Shown here in pieces: positions 1-64,000 of a stretch of DNA of 64,000 nt. Each line of letters begins with the position of its first letter. The first letter of the stretch is position 1. The notes under the pieces were generated by a model, which saw nothing but the letters and a program-made list of their open reading frames with translations, was not told the DNA's origin and ran no database searches. The translations under genes and the position numbers were made by a program. Origin of the DNA: Isoetes taiwanensis (taxonomy: Eukaryota; Streptophyta; Lycopodiopsida; Isoetales; Isoetaceae); assembly GCA_021234155.1 (NCBI GenBank), contig JAJEKV010000010.1:19691418-19755417 (forward strand), read 5' to 3'.

Positions 1-1838
1 TATACTGTCGTAATATTTTAATATTATTAACCATGGATTAAATTTTTATTCAAGCATATTCAAGACTAATATTTGGTTCCCTTTTGCTAAGACGCATGCC
101 TACTATTTTTTATGTGGTGTGCTTTTGAGATAGTCCAGAATCATTTTTCGACCTTAGCATTCCATTCCACGCTTCCACAACTTCTCAGCACACCATCTGT
201 GCATGACTTGGCATTATATATACTTGAGGTTCTAGATAAACATCTGCAATTACTGAGCCCTCAGTAGTCATTATCTAAGCTTGTCTAGTATCATCATTAC
301 TGCAAAGGTTTTTCCCTTGAAAACCTTTCGAGGCAGGGGTTTTTTAATCCTAGTAGTAATGATTGTACTAGCCCATTGTATGGGTCCCATGACCTATTGG
401 TCTCCGTGGACGTTAAAAAAACTATTCTATTCTATTCTATTCTATTCTATTCTATTTAGAAAATGACTAGATTAGAATCTTATCTTGGTTTTGGAGTTAG
501 AAGGAAATCAAAATTCAATACATACTTCTCGAAATATTAATATTTGGCATAATATCCAATTTATCAATATTGACAAAGAATAGAATCGAATGAATTTTTT
601 TCATCCTTATGGAATATTAGGCCGTTGGACCCAATGTCTTTTGTAAACACCTACGGTGCCATGTGATGACATGTTATTAAAGACTTGAAGACACATTTTA
701 ATTTAGACTATATGAAGCTAATGCTTTGAATGACAACACCATAACTGTTAACATTAGTCATAACAAATGTCAAGTAAAGGTAGAACCAAAACAGAGCAGC
801 TGCCTTCTAGAACAAGATTTGACATTTTCTCAATGGAGCGATAAAATCTGAGTCAGGGAAGCCCGAAAATCATGATTGATTGCAAAGTAACAAAGCTAAG
901 CCTATACAGTATGATCTTTCCACATATCACGGCATCTTCTTCAAAAATTTTGTCCCATCGCCCCTGTTTGCCTCTTACGACACTGGCCAAGGAAATAAGA
1001 AATACTCTGGAAAGCAATAAAAAACATCTATCACATGCAACAGATTACCTGTGTTAGAAACTTCTTGTTGAAACCATAGTCGAAGCTTACTCCTTTGGGG
1101 GGCTTCTTGTATCCATGCAACTGTCAATGCAAATAATCGCTGAAAAAGCTCTATGCAAAAACAAAAAGACCTTAGCCGCCATCACCACCATCTTTCAGCG
1201 AGCTCTATTGGATGGTGCACCGCCGACGCCATAGTCGGAGCTACTGCGAAGAAAAAATGGCCAAAGCCGGAGCAAAAAAATTTGCTCCCAAGTTCCATGT
1301 TGTGGCGGCACGCCACCTGGTCCCAATTCTGGTGGGACCGGTGACCCGCTCCCGACTGCTGTCGGTCGAGGCCCCACCAGTCCACACCTGAATGTGGTCC
1401 CAGGTGACATGTCGCCATACATCGTAGACCTTGAACCCTCATAAAGCATGTGCCCAATGACCTTAAATATCAACTAAAAGCCATATCTACATTGATGGAT
1501 ATTGGACATAACAAAACTAGACTTCAAAATACGTAATATTCAATATGCTTTTAACAACTGTTACTAGTTAATATATACCATGGTTTTTAGACGGTTTGAT
1601 ACTAGTTGAATATGAAGTTTATCTTTTGGCTCCTTGCATTTGATAATTTAGCCAATGCCATTAGGTTTGGGAATCAAGCTTCAGGGTGGGATTTTTTTAC
1701 TAAGGTAAATACTTGGATAGAAGCCCCTAGGTCTATAAATGTGGCTGGGGATAGTTTGCCCCTGGTATATAATGACTTTCCATTTTCTATCGCCTTGAGT
1801 ACTGGCCAGAACTAAAAATTACACACTTGCTCGACTAC
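1..1838. other. No recognisable gene
   Basis: I see no coding region I can support here. The stretch is AT-rich, apart from a GC-richer patch at about 1150-1450, where open frames on both strands have no recognisable domain. A short frame at 1606-1815 is also unrecognised. A pentanucleotide microsatellite lies at 423-456. Confidence 0.6.
423..456. repeat. (TATTC)n microsatellite
   Basis: About seven tandem copies of TATTC run without interruption. It is a simple pentanucleotide repeat with no sign of function. Confidence 0.9.
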
Positions 1839-2365
1839 ATGCACATCTTTACAAATTATAAACATGAACACAATTATTGATACAAGTACTAACATGAACT
1901 GTGATGTTTAAGCAAACAAGATGGCATACTATGAATGTACAATAAGTGATAAAGGAGTTTTTGAAATGTAGCATCTTCAGTTGTATTGCTAATATCAACA
2001 CCATAATGTCATTATATGAACTGACATAAAGCTTAACACAGTTCATGGGACAATATCTGACAATATTGCTGATACTAATACAAACACCTGTTATGGCATA
2101 TACTATGGCCATACAAACATTGACAAAATTTCTGACATTAAAGATGCTTCTATATTTGATGCAAATAACACCACCTATTATGTCACTAGTATGCACTGAC
2201 ACTAATACTGATGGTATATGTGTAACAACTATTGACATTATATTTGATGCTAATAACACCACCTATAACATCACTAATGGGCATTGACACTAATACTGAT
2301 GCTATATATGTAACAACTAGTGACGCTATAATTGGTGCTAATAACAACATCTATAGCATCATAGC
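1839..2365. repeat. 527-bp segment duplicated at 20688-21214
   Basis: This segment matches 20688-21214 base for base as far as I compared, at a constant offset of 18849. Its right half is built of a diverged tandem unit of about 88 bp: the phrase TATTTGATGC recurs at 2153 and 2241, followed each time by CACTAATACTGATG. Open frames inside it also occur in the other copy and look spurious. The match stops abruptly at 2365, where sequence homologous to 24724 onward begins. Confidence 0.9.
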
Positions 2366-3026
2366 GCTTCACGAGCGCTTTCTTAACAGAGGAGACCAAC
2401 CTTCGTCGAGTGAAGGGACATAGTCAGAGGAGCACCAAGCAGAAGGATCCCAGCAGGAGGGAGCACAAGACGAGGAGGTAGACCAGCAGGTCGACCAAGA
2501 GGACGAGCACTCGGGGGCCTCGACAGAGGTGATCGAAGAAATGGAAGGCGACGAGGACGAAATGGAAAAAGTCCTCGAGGAGGTAGAGAAGGAGAAGCAA
2601 GATAAGGCGCAACAGGAGCGAGAGGCAAAGGAGCACGAAGAGCAGAGGCAGCCGACTCCCGAGCCAGCCATGGAGGAAGAACTTGAAGCCTGGATCCGAG
2701 AGGAGGAGGCAAAGGAGCAAGATGAGCAGAGGGAGCCCACCCCCGAGCAGACCGAAGAAGAAGAACTCGCGGCGTGGATCAAGAAACACGAAGCAAAAGA
2801 ACGCCGCCGGGAGAGAAAGAGGGCAGAGAAGAAGAGGAAGAGGGAGGAGCAGGAGGCCAAGGAGGCCGAGGAACTGAGGCAGAAGAAAGGAAAATTCGTG
2901 GAGGCGGGCCAAAGGAAAATCAAGAAGGTTCCACGAACAAAGATCGTTATCGAGGAGCGCCTGGCCGACAAACCTGCCTCAACCGACGACTCTGACGACG
3001 AGGACGTAAACCACCAATGTCCATAG
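2366..3026 (+). pseudogene. Truncated copy of the H3-like gene: acidic linker only
   Basis: This is a near-identical copy of 24724-25360, the linker of the histone H3-like gene in the chromovirus. It lacks both the first 24 codons with the H3 tail and the C-terminal histone fold. The encoded stretch is very rich in Glu, Lys, Arg and Gln, with recurring EEE and KEHEEQR-type runs that suggest a charged coiled coil. Its lesions differ from those of the other copy. It has TAG at 2421 where the 24.7-kb copy reads GAG. It reads GAG where the 24.7-kb copy has its TAG at 25217. It also has three extra bases near 2705. The two copies therefore decayed independently. Homology ends near 3005. Confidence 0.85.
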
Positions 3027-3325
3027 GTCGAGATCACCCACACCTATCGAGCCCAGAACGACCTTTTGGGTCGACGCCGGTGACCCAGGGAGTGTCAGAC
3101 CCATACCCGATCCACATACAGTGACCGACTAGAAGCCTAGCACACAATAAGGGCCCCCGTAGCCACGTTTAGCAAGGCCCCACCTCCACTTCACTATTGT
3201 GTCTGTTATCTGGTGCTCAATCATATCATAGCATCCACAGCCAGGTGGCCTCTTGTGCACATGCTATGTTTATTGGGATTTATGTGGTTCTAGCTAGAAA
3301 CATCTCCATTCCTATTAGCTTTTAA
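3027..3325. other. Intergenic, nothing recognised
   Basis: No open frame, repeat family or element end is visible between the truncated H3-like copy and the left end of element D. Confidence 0.5.
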
Positions 3326-3383
3326 CAAAGTTTAAAATGAAACGCACTAATTTGCTCCAAACGCACTTTAAAGGGAATCTTTG
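3326..3383 (+). repeat. Element D left terminal inverted repeat
   Basis: It is paired with 5452-5509. The shared core is TTTAAAATGAAACGCACT, followed by an AAACGCACTT block and GAAAGATTCC. Confidence 0.8.
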
Positions 3384-3932
3384 AAAGATTCCCTAAAATT
3401 CCCCAAAAAATGTCCATTTTCTCGGTATAGTTGTGACATGTGTGACAATTTGAATATTTTAGGCACCATTTTTGAGGGGGGATTTGAACTCAACTTCCAT
3501 TAAAAAAAATTTGATACCCTTTTTTGGCCCCCTAGTTTGCTTTGAGAAATAGTAACATTTTCAAGGACAAAAAAAAATAGACATTGAAAAAAAAACAACA
3601 AGTCTACTAGAGTGCCAAAAAGGTATTATATTTAAAGTTTTTAAAATCATTACAGGATTATGAACAAAATTGTAAAAAATTCAACATATTTTGACATTGT
3701 CTCACTGAAGCTCACTCTTGCCTTATATACATACTCTTATTTGCTCTGTCGGCTCGCTATAGACTTCTGTATACCGAGATGGCCATGTAAGTATCCAACC
3801 TTGACTTTTTCAAAATTTATAATGTATTTATTTTTTGTAGTCCATAGTTTCTTCCAAACAAATTTCTAGGTGGTATACATTCATACCACAATAGATAGTA
3901 ATGTGTCGACATAGTACGCCAGATAGTTCACA

Positions 3933-4192
3933 CGGTATAAATTTATACCGCAAGAGGACTCAAACGGTATATATTTATACCGCTCTCTCGGTATAAATTT
4001 ATACCGCGAGAGCTCTCTCGGTATAAATTTATACCGCGAGAGCTCTCTCGGTATAAATTTATACCGGATTTATATATTTTTTATGTATATATAGTATATA
4101 TATACTATATATATAGTATATAACAAAAATCAAAAAGTCAACTCTTGCCGTATAAATTTATACGGTAAGAGTTCTAGCGGTATAAATTTATA
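3933..4192. repeat. Palindrome array CGGTATAAATTTATACCG
   Basis: At least four full palindromes with the core GGTATAAATTTATACC and several variants are packed here. The central ones are extended by CTCTC/GAGAG arms into perfect palindromes of about 28-30 bp, spaced about 31 bp apart (3980-4066). Two further diverged copies lie at about 4149-4192. Each could form a cruciform or an RNA hairpin. Confidence 0.85.
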
Positions 4193-5451
4193 CCATTTTT
4201 TTTTATAGGTACGAACGCTAAACCCTCTCTGGCTTCGGTGGGGCAACCAAGTTAGTGAAAATTTTTTGTCGGATCAGGTCCCGGTAAAAACATTAATATA
4301 TATATATATATAATATATATAAATAATATATATATATACATATATAATATATACCGTGTCCTTGTGGAGTCATTCTTGCCCCCCAAAGGTTTTGCAACTT
4401 AATATTGATGAAATAACACACTTAAGGGATAATTTTATACATTAATATTAGTTTTTTAGTTCAAAAAGTTCTAAATCGATTCTAAAATTTCTGAGCTTGT
4501 AATGCAATATTAGAGCATAAATTAGTCAAATCGTGTTGTTATTTTTACTTTTTTTACTCTACGCACATGCTAACTTCACTTTAACAGCTTAAAAGTTGCT
4601 ACTAAAAGCAAGAAACCCCAAAAAGAACCCCAAAATGTTATGGAGACACGAAAGTTCTAAGAAGGAAAGCACATGATTTGTCTAAAGGGGTGCGACGAGT
4701 AGCAACCCCTCAGAAGTTTACCTATTCATTTGCAAACAGACAGGAAAGGGCAAGACAGATAAGCATTTTGCTGGTAAAGAAATGTGCAGTGACACCCACT
4801 GCTACAGATGACAAAATTGCGATGAAGATGCTCAACATTGACAAGGAGGATGACTATCTTCTGAGCATCACCACGTTGCGGATTGGTTTGTGCAAGCCTA
4901 CAGACGTGTACTAATACATCTTCGAGAACAACAACGAAGGGCATGGAAGCACAAACCTTCATTACTTCAACTTTTGCTTCCTCGGTGTAAATTTTATATG
5001 GCATCCTCAACTGAAACTTCAGCTAATTGTGAAATATTGTGGATGTATTACGCGCCTCGTAATACTATGTGATGCAAAAACAATGGTTTGTCATTCAAGC
5101 AGTTTGTTCAACTGGCTCTGGATGTGTTTTAAGGTCAACTAAGACGTTTAGCCAATGCGGTTGTAAAATAAGAATTTTTTTTCTTCTATAACTGCCAACA
5201 AAAAAAATTTCAGGGACAAGGTACAAAAGCATTTAATTTTTTCATATAAATTTGCCCCATAATAAATCTTTGGCTTTCGTAGCAGTTCTTTTCCCCTCCA
5301 AAATGTGATATATTTTTTTTTTTTTGGTTTCCTCTATAACGTTAAGCCTTCCTAAAATGTCTGTTTTCATGAGCAGTAAAAGGATCCTTTTTAGATAATA
5401 AAAAGATAATAAAAGGATCCTTTTTAGGGGGATTTTAAAATTTTGTAAATT

Positions 5452-5509
5452 TTCAGAAGGAATCTTTCAAACGCACTTCTTAAATAAGTGCGTTTCATTT
5501 TAAACATTG
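5452..5509 (-). repeat. Element D right terminal inverted repeat
   Basis: This is the reverse complement of the left end, including the AGTGCGTTTCATTTTAAAC block. It bounds the element on the right. Confidence 0.8.
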
Positions 5510-6403
5510 TTTTTTAGATCTCTATCCTCACTCATCCCAGAAGTGGTACAACAATGAACTACTATAAGTCCATCTATAACTTCAAATTGAGCATCAATAT
5601 AAGATTAATCATCTATATAATCACACAAGGGTTAAGTCTTAACTAGAAACTCAAGCTACCTACTCATATTAATTGGTGTTTTGACTAGACCCATTGTCTC
5701 TCAAGTTCTCCATACTCTCTAGATTGAACAAGTTGTTCCCTGCTTCTCCTTCCCAAAGTTCTCCAAATCAATTTGGGGCAATTTGATGGAGAAGCCCCAA
5801 TTTTGATTAGCTCTTGATTAGCAAGTACCTTAGGCACAATTGATTTGGCCTAAGTGGCACTTTGTTAATTATCTTAACCAATAATTAATTAGCATAAATA
5901 GTTAATAATTGCCTAATTTTGCATAATTAAGCACGATTTAATTAATTAGAGAATTTCGGAATTCTCGTTTAGCATGAAATAGGTTCTTGGTTGTCTATAA
6001 AACACCGGAAATGGTTGCAGCGGAGTAAAAGTTGACGTTTTTTCCTCTGTTTTTTGGGCAGAACCAGCGATGTATCCGACCTTGACATGTATAAGGCTAT
6101 CCTAAGCTCCTTTATGAGTAAGAGCGGTCCACAAGAAAGAGTGAAAATACTCAGCAGGATCGCCACGGTGAAGATTTGAAGCTGCCTAGCCAGCCCATGG
6201 ATGTAATATTACAATTCCGTTAAGCTCTACACATGGATAAAAAGAATTGAAAGTGATAATGAGGATCGCGGTGGCGAACATTATGAGTTGTCGTGTCAAG
6301 GAATGTTTAGACAAAAAACAAAACTGAAATAGTAAACTCAAAGCATTGTAATTTGTATTCCTCAAACATTTCAATGTACATTCCTTTGCCATATGGGCAG
6401 AAA

Positions 6404-9400
6404 TTAGTCCATCTGGGTTTCCGATACTGTCTCAGGTACAACACCTATCTCAGCAGCTATCCTAGCTACATGTTCCTGCCCCCTTTGTAAAAGATCTTCT
6501 GTGTCCATCTCAGTGTAGCCTGTTTTATCTGGGATTTCTACAGACATGGCCTGCGCAAGGAGTTGGACATGTGGATCTGGTCCTTCAGTGTCAGTATCCA
6601 TGGGGGTCTCTTCGACATATGTGCCACTCTGCTCAGCACATGCGATATCGGGTGCATGGAAGAGTTTGCTTTTTTTCATTGCTGGAACCTGATGCTCTTG
6701 TGTGCCTGATGGCTCACCCTCTTGATCCGCAGGGTCCTCGACCATGCCTACGTATTCGAAACTCGACCCGCCTGTCAAGAAAGGCATGTAGGCATCAAAT
6801 TTTTCATTTAAAGCCCCCAATTTTTGAAACACGGGCTCTAGCGCAGTAATACCTTTCTCAGTAGCCTCCAGAAGTCTTTTCGTTTCCTGCATTCTTCCCT
6901 CGTAGCTTTTCTCATCCATTTGATCCAAGATTGAATCGATGTTAGATATATCTGTTCGTTGGGTAATGTTTAAATTGACCGCATGAGGATCATTCTCAGG
7001 CTCTGCCTTATCCTCGTCATCTGTCTCCCCAGCGCCCTGACTGACCAGTTTTTCGAGCTTATCCAGGAAAGCCCTCAGAAATCGGCACACTTTACCCTGG
7101 CTTTCGAAAGCAATACTCTTCTTTCCCTGCATTAAGGCGACACGAGAAGCAGTACCTGCTGAGAAGAAATCAAGAACACAACCATCCTTGGGCACAAGCT
7201 TGTCAACCAGGTAGTAAGCATATGATGTCTTCAACTGGCACTTCAGCACGTGGTCACCTTCCATTCCGACAAACTTGTACCTGGGTTTACCCGTGAAATA
7301 TGTCTGCCATTTCTTCTTCATTTTCTCATCAGTATCTTCGTCACCACTGACAGGCATTGGTGGCAAGGGCGTCTTCTGTGGTGCAGTGCTCGCCTGTGTC
7401 AAACGAAGCTCCAGCTCCGGCATTATCGCGTTCACCCTGGAGTCGCTTCTGTTAATGCACATATGGGTGATGTAATACTGATATTCCTTCACCCTTTTCT
7501 TGTTCACCCATCCCGGCTCGTCATATGTACCTACAGAAATATGGGACCCGCCTTGAATCTGTTTTTGGCTGTACAAGCAATCTGGCAAGTTCGCAGACCG
7601 CATCAGAATCACAAGGTGATAAATGTTAGCAGTTGTCATGCTGGATATTCTTGTGAAGAGTTCCATATATTTCTTGCACGTCCATAATGCAGAGAATCCT
7701 CTAATGTCTATGAACACCATAGTTGCATTCTCAGATACTGGAGTGGAGGTAGGAATCCCTTCCTTTGTTACAGCATGTACAACATTTTTCTTCTCCTTGA
7801 TCTTGATAGCCTCTTCAGGTTTCAAAATCGATCTTAAGGGTTCTAGAAAGGCAACGGGCAAATTACCCACAACATGTTCCTTATTGTAATTGGCTTTCAC
7901 GTACTCTGTATCCGAATCAGAAATATCTAGAATACGCTGTTCCGTGAAAGCAGGAAATTCAGAAAGCAACTCCTCCCAAAAAGTGTATTCTTTCTGGAGC
8001 AGCGTGGAAGCGTATGACAAAATCTCTTTCCGCATGAAGGTCAGGCTTCTAATATCAATGGCGCGCTGCTGGCAATTAAACCTGCCATGATATCCGCTTT
8101 GCACCTTAATGTATGTCTTTCCTTCCAAAATCTCATCGAGAAGTTGAGAAACCTCTGCATTAGACATGCCTCGAAGGTACCTTAACCAGGTTTTGTTGAA
8201 GAAGTCCTTCGAGGGCTTATCAGGAAAATCTCCATGCTCATCACAGATCTTCTTGTTGACCCATCTGTTGGCCACTTCCATTAACTTTCTGAACACCCGC
8301 TCCTCCATAAAAATAAATTGCTTCTCGTCCTTTAGCTCCTTCACCTTCAACGTTGTGGTAGCTATCTCGTGGAAGTCCTACAAAACAAATGGGTCGTAAA
8401 TCGCGTCGCTGATGTCATTGAGCTGGGCTAATAAAAATACCTTCCATGCGGAGGTGGTGGCAGTGCCAATGGGACCTTGAGGAGGACATCCATACGCTTT
8501 ATGTTGATGCCGCAGCTGTTGGAGCTTCTCTATCAATGGCTCTCTATATACAGTGTTAGCGATTACTTCATTGCAATCAATGCTCAACTCAATGTATTCT
8601 CTATCCGTCAAGTTTCCATTAAGCACTCTTGTTCTTCTCCTCGCAAGAGGTTTTAGCAAACTCCACCGTTGTTCCAGCTCTCCAACAACACCGCGATAAC
8701 AACCGAATTTTGCACATATACCGTGGTTACCGGATATTATCCAAAATTTTTGCCCTTCGGGTCAGCCCCCTCAGATTCCACGGATCTTTTTCCCGATATA
8801 ACATGTACTTGTAAGTTAAGAAGCCACAAACCAAAAATCATGAACAATAACAATCACGGTAATGGGGTCGAATGGGACAACATCTACGGGCGTGAGCACC
8901 TCCAGTAGGATACGTTTTGAAACTCTTCACTAGAGTCGCGACGTGGTCGTTTGAACGCATTCGCGCGTGAGGTTAGCAGAGCTGGTTCGCAATCGAATAT
9001 TGAGACCTTCATAAACCAGTTCACACCAAGCCGGGTAGAACCGTTTGAATTGTTCAAGCTTCATGCGGTTTGTTCTCGCCAATTTGCGTTCTTCTTCGTG
9101 ATTGAATTTGAGCTCGGTCGTGATTCGTAAGAAATAGGAAATGCTAGCCTCTTGGACGATGCCTTACCGAGACGGAAGGGGGTGTTGGAAGAAGAAGGTT
9201 TCAAGGCTATCGGTATTGAGTTTGCGGAGGTGGATTGTGAACTTTGGGATAGTAGTATCTTTAGGCATAGTAGGGGGAGCACAAATAGCCGTGAGGTTGA
9301 ACAGGATCTATAATAGCAGATGGTTGGGCAGGGAAACAGCTCCACGGAGAGGGCTCGGGTTCGGTAGAGGCCTCACTTCTCATGATCACGGGCTTCACAT

Positions 9401-10392
9401 GTTTTTCTTCGCCGAGCCCTTAACCAATTCTTGTCCATTACGTAAGGCATCTTCTCATCTCGTTTAGCTTTCGATTGCAATGCTAGATGGTTTCTTATCT
9501 CGCCACGCAAACCTTTTTCGCGATGTCGAGAAGCCGGACAATATATCCCTATTGCCGATTATTAGGACAGAGACAGAGATTCATAGGACTGCAAAGTACC
9601 AACCGTATCCTTTTCAAGACCGGTCGGAACATTCTTTCCAGTAGCCGGCTTGTTTAACTTGCTAGCTGCCATGAGCGAGGGATCATAGTTTGTCCATTTA
9701 AGGACATACTCAATGAACTGCAAATTCTGTGTGTCCTCTACGCTACATATTAGAGCGTCTTGGACATTGTTTTTTGTTCCTTCCCACATAGCGATTGCAA
9801 TTCCTATCTGCTGTATGTCATCGGCTTTCTTGCCAGTCCTGAGGAACAAGCAGAGGTCTTTACGGCGGTCACCTTTCGTCTGTGGAATTGCTTGTGCAAT
9901 TTCAATGCACCACTTTCTTTCATTTGAAGGAGTGATGATCTTAGCGGGTTCAACGTCTGGACCGCGAAACAAATCCAGAGCTGCAAGGAAGAGGTGTGTC
10001 AGTATTCTCTAATGCACACATCCTTCCGTAAAGTCAACAGCATCGCGGTCGCGATCTTCATGAGAGCTTACGACGATCGCGACCGCGATCTTCATGAAGA
10101 TTCACAAGATCGCGCTCGCACACGTCGCGAGCTCTCATGAAGTTGTTGACCACTCAACAGGATCGCGGCCGCGATGGTACCGAGCAGTCAGCAGGATCGC
10201 GGACGCGATCCGTCCGACCACTCACCAGGATCGCGGCCGCGATCCTGCTGAGTTCCAGACCTTATCATGACTACCTTACGAAAAGGTGAACAGTATAATT
10301 AAACATGCACTATCGAAGGAAATCGCGCCCGCGATCTTTTTGAGCTGAGGGGGTTAGAACTAACCTTCTCTGAGGTGGGCTTTTGGTGCCAT
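6404..10392 (-). CDS. Multi-exon gene for a permuted amino-methyltransferase-like protein
   Basis: The proposed ATG is at 10392 (product starts MAPKAHLRE). Exon 1 ends at 10365 with donor GTTAGT. The phase-1 intron ends at a TTCCTTGCAG acceptor at 9981, and exon 2 reads on from 9980 (ALDLFRGPDVEP). Exons between about 9600 and 8660 are not resolved. The penultimate exon ends at 8441, followed by a 63-bp intron (GTATTT...TTTTGTAG) and the last exon, 8377-6404 (657 codons). That exon contains VLDFFSAGTASRVAL, which resembles methyltransferase motif I (AdoMet binding). About 150 residues before it lies VFIDIRGFSALW in the place of the DPPY catalytic motif. Motif IV before motif I is the beta-class order of DNA N6/N4 methyltransferases. 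The altered DPPY suggests a non-catalytic relative or one with other chemistry. The C-terminal 200 residues are acidic. No internal stop is seen in the last exon. Exact function is inferred. Confidence 0.7.
8378..8440 (-). other. 63-bp GT-AG intron in the methyltransferase-like gene
   Basis: Read on the minus strand, AAG is followed by GTATTTTTATTAG, and the segment ends TTTGTTTTGTAG before GACTTCC. Removing it joins two open frames in phase 0. Without it the upstream frame hits TAG at the acceptor. Confidence 0.75.
10042..10335. repeat. Palindrome cluster GATCGCGNNCGCGATC in intron 1
   Basis: Six clear copies of an 14-18 bp palindrome occur at 10042, 10075, 10161, 10195, 10229 and 10322, with a degenerate seventh near 10108. 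The longest is GGATCGCGGCCGCGATCC at 10229-10246. They are separated by partly repeated ACTCA(C/G)CAG-type spacers. The whole cluster lies inside the intron between exons 1 and 2 of the methyltransferase-like gene. Confidence 0.85.
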
Positions 10393-11536
10393 GGATCGCC
10401 GGCGCCGGAAGATTTCGAAAAGCGGGTTCTGTACGCTTACGGTGGAAGGCGCTCGGAGGAGGCGAAGGCGCTGAGAATCGCGGAAGGCGCTCGTCAAAGG
10501 CGCTGGCCGAATGAAAGTCGAAGGAATCGCGAGAATAAATACTGGTCGGGGAAGCCGGATTAATTTAATCCGGCACGTGCGAGACCCGACACGCCATAAA
10601 TGCCAGCCATTAATACGGCCGGCATTCATAAATACCCACCATTAATGCAGCCGCCCTTATTTATGGACACCCAACAACTTTATTGTAAATGTGGCATTTT
10701 CCGGACAAGAGGTACTTTTGGTCGTGCACCTCTAAATTCAAAACGTGTACGTAATAAAGGCCCTACGGAACCAAAATTTAGACGCCTCTGGAGCGCGGTT
10801 GAAGGACTGAAAAAGACAACTGATTTTAAATTTTGAACCTGAATTTCGCGCTCGATCAAGAAGGCGGGATTTCCAGTTTGTAATCGAGCAGGGTGTTCTG
10901 GAAGGCGCTCGTTCTTCTCGTCTGGGCGCTCGTTGGGTTTTTGGAGGCGCTCGATCTGTTCTTCAGGGCTATAGGGCTCATCTTGAAGGCGCTCGCCTAC
11001 TTTAAGCTACCGGGGTACAAAATCCTAATGCCCTACTGTTTATCCAGCTAGAAGTTATCGAATTCAGGAGAGATTTTCGATTTGTTGTTTATGTATAGGT
11101 TATAATAGTGCCTTCACAACCATAATGTAATTTACTGTATTGGCACCATCTCTTTCTTGGTATATGCTGTTCAGGGATCTGTATAATCTGGTTAGCGAGG
11201 CCCAATTGAATTATTTGTTTCTCGGTCAAATTGATAGTGAGGGAATATCACCGTAACATAATGGTTCTGCTAATGGTTCTGCTCCCAGGTGTTCAGATCA
11301 CGACAGATCTCCATTGTAACTAACTGAAAGGCAATTTTCGTTGTGGAAATAACAGCTGCAATTAATAGTGCGATAAACATTTGATTTGCGAGACTTACTC
11401 AAATATCTATTTTTTGCTCAGTTGGACCTGTTCGGATCTCTGCCTGAAAGAATCGCGACTGCGTTCCTCCGGAGCATAGCACTTATACCTCGACGCGAGA
11501 TTACATCGAATTAATCGCGATTGCGATCTTGTCGAG
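10393..11536. promoter_or_regulatory. Divergent intergenic region of element A with GGCGCTCG repeats
   Basis: This is the presumed bidirectional control region between the two element A genes. The octamer GGCGCTCG or a close variant recurs many times (about 10446-10505 and 10900-10995). This could reflect a binding site or an RNA-level repeat. Short open frames here carry no recognised domain, and the exact promoters are not placed. Confidence 0.4.
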
Positions 11537-11910
11537 GTAAGTCCAGTAGATAAGTGGTTTTTAAATGGCCAGAGAAAATAGTTTGAACTGAATAAGGTTA
11601 GTTAAATTAGAGAAAGATTCTAAGTAGATTTGAAGGATTCAAGATGTCCACCACAGAGGTCCGAAGGATCGCCGTCGCGATCTCCCCGGCCCATCTGTGT
11701 GTTGTGCTTGTGTCATTTATACCCATGTGATCAAGAGGATCGCCGTCGCGACCTCCCCGGCTCATCTGTGTCATGTGCTTGTGTCATTTATACCCATGTG
11801 CTCAAGAGGATCGCCTTCGCGATCTTCGTGAGGTATTATGTCGTCCCTTCTGGCCTTTGAGTACTCTGCACTTTTTCTACTAATGAGGTTCAGAGGATTG
11901 CCATCGCGAT
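11451..11910. repeat. Second GATCGC palindrome cluster, partly a 70-bp tandem repeat
   Basis: Copies of GGATCGCC(G/T)TCGCGATC occur at about 11668, 11738 and 11808, exactly 70 bp apart, embedded in a repeated phrase with TGTGCTTGTGTCATTTATAC. Degenerate copies lie at about 11451, 11511 and 11894. Most sit between a consensus donor (GAG then GTAAGT at 11537) and the acceptor TTTCTTTAG at 11930-11938, so they are probably intronic. This mirrors the arrangement in the divergent gene. Confidence 0.75.
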
Positions 11911-11939
11911 GTTGACGAGCTGTGTTGACTTTCTTTAGG

Positions 11940-12405
11940 ATGGAAGCTCTACAGTCTTTCTACCTGTTGGGGAAGAAGGTGGCTGAGGGCAGAGTGCATA
12001 ACTTCAAAAATCACCACAACGTCCCCGTGCCAGACGAATTGATAGTAGTTTCTCTTGTTGTTGTCTTTGATGGGCAGATACCACTGTCGATTCCAGAACC
12101 GGAATTGAACCACCTAGGGAAAGCTGTCGGTAGCTTCGTTCTTTGCTCCAAAAGCGACGTTCAGAATGAAATCACTCCAGCACCCGATGTTAGCACACCA
12201 CCTGGTCAGATCAAACGGATAAATTGGCAAGTTCCAAAGAAATGCCACGTGAAGGAAACAAAGTGAACCAATTGAATTGCGGGGGGATTTGCGGGGATAA
12301 ACTAGTGGAAAAGACATGTGAGTTATCGCACGAAGTGCCGCAAACCGCCTTTATGGGTGCGGTGTCATCGTTTTCGCAGATCCAAACGATGCCGTATCTG
12401 ACATG
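11940..12405 (+). pseudogene. DUF8039-like segment of the element A transposase gene
   Basis: The exon opens just after a TTTCTTTAG acceptor. The product begins MEALQSFYLLGKKVAEGRV and contains IPEPELNHLGKAVGSFVLC. This pattern of Pro-rich strand, then A-[VI]-G-S-F, resembles the DUF8039 domain found in plant En/Spm-associated transposon proteins. The frame stops at 12266. A second short stretch in another frame (about 12330-12410, reading GVIVFADPNDAV) runs straight into the solo LTR and resumes after it at 14026. The 12406 and 14025 flanks were therefore one coding sequence before the LTR inserted. The splice pattern between 12266 and 12330 is not resolved. Confidence 0.5.
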
Positions 12406-12410
12406 AAGTT
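12406..12410. repeat. Target-site duplication AAGTT (left)
   Basis: The five bases immediately left of the solo LTR are AAGTT, identical to 14021-14025. A 5-bp duplication is normal for Ty3/gypsy integration. Confidence 0.9.
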
Positions 12411-14020
12411 TGTGACGTCCCCTACTCATATACGGTGCACTCACCGTATACAAACAGGAGTTCATCCCCCATACCAGCTCCATGCTAATATAGGGCCCTC
12501 CACATCATCATCGCAACCTTGAAGAGTTCCGATTGGGAAGAATGAAGGGGTCCTTTACCCTGTCTCCCTCGGGGCCTACCTAGGCATGAAGCGTAAACAT
12601 ACATGTCAAGTAGTACATACATCAACATCATATGACCATCACGAAGGATGGTCCTCCACATATCTGCATAGACAAAGATCAGCACATCACATAGGGAATC
12701 CTACCCAAGGCTCGGACTCAAAGGGATGGCCCGGCGGCTTGGGTCTCCGAGTTCATTGCGCATTTAATTCATGGCAATGGATTTGGCTGGCATAAGAACA
12801 TGGCATAGGGTTGTCCACTCCATCCGCCCCTGTGCACACTTTTGCAGTAGGCTGAAAAGTGTCGGGACCTGCCAGAGCCTCGCCGGATGCATAGCCAAAA
12901 GGGCTACTCCCGGGGTCATCATCCCGTTCGATGGGGCAGGGTAGGGATCACTCCCTCCGAGATCTACATCTTGACTCAAGGTGACTAGAGGGCCCTTTGC
13001 CCGTATTCGACTGAACCCTTTGGAAAGTGTACACCACTTCATGGGTGTCGAGCCCATGCCTTACCCTTTTCGACTCGGTGGTAAGCCATTAAGCCTAGTC
13101 ACAATGATCCCTGGTAGGCCTTACACACCGGAGGGATCGTTCAAGAGTCGAGGACATGAACCTCCTTCTTAGCCCGGTCGGCCCCTTCACCCACAACTGT
13201 GGTGTGGTTCTTTGACACAGGGCGAATCTATGGTGTGCTAGAGAGGCTAATCTAGGAGCATCTACTACCAAGCTTGAAGTCTCTACCCCCTTCCCAATAC
13301 AAGGAGTTCACAGAGATACATCATCCATATACACATCGTAAGAAGAACTAAAGAACTAGATCTAATCTATATCATAGAGTTAGGTTCTTTAGTTAGAGTC
13401 CTGTATCTAGAGATCTAGATAGGCTGCTAAAGGCGATTTAATAGGCTAAACCCCACCGATACAATGACCGGAAAAGCGGTTTAGACCATTAAATGGACTA
13501 CCCTATTCCATGAGTTGCTCCTCGACACGAGTTCGACCATCCTACCGAACTGCTTTCGAATCAAGGGAAACTAATGGTGCCATTCTCTCGACCTGAGTCT
13601 GGGAGGCGGTTTTGACTCCTAGAGCAGCCAAAACAGAGCTCTAAAACCCTAGGAACGAAAATGGGCAAGTTAGGGTTCTCCTACTTAAATAGGCAAGGGT
13701 TGGGGCTTAGGGTTTCCAATTATCCCTTTAGGTATGTGGGATAATTGGGAATGGGCCCACTTGCCTTTAATGGCTAGGTGGCCAAATGTGCCTACGTGGA
13801 AATGTGTGCACCTAAATGTGCCCACATGGAAATGTGTGCACCTTAATAAATGTGCATGTGCACATTAATAAGAAATGCACATACCTAGCAAGTTGCCCCC
13901 TAGGGCTACTCACTGGTTACACGCGTACCGCACACGGTTGGATTGGAGTGGCGGTACGTGGCGGATTTAGAAAAGACAAAGATAACGCCCCGGGACCGAT
14001 TATCGTGGCCGAACGTCACA
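12411..14020 (-). mobile_element. Solo LTR of the chromovirus family
   Basis: This 1610-bp unit runs from TGTGACGTCC to GAACGTCACA. It is the reverse complement of the same LTR family as 46176-47758, with the same terminal TGTGACGT/ACGTCACA inverted repeat and the same 3'-terminal CGGTGCACTCACCGTATAC palindrome. Exact AAGTT duplications flank it, and no internal retrotransposon sequence remains. It is therefore a solo LTR left by LTR-LTR recombination. It interrupts the element A transposase gene. Short open frames within it are not genes. Confidence 0.93.
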
Positions 14021-14025
14021 AAGTT
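14021..14025. repeat. Target-site duplication AAGTT (right)
   Basis: It matches 12406-12410 exactly and marks the right end of the solo LTR insertion. Confidence 0.9.
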
Positions 14026-16691
14026 GGGTGAAGCATGGATAGGGGTTTCTGTTATGAATTTGTTGCCAATGCCCGAGAAGATTTCTATGCTCTGTCAGGC
14101 TTGTGCAGAAATGCCACAGATGCATGACTTGGTGAGATGGCCAATAGCATTGGTTCTCGTTGACAGTATTCCAGTTTCTAGCCTAGTTACGGCCGTCAAG
14201 GAGACTGAGGTCGAGAAGGAAGCTTATGCCATCAGGCCGGAGGCTGGAGTAACAAAAAAGAAGTACCACACATGGTGAAGGGGAAGGCGAGAGGGGCGCT
14301 CCCAAAAAAAAAAAAAGGTGAAAGGAAAACCACACCTGAAGCTATCTTGCAGTTCAGGTCCTTGCTGTGCTGCTTGAAGAGATGTTGTGCTAATTTCACA
14401 GTTAAGGAGGTATCCGCCATGAGGACCTTCTACTGGAACATGAAAAGCTCAGAACGTACAACTTTTGCGTACAACATGCTAGATATTTGTTCAGAGAATG
14501 GAAGTGTGAAAAAGCTAATGCTGAACAACAGGCAAGTCTGTGTGAAGGCATGGCATAGTGCATACGGTATACCCGTTTCTACATTTTACAAATGGAGGAA
14601 GCTTTTTATGGACGGGCACAGGATTGCGGAGCACGGAAACTCCGGGTCCATGAAGCCAAGGTCTCATACACTGGTCGGAGGTGCTGTGCTATCTATGTAC
14701 ATAGATGAAAATGCTGAAACTATGCCACACCGCACAAAGGTTACGAGTGGGGGAACTAGAGAAAATGTGAAAAGATTACCTTCCATCTTGACTAAAAAGG
14801 ACATACATCAAGAGATAGATATAACCGTCCACGAGATGACAGGAAAACATGTTTCTCAATCGTCCTTCTTGTCAACGTGGAAGGAGAACCACTCTGAGGT
14901 AGCAATCGCCAAAAGGATAGCATTTTCTAAGTGTAATACCTATATTGTGATAAAGGAGAAACTTGCCAAGACTAGAGATCCAAGAGAAAGAAGAGAGCTT
15001 GCCGTGGAAAGGAAATCTCACATGATAGCCCAACTTTCCTGCAGGAGTCTCTACTGGTCGTGGAGAGCTTTGTCACATCGATCTCCTGAACATGCCTTAA
15101 CCATTATACATGATAAAATGGATCAGAATAAGACGATGGTTCCTCGTCTGGAGAAGCTAGCAAAATCTGTATGGAGGGGTGAACGGTTGAAGGTGAGTCT
15201 TACTGGTGCTCTCATGCATGGGCATGGTGTAGGTGCCTTGGGCCACTTCTCGCTGGACCTCTGGCCTGATGATTCGAATTTTCATGTGGGATCTTTAAAT
15301 CATACCTTGAAAACACTAGAGAATCAATCTGAGGACAACTGGGGTCATTTGAGAAATACAGATCATCCAGGAAGCTGCTGGGGTGGAGCAATTTTGAACA
15401 CGGAAGCCCTTAGGACAAAAATGGTGAATGGCACTAGAAATGATTTTATGCCTCCTATCAAGGGCCCTCTGATACCGAAGAAGTTGCCTAGGAGGCTTTA
15501 CTTGTAGCTAGACAATTGCTCAGGACAAAACAAGAACATGTATCTTTTCTCTTACTTGTCATACTTGGTCTGGTTAGGTGTCTTCGATCAGGTGCAACTG
15601 GGATTCATGATGGTTGGACACACCCACGATGACATAGATGCCCTCTTTGGAAACTACTCTACTCTATTGAGAAGATCAGATGCATTGACTATTCCGGAGC
15701 TTATGCAACTCTTCAGGCCGTGTAGTTCAAAGTCTCCTACGCCCTACCTTGTGTCTGAGGTTCCCAACTGGAAAGAATTCGTGAAAGGTTTTATCCCTGA
15801 TAAGAAGGACCGTTTATGTGGTCATTTGGAACCTCTACTCTTCAAGTTCTGCATGAATGATGGATGGCCACTAATGTTCTACAAGATGAGGCCAGGGCAT
15901 AGGGAGTGGCTACCTGAAAAGCGAATTAAAATGTGGAAGGAGGATGCCCAAGGCTTACCTATGATTCCTAGAGGGTCACCTAAGGTCGTGTAGCCATATC
16001 AGAGCTTGACAGATATAGGTGCCTTGAGAGCTTCAATTGCCAAGTACATGATGCACTGGGCAGCTATTTCTAGAGCCGGCGATAACTCATGGTCTAACAC
16101 ATATATGAATGAAGTTATTGACTACTGGTCCCACCTTGTTGCGAAGTGCTTGGGGACGTTCAGCCGGTAGATTTGTCATTCGAGATTTCGGCCCGCCCAA
16201 AGACGAGACAAACTGCATTAGAAGAACCCGACAACTTATTGGTGGATGAACACATTGGTGCATCTCATTATGTCGGGCCTTTCTCTAGTAGACCCAAGAA
16301 CCCTGTTGAAATATTAGACCCCTACCAAGATGTGAAGAAAGGAATGCTCTTCTTGATCGGGCCACATGATAAGCGCGGCGTGGATGGCCTTTTGCGGAAG
16401 AGGACCCATGAGAGGACCCTAATCTCCCTCACTATGAAGAGGTGTTTGTTTCTTGGTTTGAGCTTTGTTGCGAAAAGGGTACCTCATATGCAATGCAAGA
16501 TAGGGATTCTTTGGAGCAAGAATTGGAGACCGAATCCTAATGACCCACCACGCTACCAACATTTGAAAACAATAGACTATGGTTGGGCCGTAGAGACCAG
16601 GCCATTGTCAGTGGTGATCCCTAGTAGTGTGGGGGCTCAGTTGCAAGAATTAGTGGCTAAAGAAGCTAAGGACGATGATGAGAACTCTTGA
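14026..16691 (+). pseudogene. Broken DUF7869-like DDE transposase of element A
   Basis: The first frame (to 14278) continues the gene cut by the solo LTR. A second frame opens at 14272 beside an A12 run, and a frame change or splice there is likely. The core contains TIIHDKMDQNKT (first acidic residue), LDNCSGQNKN (second) and GHTHDDIDALFGN (third block). This is the signature of DUF7869-type RNase H-fold proteins that form plant and metazoan transposases. The core is split by TAG at 15505, where the family has Gln (CAG to TAG), and by a second TAG at 15991. The last part (16146-16691) is in another frame and contains a W-x-W-R-P-N-type strand. Roughly 750 codons are represented. The product cannot be made without readthrough, so the gene is a pseudogene. 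Confidence 0.75.
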
Positions 16692-17090
16692 GGTATGCAA
16701 TGCTCTTTTACATAATTACTATATCATTCATAACATGCAAGTTACAATAGACTAGTTATTATTCATTACGCTCTGCGTTTTCATCTCAACACAAGAGCTC
16801 TTACACTATACAATGCTAAGCGGTGATTCATTCATCTTGGGATCTGTAGGCGTGATCCACGATATCTCATAGCTCATGCTTTCGGGAAGCCGGATCAGAT
16901 CGATCGTAACCTAATTGTGAGGGCAATGAATCTCGGCGCCCAAAGCTTTTCTTCGCGGTAGGGATCAAGAAGAAGATGCATCCGGGCAACCAACAAGATC
17001 TCGAGTGGCTCATTGAGCACTTGATCGCCTCAATGTGGTGGTGAAGAAGAAGGCGAAAAATCCATGGGGGATGAATGAAATTTAGCCCCG
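16692..17090 (-). pseudogene. Decayed copy of a small TATA-driven gene
   Basis: On the minus strand a TATAAAGG box (about 17100-17108) is followed about 40 bp later by ATG at 17065, and the frame stops after eleven codons. Downstream sequence (about 16900-16835) resembles the tail of the neighbouring copy at 17420-17666: both have a segment encoding a GFP/RLP-type strand followed by DPK or DVDD. I read the pair as diverged paralogues. Function is unknown. Confidence 0.3.
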
Positions 17091-17424
17091 AAGTGAGAAG
17101 CCTTTATAGTGAAGTGGAATGATTGAGGTGAATTATTGGGGTATACTTCACCACCATTATTGAACGTGTATCAGACTGTTGTATACGTACAAGAATAATA
17201 CTTATTTCATACTAATATGCGTATGTTTGAAAACATGTTTGCTTGACGAATTTAGCTATGATTGAATTCAATGACAGCTTGCAGAAAAAATGGAGGTGGG
17301 ATAGCACATCGTTACAATATACTCAGTTAAGGTACGTGATATTACATCCTTAATCAGAATGCTATTACATCCTTACTTAGTTATTAGGTACCCATGTCAT
17401 TATTACATTATTAGCGGTCTTGAT

Positions 17425-17666
17425 TCACTCGTCATCAACATCAAAGCTCGTGATGCCATTCGACTCATAGATCTCGATCGGGAAGCCGATAAATATGGAC
17501 TTTAACACGAAGTGAGCTTCCTGCAAGCACTAGCGAGTCCATCAGCTTTAGATAAGAGCCATGGATCAAGCTTAACGCCATTTCTAGCGCATTCGCCCAG
17601 ATCGTTGTAGCTCAAGTAACACTTGAAAGAGCGGATGTGCTCTGGACGAGGCATCGAGGAAGCCAT
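17425..17666 (-). CDS. Small hypothetical gene, about 54 codons
   Basis: Read leftward, a TATAAAAAC box (17702-17710) precedes ATG at 17666 by about 40 bp. The frame, starting MASSMPRPEHIRSFKCYLS, runs to TAA at 17502. A further in-frame stretch to about 17425 would join after the stop and ends in an acidic DVDDE. It is a paralogue of the decayed copy just to its left. Both lie near the right end of element A. I recognise no domain, and the gene could be part of element A or a separate fragment. Confidence 0.3.
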
Positions 17667-18287
17667 GGAAGATGAATGGCCTCTACCCCCTCGTCAAGCC
17701 GTTTTTATAGTGAAGTAAAATTATTGATGTGAATTATTGGTGTACAATGTAGGGCCATTATTGACCTTCTACGAGTGTCATGTACACGTACAAGTATAAC
17801 ACAAAATTTGTATGTATATGTGTATGTTAATTACCTCATGTTTCTTGTGCTCGAGAAGTAGGTGAAAGTATTCGTGCTAGAGCAAATTAGGTGTGCTTAA
17901 AATTCTCAAAATTGGCTTATTTTCTCCAATTAATAAAATCGTGCTTAATTAGCTATTTACTTAGTGTTTAATTTAGTATAGCTGACTTTGCCCCTTTAAT
18001 TCATCACATGAGTGGTCAATAAACCATTACCCATGGTGACATGTCATATATTTTGTATGTATATCATATAAAATACTTGGAACGCCACATTTCCCTACCT
18101 TGGACTAATGTTGTCCTCAGCATTGAAGCACAATAGTCTAAACGAAAGGAGAGCATTATATTTAAATTACTAAAGTAGTAATAGAAAGATACAATGATAA
18201 TGTATGACCATCCTCTTGACCGGAATCATCCAAACAAAGCAATACACAATGTTCAGAACATAGCGAAAGAAAAGTCGCAGGTCCATA

Positions 18288-19060
18288 GTGGAACATGATG
18301 AAACCCGCAGAAGCGAAACCAACTGTTACTGGCCTGCCATCTTCAAGAGGTTATCAATTACTACCATCAAGGCATCATATCCCCTCATAGTTCGTGGAAG
18401 ACCAACTATAAATTCCATGGTAATGATTTCTCACTTTGCATTGGGGACCTCCAAAGGTTCGATCACTCCTGGAACACACAATTGCTCGGCCTTGATTTGC
18501 TAGCAAAGCTGACACTACTCAATGTATCTCGCAATATGCTTCTTCATGGCAGGCCAATAGTAACTGGACCTTATCTTAAAATAAGCCTTTATAAATCATG
18601 TTTGTCCCGCTATTGGACTATTATGTGTATCATGTAGGATAACCTTTTTTACTCCTGAGGATTCAGGAACACATAACTTATTCTTGTAATATAGAAGATT
18701 ACCTTCCTTCTTGTAATGCATGAAGGTGTCATATTCCTTATCAGTTCTCGCCTCCTTGGACAAGCTTCGCTGCACTAAGTCTTCCTTAAACTCGGGGTCA
18801 TTCGAAAGAGTCTGCTCAATTGTCTTGCCAAACTCACTCGTGAGGGTAGAAAATGCATTATAATGAGTTTGAATTATAGATAGAGCGGCTGCAACAATAT
18901 TATGCTTGTTGAATTTGTAGACAACTTCAAAATCATACTCCTTCAGAAATTCCATCCATCTCCTGTCTAAGGTTGAGATGTGGCTGTGTGAAAATGTATT
19001 GGTGGCTCTGATGGTCCGTGTCCAACTTAAACCATCTTCCAAGAAGGTAATGCCGCCAAA
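18288..19060 (-). pseudogene. Ty3/gypsy pol fragment (RNase H end to integrase)
   Basis: On the minus strand the order is an RNase H C-terminal segment (RRWMEFLKEYDFEVVYKFN), a linker, and the start of the integrase zinc-binding region (HDTHNSPIAGQT). Then follow the conserved WCQLCQQ and the PNAKWEI-type start of the integrase core. It matches the domain order of the chromovirus pol at 43.5-44.4 kb but is clearly more diverged. It also retains the zinc-binding start that the younger copy has lost. Several stops and frame changes make it a fossil. It may belong to the same old insertion as the gag fragment at 47.8-48.9 kb, which has the same orientation. Confidence 0.85.
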
Positions 19061-20687
19061 TCCTTAATAATAAAGTTGTCCCTTGATTGACCATAAAACT
19101 CGTATAAAATTAATGGCTTTAAAATTTAGTTAAACCATTTCTATACATTAGTATATGGCATTCATGTTGCACATGAAAAATAGTTAGAAATGCATATACC
19201 TCCAAAATTGAAAGTTATGATTAGGTAAATCAAGGGGATCAAGTCCACTTTACTTCATATTTACATAATGTAAAACTGTCTCAATAAAACGTTTTTTTTT
19301 TTTTTTTTTTTTTCCTATTATAATGGTATTTTTCTATACAAGATAAAGATGAATAAACAAAAAAACTTGTTCCAATCCGAAGTCTAGGAAGGGAGATATA
19401 ATTAGTCATGCATGACAGGATCAATTTGTTTTCTGTCTTATGTAGAGAAATAATGATTTCCAGAAGGCTGCTTCAATTAAAATTCTACATCTTTTACATG
19501 GAAATGGTTTTTTACTTCAAATTTGGTATAGAAAAAGTTGACTAATTACTTCATGCATAAAAAATATTTGTTGGCTTAAGTTTCAATTTCAACTTCTAGT
19601 AACAATCTTGAGTGACTTTTAATTGATGTCTATTTCGTTAAATTTGAAGGAAATTTTATTGAAATAATATATCATTGAAAAAATCATATATGTTATATGG
19701 ATATGAGATCAACACAACAAGAAGTAAAGAAAAAGAGCAAAAGGCATGATCATGATAAATCAAGAAAGGTTCTATACCTAAGATCATTACTGATCCATAG
19801 GTATATTTTAAATCAATAACTTCTTTATCTTAGTCAATCTCAAGTTGAATTTGTAGTAGCTCATGAGCTACTCTATTTCAAAGCTTCCCAAAGTTAAGAA
19901 AGCAATGCAAGATGAACCAAGGAGAAATATGAAAAGTTATGACTAAAGAAGATCTAGATAGATTGCTATATCAATGCCAATTATTGGTCCCCATGACCTC
20001 TCATTTAAAAAACAAGAACATCATCATCTTAATCAATTTTTTAGAATATAGTTCACATATACTACATTGGGGGATTGTCTATCTAAAGGGTGATATTGAA
20101 GCACAAAACTAAGCAGTTAAGGGCTACTTTGAATGAATATGGACGGCTATTTACACCTTTCAAAGTTATCTCATAGACAATGAGGTGTCATATTATCATT
20201 GTAGGGGACAAAAAAAAGAATTAGTGCAAATAATTAGAGAGAGTTTCTTCATTCAATTGGTCTAATCATGGATCTAAAAATAGTCCATGCCTATTTATAT
20301 TCAAATCTTGTATATAATATGTTATTCTAACATGAAATTGAGATATATTTTGCACATAAATTATAATCTATCATAATAAAGGTGATCTACATGTATTATG
20401 GTATGCCACTTTAGAGCAGCCACACATTCACTAACTTTATAATAGTTAAGAAGTAAGTAGGTTTCTTTATTTTTTTTCTAATAAGACTAAGAACCTCTAT
20501 ATTCCTTTTTATGATGTATTGTATCAATTAAAAAGTCTATGGGAGAAATGTACTGCAATAAGTTAATCTTTTAGCTGAACTAGAAAAACATGTACGAAAA
20601 GTCCTTTGATTTATTTATCGATACATGGCTAAGCTTTGTGATAGTGTTCTCCATTCATCAGTAACCATCACTAGCCACATCAGTGTT
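19061..20687. other. AT-rich, no gene seen
   Basis: The stretch is strongly AT-rich with no supportable coding frame. A poly-T run lies at 19292-19313. I recognise no element ends. Confidence 0.55.
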
Positions 20688-21214
20688 ATGCACATCTTTA
20701 CAAATTATAAACATGAACACAATTATTGATACAAGTACTAACATGAACTGTGATGTTTAAGCAAACAAGATGGCATACTATGAATGTACAATAAGTGATA
20801 AAGGAGTTTTTGAAATGTAGCATCTTCAGTTGTATTGCTAATATCAACACCATAATGTCATTATATGAACTGACATAAAGCTTAACACAGTTCATGGGAC
20901 AATATCTGACAATATTGCTGATACTAATACAAACACCTGTTATGGCATATACTATGGCCATACAAACATTGACAAAATTTCTGACATTAAAGATGCTTCT
21001 ATATTTGATGCAAATAACACCACCTATTATGTCACTAGTATGCACTGACACTAATACTGATGGTATATGTGTAACAACTATTGACATTATATTTGATGCT
21101 AATAACACCACCTATAACATCACTAATGGGCATTGACACTAATACTGATGCTATATATGTAACAACTAGTGACGCTATAATTGGTGCTAATAACAACATC
21201 TATAGCATCATAGC
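20688..21214. repeat. 527-bp segment duplicated at 1839-2365
   Basis: This is the second copy of the 88-bp-unit tandem repeat region described at 1839. Here it continues past 21214 into further related GTGACGCTATA/TAACATCA repeats (to about 21320), so this copy is the more complete one. Confidence 0.9.
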
Positions 21215-21439
21215 AAAGTTACTGACACTGTTGGTGACACTAAGAGTGACGCTATAGGTGACACAAGTTGTGGCATCTATAACATCATTTCTATTGCAAT
21301 GGCACCAATAATGTCATATTGTACTAGGAATGGTACCCAGCGATGCTGGGCATAAGTTGAGAACATGTAAATGATACACTGTAGTAATGAGAGAAATGCA
21401 TATGAATAATCTAAAAGTACTCCATTGTTAAAGTATTCG

Positions 21440-22848
21440 ATGCCATTTCTCTTTCCCTCTGCCATTTTCTCTACCCCACTTTCACCCTTTTTTTCTTCCT
21501 CCTTTTCCTCCTTTTCCATATTTTCCTTTTCCTTTTTTCTTGTTTTTCTTAAACATTTCCTTTTCTTCTTTCTCTTTTTTCTTTTTTCACCTTCATTTTT
21601 CTCGACGAACTTTTCCCACCCTTTTCCCTTTCTTCCCCCCTTTCCCCTTCTTTTGACTTTTCCCTTTCCCATGCCCTTTTCAACACATTCTTCCTCTTCC
21701 CTTTTTCCATGTACCCTTTTCGTCTTTTCCGCACCCTCCCCTTTTTTCCCTTTCTTTTTTTCTATTCTCTTTTTTAGCTTCCCTTTTCTTTACCTTTTCT
21801 CTTCCCCCTTCTCTTTTCTTTACCTTTTCTCTTCCCCCTTGGCTTTTCTTTACCTTTTCTTTTCTCCCCTTTTTTCCCTGTCCTTTCCCCCTTCCCTTTT
21901 TCCAATTCCCTCTTCCCCGTGCCCTTTCTCCCTTCCCTTTTCCCGTTTCCTCATCCCCTTTTTCCTAGATTCCCTTCCACCCTTCTCATCTCTCCTTTTC
22001 TTTTGCCTTTCCCTATCCTTTTTCCCATGCTATTTTTCCCTTGCATTCTCTCTGTCCTTTTCTTATTCCCTTTTTTCCCTTCCTTTCTCCTTATTCTTTC
22101 CATGTTCCCCTTCTTCCCTTCCCTTTTTCTCCTCTCTCCATCCTTTTCTCTTCCCCTTTCCCAGTGCCCATTTCCCTTCCTTTCCTCCCTAACCTTTTTT
22201 TTCCCTTTACTTTTCCTTTTTCCTTTTTCATTTCCCATGTCTTTTTCCCTTTCCTTACCCTTTCCCTCTTCTCCTTTTCCACATGCCCTTTTTTCTCTCC
22301 CTTTTTACATGCTTTTTTTTGCTTCCTTTTTTTCCTTCCTCACCCTTTTTCCCCTTTTTATGCGTCATTTTCCCTTCCCTTTTCCCCTTTCCCTCTCCCT
22401 TTTTTCTCATGCCCTTTTCCCCAGGTTCCCTTTCTACCTTTCCTCGTCCCCTTATCTTTTTCCTTTTCCTTTTTCCATGCACTTTTTCGCTTCTCTTCTC
22501 CCCACCCTTTTACTATTCCCCTTCTTCTATTCTCTTTTCCTCCTTTGCCCCTCCCCACCCTTTTACTATTCCCCTTCTTCTATTCTCTTTTCCTCCTTTG
22601 CCCACCTTTTCCCTCTTCGCCTTTTCCCCATGCCCTTTTTCCCTTCCCACCCCCCCCTTTTTTCCCTTTTATTTTTTCCCTTTTTCCATGCCGTTTTTTC
22701 CCTTTTTTCATCTTTTCCCTCATTCCTTTTTTTGCCCTTTTCCCCTTCCCTTTTCCCTTTTCTGTTTTTTCCTTTTTTCCCTTGCCTTTTTACCCTTCAC
22801 ATTCTCCCTTTTCCTTTTCCTCCTTTTCTTTTTCCCTTTCCCCGTAAG
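21440..22848 (+). repeat. 1.4-kb polypyrimidine (C/T) tract
   Basis: Over about 1400 bases the plus strand is almost entirely C and T, with irregular runs such as CCCTTTTCC. Purines are rare, mostly a CATG or a lone A at intervals, for example in the recurring phrase TTTTCCCATGCCC. The many long frames here (Pro, Phe, Ser and Leu-rich on one strand, Lys, Glu, Arg and Gly-rich on the other) are products of base composition. Some internal tandem copies exist, for example CACCCTTTTACTATTCC at 22505 and 22556. Such a tract can adopt triplex DNA when supercoiled. No gene is claimed. Confidence 0.95.
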
Positions 22849-23035
22849 AGATTAAAGCTTGACCATTCACAGGTGTGGGAATTTGTGCGATAAATCTAGG
22901 CCTTTGGATGCACTTAAATGATCTTAGCCATTCAAATTAGGGCTTGATACAACACGCTAAAACATTATAATATAAGATACTTTCTAATGTTCTGATGACG
23001 TTTTGATGACACTAATTGACCCCTTCTCTTGTAGT
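22849..23035. other. Short unassigned flank
   Basis: This is ordinary-composition sequence between the polypyrimidine tract and the point where LTR homology begins. No feature is seen. Confidence 0.5.
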
Positions 23036-23965
23036 GTCTGTGATGTATATGGATGATGTATCTCTGTGAACTCATTGTATTGGGAAGGGGGGTAGAGACC
23101 CTAAGGCCTAGCAGTTGATGCTCCTAGCTAGCCTCTTTAGCACACTGTAAATTCGGCCTGTGTACAAGAACCACACCTGGTTGTGGGTGAAGGGGCCAAA
23201 CTGGCTCATAAGGAGGTTCGTGTTCTGACTCTTGAACGATCCCCCTGGTGTATAAAGTCTACCGGGGATCACTGTGGACTAGGTCTAATGGCTTGCCACT
23301 GAGTGCGGGTAAGGCATGGGCTCGACACCCGTGGAGTGATGCGTCACTCTCCATTGGGTTCAAGTCGAATAAGGGCGGTGGCCCTCTAGTCACCTTGAGT
23401 CAGCATGTAGATCTCTGGAGGGAGTGATCCCTACCTGCCCCATCGGAACTGGGGAGATGCAACCTAGGAATAGCCCCTTTGGCTATGCATCCGGCGGGCT
23501 ACAATCAGGTCCCAACACTCTTCAACCTACTCTGCAAAGTGTGCACAGGAGGGGCGGATGGAGTGGACTACCCTAAGCCATGTTCTCATGCCAGCCAAAT
23601 CCATTGCCATGAATTCTGTCTGCAATGAACTCTGGAGACCCAAGCCGTCAGTCACTCCCTGGAGTCTGAGCCTTGGGTAGGATCCCCATATGTGATGTGC
23701 TGATCTTTGTCTATGCAGATATGGATGAGCCACCCTTCGAGGTGGTTATGTGATGATGTTGTATACTGACATGTATGTTTATGCTTCCGCAGCTAGGTAG
23801 GCCCTGAAGGGAGACAGGGTAAAATGACCCCTTCATTCTTCCCACTGGAACTCATCAAGGTTGTAGTGACACGTGGAGGGCCATGTATCAGTATGGAGCT
23901 GGTATGGGGGATGAACTCATGTTTGTATACGGTGAGTGCACCGTATACGAGTAGGGGACGTCACA
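23036..23965 (+). mobile_element. Chromovirus 5' LTR, 5'-truncated
   Basis: It matches 46829-47758 nearly base for base and ends GGGGACGTCACA directly before the PBS. The first roughly 650 bp of the LTR (the equivalent of 46176-46828) is missing. Open frames inside it are not genes. Confidence 0.92.
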
Positions 23966-23977
23966 TGGTATCAGAGC
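23966..23977 (+). promoter_or_regulatory. Primer-binding site, initiator tRNA-Met
   Basis: TGGTATCAGAGC directly abuts the LTR end. It is the complement of the 3' end of plant initiator Met tRNA, the usual primer for plant chromoviruses. Confidence 0.93.
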
Positions 23978-24168
23978 AATGTTCTTGGAGACCAAGAGCA
24001 AAGCACTGGCCATGTTCCCAGTAGTACTAACTTGATAGGATCCTCAAGCCTCGAAAAGTGGGAAATTTTTTTCTCATTTTTGTAGTATATGCTAAGCTAG
24101 TAACAATTAAGTGAATTGGAACATAAAAAGACCAAAAACAGTGAGCCAAATCTTTCTAAGGCAAGAAG

Positions 24169-24235
24169 GTCTCACACGTCAAGCCAGAGCAAAAACCAAG
24201 ACTCTAGGTTTTGCCCTGGGCACAACATGCGAGAC
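24169..24235. repeat. B-type palindrome 1 (67 nt)
   Basis: It is an imperfect inverted repeat with arms GTCTCACACGTCAAGCC and GGGCACAACATGCGAGAC and an inner CCAAGACTCTAGGTTTTG stem. It is the most diverged of four copies. Confidence 0.9.
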
Positions 24236-24370
24236 ATTAGGCCATAAACACCTTAATACTTGATGAATTTCAGAAAAGTAACATGCTAGATCGAGTTTTA
24301 AGATAAGAATTAGCTAGGTTGGTATATTATACCCCTAGAAATCATATAATTTAGCATAAAAATCCACAAT

Positions 24371-24437
24371 GTCTCACACGTCGCGCCAGAGCAAAAACCA
24401 AGACTCTAGGTCTTGCCCTGGGCGCAACGTGCGAGAC
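24371..24437. repeat. B-type palindrome 2 (67 nt)
   Basis: The arms are GTCTCACACGTCGCGCC and GGGCGCAACGTGCGAGAC, with inner stem CAAGACTCTAGGTCTTG. It lies about 100 bp before the TATA box of the H3-like gene. Confidence 0.92.
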
Positions 24438-24539
24438 CAATGGATTAGAAAAGTCTAAATTAAGCCCATGTAATAGGTTAATAAGTGTCTTGGCTCATCC
24501 AAAAAGAGTAACTTGAAATTTGACCTAAAATTGGCCATC

Positions 24540-24548
24540 TATAAATAG
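24540..24548 (+). promoter_or_regulatory. TATA box of the H3-like gene
   Basis: TATAAATAG lies 105 bp before the ATG, in an otherwise GC-richer leader. The same box and spacing recur before ORF2 of segment B and before several genes of segment C. Confidence 0.65.
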
Positions 24549-24652
24549 ATCTAGACCCCGCCCCTCATTTGTACGTTTCCGCTTAGAAAAATTGCTCCCG
24601 CTTTTTAAGGCGATTTTTTGGCGCCCGACCTCGGATCGACGAGCCGTAAGAC

Positions 24653-26008
24653 ATGGCCAAAACCAAACAGACTGCTAGGGTTCCTCGAGGAGACGAAACC
24701 GCCAGCGCCCTACTTCAGTGGATGCTTCACGAGTGCTTTCTTAACAGAGGAGACCAACCTTCGTCGAGTGAAGGGACAGAGTCAGAGGAGCACCAAGCAG
24801 AAGGATCCCAGCAGGAAGGAGCACAAGACGAGGAGGTAGACCAGCAGGTCGACCAAGAGGACGAGCACTCGGGGGCCTCGACAGAGGTGATCGAAGAAAT
24901 GGAAGGCGACGAGGACGAAATGCAAAAAGTCCTCGAGGAGGTAGAGAAGGAGAAGCAAGATAAGGCGCAACAGGAGCGAGAGGCAAAGGAGCACGAAGAG
25001 CAGAGGCAGCCGACTCCCGAGCCGACCATGGAGGAAGAACTTGAAGCCTGGATCCGAGAGGAGGCAAAGGAGCAAGATGAGCGGAGGGAACCCACCCCCG
25101 AGCAGACCGAAGAAGAAGAACTCGCGGCGTGGATCAAGAAACACGAAGCAAAAGAACGCCGCCGGGAGAGGAAGAGGGCAGAGAAGAAGAGGAAGAGGGA
25201 GGAGCAGGAGGCCAAGTAGGCCGAGGAACTGAGGCAGAAGAAAGGAAAATTCATGGAGGCGGGCGAAAGGAAAATCAAGAAGGTTCCACGAACAAAGATC
25301 GTTATCGAGGAGCGCCCGGCCGACAAACCTGCCTCGTCCGACGACTCTGACGACGAGGACTTCAACCCTAACACAGAAGGTGGAAGTTCTTCGAAGGCCC
25401 CAGGTGAAGAGCAGGTGGATCAAGAGCAGGCGGACCCGATCGAACAAGTGCAGAAGCCTCCGCCATATCCAACTTGGGATAGGAAGAAACAGCCATGACC
25501 TGCCCGAGAATCTTACGTGATAGACCCTGTCAAGGTCTACGAGAGGAAGCTGAAAGAGCACAACGCCTTCATGAAGAAGTGGGAGGCTTACAACTCCTAC
25601 TACCAGGAGAACAGAGTCAGAATTATCGAAGGTGGACGGCCATCGAAGAAGCAGACTCTAAAGCCGCTGCCAGAGAAGCCCAAGCCTCCAAAGAAGCCAG
25701 TGAAAAGGAAAGCCAGCAGAAGGGAGAGCGAGAGACGAGCACTACGAGAGATCAGGCACTTCCAGTGCAGCTTCGGCTTCCTAATCCCACGTGCACCGTT
25801 CGCCCGATTAGTCAGAGAAGTCGTACAAGAGTACAACACCGAAATGAGGGTGACGGACGAGATGCTGCTGGCGTTGCAAGAAGCGACCGAGCAGAAGCTG
25901 GTGCAGCACTTTGAAGATTTCACAGCCTGCACCGTGCATGCCAAGCGAGTAACATTAATGAAGAAAGACATGCAGCTAGCCAGTTACATTAAGGGAGATC
26001 CCCAGTAA
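24653..26008 (+). pseudogene. Histone H3-like protein with H3 tail, acidic linker and H3 fold
   Basis: One frame runs 451 codons with only two internal stops, TAG at 25217 (GAG in the copy near 2.85 kb) and TGA at 25496. The product starts MAKTKQTARV: after Met removal, A1, T3, K4, Q5, T6, A7 and R8 of histone H3 are kept, while R2 is Lys and K9-S10 are Val-Pro. Residues about 25-270 form a Glu/Lys/Arg/Gln-rich linker. Residues about 345-358 are Lys/Pro-rich. From residue 363 an H3 fold follows: ALREIRHFQ (alphaN), PFARLVREV (alpha1), LLALQEATEQKLV (alpha2), FEDFTACTVHAKRV and KKDMQLASYI (loop 2/alpha3). Canonical H3 is about 136 residues, so the linker replaces the rest of the normal tail. 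Chromatin incorporation is an inference from the fold. Palindromes flank the gene. Confidence 0.88.
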
Positions 26009-26153
26009 AATTTTGTAAATGATAAAGATTTTTTGTTTTATACAAAGTGTTTTTGAGTATAGTATGTGTGTAAACGTACTTAACTAAGATGAATTAGCAA
26101 GTAACGGCTTTTGTTTTAGTTAAATTGGACATTTTTAGAACAAGTAGTGAGGA
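26009..26153. other. 3' flank of the H3-like gene
   Basis: This is an AT-rich 3' region between the stop codon and B-type palindrome 3. Poly(A)-signal-like AATGATAAAGATT follows the stop closely, but no perfect AATAAA is present. Confidence 0.35.
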
Positions 26154-26221
26154 TGTCTCACACGTCGCGCCAGAAGCAAAACCAAGACTCTAGGTCTTGA
26201 CCTGGGCGCAACGTGTAAGAC
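26154..26221. repeat. B-type palindrome 3
   Basis: The left arm GTCTCACACGTCGCGCC is intact. The right arm has decayed to GTGTAAGAC. It follows the H3-like gene. Confidence 0.92.
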
Positions 26222-26353
26222 CATATCCAAACTCGACCAAAACACCTCCAAATCGACCAAGTAAGGGGTCAATCTTGCCTAACTCGATGAGTCTAGCATG
26301 ATTTGACCCTTAGATCATCCAAATTGGACAAGTTTTGACCAAGATAGGGCAGA

Positions 26354-26421
26354 TGTCTCACACGTCGCGCCAGGAGCAAAACCAAGACTCTAGGTCTTGA
26401 CCTGGGCGCAACGTGCGAGAC
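26354..26421. repeat. B-type palindrome 4
   Basis: Both arms are intact, with inner stem CAAGACTCTAGGTCTTG. It precedes ORF2 by 315 bp. The pairs 1/2 and 3/4 have almost identical spacing (about 200 bp). Confidence 0.92.
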
Positions 26422-26614
26422 CTCCTAGCATTTTCTCCACCTTGCCATATCCAATTGACCTCCAGTTTGTTGCAATAGGTTCATTAGATAGTCCCAGTCA
26501 TGCTCAAACCCCCAAAGTAGTCTTCTAATCCCTATTTGGACCTCCAAATAGGTCAGATTCGCCCAACCCCAATACTTTTCTAGGTCACCCAAAAATTAGG
26601 TTTTTTTCCTTGTC

Positions 26615-26623
26615 TATAAATAG
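26615..26623 (+). promoter_or_regulatory. TATA box of ORF2 (segment B)
   Basis: TATAAATAG lies 114 bp before the ATG at 26737, matching the layout of the H3-like gene upstream. Confidence 0.65.
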
Positions 26624-26736
26624 GCCCCCATTTCTCACTTGGCACCCTACAAGTTTGCTCCCGACCCTTCTAGGCGATTTTCCAGTTCCCTGAGGCACTT
26701 CTGCATCCGTTTGTTAGTCCCATCTTCCCAAGATCC

Positions 26737-28228
26737 ATGGCAACTGCTGACTTCAGGCGATGGTACAGTGCCAGTGCCCATGCAGCTGAGACCGATATCA
26801 ATGCCATTTTTCAAGTTTTCCAAAAGAGATAGATGTCCAGGCCAGTCTGCACGCAACCCCAGCATATAAACAAGTCTTAACCGAGTTTCAAGCTAGGGTA
26901 GGACAGTTCCTAGTGCAGCTCCCCCCTTGTACAGGCTATTTTGTTCCCCGGCCATCCCTTCAAGCAGCCTTGTGTGATGTTCCAAACATTGCCAAGTACC
27001 TGACCAACAAGGCCCAGAGGTTGCCAGATTACATGGTCTTAACAGTCGACAGGACCAAGTATTTTTCCTACACCGCCGCCTTAGCAATCTTCCTTTCCCA
27101 CCGCGCCGAAAACCCCATGGGGGAAACCTCTATCCCTCCCATGAAGGTGGACCCCATAGCCTCTTCAGTAGCAGACCAGCTCCTTTTGCAGTACCAACGG
27201 AGCAAGAAGGAAGAGCTACGTCGAGCTCGACCCAGCAGAAGAGCAGCAGCTAGCGGAAGAGGAGTTACGCAACTTTGAACGAAACCGGCAGACCCTCAGG
27301 ATCGCTCCCCCACTTGGGCTAGGTATCACAAGCCTAGCCCCCATCATCATCGACGACGAGGAGTACCTGACATCCAAAACCTCCCTGAATGCAGGGAGAG
27401 GGAGTACCGACTCGACGAGTTGCTGCATCAACTGCGGCAATAACCAGATCTAGATGATTTCATCGTCCGGGGAGTTTCAGATTTCCCGCTCCAGGTAAGA
27501 GAAGCCGACACCTATACAGGGGAGTCGACTTCGGACATCCAAGCCTACAGCAACATCAGGCAGATAATGGAAGCTCGGGACCTGCCATCTGGTGAGGAGT
27601 TCTATGCCATCCAAGAACGGATGGGGATCCGTGGCAAGACCACGAACATTTTGATGCCGAGCTCTTCGACACCAGCCCTCACAGAGAGAAGAGGCGGGGA
27701 ATCGACATCAGGCGAGTTTCATCGACAATCAGGGATTACAGAGAGTTCACCGAGGTGGAGGTCGATGAATATGCCGGAAGACATAGAGCTGGCGGCCGAG
27801 GGGGCGACGAATCAACAACGTCGCACAACGACAGGTGGCTGAGATACTATCTCCCCCTGCTGCTGAATGGAAGAATAGCGGTAATACACCGCAAATTCAG
27901 CCTCATGGGCGAAGAAGGAGTGTTCATGCTCATCGCACTCTCAGGCTTTGGCATGCATGCTCGGCTGGCTTCAAACATCGACTATGCCGTCTTAGTCAAG
28001 AGAGCGATGGCACTTGACATCTTTGACTTCGTTGTGCCATACCGACGGCAACGAAAACTAGCAGTAACCGCTGCCTACACCTCCGACCACAGGGTAGAGG
28101 AATTGGTGACAGCCTTACAGGGCGGGACGTCAACCAACATCCTCAGGAACTTGGGACGCTCGGTAGGAATGACCCAAGTTAAGAAGTTTCTTGAGGATAA
28201 TCCATCCTACCGGCGATTTCAAGAATAG
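26737..28228 (+). pseudogene. ORF2 of segment B, unknown conserved protein
   Basis: The proposed start reads MATADFRRWYSASAHAAE. The frame then shifts near 26830, 27215 and 27450-27755, so the protein is spread over three frames. Recognisable blocks are YFVPRPSLQAAL, then KYLTNKAQRLPDYMVL, an acidic IIIDDEEYL stretch, and a C-terminal helical block with FGMHARLASNIDYAVLVKRA. The same blocks in the same order occur in ORF2 of segment C (WYASAPHDNEE, WIPKPALEEAA, FGNHSQLASNTERVIAIRR). The first blocks recur in a third copy at 50.6-51.2 kb. I recognise no known family. It always follows, or is found without, the H3-like gene. The conserved C-terminal block looks like alpha-helical solenoid sequence, but that is a guess. 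Confidence 0.7.
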
Positions 28229-28396
28229 TTAAACTCTTGATCCCGGAGGCCTTGTATTTAAAATATTATACATATATAAATACATTTTCTTTTGCACCTT
28301 AAATGTTTGTTGATATATTTTGTTCCACAACCTTACCAACAAACACATAGAATGCAATAGAATAAATAAAACTAACCGTATAGCCATGACCTACTT

Positions 28397-31318
28397 GTGT
28401 ATGCAGCTAGAGGCTCAGGATCAGCAGAACAACAACGGCAAAACCGTAGGGAAGAACAGAGTCCGCCTAGGCCGCACCCGGCAAGGAACCTGTATGAGGC
28501 ATTTGGCCCCATGACCCCGGAGGAGGAAATGTCACAGATGAGAACGGACCTTGAGCAAATAAAGGCTTTCTTGGCAACATAAGCAGGAGTTGGGTCAGAA
28601 GGCAACGCCCAGTTGCCACAAGCATCAGCTCGGAAAGCAGGAAAGGACAAGAGGAAGAGCAAGAGAAGGAGGTCCCCCAGCACGGAATCCTCCAACTCAA
28701 GCTCGGACTCGGACTCTAATTTCGAGGAGGAGGCTGAACAAGTGCAGGACCATAGGGACGGTAGACACAAAGACTCAAAGGCCTCAGATTACCAGAAGAA
28801 GGTAGACTCAGCATTGGGAAACGTATGGAAGGCCAGGAAGCTCGAGCAATTCTCAGGCGAGAACATGTCAGGCATGGAAGCAGAGGCTTGGCTCGATGAG
28901 ATGAGTGAGTATGGTAACGCCTATGGTATGAAGGATAAGGACAAAGGCAGGGTGGCAACAGCCAACCTTAAAGGAGCAGCATGCATTTGGTGGAAGGGTG
29001 ATGCCAAGGCCCATGGCTTAAGCAGGGACGGTTGCAGGTTCAAAAAGTTTGCTAAGGCTTTCAAGCGCCATTACGTCCCAAGGGAACACAAGTCCAACAT
29101 GATGCAGCAGTTCTATAGGTTGAAGCAAGGAAACAAATCAGTCCAGAAATATACAGAGGAATTCATGAGATTAAGGCTTTATGTGCCAAAGTTGAGTGAA
29201 AAGCACGCAGTGGAGAGCTACATGGAAGGATTGAATGAGGAAATACGCAAGCTTGTAAGGGCAATAAACCCCAAGACGGTATCAGAAGCAGAGTCCAAGG
29301 CAATAAGCTTGCAAGGAACGGGGCCTCATAACAGCGGACAGAGACAACAATATTATCAGGATAAAGGCAAGGCAACAGGGAGTTATAGCCCTAGAGCAGC
29401 CAGCCCAGGTCCAGCTAAAGCCCCATATAGTGGCAACCATAGGAAGCAGCAGGAGAAGAAGCAGGTGTCCTTCAAGGACAAGCAGGAGGGGTCAAACTAC
29501 TCCAAAGCAGTGCGGTCCTTCTTGCAAGCAATGCCCAAGGAGAAGAGACAGGAGTGCATAGAGAAGCAGCTTTGCTTCAGGTGCTTCCAGCCAGGCCACA
29601 GGACAACGAACTGCCCCTTCGTCATGAGCGCAGCGCTAGCAGAATTGGGTGGATGGGACACTCCGTCTGACGACGACGGCGAGGCAGCACGCGACTATAT
29701 TCAGGGTGGGTGTCACATTTTTGCTGCCATAGATACAGAACAAGCAGAGAATCGGTATAAGGTAATTTCCACAGTATGGAAGGCCAAGGCCAAGTCTTTC
29801 ATAGTCCTGATAGACTCGGAAAGTAGCCACAACTTTGCATCCCCAAGAATGGTTGAGGTGTTGAAGTTGAAACCATTGAAGTCAAAGCCGAGGCCCGTAG
29901 TCCTAGCAAGTGGAGCAGTAAGGCAAACAACAGGCAAAAGGATAAACTTCGACATCGACTTGCAAGGAATTAACATCCAGATGGGGGCAGAAGTAATGGG
30001 TATCGGGAAGTATGACCTGATCATAGGAATGGAGTATCTTAGACCAGCGGGGGCCATCATTGATTGTGGAAAGCGGAAGGTGACCCTCACAGCGCCCAAC
30101 GGCAAGATCATTGAGATCACAGGTAAAGAAGTTGTTCCCATCATGCAGTGTATGTCTAGTAAGCGGTTGCTCAAGTGCATAAAGAGTGAGCAGGTAGCAT
30201 ACATCTTCAAGCTTGAGATCGAAGAACCCGAGTCAGAAGAAAGCAAGGAAGACAAGGTGCTCAGCAAATTGCCCAAGCAGATAGCTAAGTTGATCACGGA
30301 GTTCCACGATCTATTTCTAGATGAGATCGAGCAGCTCCCTCCTTACAGGGGAGTCGAGTGTGAGATAGCACTCGAACCAGTGACCAAGCCGACGAGCAAG
30401 GCTCCGTACAGAATGACGACGCATGAACTGATGGAGCTAAAAAAGCAATTGCAGGAGTTGCTCGACCTAGGCTTCATTAGACCTAGCGTCTCACCATTTG
30501 GGGCACTTATTCTCTTTGTCAAGAAGAAGGATGGCAGTTTGAGGATGTGCATAGATTATAGGTAGTTGAATAAGCACACCATCAAGAATAAGTATGCGCT
30601 CCCCAGATCGGATGACTTGATGGATCAACTCCAAGGGGCAAAAGTCTTCTCCAAAATTGACCTAAGGTCGAGCTACCATCAAATCAGGATCAAGGAAGAA
30701 GACATCCATAAAACCGCCTTCAGAACGCGGTATGGGCACTATGAATTCACGGTAATGCCATTTGGGTTATCGAATGCCCCGGCAACGTTCATGAGGCTCA
30801 TGAACGACATCTTCATGGAGTTCTTAGACACCTTCGTGATAGTATTCTTTGATGACATTTTGGTGTATAGCAGATCCCTTGAAGAACATGTACAACACCT
30901 AAGGAGGGTGCTCGAGAAGTTGAGAAGGCACCAGTTGTACGTCAAGTTGTTGAAGTGCCATTTCGCAACGGAAAAGGTGGAATACCTGGGGCATGTGATC
31001 TCAGCAGAAGGAATCTCGACGAATCCTGCCAAGATTGAAGCAGTGATTCAATGGCCGGCACCAAAGAATGTCCATGAGGTCAGAAGTTTTCTTGGCCTAG
31101 CAGGGTACTACAGGAAGTTTGTGAAGAACTTCGCAAAGATAGCAGCCCCGCTAACGGACTTGACGAGGGCGGAAAAGGTGAAAGATTGGGCAGATCATTG
31201 GCACAAGAAAGCCCAAGCAGGGTTTGAATTGTTGAAGGAAGCTTTGACAACCGCCCCCGTCTTGACCCTGCCAGACCCAGAGAAAGACAAGTTGGTGGCG
31301 ACAGGCGCAAGTAAGCAT
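28397..31318 (+). pseudogene. Chromovirus gag, protease and reverse transcriptase
   Basis: Gag starts near 28397 (MYAARGSGSAEQQ) and meets TAA at 28580, then continues in the same frame. The capsid block includes FAKAFKRHYVPREHKSNMM. Nucleocapsid has one zinc knuckle, CFRCFQPGHRTTNC. The protease active site reads VLIDSESSHNFASP, where the family has D-S-G. RT begins about LPPYRGVECEIALEPV and is cut by TAG at 30563 (CIDYR then stop, where the family has Gln, CAG to TAG). It resumes in frame with the catalytic [10 protein letters not shown] and runs into the connection to RNase H ([13 protein letters not shown]). Coding stops at 31318, where segment C is inserted. The product would act in the cytoplasmic virus-like particle. 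The stops make this copy non-autonomous. Confidence 0.95.
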
Positions 31319-31920
31319 TAGGGCGGATTTGGGGTCTGAAAATGGCCCTTATCTTGGGTTAAAGATTTCCACGTCAGATTTGCCAGGACCAATCAGGTTT
31401 GCGCCTTTTTTACGAAAGTCAGTATTACTTGGCAGGTAGAAGGATGAGCAGGCTTACTTGGCATCCACATGGCGTATTTTCATAGGGGATGCCTGCGCTT
31501 TTATTGCAACCATTTTAATGGCCCGTATTTTTCGGGAGTCGCTTCGCCGCCCAAAATAATGGTGACATTGACCGCCTACTGTCAGCGTCACCAACTCCCT
31601 TGTCAAATTTTGGCGCCAAACTTCTGTACTGTCACTCCGGCGCCTCTACGTGCATCCTCTCCGCCTTCACTCCTCATCTGCAATCCATGTCTCCTGTAAT
31701 TTTTGTGTTCTTGCCCCATTTACAGAACTCCCAAGGTCAAGAAGTCCGATGTTTTTTTAGGGTTCCGTATTTTGTCCGATATTTTTTTAGGGTTCCGTAC
31801 AATTATTTAAAAACGTTACCATCATATTTTACTTTAACTTCTGTTTTTTACTATTTATCTCTTGCCAGTTGTCTATTTTTGTCAGTGTTCGTAGTATAAA
31901 GCGCCATCCGCTGAGAAGCC

Positions 31921-32778
31921 ATGGCAAGAACTAAGCAAACTGCAAGGACCCATCCAGGTGGTGTAAGGCCAGGTGATTACATTAGTCCGCCTCCTTCATC
32001 TGAATCTGAAGTCTCTGATAGAGATTCTCCTCCTCCGACCATGCCTAACAGAAGACCCGGAAAAGAAATCCGCGATGACGGGCGGGGAGAAGCAGCTCGG
32101 GAGTAAGTAGGGAGGTGCACTCCGGTTCGAGGAGGATGGATGGAAATGAGAGACCGGGCGAGAATATGACGCCGGATTAATTATTGGGCAGCCGCCTGTT
32201 CTTGCTCTTACTGCTCCTCCTGCTCCTCCTCTGGATGCGCCAGAACCTTCAAATCAAAGGAGGAGGCCCAACGCCCGAAAGGGGAAGGCGACCAGAAATG
32301 TGAGGAGACGGCCGGAAGAGTCACCGAGGAACGACCGCAAATCTTTGGGGTGAGGAGACGGCCGAAAGCAAATGTGCCCAAATCTTGGGGGTGGGTGAGG
32401 GTAGTGGCGGAAGCGGAAGACGAAGCCCGGCATTAAAAGCCCAGCGAGATTAAGAAGTATCGAAGAGCAACCGAGATGGTCATTCGCGTCTCCCATTTGC
32501 GGTGCTCGTGAAAGAGATTCCGCAAGAGTGTGGTGCGATACATCATACCATTCATGAAATTCAAACAAGCGCCTTAAATGCTCTTCAAATGGCTTCGGAA
32601 GCGGTTGGTGTCGGCCTGTTCGAGGACTCGCGGCTTTGCGGCAATACATGTCAAGCTGGTGATCATCATGCCCAAGGACATGCCTCGTCTTACGCATAAG
32701 GGATCCCGAAAGTACTATGGTCAAAATTTTATGGCTGAATACAACAAGAAGAAAGACCCCCCCGGAAAAAGGCCGTGA
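31921..32778 (+). pseudogene. Histone H3-like gene of segment C, frameshifted
   Basis: The product starts MARTKQTARTHPGG, which is the exact H3 tail A1-R8 with K9 and S10 replaced by Thr and His. A Ser/Pro-rich then Arg-rich linker follows and is broken by a stop at 32104. An H3 fold is recognisable across two frames: EIKKYRRATEMVIR (alphaN), LPFAVLVKEIPQEC (alpha1), ALNALQMASEAVGVGLFEDS (alpha2/loop 2), and AIHVKLVIIMPKDMPRL (alpha3). Frame changes fall near 32490 and 32640. The linker is shorter than in the segment B gene and not evidently homologous to it. A TATAAAGCG sequence at 31895 is only 26 bp before the ATG, so it may not be the promoter. A C-type palindrome follows the gene. Confidence 0.82.
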
Positions 32779-32909
32779 AGTGCCTTTTGTTTTTTTCATA
32801 TGTATAATATTTCTTAATGTAATGGCTTTATAATTTGAATCTCTTAGTTCATTTCTTTCTTAGAAGCCTAGCTTAGCGACTTTGTTTTTTTTTTTAATGT
32901 TATACGTGA

Positions 32910-32978
32910 GGATCACACGACGCGCAGCAAGCATTGTGCTTTTTTGTTGCACATAGTAGTCTTCGCGCCGTGTGATCC
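32910..32978. repeat. C-type palindrome 1
   Basis: The arms are GGATCACACGACGCG and CGCGCCGTGTGATCC, separated by a loop with a minor inner stem (AGCAAGCATTGTGC / TTGCACATAG). It follows the H3-like gene. Confidence 0.92.
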
Positions 32979-33009
32979 AACCCTAACCCTAACCCTAACC
33001 TAACCCTAG
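32979..33009. repeat. Short telomere-like (CCCTAA)n tract
   Basis: Three perfect CCCTAA units are followed by CCTAA and CCCTAG, directly adjoining palindrome 1. The six-base unit is not the seven-base Arabidopsis-type repeat CCCTAAA. Confidence 0.85.
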
Positions 33010-33133
33010 AATGTACGGACAAATCTCCCCACAACGGCTGTGTCCCCTTTCATAATCGACAAACGGCTACTTGAGTTCAAAAGTGGCGGCGCCTTACCGC
33101 TCCTAAACATCTTGTTTTCGCCGTTGTTTCGCC

Positions 33134-34629
33134 ATGGATTGTTATGTGAAGTTCACGGAATGGTATGCATCCGCCCCTCATGACAACGAGGAAGTTTTGC
33201 CCGACCGCGATTTATCCGTTCTATTGCAAGGAGTTGGACATCATGGCAAACAGTAGCGAGCTTGGATGCTATCGCGAGGTTGCCTTAGCTTTCACCCGGA
33301 CCGCTTGGTCTCAGCGCACGTCCTTTGCAGATGTCCCTGGCTCGTGGATTCCAAAACCAGCTCTAGAGGAGGCGGCTTCCCATTTGCAAACAGGGAAGAT
33401 GTTTTTCAAGAATGCTGCGCAACGGGCTCCTCCTGGCTGCGTCCTTGTGCTTAAGAAGGTATCTTATTTCTCTTTGCCGTTTGCATTTGCTAGTTATTGC
33501 ATTCTGCTCGGCCAAACCGAAGATACACTGGAAACAATGAAATCTTTAAGCCAAGGGGGGTCAGTTATGTGTGATGATGCTGACTATGACGTAGAAATAG
33601 AGATAGATCTACAAGAAGAAGAGCAAGAATGTAGGAGTTTTAGCTTCGACGCACTGGCCTTGGGTGAACCAGAGGAGGGAGATGATTCTGAAGGTGATGA
33701 GGATGGGGATGAGGATGAAAAGAAGTTGTCTGACATAACGCCAATTTTAGTGGAAGGCAAAGAATACCTATTGCTAAGTGATATACTGAGGAACCCGTCT
33801 TTGTTACGAATGTGTGCTAGGGAAGACGAGCTTATCAGTACCTTGGCCGAATGGGTAAACTTAGGCCTAGATTTTGAAGAGGATTTGGACAAAGAGATGT
33901 TTGAAGTGTCTAATTATACCGGCAATGCTATAAAGCTTAAAGAAGCCTATGAGAGGCTGGAGTCTCGATTTGCTCAAGATGAGGCGAATCTACCAACGGA
34001 AGAAGAATTCCAGCGTCTCCGTGCAAAGCTGCCAACAGGATCTACGAGGTTTGCAGGGCCCTTCATCAATCGTGGCAAAGATAAGCCTGGTAGATGAGGA
34101 TAAATGTGAAGAAGATAAGCTTGAGGGTTCTTATTTGTGGAAAGTAGATGATTTTTCTTGCCGACATGCACGCGGGGGACATGAAAGATTGAAGGACTCT
34201 ACATTGTTACGATATATCTCAAGATTCGATTAATGGGGAGATAATCGTCTTTAGCAGAACTTTCAGTCAAAAGGTCGCGAGTTTGTCTATTACATCCGTG
34301 CATTATGCATGTTCGGGAACCATTCCCAATTGGCATCAAACACTGAAAGGGTGATAGCAATTCGGCGGGATGTTGTGCTACAATATTTTGACGATCAAGC
34401 CGGTCTGCGGGCGAGCAATATGTTAAATTTTTTAGCTGCTGGCTTGACTCACCCAAGGTTGGAAGCTAGGGTCGATAACATGGAAGTCATTGCCTTGTTG
34501 GATCAGTGCGGCAGGGGATTGAAAGAGCATGAAATTGACGCATTTAAGCTTGAGAAATTGGAAGTTATATGTTTTCCAACTTGTATCGGTAAAATTATTT
34601 ATGTACAGATTGTCCTTCGAAATTCCTAA
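33134..34629 (+). pseudogene. ORF2 of segment C, unknown conserved protein
   Basis: The start reads MDCYVKFTEWYASAPHDNEE, aligning with the start of ORF2 in segment B. The frame changes near 33230, so the long frame 33165-34097 carries most of the protein. It contains WIPKPALEEAASHLQ, KNAAQRAPPGCVLVLKK, a strongly acidic insert (GDDSEGDEDGDEDE) and EGKEYLLLSDILRN. After a break at 34097 the C-terminal block resumes (34309-34629) with FGNHSQLASNTERVIAIRR and LTHPRLEARVDNMEVIALL. The acidic insert is absent or much shorter in the B copy. The position immediately after the H3-like gene is the same in B and C. The family is unrecognised and the gene is broken by several frame changes. Confidence 0.7.
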
Positions 34630-34649
34630 TAAAAATTATTTTATTTGTA

Positions 34650-34803
34650 TTTATTCACATCACCTTGAAATACATCACCGATTTTACGTCGTCATATCTA
34701 GGTTTTCGCGTCGTGTGATATCTATCTCGAAGAAATGAAATATTATTGGAAAAAACAATTAATTTATTTATTCCTCACACGACGCGAAGCAGCAACGTGT
34801 GAC
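34650..34803. repeat. C-type palindromes 2 and 3 (degenerate)
   Basis: The right arm TTCGCGTCGTGTGATATC at 34705-34722 has a poorly matched left arm (34650 on). A second left arm CACACGACGCGAAG lies at 34777-34790, with a short ACGTGTGA right arm. They separate ORF2 from the first coiled-coil gene. Confidence 0.7.
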
Positions 34804-34809
34804 TCATGT

Positions 34810-34818
34810 TATAAATAG
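34810..34818 (+). promoter_or_regulatory. TATA box of coiled-coil gene s1
   Basis: TATAAATAG, followed by AAGACC, lies 98 bp before the ATG at 34908. It directly follows palindrome 3. Confidence 0.65.
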
Positions 34819-34907
34819 AAGACCGATGTCCACGCCGACCTCCGACGCTTCCTTCCGCCTTACGCTCATCTTCTACTTCCGCTTCCGCCTTCCACCTTCT
34901 CGGCTCG

Positions 34908-35300
34908 ATGGCATCATCATCTTCCTCTAGCAAGCGACCACGCCAAGATAGCACTCCCCCGCAGTGAGCTGCTCGTGGACATCACCCTTGCGGTGGTAAT
35001 GAAGAGATTCAAGGAGATCCATGATGAAAACAACCGCCTCGCCGCCGAGAACAATGAGGCGGTCGGACGATTAGCCTTCACGAGGGGGCTGCTTTGACGA
35101 AGGAGATGTTGAGCTCGTGGAAATATTAGCCATGTACCAAGAGGCGACGAGCGCAGGGGCGAGGCAGTTGAAACCGCTCACATGATTTCGCAGCCTTAGA
35201 AGATATGGAGAAGAAGCTCCGAGTCGCGGCGGAGGATGAGAACGCAGCCTCACGGCCGGTTGGGCAGACATGAAAATCAGCTAGAGGATCATGAAGATCC
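34908..35300 (+). pseudogene. Coiled-coil gene s1 (decayed)
   Basis: The start is MASSSSSSKRPR, with an early stop. In another frame the conserved block VVMKRFKEIHDENNRLAAEN appears. Downstream DNA matches the next gene s2 over most of its length, including the CTAGAAGATATGGAGAAGAAGCT-type region (here TTAGAAGATATGG). It is one of four paralogues; function is unknown. Confidence 0.55.
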
Positions 35301-35401
35301 CTAGCCGTTGTATCTATCTATTTTTGCTTCAAAGAAAGTTTTCTCTATTTTTGCTTCTATCTATCCTCTTGTTCCAATGTATGTTACATTTTTATTAAAA
35401 T

Positions 35402-35467
35402 ATCACGACGCCGAAATGCCTTGCTTGCAATTAGGTAGCAATCAATGGATTTCGTCGTGCGGTGATC
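35402..35467. repeat. C-type palindrome 4
   Basis: Arms ATCACGACGCCGAAAT and ATTTCGTCGTGCGGTGAT surround a loop containing TTGCAATTAGGTAGCAATC, a loop shared with palindrome 6. Confidence 0.85.
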
Positions 35468-35626
35468 TCCATGCCGTTCTATTTTGCTTCAATGAGAAGT
35501 TCTATCTTTAGTTATGTATCAGTAAAATTACTTATGTATAGATTGTATCACCGAAATTATCAATAAAAATTATCACACGAGCTTTCTCGGAAGAAAAGCG
35601 TTAGAAGAAGTAACGGTCCTTTTTCC

Positions 35627-35688
35627 TCACACGACGAAAAAGTAACGGTCCATTTTCCCTGACCCACGGCATCCTTCGCGTCGTGTGA
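35627..35688. repeat. C-type palindrome 5
   Basis: Left arm TCACACGACG and right arm TTCGCGTCGTGTGA lie 24 bp before the TATA box of s2. A lone left half (ATCACACGA) lies at 35572. Confidence 0.8.
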
Positions 35689-35711
35689 CTCAAGCTACTA
35701 CGAAATCCTGT

Positions 35712-35720
35712 TATAAATAG
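35712..35720 (+). promoter_or_regulatory. TATA box of coiled-coil gene s2
   Basis: TATAAATAG plus AAGACC is identical to that of s1, 93 bp before the ATG at 35805. Confidence 0.65.
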
Positions 35721-35804
35721 AAGACCTTCTATCTTGCCTTCGACCTCCGATCCTCTTCCGCCTTCCTTACGCTCATCTTCTCCGCCTTCCGCCTTTCTCC
35801 TCCG

Positions 35805-36165
35805 ATGGCATCATCATCCTCCTCCAAAGAAGCGACCCCGCCCCGGAGCTGCAGGGGACATCACCCTTTGCTTTGTGGTGATGAAGAGATTCAAGGAGGT
35901 TCACGACGAAAAACAGCCGCCTCGTCGCCGAAAAATGGAGGCGGTGGACGGGAGGTTAGAATTCACGAGGGGGTTGCCGCATGAGCGAGACCTTGAGCTC
36001 AGCGGCAACATTAACCAGTACCGAGAGGCCAATAGCCAGAGGGTCGAGGCGCTTTAAGCGCACACAATATTTTCAGGCGCTAGAAGATATGGAGAAGAAG
36101 CTTCGAGCTGCTGGAGGATGAGAACGCTTGACTTTTACGGCCATTTCTGGGGATCATGAAGATAG
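35805..36165 (+). pseudogene. Coiled-coil gene s2 (decayed)
   Basis: The start MASSSSSKEATPP is followed by a frame change. The frame 35734-36057 then carries VVMKRFKEVHDEKQPPRRR and EFTRGLPHERDLELSGNINQ. It is a close tandem duplicate of s1, promoter and downstream palindrome included. Heptad-like charged residues suggest a coiled coil. Function is unknown. Confidence 0.55.
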
Positions 36166-36249
36166 CCATTGTATATATATTTTTTGTTTCAAAGAAAAAT
36201 TTGCTCTGTTTCTTGCTTCTATATGTTCTCTTGTTTTGTTTTATTAAAA

Positions 36250-36315
36250 GATCACACGACGGAAATGCCATTCTTGCAATTAGGTAGCAATCAATGGATT
36301 TCGCGTCGTATGATC
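36250..36315. repeat. C-type palindrome 6
   Basis: Arms GATCACACGACGGAAAT and ATTTCGCGTCGTATGATC enclose the same loop sequence as palindrome 4, supporting duplication of the whole s1/s2 cassette. Confidence 0.92.
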
Positions 36316-36694
36316 TCCACAACGTACACCTCGTTGTATGTATAAATTCCTAATTTATTAATGGAAAAGTATATGTAACACAAATATCTATATCTAGCTA
36401 GATTATGTGATAACTTGCAGGTAAATGCGAATTTGCATGTGGATGACAACGTCTATTCACATACGTGGCTTGTGGATGACAACGTCATGCCAAGGACGTG
36501 GCATCTTTTGCCACAATAACAACTTGTCTTTTTGTACAGCCTGCACGCTCTGATGCGGTTTGGGATATGACGGATCCCATGATGCGAACATAGGCTACCG
36601 TTGCCTAATTGCATGCTATAATTTCGCCTCGTAGGATTATTACACAACTTTATCGGTACTCGCAACCGTAGATTCCAACGTATCTCTAGTTTCT

Positions 36695-36703
36695 ATATAA
36701 AAC
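36695..36703 (+). promoter_or_regulatory. TATA box of coiled-coil gene s3
   Basis: TATATAAAA lies 98 bp before the ATG at 36793, the same spacing as the other cassettes. Confidence 0.55.
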
Positions 36704-36792
36704 GTCGGAGGCCTTTGTCTTCTTCTATCCGCCATCTTACGTTTCTACCACATCCGCCCTCGGCCATCTTTCCTGTTCTCCCATCACTTTCA

Positions 36793-37209
36793 ATGGCCTC
36801 GGCTCGGTTCCATCCCCGCCGAGATCTTGTCTCAAGTTTTGGTCAAGGAAATTGAGAACATTCGTCTTTGAAGCGGAGGAACGGATCCGCCTTCTAAAAA
36901 GAAAAGCATGATGAAGACGTCGCCAATTTGGTTCGCGGCGGAGGAAAAGGCCGCCTTCTACGGGGAGGTGATTTTTAGTGCGACAATCGGCTGGCTGCCT
37001 TAGACCGCGAATTGCGCGCCACGAGATATAACCTCCAAGAGAGGCTTAGGGCCGCAATCGAAGCGGGAGAGGCTGCCCGAGCTCAACTCGATGAGCGGGA
37101 AGATAAGGTTGCGGAATATGAGAACGTGGTTGCGGGGCAGGCAATCATGTTGGAGGAGCAGAAAAAAATTATCACTGCCCTCCAGGAAGAGCTTGCCCGG
37201 CGATCATAG
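36793..37209 (+). pseudogene. Coiled-coil gene s3
   Basis: The start is MASARFHPRR. A second frame holds IPAEILSQVLVKEIENIRL, matching the LPxDI-VL-MKRLKE block of s4. After two or three frame changes the frame 37012-37209 gives a convincing coiled coil with EAGEAARAQLDEREDKVAEY. It is a third paralogue, broken near its start. Confidence 0.5.
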
Positions 37210-37359
37210 GCATCGGGCTCCTCCTAGAGGGGCCCGTTTTTTTTTTTAATGTTTGTAATGGTTTTATTTCTGAATGGGAAAAGTTTTTGACAAATGTGCC
37301 GAATATTACGTTTCCTATTTTTAATTTTCAATATCCGTAGTAGAGAGAATGACAAGACA

Positions 37360-37424
37360 GATCACACGAAGCGAAACCCTTCATAGGGTTTTAAAGCTCG
37401 TGTGCAGATTTCGCGTGGTGTGAT
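37360..37424. repeat. C-type palindrome 7
   Basis: Arms GATCACACGAAGCGAAA and TTTCGCGTGGTGTGAT follow s3. An inner palindrome CCCTTCATAGGGTTTTAAAG forms part of the loop. Confidence 0.85.
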
Positions 37425-37561
37425 ATACAGTGTAGTTAGAATAGTTATTAATGTGTTCCAGCGGACAGTACCATTAATGTGTTCTAGCGGACAACCGACA
37501 GAATCCGCTCGACACGTGCGACAGCAGCCGAGTGTGTTTAATATGTTCAAGCGCTAATATG

Positions 37562-37570
37562 TATAAATTG
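37562..37570 (+). promoter_or_regulatory. TATA box of coiled-coil gene s4
   Basis: TATAAATTG lies 93 bp before the ATG at 37655. Confidence 0.55.
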
Positions 37571-37654
37571 AGGTCCTTGCATTGTGCTCCTTCCGCCGGT
37601 TAGAGTCTTTGCTCCTCACTTCTATAATCTTAACATCCCTCCCATTTGTCATCT

Positions 37655-38124
37655 ATGGCCTCCACATCCTCAACCGCGGATAAGGGAAAACGCAAGAGGA
37701 TAGAACTCCCTTCTGACATAGTGTTGGGTGTTCTAATGAAGAGGTTGAAGGAGCAAGATGATCTTCTAAAGGAAAACGCCGTTACAATTCAGCAGAAAGA
37801 AGAAGAGAATGAATTCAACCTTCTCATGCTTCGTAGCCAGGAGAGGCAAATCAGGCGGTTGAATAGAAGGCTGGACAGGATGACATGCCCCAACAACTGC
37901 ACTGAGGTGGTTATGACGGCAACGAGGATGCTAATTCAGGCAGAAGAACACGTTGTGCTATTGGGACGGGGAGGGACATGTACAAAGAGATGGTGGACAT
38001 ATTGGAGGAACGTTTGGATAGGGTGATTGCTCGCTTGAGGGGAAGAGATGAAGACGAAGACGAGGACGGAGCTGATGATGATGATGAAGATAATGAAGAA
38101 GAGCTCGCACTGGAGCAACAATGA
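37655..38124 (+). pseudogene. Coiled-coil gene s4, best-preserved copy
   Basis: The product starts MASTSSTADKGKRKRIELPS, a basic stretch, then DIVLGVLMKRLKEQDDLLKE and a long charged coiled coil (IRRLNRRLDRM). One frame change near 37965 separates it from an acidic tail rich in Asp and Glu (38030-38124) that ends LALEQQ. Apart from that single lesion the gene is intact, at about 155 codons. The shared basic N-terminus, coiled coil and acidic tail could suit DNA or histone binding, but that is a guess. Palindromes 8 and 9 follow it. Confidence 0.6.
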
Positions 38125-38207
38125 GTCGTTGTATTTTGTTTTTCAATGTAACATCTTTCACAACTTTAATCAAAAGTAACCCTTTTTTATTATTATCTTG
38201 TAAAGCT

Positions 38208-38342
38208 TCACACGACGCGAAGCCACATAAATGCAAGCAATAGCGAACTCCACTGATCGCGCCGTATGATACAAATAAGATCACACGACGCGAAGCTACA
38301 GTTGTGCAAACAAGGTTGGAGGCAAGTACTTCGCGTCGTGTG
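38208..38342. repeat. C-type palindromes 8 and 9 (tandem pair)
   Basis: Two full palindromes lie side by side: 38208-38272 (TCACACGACGCGAAG ... GATCGCGCCGTATGAT) and 38279-38342 (GATCACACGACGCGAAG ... CTTCGCGTCGTGTGA). They separate the plus-strand cassettes from the minus-strand transposase-like gene. Confidence 0.92.
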
Positions 38343-38481
38343 AACATGCTACACATTACAAGTATACTTTACCGATTCTTTGTCTCTTAGATCTCCACTG
38401 TTGCGATGCTAGTGGGGCCCTAGAATTTTGCCAAGCAACTTTCCGTTTTCTCTTCAGCATTATGCCAATGGTGTTTACGAC

Positions 38482-40975
38482 TTATGGGTTGCTCCTTAAA
38501 GCGACCTTCTTGTCGTATTTAGCCATCGCCCTTCTATAAAACCACTCTGTCATCTGTCTTAGAGGGTTGGTTCCCACATTTCCACCCCCTCTTTGAGTGT
38601 TACGATGAAAGGCTATTTTAGCTTGTTTATGCGACTTCTCCATGCCTTGTGCACTCCACACTGCTAGGCTTCCATACTTCCTAAAAAACCAAGGTGCATG
38701 AGCCCAAAAGATGTGCAAGTAGTGCGTGACTTCACTCTCTCCCCATGCGTCTATGAAAGCTTTAATAAATTTGTTATTCGCTTGCACGAACATTTCTGCA
38801 TCTTCTCTTGAGGTCCATTCTCTGAATGTATGGGAACAATTCGGACAATGCATCCCATGCTTTTTTTTTTTCCTCAATGCCGAAGCTAACGCCATCATGC
38901 AATGCGCGGTCCTGCTCGCATCAACCAACAATTTTCCAAATTCATAGACCTTTTCTCCCATCTGGTTTCCGTTGAGCCTCTCTATGATTCTTTATGAAGC
39001 GTCGAGCTTTCACCCCTCCAATTGACACCTTACGAGGCACACTTGTTCTTCCTGCCCGTTTCTCATCGAGCTCTAATCTTACATTGCCACCATGCAAACT
39101 CGCTTACGATAGAACATGTTCAACTCTGAATTCCTTCCTCTCTTCTCTTCTTGTGCGAAATGTTCCACACGAATCTGTGACTCAAAAATATCATCTTGTC
39201 GATGATTCTCTCACAAAGCCGCAAAGTGCAGATATGAACCCTCTCTAATGGAATGGGGAAAATGCCATGGAACTTGGGATCTTCTTCTCCTCTATTAGGA
39301 GCATTTGCTTGGTTAAGGGACAAGGTTGAAACTTGATCTTCCCAAACTTGACTTCCTTGCATGATTTGCAAAGATGCATAACTTTTGCATGTCCTTGTCC
39401 TCCTCCACTTATGTTGTACATTGCTTTTCGGTTTTTAAATCGGGGCGCCAAGTGAAAAATTACTTTGTAAGATCCATAGTGATCTACTTGTAATTTTTCC
39501 CCTCCCTCGAATCTAGATATTAGACTCGGGATGTCAGTTTGATTGAACACTCATTTCAATACCTCGTGGGTTTCTTTCTGAACTTTAAAGAGACCTAACC
39601 ACCAGGTGTCATCTTCAGATTGACATGAGAACCATTTTTCCGCACGCTTCTTCTCCTCGTCCGTCACCTCTACATCTTTTTTATTATTCTTGTTGCTCTT
39701 TGATTTAGCATGTGCAATTGCATTCTCAATTGCTCTATTCATGATGACAACGGATACCCTCTCATACTTCTCAAACTTGGTCAGTTCCATTTCATCCAAT
39801 TTTATGCAAACTTCAATCTCACCATTAGTTTCTGCAACTGTTAAGTCATAATATTTGACAAGGAATTGTAAGAGAGTAACCATATCACAACAATCCTTGC
39901 CATTCTTATCTTTTATGGCTATGGCAGGACCAGCACATTCAACGTGGTGCATCTCTCCTAATATGGCATACACCATCTTTGTCCTAGTAACCCTTGTATT
40001 CTCGACAATTTGTGGACGTGGAGCGAATACTTTTTTTGTGCCCATTCTTTTCAACGCTTCGTGGAATGGCTTGAATAGAGAACGGTAACCAAGCCTATTG
40101 ATGCCTACATCATCACAAGCGATCACGTACATCGCCGCTTCTAACTTCTTGTAGATCTCCCCTAGTACCATTTCCAATACCATCTTCTTGAGAGGAGAGT
40201 TGTAGGGCTGACAAATCATGTCCACTATCTCCCCTGCTCGCCGCTAGGTTCTTCTTCACACGTAACCAAGATTGCTTCTAGTTTCCCCGGATCTTAAGCG
40301 GCCTTTGCTAGTGTTGTAAACGGACCTTGTGGGCGTGACCTGCGTCCGAATGCACCTGATCAAACTCGGTTCCTCTATCGATTCGATAATGCTTCTTCCT
40401 TTCTCGCAAAGCCAAGGGGTGTTTTCTTCAAATTCTTTAACCTACATTGAAGCCCAAAGTTTGCTCTTTCGAGCTCTTGGATCTTTTCTTGCAGCTGCCC
40501 TATCACCAATTTTGGACTTGTCCCTTCCATTATCTCAAAGAAGTTTCCCTCCCCAAGCCGTCATTCCTTTCCTTCATCACGATTGGAGTAATGAAGCGAG
40601 AGAAAAAAAGGGCTGATGGTTTAAGTTATAATTCTCTTGTGACAATCGAAAAGCGGCTCATCTCAAGGAGGCAGATTCGATTCGAATGCCTTCATCCTCT
40701 CTCAATCTCTCACAATATCCCAAGAGTCCAGAGTTACCGTCACCACAAAATCGGACTAAACTTGAAACGTCCCGAAATGACGGTTTCTTGCCACTCAACG
40801 GATCCAATGGATATAAACTGCCATCCGCCCAGATGTCGACACTTTTTGAGCCTGCAAGGCGCAACATGTCGAGGTCTAAGTTCTTATTTTTTAGACCTCC
40901 TTTTTTGCGATTGAAGACTGGAGCATATTCCTGAGTCAGTTGGATCCTTATCCACACATCATTTGGAGCTTCCAT
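38482..40975 (-). pseudogene. Transposase-like gene of segment C, fragmented
   Basis: Minus-strand pieces in order are 40975-40661 (starts MEAPNDVWIRIQL), 40225-39551, 39550-39245 in a shifted frame, and 38961-38482. The C-terminal piece has a CPNCSHTF zinc-binding-like pair and the blocks YLHIFWAHAPWFFRKYG and HRNTQRGGGNVGTNPLRQM. This His-rich helix followed by a GGG loop resembles the C-terminal part of large uncharacterised eukaryotic transposase-like proteins. I cannot name the family with confidence. The middle pieces include a candidate acidic residue in ACDDVGINR. Introns may explain some breaks, but the adjacent frame change at 39550 and stops near 39130-39000 indicate decay. Confidence 0.55.
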
Positions 40976-43517
40976 ACCGCGTGGATCGCACGGCGCGAAA
41001 TGAATGTGTACAATTTGTATGCCCCAAAGACAATTCGCCGTTTGAGGCTCAAATCCGTACTAACCTCGTTTTGAAATTTGCAACGTGCATATGGAAATCG
41101 AAAAGTCCATTCTCCTACAATCCATGCTTTTATACAAAAGCAAATTCAAAATTCGAATTGTAGGGGGGCGGGAAGCCTGTATTGGGATGAAGTAAAGATC
41201 CCGGTTACGAACTTTTAAGGCGCAATCGCAGCGCCTCAAAACGAAAGTCTAATACAAAGCTTCAACCTACACATTCAAATTTTGAAATGTAGAAGGCGGG
41301 AATGGACTCTAAATGAAAATAGGGCAAGACAAGAATCGGTGATGCGCATGATTGGTATCTGACAAACCAAGAGACACCGTCATGAGTTGCCGGTATGCTA
41401 TAATGCAAGTGGCTTTTTAGAAGCGCCACGTGTTGCGTCAATCGTCGACAACCAACGTAATTAAATACATATGGCGCCATAGATATGCGATTCCCCTTAT
41501 TCGGGAGAATATTCCAAGCAAATCGGACGGGAAAAAGGGGGAAATATGACGTGGAATGGGCTGATAGGAGGCCATTTTAGTTCATAAAACATAATATAAC
41601 TTGGAATGATAGATATTTTATATGCAAGTGGGAGACTATTGATGAGGGACTTGTGTTTAATTTTAATTTGACAACAAATAAGAAAGTGGATCACACGATG
41701 CGAATTTAGTGTGTTCCATTTTTGTTGCATATGTACTATTCGGGCTTGGTGTGATCCTTGAAAAATAATATGCTCTTTGAAAAGGGATAATGACTTATGT
41801 ACTTAAGAGTGGTAACACATGTACATGTAAAAAAAAAAAGTTAGGTATTCAAATGGAATTAGAAGCAAAAACTTTTTACATTCAAAATTTTTATGGGCCG
41901 TATGGCTTTACATCATTTTGTAAATTTAAATGCCCGGAGGCTTCAACTATTCACAAAAAAAGCCCGGAGGCTTGCAAATATATGGTAAGATTTGGAGGCA
42001 AATTTGGAGGCTAAGAACAAGGAAAAAAAAAAATAAGAGGTGCTCTGCCCTAACAAATTTCATTCATCCGCTTCACCATCCGCAAAAAAAAAAAAAAAAA
42101 AGAAATAACCGTTAGTTGAATGCTTAAGAAAAGAAAGAAAACATACATGTACCATGAACTAACGCCATGAGCTCCTCGAAGTCGGCCGGATTCGTCTTCA
42201 ACTTCTTCATCTTCTTCATCATCTTGGCTTCTTCTCCGTCGGTGAATACTCATTTTCTGAAGAATCTCCTATCCAAACCTTCAAGAACACTGTGATGAAC
42301 TCTCGCTCCGAAATTTCCTCTCGATTCCTCATTCTCGATTCCTCGTCAAAGGAATCGGAGGAATCGAGAGGCATTGTGAGCAAGAACCGTGGAAGCGGAG
42401 GGGGCTGCGGAGGGAACACCTCTTCCAGCCGTAATAGAAGCCTCTTGGAGGACACCTCGGCTCTTCCGTAGCTGATCTCTTCATGGCGATGGACTAGAGA
42501 AATTGGGCGGAGGATCTAGCGAAGATTGGGGGAGAATGGGCCAATCTAGGCTGGAATAGATATAGGCTGGATTAGGCGTGAAAATCGTAGGAATGATTTA
42601 GTATTCCAGTCCTATCAACCATCATTACATGCCATTATGTGCATATCTCGAAATTTGAGCCATATCTAATATCTTCCTTTTTTAACCTTATACCTAAATA
42701 TCCAATATCTTCCTTTTTAACCTTATTCCTAAACCTATATGATTTGAGTTTAACCTGAAAATGAACACCGATATAATTGAATTTAACATACTATTTAATA
42801 CCAAGATGCTACGTCACACTATGTCAATAATTGGGATTTAAAAAAAAACACTCCAAACCCTCCTCGAGAAAACCATGTAAGTGCCGAGCCTCACTTGTGT
42901 TTAAGTTTAATTTGACAACAAGCAACTTCCATCTTTGTGTAGATCGCATATTTGTGAAATCAAGGTGTGGTATTTTTATGCCCCAACACAATTCGCTTTG
43001 TGAGTGAACGTCCGTCATTACTAACTTCGTTTTGAAATTTGCAACGCGTGCATATGGAAATCGAAAAGTCCATTCTCCTACAATCCATGCTTTTTATACA
43101 TTAAGCAAATTCAAATTTCGAATTGTGGGGGCGGGAAGCCCGTATTAGGATGAAGTGAAGATCGGTTAAAGAAAGCAGCGACCAGGCGCCTCGAAATGAA
43201 AGTCTGATCTGATACAAAGCTTCAACCTACACATTCAAATTTTGAAATGTAGAAGGCGGTGACGCGCATGCTTACCAAGAGACACCGTCATGAGTTGCCG
43301 GTATGCTATAATGCAAGTGGCATTTTAGAAGCGCCACGTGTTGCATCAGTCCGTCTGACAACCAACAGAATTAAATACATATGGCGCCATGAATATGCAA
43401 TCCCCCTTATTCCGGAAGAATATTCCAAGCAAATCTGTAATTATGAGAGTTTGGTATCCGAGGTGGCATGGGAAAAAGGGAGCGGAAATATGACATGGAA
43501 TGGCTGATAGGAGGCCA
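40976..43517. repeat. Right end of segment C with a ~550-bp direct repeat
   Basis: Two copies, 41016-41575 and 42974-43517, share TATGCCCCAA, TTTTGAAATTTGCAACG, CATATGGAAATCGAAAAGTC, CATATGGCGCCAT and the terminal GATAGGAGGCCAT. The right copy has an extra stretch with GTTTGGTATCCGAGG. C-type palindrome 10 lies between them (41688-41757; arms GGATCACACGATGCGAA and TTCGGGCTTGGTGTGATCC). A small minus-strand frame with Pro-rich then acidic sequence lies at about 42455-42180, with one frame change. I cannot assign it. Confidence 0.75.
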
Positions 43518-43518
43518 T

Positions 43519-45289
43519 CCACAGGTGCAGTGTTCATGCAGGAAGAGAGAGTAGTAGCGTACGATTCCAAGAAGATGAACGACGCCGAAACACGCTACCC
43601 GACGCACGATCAAGAATTGCTTGCAGTTGTCAGGGCGCTAAGAATTTGGAGGCACTACCTCTTGGGAAGGAAGTTCCAGTTGGACACAGATCATCAGAGC
43701 CTCCAATATGTATTCACGCAACCATACCTTAACTTGAGGCAGCGAAGGTGGATGGAGTTCCTCGAAGAGTATGACTTTGATATAGTCTATAAGCCGGGGA
43801 AGCTCAACGTGGTAGCAGATGCGCTTTCAAGGCATCCTCTGACAACTAGAGTGCATTGCAATGCAATTTCGACTCTCTCCAGTGACTTCAGGAAGAAGAT
43901 CGAAGAAACCTTGCCAGCAGATGTGGACTTCAAGGAAGTATGGGCAAGCTTGTGCAAGAAGGCAAGAACAGATAAGGAGAGGGAAGCCTTCAAAAATTTT
44001 AAGAAGGAAGGTAACCTTTTATACCATAAGAATAAGTTGTGTGTGCCGGAATCATCAGGGGTGAGGAAGTTGATCCTCCATGACACCTAAGTACACGTAC
44101 GCAAATGGTCCAAAAAACACCCCTCCGTTGAACTCTCATGGGTTATACGCTGATCAAAGGTGAATCCCCCGGGTAAGTGGGAGGTCATCAGCATGGACTT
44201 CATAACAGAGCTTCCAAGGACAGTAAGAGGGAAGGATGCCTTGATGGTCGTGGTCGACAAGTTGTCGAAGATGGCACATTTTGTGCCTTGCAGGACCACG
44301 GACACAGCTATGGATACAGCGAAGCTCTTCACCAAAGAAATCTTCAGGTTCCATGGCATGCCAAGGGAGATCATCTCCGACAGAGATCCGAAGTTCATCA
44401 GTACCTTTTGGCAGGAGCTCTTTGCAATGATTCAGACGAAGCTATCCATGAGCACGGCCTATCATCCTCAGACGGATGGGCAAATGGAGCGGACCAACAG
44501 AATTTTAGAAGATATGCTATAAAACTATGTCTGGAACAAACAGGGTATGTGGGAAGAGTTTATTCACTTGGTGGAATTTGCGTATAATAGCACCAAGCAG
44601 GAATCATCCCAAATGTCGCCGTTTATGATCAACTATGGCTATCAATGCCTAACTCCAGACACTTGGCACAACCCCGTGTCAAAGGTAGAGGTTTCGCAGC
44701 AAATGTTGGCCGACATGCAGCACTGGTGGAAGAGGTTCGAGGATATCTTCTTGCAGCAAGGAGTCGACAAAAGAGCATCGCCGACAAGCATCGGACAGTC
44801 AGAGAGTTCCAAGTTGGCGATGACGTGTGGCTCAAGATCAAAGTGAAGCAGGCGAAGCTCTGCATCGGAAATTATAAGAAGCTTGCTCCAAGGTGGGCTG
44901 GACCCTTCAGAATAGTCCAAAGAGTAGGCAACCAATCCTACAAGTTAGACTTGCCAGCACACCTAAAGATTCATAAAGTCTTCCACGTGAGTTTGTTGAA
45001 GAAGCATACTCCTAATCCAGACGAAGTCTTGGACACTCCAACGTTGTTGGAAATGACAGAAGAGCAGCTGGAAATAGTTCCAGAATTGATTCTTGATAAG
45101 GCCTTCAAGAAAACAAGGAGATCGGAGTTTCTCCAATATTTGGTCAAGTGGAAACACTTGCCGGTGGAAGACGCGACATGGGTACTTAAGAAGGATCTAA
45201 TAAAGCAGTACCCACAGTTTATGGAGCAATGGGACGGCAAGGTCATCTCCGAAGAAATCGGCTCAGGCATGTCAATTTGTGTAGATTAA
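43519..45289 (+). pseudogene. Chromovirus RNase H end, integrase and chromodomain
   Basis: Coding resumes with STGAVFMQEERVVAY, the interrupted RNase H strand, then TDHQSLQYVF and DIVYKPGKLNVVADALSRH. After HDT at 44087 the sequence lacks the H-H-C-C zinc-binding region of integrase and restarts at PPGKWEVISMDFITELP, an internal deletion. The integrase core keeps its acidic triad in DFITELP, SDRDPKFIS and QTDGQMERTNR, then hits TAA at 44520. A frame change near 44765 leads to the GPY/F-type region (PRWAGPFRIVQRVGNQSYKL) and a chromodomain (EFLQYLVKWKHLPVEDATWV). In this family chromodomains direct integration to marked chromatin. This copy cannot make a working integrase. Confidence 0.95.
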
Positions 45290-46162
45290 TGTCTTGTATA
45301 GTTAAGATTAATCTACGCACGCAACCTATGCTAGGTATGGGTTGCATGCGTTGTTACCGATGATGAGACCACTACGGTGATCTCTAGGACGTGGTGTAAT
45401 GTCAATGTAGGCATGACCGCGGTTCCGCTTGGATGAGTTGGAAGTTAGATTAGAAAGTCTACTTCTGTCCCACGGAAGTAGACGACCTCGAGAGATAAGA
45501 GGTCATTCAGGAATGCATTGATAGGAAAAGCACCTCTAGTCAATGCCTATGGGGAGGACCCTATCCTTCACGCCCCATATACGTGAAGGACCTTATCCTC
45601 CACGCTGGGCAACTAAAGGTGTAGGCATGAGCGCCATATAGGCATTATAGGGCGCTGTCTCCTCGGCCGCGATGGAAGAAGTATCCTCTTCCTACGCCGG
45701 GAGATTAGCCATGCATTCATGTAGATAGATGGGGTGGTTCCCTTATAACCAAAATTTTATTAATAATTAAAATGGTACTAACGTGGTGTCGACCTGCAGG
45801 CCAATAGAGCACTCCGGAGGGCAAGGAGGTCGAGCTACGAAGACTTGCAACACAAATTTTGTTGGAATGTGTTGCAAGGAATGAAGAGTACCTCGAAGGA
45901 TAACTGTATATGAAATGTTAAAATTTTTTGATAAACTTAATTGTGGTATTAAGTAAGAGGAATAAGTTATTACTTTAATGAAGTTATGAATTGATAAGTA
46001 TTTGATAATCTAATGGCGTAATAATGTTTTAAAAATATTACCTTAAAGTAATCCTAATAAATGTGTAAGTAGGATAGTAGTAGATTGTATGCATCAAGTT
46101 GATTGCAGGTTAGGAAGATCCCAAGGTGGGGAGACCCACGATCCTGCGGACAGCATCATTTC
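45290..46162. other. Chromovirus 3' untranslated region
   Basis: Non-coding DNA lies between the chromodomain stop and the polypurine tract. No further gene is visible. A GC-richer patch with GGAAGTAGACGACCTCGAG occurs near 45475. Confidence 0.6.
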
Positions 46163-46175
46163 AAGGTGGGGAGAA
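46163..46175 (+). promoter_or_regulatory. Polypurine tract
   Basis: The purine run AAGGTGGGGAGAA directly abuts the TG of the 3' LTR. This is the expected plus-strand priming site. Confidence 0.88.
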
Positions 46176-47758
46176 TGTGACGTTCCAGCACAGTATACGA
46201 TCCCAGGACGTATACTGTACTGCCTCATCACGCGTACACGCCACCCCGACTGACGTGTACGCCGACGCGTAACCAAGCAGGTAGCACCCTAGGGGGCAAC
46301 CTGCAAGGTGTGTGCATTTATTAATGTGCACATTTTCCGATGTCCACATTTATCCAAGTGTGCACATTTTTCCATGCGGACACTTTATGCCACTTAATAA
46401 AGGCAAGTGGGCCACACCAATTATCCCACATGCTAAAAGGGGTAATTGGAAACCCTAGCCCTAACCCCTTGTCTATTTAGGTAAAGGAAACCCTAACTTG
46501 CTATTTTCGTTCATGCCATTTTAGGGCTCTGTTTTACTTGCTCCAGGAGTCAAACCCGCCTCCCAGACTCTGTCTGAGCGATCTAGCTCGTTAGTTTCCC
46601 ATTCTAGCTTCATCTTCTAGCAGCAGAGCAGGACGATCGAGTTCAGAGCAGGAGGAGCGAGCCAAGGATCAGGTATTTAGTCAATTTAATAGCCTAAACC
46701 ATCTTCCAGTCATTGAATCAGTAGGTTTAGCCTATTAAATTGCCCATAGCAGCCATTTAGATCCTCAGATAACAAGCTCTAACTAAAGAACCTAACTCTA
46801 TGATATAGATTAAATCTAGTTCTTTAGTTCCTCTGTGATGTATATGGATGATGTATCTATGTGAACTCATTGTATTGGGAAGGGGGGTAGAGACCTTAAG
46901 GCCTAGCAGTTGATGCTCCTAGCTAGCCTCTTTAGCACACTGTAAATTCGGCCTGTGTACAAGAACTACACCTGGTTGTGGGTGAAGGGGCCAGACTGGC
47001 TCATAAGGAGGTTCGTGTTATGACTCTTGAATGATCCCCCTGGTGTGTAAAGTCTACCGGGGATCACTGTGGACTTGGTCTAATGGCTTGCCACTGAGTG
47101 TGGGTAAGGCATGGGCTCGACACCCGTGGAGTGATGCATCACTCTCCATTGGGTTCAAGTCGAATAAGGGCGGTGGCCCTCTAGTCACCTTGAGTCAGCA
47201 TGTAGATCTCTGGAGGGAGTGATCCCTACCTGCCCCATCGGAACTGGGGAGATGCAACCCAGGAATAGCCCCTTTGGCTATGCATCCGGCGGGCTACAGT
47301 CAGGTCCCAACACTCTTCAACCTACTCTGCAAAGTGTGCACAGGAGGGGCGGATGGAGTGGACTACCCTAAGCCATGTTCTCATGCCAGCCAAATCCATT
47401 GCCATGAATTCTGTCTGCAATGAATTCTGGAGACCCAAGCCGTCAGTCACTCCCTGGAGTCTGAGCCTTGGGTAGGATCCCCATATGTGATGTGCTGATC
47501 TTTGTCTATAGATATGGATGAGCCACCCTTCGAGGTGGTTATGTGATGATGTTGTATACTGACATGTATGTTTATGCTTCCGCAGCTAGGTAGGCCCTGA
47601 AGGGAGACAGGGTAGAATGACCCCTTCATTCTTCCCACTGGAACTCATCAAGGTTGCAGTGACACGTGGAGGGCCCTGTATCAGTATGGAGCTGGTATGG
47701 GGGATGAACTCCTGTTTGTATACGGTGAGTGCACCGTATACGAGTAGGGGACGTCACA
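46176..47758 (+). mobile_element. Chromovirus 3' LTR, complete
   Basis: This 1583-bp LTR begins TGTGACGTTCC and ends GGGGACGTCACA, an 8-bp terminal inverted repeat with TG...CA. Its last 930 bp match the 5' LTR nearly exactly. The solo LTR at 12411-14020 is an older relative. Near its 3' end is the palindrome GTATACGGTGAGTGCACCGT. Confidence 0.95.
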
Positions 47759-47783
47759 GCTAATGCTGTTTGAGTCACATGTA

Positions 47784-48853
47784 TCACCCATAGGCATTCC
47801 TACAGCAATGCCGTGGGCGGAACCAACAGTAACAAGCCCTATCCTTTCTTAGTTGCTCGCCGCTTTGGGAATGGACTGCAGATCTGCTAGGACTATTCAG
47901 CTTATCCGGTGCATTGAAACTGACTTTCTTATCAGGCTTCTGGTAAGAGGATTGTTGTGGAGGCTCTGGACTAGGTGAATGTGGCCTATAAGGTGTATTC
48001 ACCAAAGTTTGATGGTCGTTGGTATGTAAACTTTGGTGCTTCGTCTTCAAGGTTAAGGGCTTTGGCTTCGGCTTTCACAAACGTCTTGGGATCTATGCCA
48101 CGAACCATCTTCTTAAGGCTTGCAGATAAGCCTTTAATGTAGCCCTCAATAGCATGCCTTTCAATAATAGCTGGCACATATAAGTAGAGGTGCATAAACT
48201 CATCAGTATATTCCTGGACTGAAATGTTCTTTTGCTCCAAGCAATAAAAAATCTGAACTTGTTGGCATTTATGTGCTCGTGAAATATAATGGGCATAAAC
48301 GCCTTAGCAAACCTCTTAAACCTGCATTTATTCCTGTTTAACCCATTAGCTTTGGCGTACCCTTTCCTCCAAATGCGTGCAACACTAGTAAGGTTTGTGG
48401 TAACAACCTTTCCCGTGTCCTTATTTGTCACCCCATATGAGGTACCAAATTTCTACCTCTCATTGACCCATGACTCAGCGTCCATACCAGACCTGGACTT
48501 CCCAGAAAATTGCTCAAAGTTTTTGGTTCTTCCAGATTTTAGCGATGACAGAATCCACTGTCTTCTAATAGTCCTTCTTGCTAATTTTAGCAATCTCTGC
48601 TTCAAAATCTGGAGGAGTCGGTAGAGTCCGAACTCGAACTATATATCGAAGAATTGCGTGGGTGCTTAGCTCGTGTTGGATTAACAGTAGTTATGCTGGT
48701 GCAGATGGCGGTGGCATTTGATTGGCTTCTCCAAGGAGGGGGGGAGGGCACCCGAGGGCCATATTCGTGAACCATGGGCGACGGGTTCCTCTGCAATGCA
48801 TAAACCTGCTCAAGGGTTTGTGGTTCAATTGGGATAGCCAGGGATTGTGACAT
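47784..48853 (-). pseudogene. Older Ty3/gypsy gag fragment
   Basis: Minus-strand pieces carry MSQSLAIPIEPQTLEQ, a Ser-rich stretch (IYSSSSDSTDSS), RNKCRFKRFAKAF and VQEYTDEFMHLYLYVP. These are the gag capsid blocks also present in the chromovirus gag at 28.6-29.3 kb. Frames change several times and the fragment ends near the region before the zinc knuckle. The 3' LTR abuts its left end, so the younger chromovirus probably inserted into this older element. Confidence 0.85.
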
Positions 48854-49681
48854 GCCCTGTTTATATCAAGAAAAGGGTGGTTATAGAGGACAATTGTGTA
48901 TGGAGTAACTCATGTGGCTATTAAGAGAGCATACATAATCACTATCTATACCAAAAGTTAACGCTAGAAGACATCATATTAAAATCCAAATATATAATAT
49001 AGATTATAATTTTGCCAATTTTGGCTACGAAGATGTGTGGTGTCACATCATCAATAAAACATAAAACAAACAAAGGGTCATCACGAGCTCAGCCCCGCCT
49101 CATCTTGCATAGGCGGGGATCTTTGGGCTACGATTGATGCCGAAGAAGAGTGACGCCGGGGTTGACGCTAATTGCAATCGCCGATGCGATCTTAGGTGGA
49201 TCGAAGGTGCGACAACTAGCATCTTCATGCTCATCTACGCAGCTATGTCATAGCCTAAGGCCGTTATAGTAAGATCATGGCGTACCAAAACAATGGTAAC
49301 CGTTCGGCTTTTGATGATCTTTGTTATGGGATTCATGTCATATGTAATGAGCATGATGGAGAAGCAATTGTTTGCACTTAATTGGCCTAGATAAAAGCCT
49401 TGATATCATTGAGATCGTGAGTAGATAAGCCACTGAGAACTATTTTAAGCAACACTATGGGATAACTATAGGTCGAATGAATTGTTGACAAGTTACATGG
49501 CCTTTTAGAAAGTTTTGAAGTATATCTAGCGGGAGATGATCGAAGGAAGTCTGCACCGAAATCTATTGCCAATTTGTGCTAGAAAGTTGCGAACCTATCT
49601 GCCGGAACCAAATGCTTAGGCCAACGGAGATAACTCAAGCAAAGGAAGATGAATTCGGCTTGAATTGAGCCTAATGGAATG
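48854..49681. other. No gene seen
   Basis: This is mixed-composition DNA without a supportable frame or recognised repeat. Confidence 0.5.
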
Positions 49682-49874
49682 TGTTGTGATGCTACAGTGA
49701 TTGAGTTAATCACTTAGCTACAGTGTTTAAATTAGAACCATTGGATATAAACTAGTATTTGCCTTATATTCTTTTTAATACAAGATAAACATGAAGGCAC
49801 AAAGATTGTTCTAGTGTTTTAAGAAGTAATGTATGGCCAAGCTCATATAGTTTGATTGCCTTAAATTTTTTACA
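49682..49874 (+). mobile_element. Probable short Ty1/copia LTR
   Basis: The stretch from TGTTGTGATGC to TTTTTTACA ends three bases before a primer-binding site and has TG...CA ends. Its left end is set only by the TG motif, so the length is uncertain. Confidence 0.35.
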
Positions 49875-49877
49875 TTC

Positions 49878-50555
49878 TGGTATCAGAGCTTGATCAATAA
49901 TATGGCAACACGCTTCAGAGCTTCTTGTTGAATACAATTGACGAGTATGCAGGGGGACCAGGTTTTCAAGTCTAGAAAGACAAAATGAAAAGGGTGTTGG
50001 AAGCTGAAGATCTCTGGTCTGTTATACAAGATACATGTGACACATGGGATAATAAAACTGTTGTAAGCAGCACTGCTACAGGAAGCACAACTTGTTCTCC
50101 AAGAATGCTGCAAGTACTAACACTATTGCAGGCACAAACATCAATGCAGCAGCAGGACCAAGTGGAGTTGGAGCAAGGATAGAAGCAACCAAAGTGAAAG
50201 AAGCTAAAGATATAATATGCTTCAATTGTTCTCAAACTTAGGAATAAAACACCTAAGCAAATGTGGGAATATCTGCTTAAGAATTTCCAGAATAAAACTA
50301 CGTCTCAGATTGTTGGAGCTGGAGCTGGAGCTGGAGCTAAGGAAGTTAAGGTATAATGAAACCGATGATTTGAACAAATATTTTGAAAATTTTGATACTA
50401 TTATTTCAAATTTGGAAAGGGCTGGAGTCCCGTACACAGAGCATAATCAGGTACTTGTCATATCTAGGCACTTCACAAAATTTAAATATTTGGCAGTATT
50501 TATTGGACGTACCGCAAAAACCATAGATGAGGCTGAAGAAATGGTAAGATCAGTT
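49878..50555 (+). pseudogene. Ty1/copia PBS and gag fragment
   Basis: TGGTATCAGAGC at 49878-49889 is a Met-tRNA primer site. Downstream frames encode copia-gag-like blocks: WKDKMKRVLEAEDLWSVI-type sequence, MWEYLLKNFQNKT, and DLNKYFENFDTIISNLERAG followed by VRSVLPSS. The pieces are out of order or frame relative to an intact gag, and a (CTGGAG)n expansion lies at about 50318-50336. Homology ends near 50555, where minus-strand ORF2 homology begins. Confidence 0.7.
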
Positions 50556-51184
50556 CTTCCTTCGTCGAAGGTTCCCAATGACATGGTACATCCACAAAAT
50601 GTCATCAAGCAAGAGATACTCTTGCCTTTTGATGTAGATGACCGGCAACTTGTCTAATCCAACGAGTTTGTAGGCATGACTTCAATGGATAGGCATTTCT
50701 TCGGCCAATTGTTTCCATCATTCGTAATCATCCCTGCCCACGCGCTCATCATCCTCTGCTGATTCAGGGACGTGCCTCTTTCCTTTCTCTTCCTCTATGT
50801 CCTCATCCTTTATACATCTATCCATCAAGATAGCGAGGGCAAATCAAACTTCAAAGAGTGTTTCATCTTCTCCGTGCAGGATAGGCAACTGTTTACCTCG
50901 ACGAATGGTACCATATATGACCTGATATGCTGGCCTGTCATTCTCCAACATTTGAGTTAGAAGGGTTTAGGGAAAATATAATTTGGCCGTGTCGTTGAGG
51001 CAAAAACAATGTGGCATCATCTCCTGGGTATAAAAGCTTACCCAGGGAGCATACTTTGGGTTGGCCTGCATGTTGGAGATGAGATCCACCTCCTGGACTA
51101 GATGCTGATGGAGTGAATCAAAAGGAATCTCTGGAGCCCACGGCTCATCGCCGGCGTACAATTGGAGGCACTTAGACTAGTCCA
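50556..51184 (-). pseudogene. Third ORF2 copy, truncated, without an H3-like partner
   Basis: On the minus strand ATG at about 51184 opens MD-stop-SKCLQLYAGDEPWAPE, followed by a block with APWVSFYTQEMMPHC, then LYFPKP-type sequence across a frame change. After it come RPAYQVIYGTIRRGKQLPI, FALAILMDRCIKDEDIEEEK and KRQEYLLLDDIL. These align in order with ORF2 of segment B (YFVPRP, KYLTNKAQRL, ALAIFL) and segment C (WIPKP, EGKEYLLLSDILRN). The copy ends at the copia gag junction. No palindrome of type B or C and no histone-fold sequence is visible to its right. Confidence 0.6.
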
Positions 51185-52575
51185 TGGGAGCAAGGTAGGG
51201 AGTAGGAAGGGATGAAGGCGCTAGGGGAGCCCCCAAGAATTAAACCCTAAAAGTGAAATCCTACTTTTAATAGAGTTTATGCTATTGTTAGCGTTTATTA
51301 TTAATTCTTTTTTTTTTTCTTTTTTCCCCCTTTTTTTTTAGCGCAATAGCCCAACCTCGAATGTCACCTTATCTGAAAGTCTAGGCTATCCATGTGTCCA
51401 AATATTTGAGGTGGAACTATCTAGAGCCACTGGATATTCATCTAAAGGAGCGAACGTCTCAGAAAAATAGGAAAATGACGATGCTTGGGAAGGTTGCTCT
51501 TTGTTGGCTTGCCCTATTTCCAAAAATTCTGCTATGAGGTGTAGATAACAGTTGAGTAGATCCATCTCTGCAATGTAGATCGATGGCAAAGACTCTGTTA
51601 TATCTATATTTTTGTCTGATAAGGTGGGTGCCCATTGTTGGCTCACTTTGTTGCATTCAATCTAGAAACTTGACCTCCTCTTCAAATCTGCCAATAAAAA
51701 AGATATCACCATGTGCCCCAAATCCAGACCTATCTAGCAATATAATTCATGCAAGTAATTGAGTTACCTAGTGAGAGTAGTACCCTGTTATAGTAGGGAG
51801 GGGGGGTCAGGGCCCCCAATTGGTGATAGTGGTCACGAGTTGGACCATTTAGTTAGTGCTGCCTAGGAGTCCAAGATGGTGCACATATAAACTCAGATTG
51901 GAGATACAGAACAATACTTTAGCTTACCTCAAATAATGATTTGGCCTTGGTTACAATTCATCGTTTGCCTCAAGGATGCATGCATCAGCTCCAAACCTGT
52001 TGAAATATGTTAAAGGGGACTGAAGGAATTGAACCTTCATGATATTTTCATGTCATTTCCATTGCCCCCCTGCAGCAAACCATGCACACTATTAGTATGG
52101 GAAAGCAAGGATTCATGGACACTTGTTTATAAGTTGTCTCCACAATCCTGCTCTCCAAATAAACTAGGTTGCAGAATGAAATAAGGTGAAGGCGCTTACC
52201 TTTGGAAAATGCAAAGCAGCAGCAAAGAGTGTTCACTCCCTGTATCCATAAATCTGTAGGTCAATAGAAGTCTTGGTTATTCAAACATGTAGATAAACTG
52301 AACGCCTTAGTACAAGAGCTACTTACATTTCCCAAAAGCAAATCTTCCAACTTGCTAAATTGTTGGTTGCTGTTATAGAGATCAGTCCCACATTGAGGCA
52401 TGTTGCACATATAACAAAATTTTCATTATACCAAGTAAATGTACAAAAACCAATGCATATCCATGCATTGTAGTCAGTGGCATTATTGGCCTGCATATAC
52501 AAAAATCAATGCCTTTATGCATTGTAGTTAGTAGAAATAAAATTATGGACACAAAATTCTGCAACAACATTGTAG
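51185..52575. other. No gene seen
   Basis: AT-rich DNA contains a T-rich run at about 51308-51342. Short minus-strand frames (for example 51386-51646) are unrecognised. Confidence 0.5.
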
Positions 52576-54898
52576 CTACTTGCTCATGCTAGTGCCATTG
52601 TAGAACACATTCAATGTCCTGCTCCTTCTTATCCCAAGTTCCCCCTCCTCACTATCATCCACTTGCCCTTCCAGAGTGCAAGCAACATTCTCCATATCCA
52701 TATGATGGTCTTGAATATCTATAAAGCCTTCAATTGAAGGCTGAACAGAGCACCTTTCATCATCCCAAGAAAGCTCAACATTGCCCTCTTCACAAGGATC
52801 ATCCTCAAAGTGCTCTTGCACTTCAACAAACCTGTCCTCTTCAACCATGCACTGGTCATCTGTATAATCAATTGGGATAAAGCCTTTGCGCCTCAAAAGC
52901 TTAATTCTAGTCTTTGCCCTTGCCTCTCTAACAGTTTGAGACAATGGTTTGGGAGGGCCAAAAAGTTCATGGCTAGTATATATGCACTTGTCCTCGTTAG
53001 TAAACAACATGGATCTCCACCTTTTAGACTCCAATTCATAATTATTATCAAATTGTTTTTGAGCTTCTTTTGCCGCCCTTGCTTCAGCCTTACTAGCTAA
53101 TGCACCAACATTTGCCTTCGCTTTTAGTATTTGTTGTCTCTTCTTTTGTTCAAGAATCTCTTTCCTCATTCTTTCTGCTTCTTCAGCCCTTCTCTTATGC
53201 TCGAGCTTGGCAGCAAGAACATCATCACTAGTCACAAGGAGCATTTGCTGCAGGATTAATCCCAATGCCTTAGAATTCTTCCTCATAATGGGCAATTTCA
53301 AGCACCATTTGAATTGCAGCTTGCCTACATCAAGAGGATCTTGATACCCATTCGGATTGCAGCTAGCAGTTGGGATAGGGATGCTAGATGGCAGGAGTTC
53401 AGATGGAATGTTGGCAGTTGGGATAGGCATGTCATCAACTGCCTCCTCTTTAACTATTTCCTCTTCATAATCCCCAAACTCATGCACATCATTAGTGCCA
53501 GCATTAGCCATCCTATCAGCAGTCTTTGTTGGCCTAGCTTTCATGAAACTAAATGGCCAGATCCCCTCTTCTCAAAACCAGCCTTGATATTATCAGCTGT
53601 AATGGAAAGGGACAAGGTTTTTGAGACCATACCAGCCATATCAGCCCTGTTGAAAACTTTTGGAACCACTTGTTCCATGTACTCCATCCTCATCCTTCTA
53701 AATTGTTCTGTAACAACATATTAACATATGTTAGCAACCATAATTCAATCAAAGCAAGCACAAAAGGCAGCAAGCAAACACTCTATGTCATACTCTTAAA
53801 TGGATCAAAACAAGACACGTCCAATGGTTGAAGTGCATGGCTAGTATGGGGAGGTAGCTGTAGAATATGTAGGCCAATTTCTCTTGCATGTTCAATAACA
53901 TTCAAGTTGACATGTGAACTACGTCCATCACAGATAATAAGGTGTGGTCTGGTCTGGCTAACCCCACTCGGTACCTTGTATTTGAAGTGATCAATCCACT
54001 TGGCAAAGAGTGCATCAGTTACCCATGCACTTTTCTGAAATGACATGGCAGCACCTGGCTCACAGCCAGCAAGGAGGTCCCAATCTTTCATAGTTTGACC
54101 CTTAAAAACATAGATACAAGGATCTTACCACCAAAAACATTTATGCACACTAGAGCAATGATCCATTGTCTATTTTTTGGGACATTTTCAAATACTTCTT
54201 GCTGCCCTCTTCTAGCAAGAATTCTCACATCTTTTATTTCTCCAGCCATGATGCCAGTTTCATCACAATTCCATATTCTATATCAGGGGTCAGTTGTAGC
54301 TCTTCAATAAGGTTTCTTAAGTTGGTATAGAAGGCAAGCAAGTTATCTGTATTCAATGCCTTTACTCTTTGGGTGTCAATAGTCTCAGGACTCCTCAAAG
54401 CTACACTAGGATGCCTCCTTTTGAAGCCCCTCCACCATGATCTTCCAGGCATACTATCCTTCCAAAGGGTGATCCTACCTGCAGCAAGTTCACTTGCCTT
54501 CTTGCAAAGGCCATCAATGGTTACTCCTCTTCCCTCCTTTGCTCGGGAATGGATTCAAGCCGCAAGCTCCTCCTCCTCTTCTAAATTAAGGCATTTAGGC
54601 CTAGGTCCAAGTTTATGTCTGCTTCTTCCATAAAGCCAGTTCCAAAGTGTCCAGCAGCACTTCTGATGCTCATGTTGCCATCATCAAATGCATCTTGTGC
54701 ATTCTCCATTTGTTCCATTGTCCACTGTCCCCTCTTTTGGCATCTTATTCTCTTATTGCCAACAAGATTGGGATTATGTGCACCATCCTCCTCAAGTTTC
54801 AGCAGCACAGGTTCATTGGTTTTCTTCTTCTTAGTCTTCAGAGGAGGAACTAGCTCCTCAACCCTGCCTACAACTCGTCCTCTCCTTAATTCCATGAA
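52576..54898 (-). pseudogene. Tigger/pogo-like (Tc1-mariner superfamily) transposase
   Basis: Minus-strand blocks in order are a psq-type helix-turn-helix (QWTMEQMENAQDAFDDGN), a CENP-B/Tc5-type DNA-binding domain (GRSWWRGFKRRHPSVALRSP), and the DDE core (HLIICDGRSSHVNLNVIEHA, then LQLPPHTSHALQPLDVSCF). After these comes a long C-terminal charged coiled coil (52576-53544). Stops and frame changes separate the blocks near 54575, 54240 and 53780. The C-terminal part remains open for 322 codons. Domain order and motifs fit plant pogo-like transposases. Terminal repeats were not located. Confidence 0.85.
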
Positions 54899-56280
54899 CA
54901 AGCAGACAATGCAATGCCTAGAATGCAATAACAAACAAGAAAGAGCAAGAACAGACAAGGAAGAGCAAGGACCAACCCTTCAAAAAATCAATTAAAATAT
55001 AATAACTTAGTGTGTGAGGAGGGAACGTATCTGGATCTTAGGCTGAATACGAGTTCAAATGTCCCTTTAAAATCTCGTATGCAAACTTGACACACATATC
55101 TCACGGTTGGAGATGTGTCCAACTCAATGATCTGATCTGGAGCATGTGAGGGCCAGATTGATTTTGAGCATGAACTGCATGCAATATTTGAGGTGCCAGC
55201 CAAACGGTAGAAATATGCCAAAGGATTTCCTGGCTCGAAATCTCCAGCATGCAGGGAGCCATCAAGGAGCCGCATGCAATTAAGGAAGGGATTAGGGCAT
55301 CTTAAAGCTGTAAAAAAGCAATGCACATACCTGCATGAGCCTACGATCTGTTGTGGTGAACCATCGGCCAAAAATTTGAACCCTAAAAGAGACCACGATG
55401 GTCCATAAAGGTGCGTCAAAACTGGCCCATGCACCAATATTGGGCACCCCCCCTTATATGCCTTTTCGTCTTCAGTTTTCTTTATTTTGAGCCTCATGGT
55501 GGTGAAAGGAAGCAGAAATCTGACTATGGGTAAAAACGAAGCTTTGCTGTTCAATAGATGGCTCTTGTTAGATAAGATTTGTGGGGCTCGTTGCAAAAGA
55601 CTCCAAGAAAGATTTGATCTATTTGTGACTGTGCAGACTTGAATGCTTGATATATGAAAATATAGGGCTCCGAAAATTTGCATTTTGTTGCTGTATGGAA
55701 ACGTCTAGAGCTTTTCGTTTCCCAACAGTGCCAATAAGAAGTATAGATTTATGCCAGTGCATTTCCTTTACCCAATCTCTTTTGAACCCATGAAAGATCC
55801 AGCCACAGTATGCACTGGACAGACATAGGATCATCAAAGGCCATGAAACGTGTCCCATAACTAGGCTGCATGCATCTGGAGGATCTAACTTTAATCCCCA
55901 ATCTTATAGTCGAGCAGTTGATCAAGGTGTGGTGGACAGAAAACTCCAGTAAAGTTGAAGAATCCCAAGACATTTTCTTAAATCAAACCCCTTGCCTAAG
56001 CAAGTTGCAGATCAAGAGCTATTCTTAGTCTTTTAAATAGAGGAGATAATGTGAGATGCGCAGTTCAAAGACTGAGAATTTTTGCAAAGGAAGAGCTTAA
56101 TAAGATGTGCATTGTTGAAACATGAGGCATTTTAATGTTGGCTTCTCTTCTTCTAGTCAATTTTAATGTTTTAGAAGATTCTAAAGAGTTTGAGATCAGA
56201 ATGGAAGAGACCCTGGGCTTGCTTTGCAGAGAAAGTGCAAAGGCGTGAGTAGTAGTTTTTGAGCCTCATGTTATTGATTA
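54899..56280. other. Unassigned region
   Basis: A minus-strand frame at 54988-55683 (231 codons, containing PDQIIELDTSPTVRYVCQVC) is open but unrecognised. The CxxC and compact length hint at a fragment of a longer gene. Nothing else is supportable. Confidence 0.35.
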
Positions 56281-56815
56281 TGTTTTGCAACATCGAAGCA
56301 CAGCTATCAAATTGAATTCAGCAGCACTGCTTAACGGATGGTTAAAATGCCTGAAATCTGGCAGGGACTACTGGCTTTGCTAAAGAAGCATTTAAATCCA
56401 AGGGCCACAAAAGTTATACTTAAGATTTTGCATGTTGCATACTTGCCATATGATAATATAACTAAGGCTGTAGAAATGGGAGTTGTGGATGTTTTGGTTG
56501 AGTTTCTTGTAGGACTTAAAACAGTAACTATATGTGAGATCTGTTTGGCTATATTAGAATTGCTCTGCATTACAAATGGTGGTCAGGATGCAGTTTACAA
56601 GAATGGCCTGGTTGTTCCTGCTACTGTTAAGTTGTTGGTAGTTGGTTTTTTCAGGAATGTACAACGTATGCTATCAACCGTCTGCTATTAGTTTGCCAAT
56701 CTGGTCCAGTAGAAGTCTTGCAAATACACTGTATTTTATTTCATGCTATTTTAAATGGTTCCAAAGAGGGGACTCACTTGAACTTCAAGAATGTTGAATC
56801 GTATTAGGTTATTTG
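56281..56815 (+). pseudogene. Plant U-box E3 ligase (PUB-type) armadillo-repeat fragment
   Basis: The frame before 56338 gives HRSTAIKLNSAALLNGWL. After a frame change, 56338-56691 gives a run of armadillo-like helices with ITKAVEMGVVDVLVEFLV and EICLAILELLCITNGGQDAV. Another change leads to VLQIHCILFHAIL-type sequence. The order of A-V-E-x-G and L-x-x-L-C-x-x-x-x-G-x-x-A motifs matches the C-terminal repeats of PUB22/23-type U-box ligases. The U-box itself is not seen, so this is a decayed fragment of a host gene. Confidence 0.55.
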
Positions 56816-56825
56816 GCATCCAACA

Positions 56826-57406
56826 TTGTGTCAAAGAGAATTAGATTTCACCTCCACCATTTATATGATCTTCATTCATTCTAATCTCTTGGACATGGCC
56901 TCAACTCATTCCAACATCTTGAGCATGGCCTCAGCTTATTCCACCCTCTTGGACATGGCATCAGCTCATTCCAATCACTTGGACCTGGCATCAGCTCATT
57001 CCAGTCACTCACTTGGACCTGGCATCCGCTCATTCCAATCACTTGGACAAGAGCAACAACTCTTTTCATTCACCAGGTTTGGATCGTGATCTCATAAATA
57101 GCGCCAACCATTTATGACAATCACTAGCTTTACCCATAAGGATGCAATAAGATATATCTAAAGATTCTAATCACAATCCTTAAACATCAATTTCATACCA
57201 GACAGGAGGTAGCTGATTTGCAATTTGCTCCTCGCCTCCTCCTCTTGTGCTGCTTTCTTTTCACCTTTACTCTTCTCGGCTTCAGAAGTTCTTGCTTCTT
57301 GCGTTGCCTTAAGATATCTTGCGTGTTGCTAAGCCACTCAAATTTCTAATGCTTCCATCATCCACAGCTCCGCTGATAAAGACCGGAACTGAGCTCTGAT
57401 ACCAAT
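56826..57406 (-). mobile_element. Internal region of a very small LTR element, copy 1
   Basis: This is a near copy of 62890-63542. It holds a 30-bp minisatellite (56880-57045, units TTGGACATGGCATCAGCTCA), a TCTTCTCGGCTTCAGAAGTT block and, on the minus strand, the primer site TGGTATCAGAGCTC (57391-57404), two bases from an LTR end at 57407. It has no gag or pol, so it is non-autonomous. Confidence 0.75.
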
Positions 57407-57427
57407 TGATATGATTCATATATATTT
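57407..57427 (-). mobile_element. LTR fragment (3' end) of the small element
   Basis: TGATATGATTCATATATATT is the inner end of the LTR family seen whole at 63543-63673. It is cut off by plastid DNA at 57428. The rest of this LTR is at 62507-62612. Confidence 0.75.
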
Positions 57428-57671
57428 CTTTCTGGAGCAGTGTGGGCTAATGAAGCATGGGGATATTATTGGAACTGGGATCCCAAAGAGACTTGGGCTT
57501 CAATCACTTGGCTTATGTTTGCAACTTATATGCATACTAGAGTAACTAAGAGTTGGCGAGGTAAAGAACCAGCAATTGCAGCTTCCTCGGGGTTTTCCAC
57601 AACTCGGATTCGTTACTTAGGAGTTAATCCCTCAGGAAAAGGTTTACACAGCCATGGATGGTTAAATTAAT
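57428..57671 (+). pseudogene. Plastid ccsA 3' fragment
   Basis: The frame encodes [19 protein letters not shown], the haem-handling WWD-type motif of cytochrome c biogenesis protein CcsA. It continues through [20 protein letters not shown] to the gene's end at HSHGWLN. Only the C-terminal roughly 75 codons are present. Several substitutions ([18 protein letters not shown]) fit decay after transfer to the nucleus. Confidence 0.9.
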
Positions 57672-59223
57672 CCAGGATGTAATTTAAAGTGCACCTTGCT
57701 TTGTTTCGTCGATCAAAAGAAAATAATTTTCGAGATTCTATGAAATTGTAAAAATCACTATTTGAAATAAATAATTGTGAAAATCAAATAGTGATTTTTA
57801 TAATCTGTATTTATTACTCAGAAGTAATCAAACTCTTAACTACCGCTTCCGAAGCAGTGGCTGCTACTGTGATGCGATATTCTAAAACACCCGCTTCTGG
57901 AGGAATCTTAACTAATTATACCACGATTAGGCATTTCTACCCGATCGCTGCATGCACACGATACGATCGGTCTCTGTATGCATGCCGTCAGTATCCTGAC
58001 GCCGGGACAATATCTTGTTCTATAGCTCCAATTAGTTACTCTCGACTAGCCGATTGATAACTTAGGTAATGCACGAGCAGTCTTTTAAAGATGCATTCAT
58101 AAACGAGGGGCTACTAACCCACTTCCGCGAGCAAGCATATTAGTGGTGATGAGGAGCGTGTTATTGCTGAGACTCCGCTCAACAAGCCTGGCGGTAAGGA
58201 AGAGTTGCGGGAGGTCAAAAAGAAATATGCGGGTTACGGGCTACTATACAAAACAGTTACTAGTTAGAAGGAAGCTAGTCGACCGGGAGTTCAACAGGGG
58301 ACGGATCGGACTACCTCCCGAAGCGGAGATGGATAAAGTATTTTTTGTTCTTTCTCCCCCGTTTAATGGGAAGAAATGACTTGACGGAACGATAAGCTCT
58401 CCTCTCCCCCATATCTTCTATCTGGCCTCTCATTATTCCATTTAGCTATTTCTCGATATTATTAACTTGATTTTAGATCTATTTTGGTAAAACGAAAAAT
58501 AGGTTGTATTAAACATAAACGCAATCTTTACCTAACCCATTGTAACGAAGGCTACTCTACTAAATGAACATATAATAGGATTTGGAAAAATGGGATCAAG
58601 CATTGAACTCATAACCATCTCAATTAGCTTTGATTTATTCAAATATCCTTGCTTTAAGGCGGGTATCCCTATCCAACAATCTATGCAGGTTGAGCTTTCC
58701 TCTATACGAAGTTTTTTCCCTCAATCAATCAATCAATAATGACTTCACTTCAGCAGAATTAAAATGAAGATTATCCCTATACATACGGTATGTTTTTTCC
58801 ACGTTTGAAATTAGTGTGTTCTCTCTACTCTATTGAATCGTCTTTAACTTTATATAAATCTAGTCGTTTAAACAATCAAATAGGATTTTCTCGTTCTTAG
58901 ACCGATCTTCATGATCGTAGGAAGCCCCACTTTGGCTATTTTTTCGATTGAGGGAGGGGAAAAATGAAAGTAATTTCGATTTCTTTCATTTACTGTAATC
59001 AATCATAACAATTATTAATTATTACATTGTTCGATCAACTTATTGAAAATTAAAAAATTGAGTTATTTGTTTGATAAGTAAGAATCTATTTACTAATTTA
59101 GTAAATTTAATTTTTAAACGAAATTTTACCATAATCTTTCTTTGAGATTCAGATAAAGGTGTAAATGAATATGTTGTAGGAATATATGGAATAAATGACA
59201 TAAGTTTTTATTCTATTAGTCGT

Positions 59224-59371
59224 TTATAGATCTCCAGTAGCTAGAATGGCTAAACTTAATAAAATATTAATTACAATCCAAGAGGTTATAAGTACTTGTC
59301 CATGAATTTCAATACCTAGATCCTGTAATAAACGTTTTAATTCGCGATAATCATATTCACACGGGGGGTTA
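59224..59371 (-). pseudogene. Plastid chimera: atpI start joined to a chlB-like piece
   Basis: On the minus strand HGQVLITSWIVINILL is the first membrane-helix region of ATP synthase subunit a (atpI). Directly before it is RELKRLLQDLGIEI, which resembles the chlB (light-independent protochlorophyllide reductase B) segment around ELKRLLxDLGI. The pieces are fused in frame. The outer edge lies in one arm of a 20-bp inverted repeat (59352-59371 and 59568-59587). The chlB call rests on about a dozen residues. Confidence 0.6.
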
Positions 59372-59587
59372 CTCCGGGCAACGAGAGCTGTCGGATGGGC
59401 ATATTTGCCCTTTATTCCAAGATCTGGACTGTACATAGCGATCCTCGTTTGTGGGGTATGCATGTACAAGTTTTTGTATACTGTATATTAAAGTTTGCAA
59501 AATACTATAAGGTTTGAGAAAATGTACTTAATGGTGTTAATTTTATACATGTATTGTAAATCCTACGTAACCCCCCGTGTGAATATG
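59352..59587. repeat. 20-bp perfect inverted repeat
   Basis: CATATTCACACGGGGGGTTA at 59352-59371 is matched by its reverse complement at 59568-59587, with about 196 bp between. Confidence 0.9.
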
Positions 59588-62439
59588 CACCCAAACCAAA
59601 GGGGGTTTAAGGGGGATTTTAATTAAATATATTAAATGCAATGGTTTATGTTAATAATGTTAATGGTAGTTGTGTGTTGATTGTTATATTAAAAAAATTT
59701 TTGGGCCCTTCGGGCCCTAACTAAAACAAATATAATTAATTACTAAAAAGCACAATAACATCAACACAAACAAATTATTTCCATTAAGAGCCGCCCAAAT
59801 ATACACAAACACATTGTTATAAAATGGGCAAAAACAACAATAACATCATAAGGTTTACTGAAAGGGGCCATGGCGCCCAATATAAAGCCAGTACCACTAG
59901 TTCAAGAGAATCAACTGTCAAAATAGTTTAAAATACCCCCTTCTATTAAAAGCGCACATTGTCATGCATATGCTAGTGCATATGATGACATGTGTTGGTA
60001 TCAATGCAAGCACATAATCACGGAACATCCGGTGCAAGATCTCCAACAAATATGGAATGATGCGGACCGGAATCACCACGGTACTGTCCCATATGCCAAA
60101 AGATGCCAGTTCAACGGTAAAGTTGTTTACAATTTGGCATTGGCATTCCATTATAACACTTTCATCAAAAGCTGTTGCTCCTGTGGTCTTCTTGAATGGG
60201 AGAACTCCTTTTGCTAGAAAACTTCAAGGCGTCGGGGCATAAAGCGACCATTGTATAGTGCAGTGCGGGATAGCAATGGAACTTTGTTTCTTCATTATGG
60301 CTAAAGAAAAGTATTCTCTCTAAATCTTACGGTTTCAGACATACCGAGAATGACTTCAAATGGTCAGATAGCAATATCTTTCGACATCTTTAAAAAACAC
60401 GCACTTTATGCTCTAAAGTTTCTTATGAGCATATCACCCTCTGAACTACCATAACTAAGCAAACATGTCCGGTTCATGTGAGACATTAGAGCATGGATTC
60501 CTCTTCCATTTTCGGTGTTGCAAAAATAGCATGTGCATCCAATGATCTTGATGAAGTTAACCTTAAGCCTTCAACTTGCAATATAGGCCTAAGAGCTTCT
60601 TTTGCGGTAGTAAACCTTTTCCATGACTTATATGGCCTCGACTCACATTCCTCTCCATCATCTAGAGAAAGACCTGATACCCACCTTTCAAACTACTGCA
60701 TTAGACATAGAAATTGAGATGTGCATTGCTCAGCCCTTCTTTACTACAAACAAGCATGAATTATCTTCTCTTTTCTAGAATCACAAGCATCAATATTAAT
60801 GACATCATCCGGAGCCATACCTTGTCTACTACTTTTACGGAACAATTGCATAGCATCACGGCTGCAAAAATCACGAAACCAAATTCTTGCATCTGGTGCA
60901 AAAAGGCGAAACCAAAATGATGAAAGATTAACATTTCAAACTACCGCATTAGGCATAGAAATTGAGATCGCATTGCTCAATTACAACTTTTGAGAAGCCC
61001 ACGGTTTACAAGTGTGAACTGCCTTCCTCTCTTTTCGAGTCACAATGATATATTTTAGTTGGCGTCTTCTATAGTCAAAGGCGGTTATTTGACTTTGCAT
61101 GTATTAAGATGATGGGAAATTCTGTTAGAAGGGAAAGTACCATTTGTTAAATTTAAAAAGTATCTACCATCCATAAAATCGAAATGCTCAAACCGATGGC
61201 TTATATGAAATGAAGTATTTTTTTGCAATGCACCCAAGCGCTTGACCCGCTCTCTTCCTTTGTGCCGAGCAGGGAAAATTTTCTCTTGAAGACTTCGGGA
61301 CCAAGCGTAAAATAAATGCTTCTATTTGTGAGGTTTCAAAGCGGTGTAGTTCCATAAGAGTTGTTTATTGCTTTTTTTCTTGAAATAAGAATGACCAGAA
61401 AATAAAGCGCCCTTTCTATGCTAAAGCTTGGGTCATACATTATCAATCAAAAATGGTGAACCTCCTTATAGATGAACCATTCGAGACAAAAAAGCTGCTT
61501 TCGAAATCTGAATCCATCCTTCTTAGCCTTATAAGGTCATATCCAATGCCCCGGCCTTAATCATGCATGCGCCCTCCCCTGCTCCCCATCTCTCTCTCAC
61601 GGCCATCTTTGGATGTATGCCTCCCTTTCTAATAACCAGCATTCCATTATTGTAATAATTGTTGTGGTTGGACCAAGCCCACGAAGGCGTTTCGGACGGT
61701 CTGGCCGCAAAACAACGGGGGATATAAAAAGGGAAAGGCAACACACCTAAGAAATATTACAAGTCGTCCCTGCTCCTGACAGCACTTCTGCCGCCATAGC
61801 TCCTTGCTCCCATATCAGAATGGGGTTCTTCCATCCTTGCCTTAGCCGATTTGAGCCATTCCATCATTGTCTATTACTATAACCCTAGAAAAGAAGAGCT
61901 CGATATCTGCATGCTAAGTTTGAAAATTCGTCTAAAACTGGTGCATTCAAAAAGGGCTTCTATTGTAAACCCTTGGATTAAAAACTCCTAGGGTCAATCT
62001 TGGCCATTAAGATGGGTAAGGGGAGCAAAAACCATTAAGAATGTGGAACTAAAACATGAGAATACCGCGTGCACTCTAGATATACTGATCAGTACATCTC
62101 GTGGAATACGCCCTTAAAATCATATGAAAACCATATTAAAAAGTGTACAAAAATACAAAAGAAACCCCCTGTTATTATGCTACATATTCATGTTGATTGT
62201 GAAAGCTCAGCGTAGAAATACCGATAATATTTGCGGAAGGTATATCTGTTATAGATCGATCTTTGCGATAACTTGTATTGGATAGGAATACCGGATAAAT
62301 TCTTTCAATTTGAATCTGAAATAGCAGCAGTTTATGGAAAGAATATAACGAAACCGCTTTTCTGTTTCAAATCTATTTTTTATTATCCTTTTCCTTATGG
62401 TTATAAGAGGTTCTCATATGAAGAATCACTGAAAATCGG

Positions 62440-62505
62440 AGCGAATGGGATTAGATACCCCAGTAGTCCTAGCCGTAAACGATGGATACTAGGCGCTGTG
62501 CGTAG
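62440..62505 (+). pseudogene. Plastid 16S rRNA fragment
   Basis: GATTAGATACCCCAGTAGTC and CCGTAAACGATGGATACTAG are the highly conserved 16S rRNA region around the 790 loop. Only about 65 bases are present, ending GCGCTGTGCG at the junction with LTR sequence. The open frame through it is not a gene. Confidence 0.9.
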
Positions 62506-62506
62506 G

Positions 62507-62612
62507 GTTGTTGTAACATCATACAATCGTAGATTCCACAATAAACGAATAAAATACTGGCTCAAAAAGTTGTATTCATGAACAATATTATGGCAGCACC
62601 ATTAACCACCCA
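62507..62612 (-). mobile_element. Remainder of the split LTR
   Basis: It matches 63567-63673 (GGGTTGTTGTAA(C/T)ATCATAC ... ATTAACCACCCA). Together with 57407-57427 it makes one complete LTR, interrupted by the plastid DNA. Confidence 0.8.
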
Positions 62613-63542
62613 ACCGGATCCACTTGCCATATTTTTGCCATACTTCTATAACCCATTCATCATAGACCACTCGTGTTAGTCCTTCCCTTCTCAAGAATAA
62701 ACTTGTTTTCCTCGAGAAGATCTCCAAAAACCACAAGTTGGACATTAACTTAATTTGTCTCAAAGTATAGGTTAGTTTAAAACAAAATGTTTACTAACCT
62801 CCACCAGAAGCACCAACTTCTGATCAGTTTCTGTTCCAGTTCGCAATCTTCAGCACCAACTAGAAGACTTGTGAACATCAGGAATAGCAAACATTCTATT
62901 CACCTGGACATGAGCACCAATTCATTCTATTCACGTGGACATGGCATCAACTCATTCCAACCTCTTGGACATGGCATCAACTCATTCTAATCTCTTGGAC
63001 ATGGCCTCAACTTATTCCAACGTCTTGAGCATGGCCTCAGCTCATTCTAACCTCTTGGACATGGCATCAGCTCATTCCAATCACTTGGACCTGGCATCAG
63101 CTCATTCCAGTCACTCACTTAGACCTGGCATCCGCTCATTCCAATCACTTGGACCTGACATCAGCTCATTCCAATCACTTGGACAAGAGCAACAACTCTT
63201 TCCATTTACCAGGTTTGGATTGTGATCTCATAAATAGCACCAACCATTTATGACAATCACTAGTTTCACCCATAAGGATGCAATAAGATATATCTAAAGA
63301 TTCTAATCACAATCCTTAAACATCAATTTCATACCAGACAAGAGGTAACTGATTTGCAATTTGCTCCTCGCCTCCTCCTCTTGTGCTGCTTTCTTTTCAC
63401 CTTTACTCTTCTCGGCTTCAGAAGTTCTTGCTTCTTACGTTGCCTTAAGATATCTTGCGTGTTGCTAAGCCACTCAAATTTCCAACACTTCCATCACCCA
63501 CAGCTCCGATGATAAAGATTGGAACTGAGCTCTGATACCAAT
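62613..63542 (-). mobile_element. Internal region of the small LTR element, copy 2
   Basis: It lies between two LTRs, read on the minus strand. It carries the 30-bp minisatellite (about 62932-63194, roughly nine units, a 10-residue MASTHSNLLD-type repeat if translated) and the primer site TGGTATCAGAGCTC at 63527-63540, two bases from the LTR. The total internal length of about 930 bp and lack of coding domains fit a TRIM-like element. Confidence 0.8.
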
Positions 63543-63673
63543 TGAGATAATTCATGTATATTTGGGTTGTTGTAATATCATACAATCGTAGATTCCACAA
63601 TAAAAGAATAAAATATTGGCTTAAAGAAGTTGTATTCATGAACAATTGTTATGGAAGCACCATTAACCACCCA
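63543..63673 (-). mobile_element. Intact 131-bp LTR of the small element
   Basis: On the plus strand it runs from TGAGATAATTCATG to ATTAACCACCCA, so on the minus strand it is TGGGTGG...TCTCA with TG/CA ends. Such a short LTR with Met-tRNA priming is typical of TRIM elements. Confidence 0.8.
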
Positions 63674-64000
63674 ACTTGATCATTCTTGCACTGCGACTCG
63701 CATGAAACCAACAAAGTGCCCGATAGGCTTCTCATTCATCTCAGCAAATTTCTACAATGGTGGACAGTGGATAGCCGCACACATGCGAACTACCCACGAA
63801 AAATAAAGGGAAAATCCAATTATATCATTTGGACCCCAAAAACAAATACAATGCTAATAGATGAGTGGCTGATGTACCTGCCGAAAGCTTATCACCGGGA
63901 TTAAAAAACCCCGCCCTTTCGGGTTTTCGAGGAAAAACCCTAGTGATAAGCCTTCGGCAAGGGGCTTAGACAAACGTAAGGCATAGAATCGCTCCCAAAA
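63674..64000. other. Unassigned end with a nested inverted repeat
   Basis: An inverted repeat pairs CTGCCGAAAGCTTATCAC (63878-63895) with GTGATAAGCCTTCGGCAAG (63943-63961). The loop contains a second hairpin, CCCCGCCCTTTCGGGTTTT-like. A frame at 63686-63904 runs into the left arm and is unrecognised. The style resembles organellar intergenic hairpins, but I cannot assign it. Confidence 0.5.

Follow-up and report, generated by a model that had tools for sequence, protein, structure and literature searches.

The chromovirus and its surroundings

The 64,000-nt stretch of Isoetes taiwanensis DNA analyzed here (hereafter the window, to which all coordinates refer) contains a retroelement on the plus strand. 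A 5′ LTR remnant (23037-23965) is followed at 23966 by the primer site TGGTATCAGAGC, which we take to be a match to tRNA-Met. Further downstream lie gag, protease, reverse transcriptase, and the start of RNase H (28583-31318; the gag start is approximate), then the remainder of RNase H with an SH3-like integrase end and a chromodomain (43518-45289), and the 3′ LTR (46176-47758). The primer site and polypurine site were identified by eye. Aligned with the end of the 3′ LTR, the 5′ LTR remnant agreed in 910 of 929 columns. In Pfam searches, the Chromo domain was found at E 3.8e-10, alongside gag, protease, and reverse transcriptase. An integrase core was not found in the piece 44177-44584, which matched no Pfam family, and the match to Integrase_p58_C was weak, just below the cut-off. 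Given its Ty3-type pol with a chromodomain, and its LTRs, this carrier element has the components of Ty3 chromoviruses, and judged by its sequence it is one.

Several other features of the window were noted. The minus strand has a solo LTR (12411-14020) that is 81-84% like the chromovirus LTRs and is flanked by a 5-nt duplication, AAGTT, which confirmed the LTR ends. Frames at 14272-15993, the second piece of which matched DUF7869 (E 8e-32), perhaps represent a gene of another mobile element. A 648-codon open frame on the minus strand (6404-8350), with very weak Pfam matches, is perhaps an intact gene. A long stretch that is pyrimidine-rich on the plus strand (21400-22900) lies upstream of the truncated 5′ LTR.

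Within the chromovirus, two groups of genes were examined. Cassette A occupies about 24.1-28.3 kb, and its H3-like gene is positioned after the primer site and before gag. Insert B, of about 12.2 kb (31319-43517, with the right end at 43517 or 43518), splits the RNase H domain. The last residue of the left RNase H piece (31318) corresponds to position 40 of the RT_RNaseH_2 profile, and the fourth residue of the right piece aligns with profile position 43, so that position 41 falls at the serine codon 43518-43520. Because the profile continues across without a missing residue, insert B is, on this alignment, a clean insertion by which no RNase H residue was lost. Candidate terminal inverted repeats of insert B (scores 40 and 31) were not significant when compared with shuffle maxima of 43 and 47, and the junctions of A and B had no common direct word of at least 8 nt, a length that leaves shorter target duplications possible. 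Insert B carries its right end in duplicate, at 40956-41575 and 42915-43518, the former lying 1.9 kb inwards; both copies end at GCTGATAGGAGGCCAT.

The H3-like genes of cassettes A and B

The H3-like gene of cassette A (24653-26008, plus strand) comprises a tip (24656-24679), a linker (24680-25738), and an H3 fold (25739-26005). Its 451-codon frame opens with MAKTKQTARVPRGD (more fully, MAKTKQTARVPRG) and closes with IKGDPQ. An initial annotation of this DNA had described such a frame with two nonsense codons, and these were located as TAG at codon 189 (25217-25219) and TGA at codon 282 (25496-25498). It had also reported seven of the eight H3 tail residues at the start, followed by Val and Pro in place of K9 and S10, and both readings held. 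The tip, AKTKQTAR, is identical to H3 residues 1-8 at seven of eight positions, the exception being H3 position 2, where K replaces R; V-P follows at H3 positions 9-10. When ARTKQTAR was sought with up to two substitutions in all six frames of the window, it occurred in only two places, frame A and 31924. The motif ARKS was absent from frame A when the translation was read.

The same annotation had placed an H3 fold at the C-terminus from residue 363, and an HMM search of this segment gave a clear hit. The last open piece of frame A (25499-26005) matched the Pfam Histone family (PF00125) at E 4.6e-26 (91.9 bits; cut-off, 26.4), and in the PDB it matched 176 sequences at E 0.01 or better, with the 60 listed all being named H3 (best E 1e-25). 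The fold starts at residue 363, the alanine of ALREIR (Met = 1), and is identical to H3.2 at 46 of 87 residues (53%) with zero gaps; loop 1 is of H3 length. According to the alignments, in H3 numbering, R49, R52, R69, R72, R83, C110, and H113 are retained, as are K115, R116, T118, K122, D123, and L126; these are presumably H3 DNA contacts and residues of the H3-H3 four-helix bundle. K56, R63, and K79 are substituted, position 63 being proline. AlphaFold, run on the single sequence of this piece, returned a poor model (mean pLDDT 57.6).

Behind the tip lies a linker of 353 residues (residues 10-362), with an acidic part (59 D/E versus 29 K/R over residues 9-188) and, before the fold, a basic part (20 K/R versus 8 D/E over residues 283-354). 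It had been proposed that the rest of the tail was replaced by about 250 residues; the long linker stands, its length is 353, and replacement is one of two readings. The linker may substitute for H3 residues 9-46, or it may be inserted behind residue 8. The HMMER match of A runs leftward from the fold over the 40 preceding residues to H3 residue 8. In this alignment, which is not significant, K9, S10, and T11 are aligned with I, I, and E, and K14 with R; in the same non-significant alignment, lysine occurs at the H3 sites K18, K27, and K36, and loss of K27 and K36 is therefore not demonstrated. When this pre-fold stretch was compared with H3 residues 8-46, 106 of 2000 shuffles reached its local score and 215 of 2000 its end-anchored score, so that homology is not established; among 234 linker segments of 40 residues, the stretch nonetheless scored highest. 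Under both readings, the predicted protein lacks K9 behind its tip.

A second, decayed H3-like gene (copy B; 31921-32760, plus strand, with an approximate 3′ limit) lies inside insert B. It starts at 31921 with MARTKQTARTHPGG, has an exact ARTKQTAR tip (31924-31947), and reaches a stop at 32104. Its fold is preserved in pieces (32446-32496, 32487-32642, and 32644-32682, plus strand) that lie in two frames; the fragment 32487-32682 was first found by tblastn of the H3 piece of A against the window. Against Pfam Histone, the fold of B scored 23.7 bits (E 6.3e-5), just short of the 26.4-bit cut-off; it matched PDB H3 chains at E 3.4e-6, and tblastn with an H3 query detected copy B at E 5e-9. Thus the cassette A gene has a relative inside another insert, which makes it unlikely that it is a unique host H3 pseudogene, an origin that would have undone the initial annotation.

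The canonical H3 tail, with K4, K9, S10, K14, K27, and K36, was found in neither A nor B. Because V (A) or T (B) occupies position 9 behind the tip, the cassette A gene is classed, from its translation, as an H3-derived variant and not as a canonical H3. In the fold middle, A and B share 21 of 51 residues, and B shares 26 of 51 with H3. Given that the fold middle of B is closer to H3 than to A, two independent captures of H3 are possible. Loop 1 of B has four additional residues, in a decayed stretch. The tail codons of A and B differ at six of eight positions, with five differences silent and one exchanging K and R, and the letters right behind the tip differ. Because five of the six codon differences are silent and the letters diverge just behind the tip, the codon pattern points to selection on tip residues 1-8. 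Neither A nor B is intact, and the window contains no source of the protein.

A fragment copy of the cassette A linker was also present at 2366-3012 (plus strand). It is 97% alike, with 17 of 644 bases differing from A. The dN/dS between the linker copies was 0.49, a value that comes from 17 substitutions and is not established as less than 1. The stops of A are missing from the fragment and vice versa, so that each is private to its copy; a recent source without these stops therefore likely existed. The fragment is joined to a 527-nt stretch that exactly copies 20688-21214, and the whole of 1839-3012 is a patchwork of these two sources (20688-21214 and the linker at 24724-25367) with zero spacer between them.

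Other histones were also sought. With tblastn at default settings, H4, H2A, and H2B gave no match in the window better than E 1.5; with the statistics correction switched off, weak H4 matches down to E 0.004 appeared in the pyrimidine-rich stretch (21.4-22.8 kb).

Gene 2, palindromes, and other contents of insert B

Behind each H3-like gene, on the same strand, lies a second gene (gene 2), and this order was found twice, in A and in B. Gene 2 of cassette A (26737-28228, plus strand) is frameshifted, matches no Pfam family, and is a homologue of the likewise frameshifted gene 2 of copy B (33134-34617, plus strand). When the two were compared piece by piece, three of four pieces scored above all 500 shuffles (z of 16.2 for the N-terminal piece, 5.5 for the second middle piece, and 14.8 for the C-terminal piece), and the fourth (z 2.1) fell within the shuffles. 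Gene 2 pieces matched no family above chance in Pfam or PHROGs, nor did the one piece that was scanned against the PDB, and the single-sequence AlphaFold model of a gene 2 piece was poor (mean pLDDT 37.2).

The two genes of cassette A have a common upstream layout, consisting of two 69-nt palindromes about 200 nt apart, a TATA-like box TATAAATAG, and the ATG. Upstream of the H3-like gene, the palindromic repeats lie at 24168-24236 and 24370-24438 (span 24168-24438), and the box, identified by sequence match only, lies at 24540-24548 on the plus strand, 113 nt before the ATG. Upstream of gene 2, the corresponding repeats lie at 26154-26222 and 26354-26422 (span 26154-26422), and the box, again a sequence match only, lies at 26615-26623 (plus strand), with a spacing of 122 nt. 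The window has five TATAAATAG sites, and four of them precede genes of A or B. The stretch around one of the A palindromes had a folding energy of -40.4 kcal/mol (z -7.1).

In copy B, a palindrome (32910-32978) is located between the H3-like gene and gene 2, and more palindromes with the same core are found at 34705-38344. This core, TCACACGWCGCG, has ten exact sites in the window, all of them in A (3) or B (7), and none was found in 100 shuffles; the 12-nt core was picked post hoc, when both palindrome types had already been seen, and this count is used as supporting evidence only. The whole A palindrome as a query returned the four A sites alone (in all eight rows) and none of the B palindromes, and A and B palindromes have nothing in common beyond the 12-nt core. 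Rfam gave no match at gathering thresholds across 23000-48000.

The region 34705-38344 of insert B also holds four small broken or short frames, with ATG at 34908, 35805, 36793, and 37655. The first two (34908 and 35805) are preceded by TATAAATAG, and the three pieces scanned matched no Pfam family above cut-off. By eye, the starts of the four frames (34908-38100) are similar, and the first two lie within a 75% DNA repeat. Farther downstream, on the minus strand, is a decayed transposase-like gene (38482-40243) with open pieces at 38482-38991 and 39551-40243. The former, C-terminal piece showed a weak likeness to RAG1: it matched Pfam RAG1 at E 0.018, below the cut-off, and all 15 of its PDB matches up to E 5 were to RAG1 (best E 0.021). 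The second piece gave no hit, and a scan of GTDB found no relatives of the transposase-like piece.

Origin and possible role of the H3 variant

Cassettes A and B, with their H3-like gene, gene 2, and palindrome core, probably belong together. Because copy B lies in a foreign 12.2-kb insert and the same gene 2 stands behind both H3-like genes, the more likely owner of the H3 gene is a distinct family of mobile elements that lies nested within the chromovirus. As a whole, our best explanation is a decayed mobile family with an H3 variant and gene 2, present twice in one chromovirus and encoding a K9-less nucleosomal H3, and we put its probability at about 0.5. The material behind this case is a pair of decayed copies plus one fragment, all from the one 64-kb window.

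The initial annotation had regarded the gene as an H3 mimic inside a chromovirus. A chromodomain retroelement does surround the gene, and ownership by it is not supported. If the chromovirus itself had captured H3 for its own use, the captured copy would be an additional gene in the interval from primer site to gag, and cassette A is indeed located there, behind TGGTATCAGAGC and between LTRs that match in 910 of 929 columns. We nevertheless consider this unlikely: copy B lies in an insert foreign to the chromovirus, together with a homologue of A's gene 2; cassette A has TATA-like boxes and palindromes of its own; and both H3-like genes precede the same gene 2, which is itself without a retroelement match. 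In the preferred reading of a separate nested family, the chromovirus, of which the window has one copy, is the landing site of the H3 genes and not their owner.

Somewhat less credible is an integrated, decayed DNA virus with an H3 gene, for which the palindromes and TATA-like boxes would be promoters. Such a virus would account for several small genes with a common upstream layout, and PMC9145170 describes single viral H3 genes whose tails are long or divergent. However, no Pfam virion family was found above cut-off in the scanned pieces, the sole weak match being Phage_scaffold (E 9e-4, 19.6 bits versus a cut-off of 35) in the short piece 36994-37206. All PHROGs matches were at E 0.01 or worse, and neither the H3 fold nor either version of gene 2 had relatives in IMG/VR, in scans that reach close relatives only. 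Moreover, the minus-strand gene of insert B is weakly RAG1-like.

A relic of a host CENH3 gene, or a centromere-targeting element with a captured CENH3, is more doubtful again. CENH3 tail tips differ from the KQTAR of H3, and A has a KQTAR tip of H3 type. Like CENH3/CENP-A, A joins an H3 fold to a long variable tail, and long tails do occur in CENH3 (PMC9145170). A also has some CENH3-like letters: at 27 sites that differ between H3.2 and CENH3, compared by use of three plant CENH3s and an animal-type H3, A has the CENH3 letter at 7 (P63, A65, T85, E87, and L89 among them) and the H3 letter at 3. Nonetheless, 17 of these 27 sites match neither. The longer loop 1 of CENH3 was not found in A, the loop 1 of which, unlike that of CENH3/CENP-A, is of H3 length (0 gaps when aligned with H3, versus 2-4 gap letters with two CENH3s and a CENP-A chimera). 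The middle of copy B scored 98 with H3 versus 53-69 with three CENH3-type folds. Least probable is a chance capture of host H3 and neighboring genes by a transposon for which they never functioned. In its favor, A and B are both broken and patchwork copies such as 1839-3012 lie nearby; against it, about half of the fold residues have changed with two stops in 451 codons, and tip and neighbor gene are the same in two divergent copies, both of which suggest long selection.

If the nested mobile family is the correct reading, cassette A (about 24.1-28.3 kb) and cassette B (31.3-43.5 kb) would be decayed members of one old family that carries an H3 variant followed by gene 2 in fixed order. Both would have inserted into the same chromovirus copy, with the insertion of A being deduced. 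The ancestral product would have consisted of H3 residues 1-8, a long charged linker replacing or interrupting the tail, and an H3 fold. Because the fold retains DNA-contact and H3-H3 bundle residues, this variant would likely pair with host H4 and enter nucleosomes. Its tip would present the docking site for K4 writers and readers and could thus be marked at K4. With K9 absent behind the tip, H3K9 methylation could not serve to silence nucleosomes on or near the element. The protein may be directed to the element by gene 2 and the palindromes. K4-markable nucleosomes not silenced through K9 would be the most likely use of the variant, and a free decoy for K4 readers is a possible alternative role. 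A fuller scheme, in which a multigene transposon family has its own H3, conserved in tip and fold, to form K4-markable, K9-less nucleosomes, with gene 2 serving as a dedicated chaperone or a partner for targeting and the palindromes providing the address, is offered tentatively, and we hold it to be doubtful in its entirety.

Parallels exist among viruses and transposons. According to PMC9145170, bracovirus H4, xenomavirus H3, and Dishui Lake phycodnavirus H3 are likewise single host-type histones on a parasite genome; they keep the fold, with a tail that is sometimes long or divergent, and bracovirus H4 enters host nucleosomes. In viral singlets, fold identity to host histones is mostly 73-89% according to the same review; in A it is 53% to H3.2, and here the first eight H3 residues are joined to a 353-residue linker, on a transposon-like carrier and with gene 2 as a companion. 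The VANC proteins of VANDAL transposons are transposon-encoded and counter silencing, as the H3 variant would; VANCs act sequence-specifically (PMC10398659 and PMC5735166), whereas an H3 variant would act as part of the nucleosome. Among the matches listed for openly licensed papers, none named, in its title or the opening of its abstract, a mobile element in which an H3 gene is conserved.

In many eukaryotes, H3K9 methylation is the main route by which transposons are silenced, and to our knowledge a conserved histone gene has not been described in any transposable element. If the preferred reading is true, a family with its own K9-less H3 and an intact K4 tip would represent a new way for transposons to escape from silencing, and it would also provide a natural experiment on how much of the H3 tail suffices for activity.
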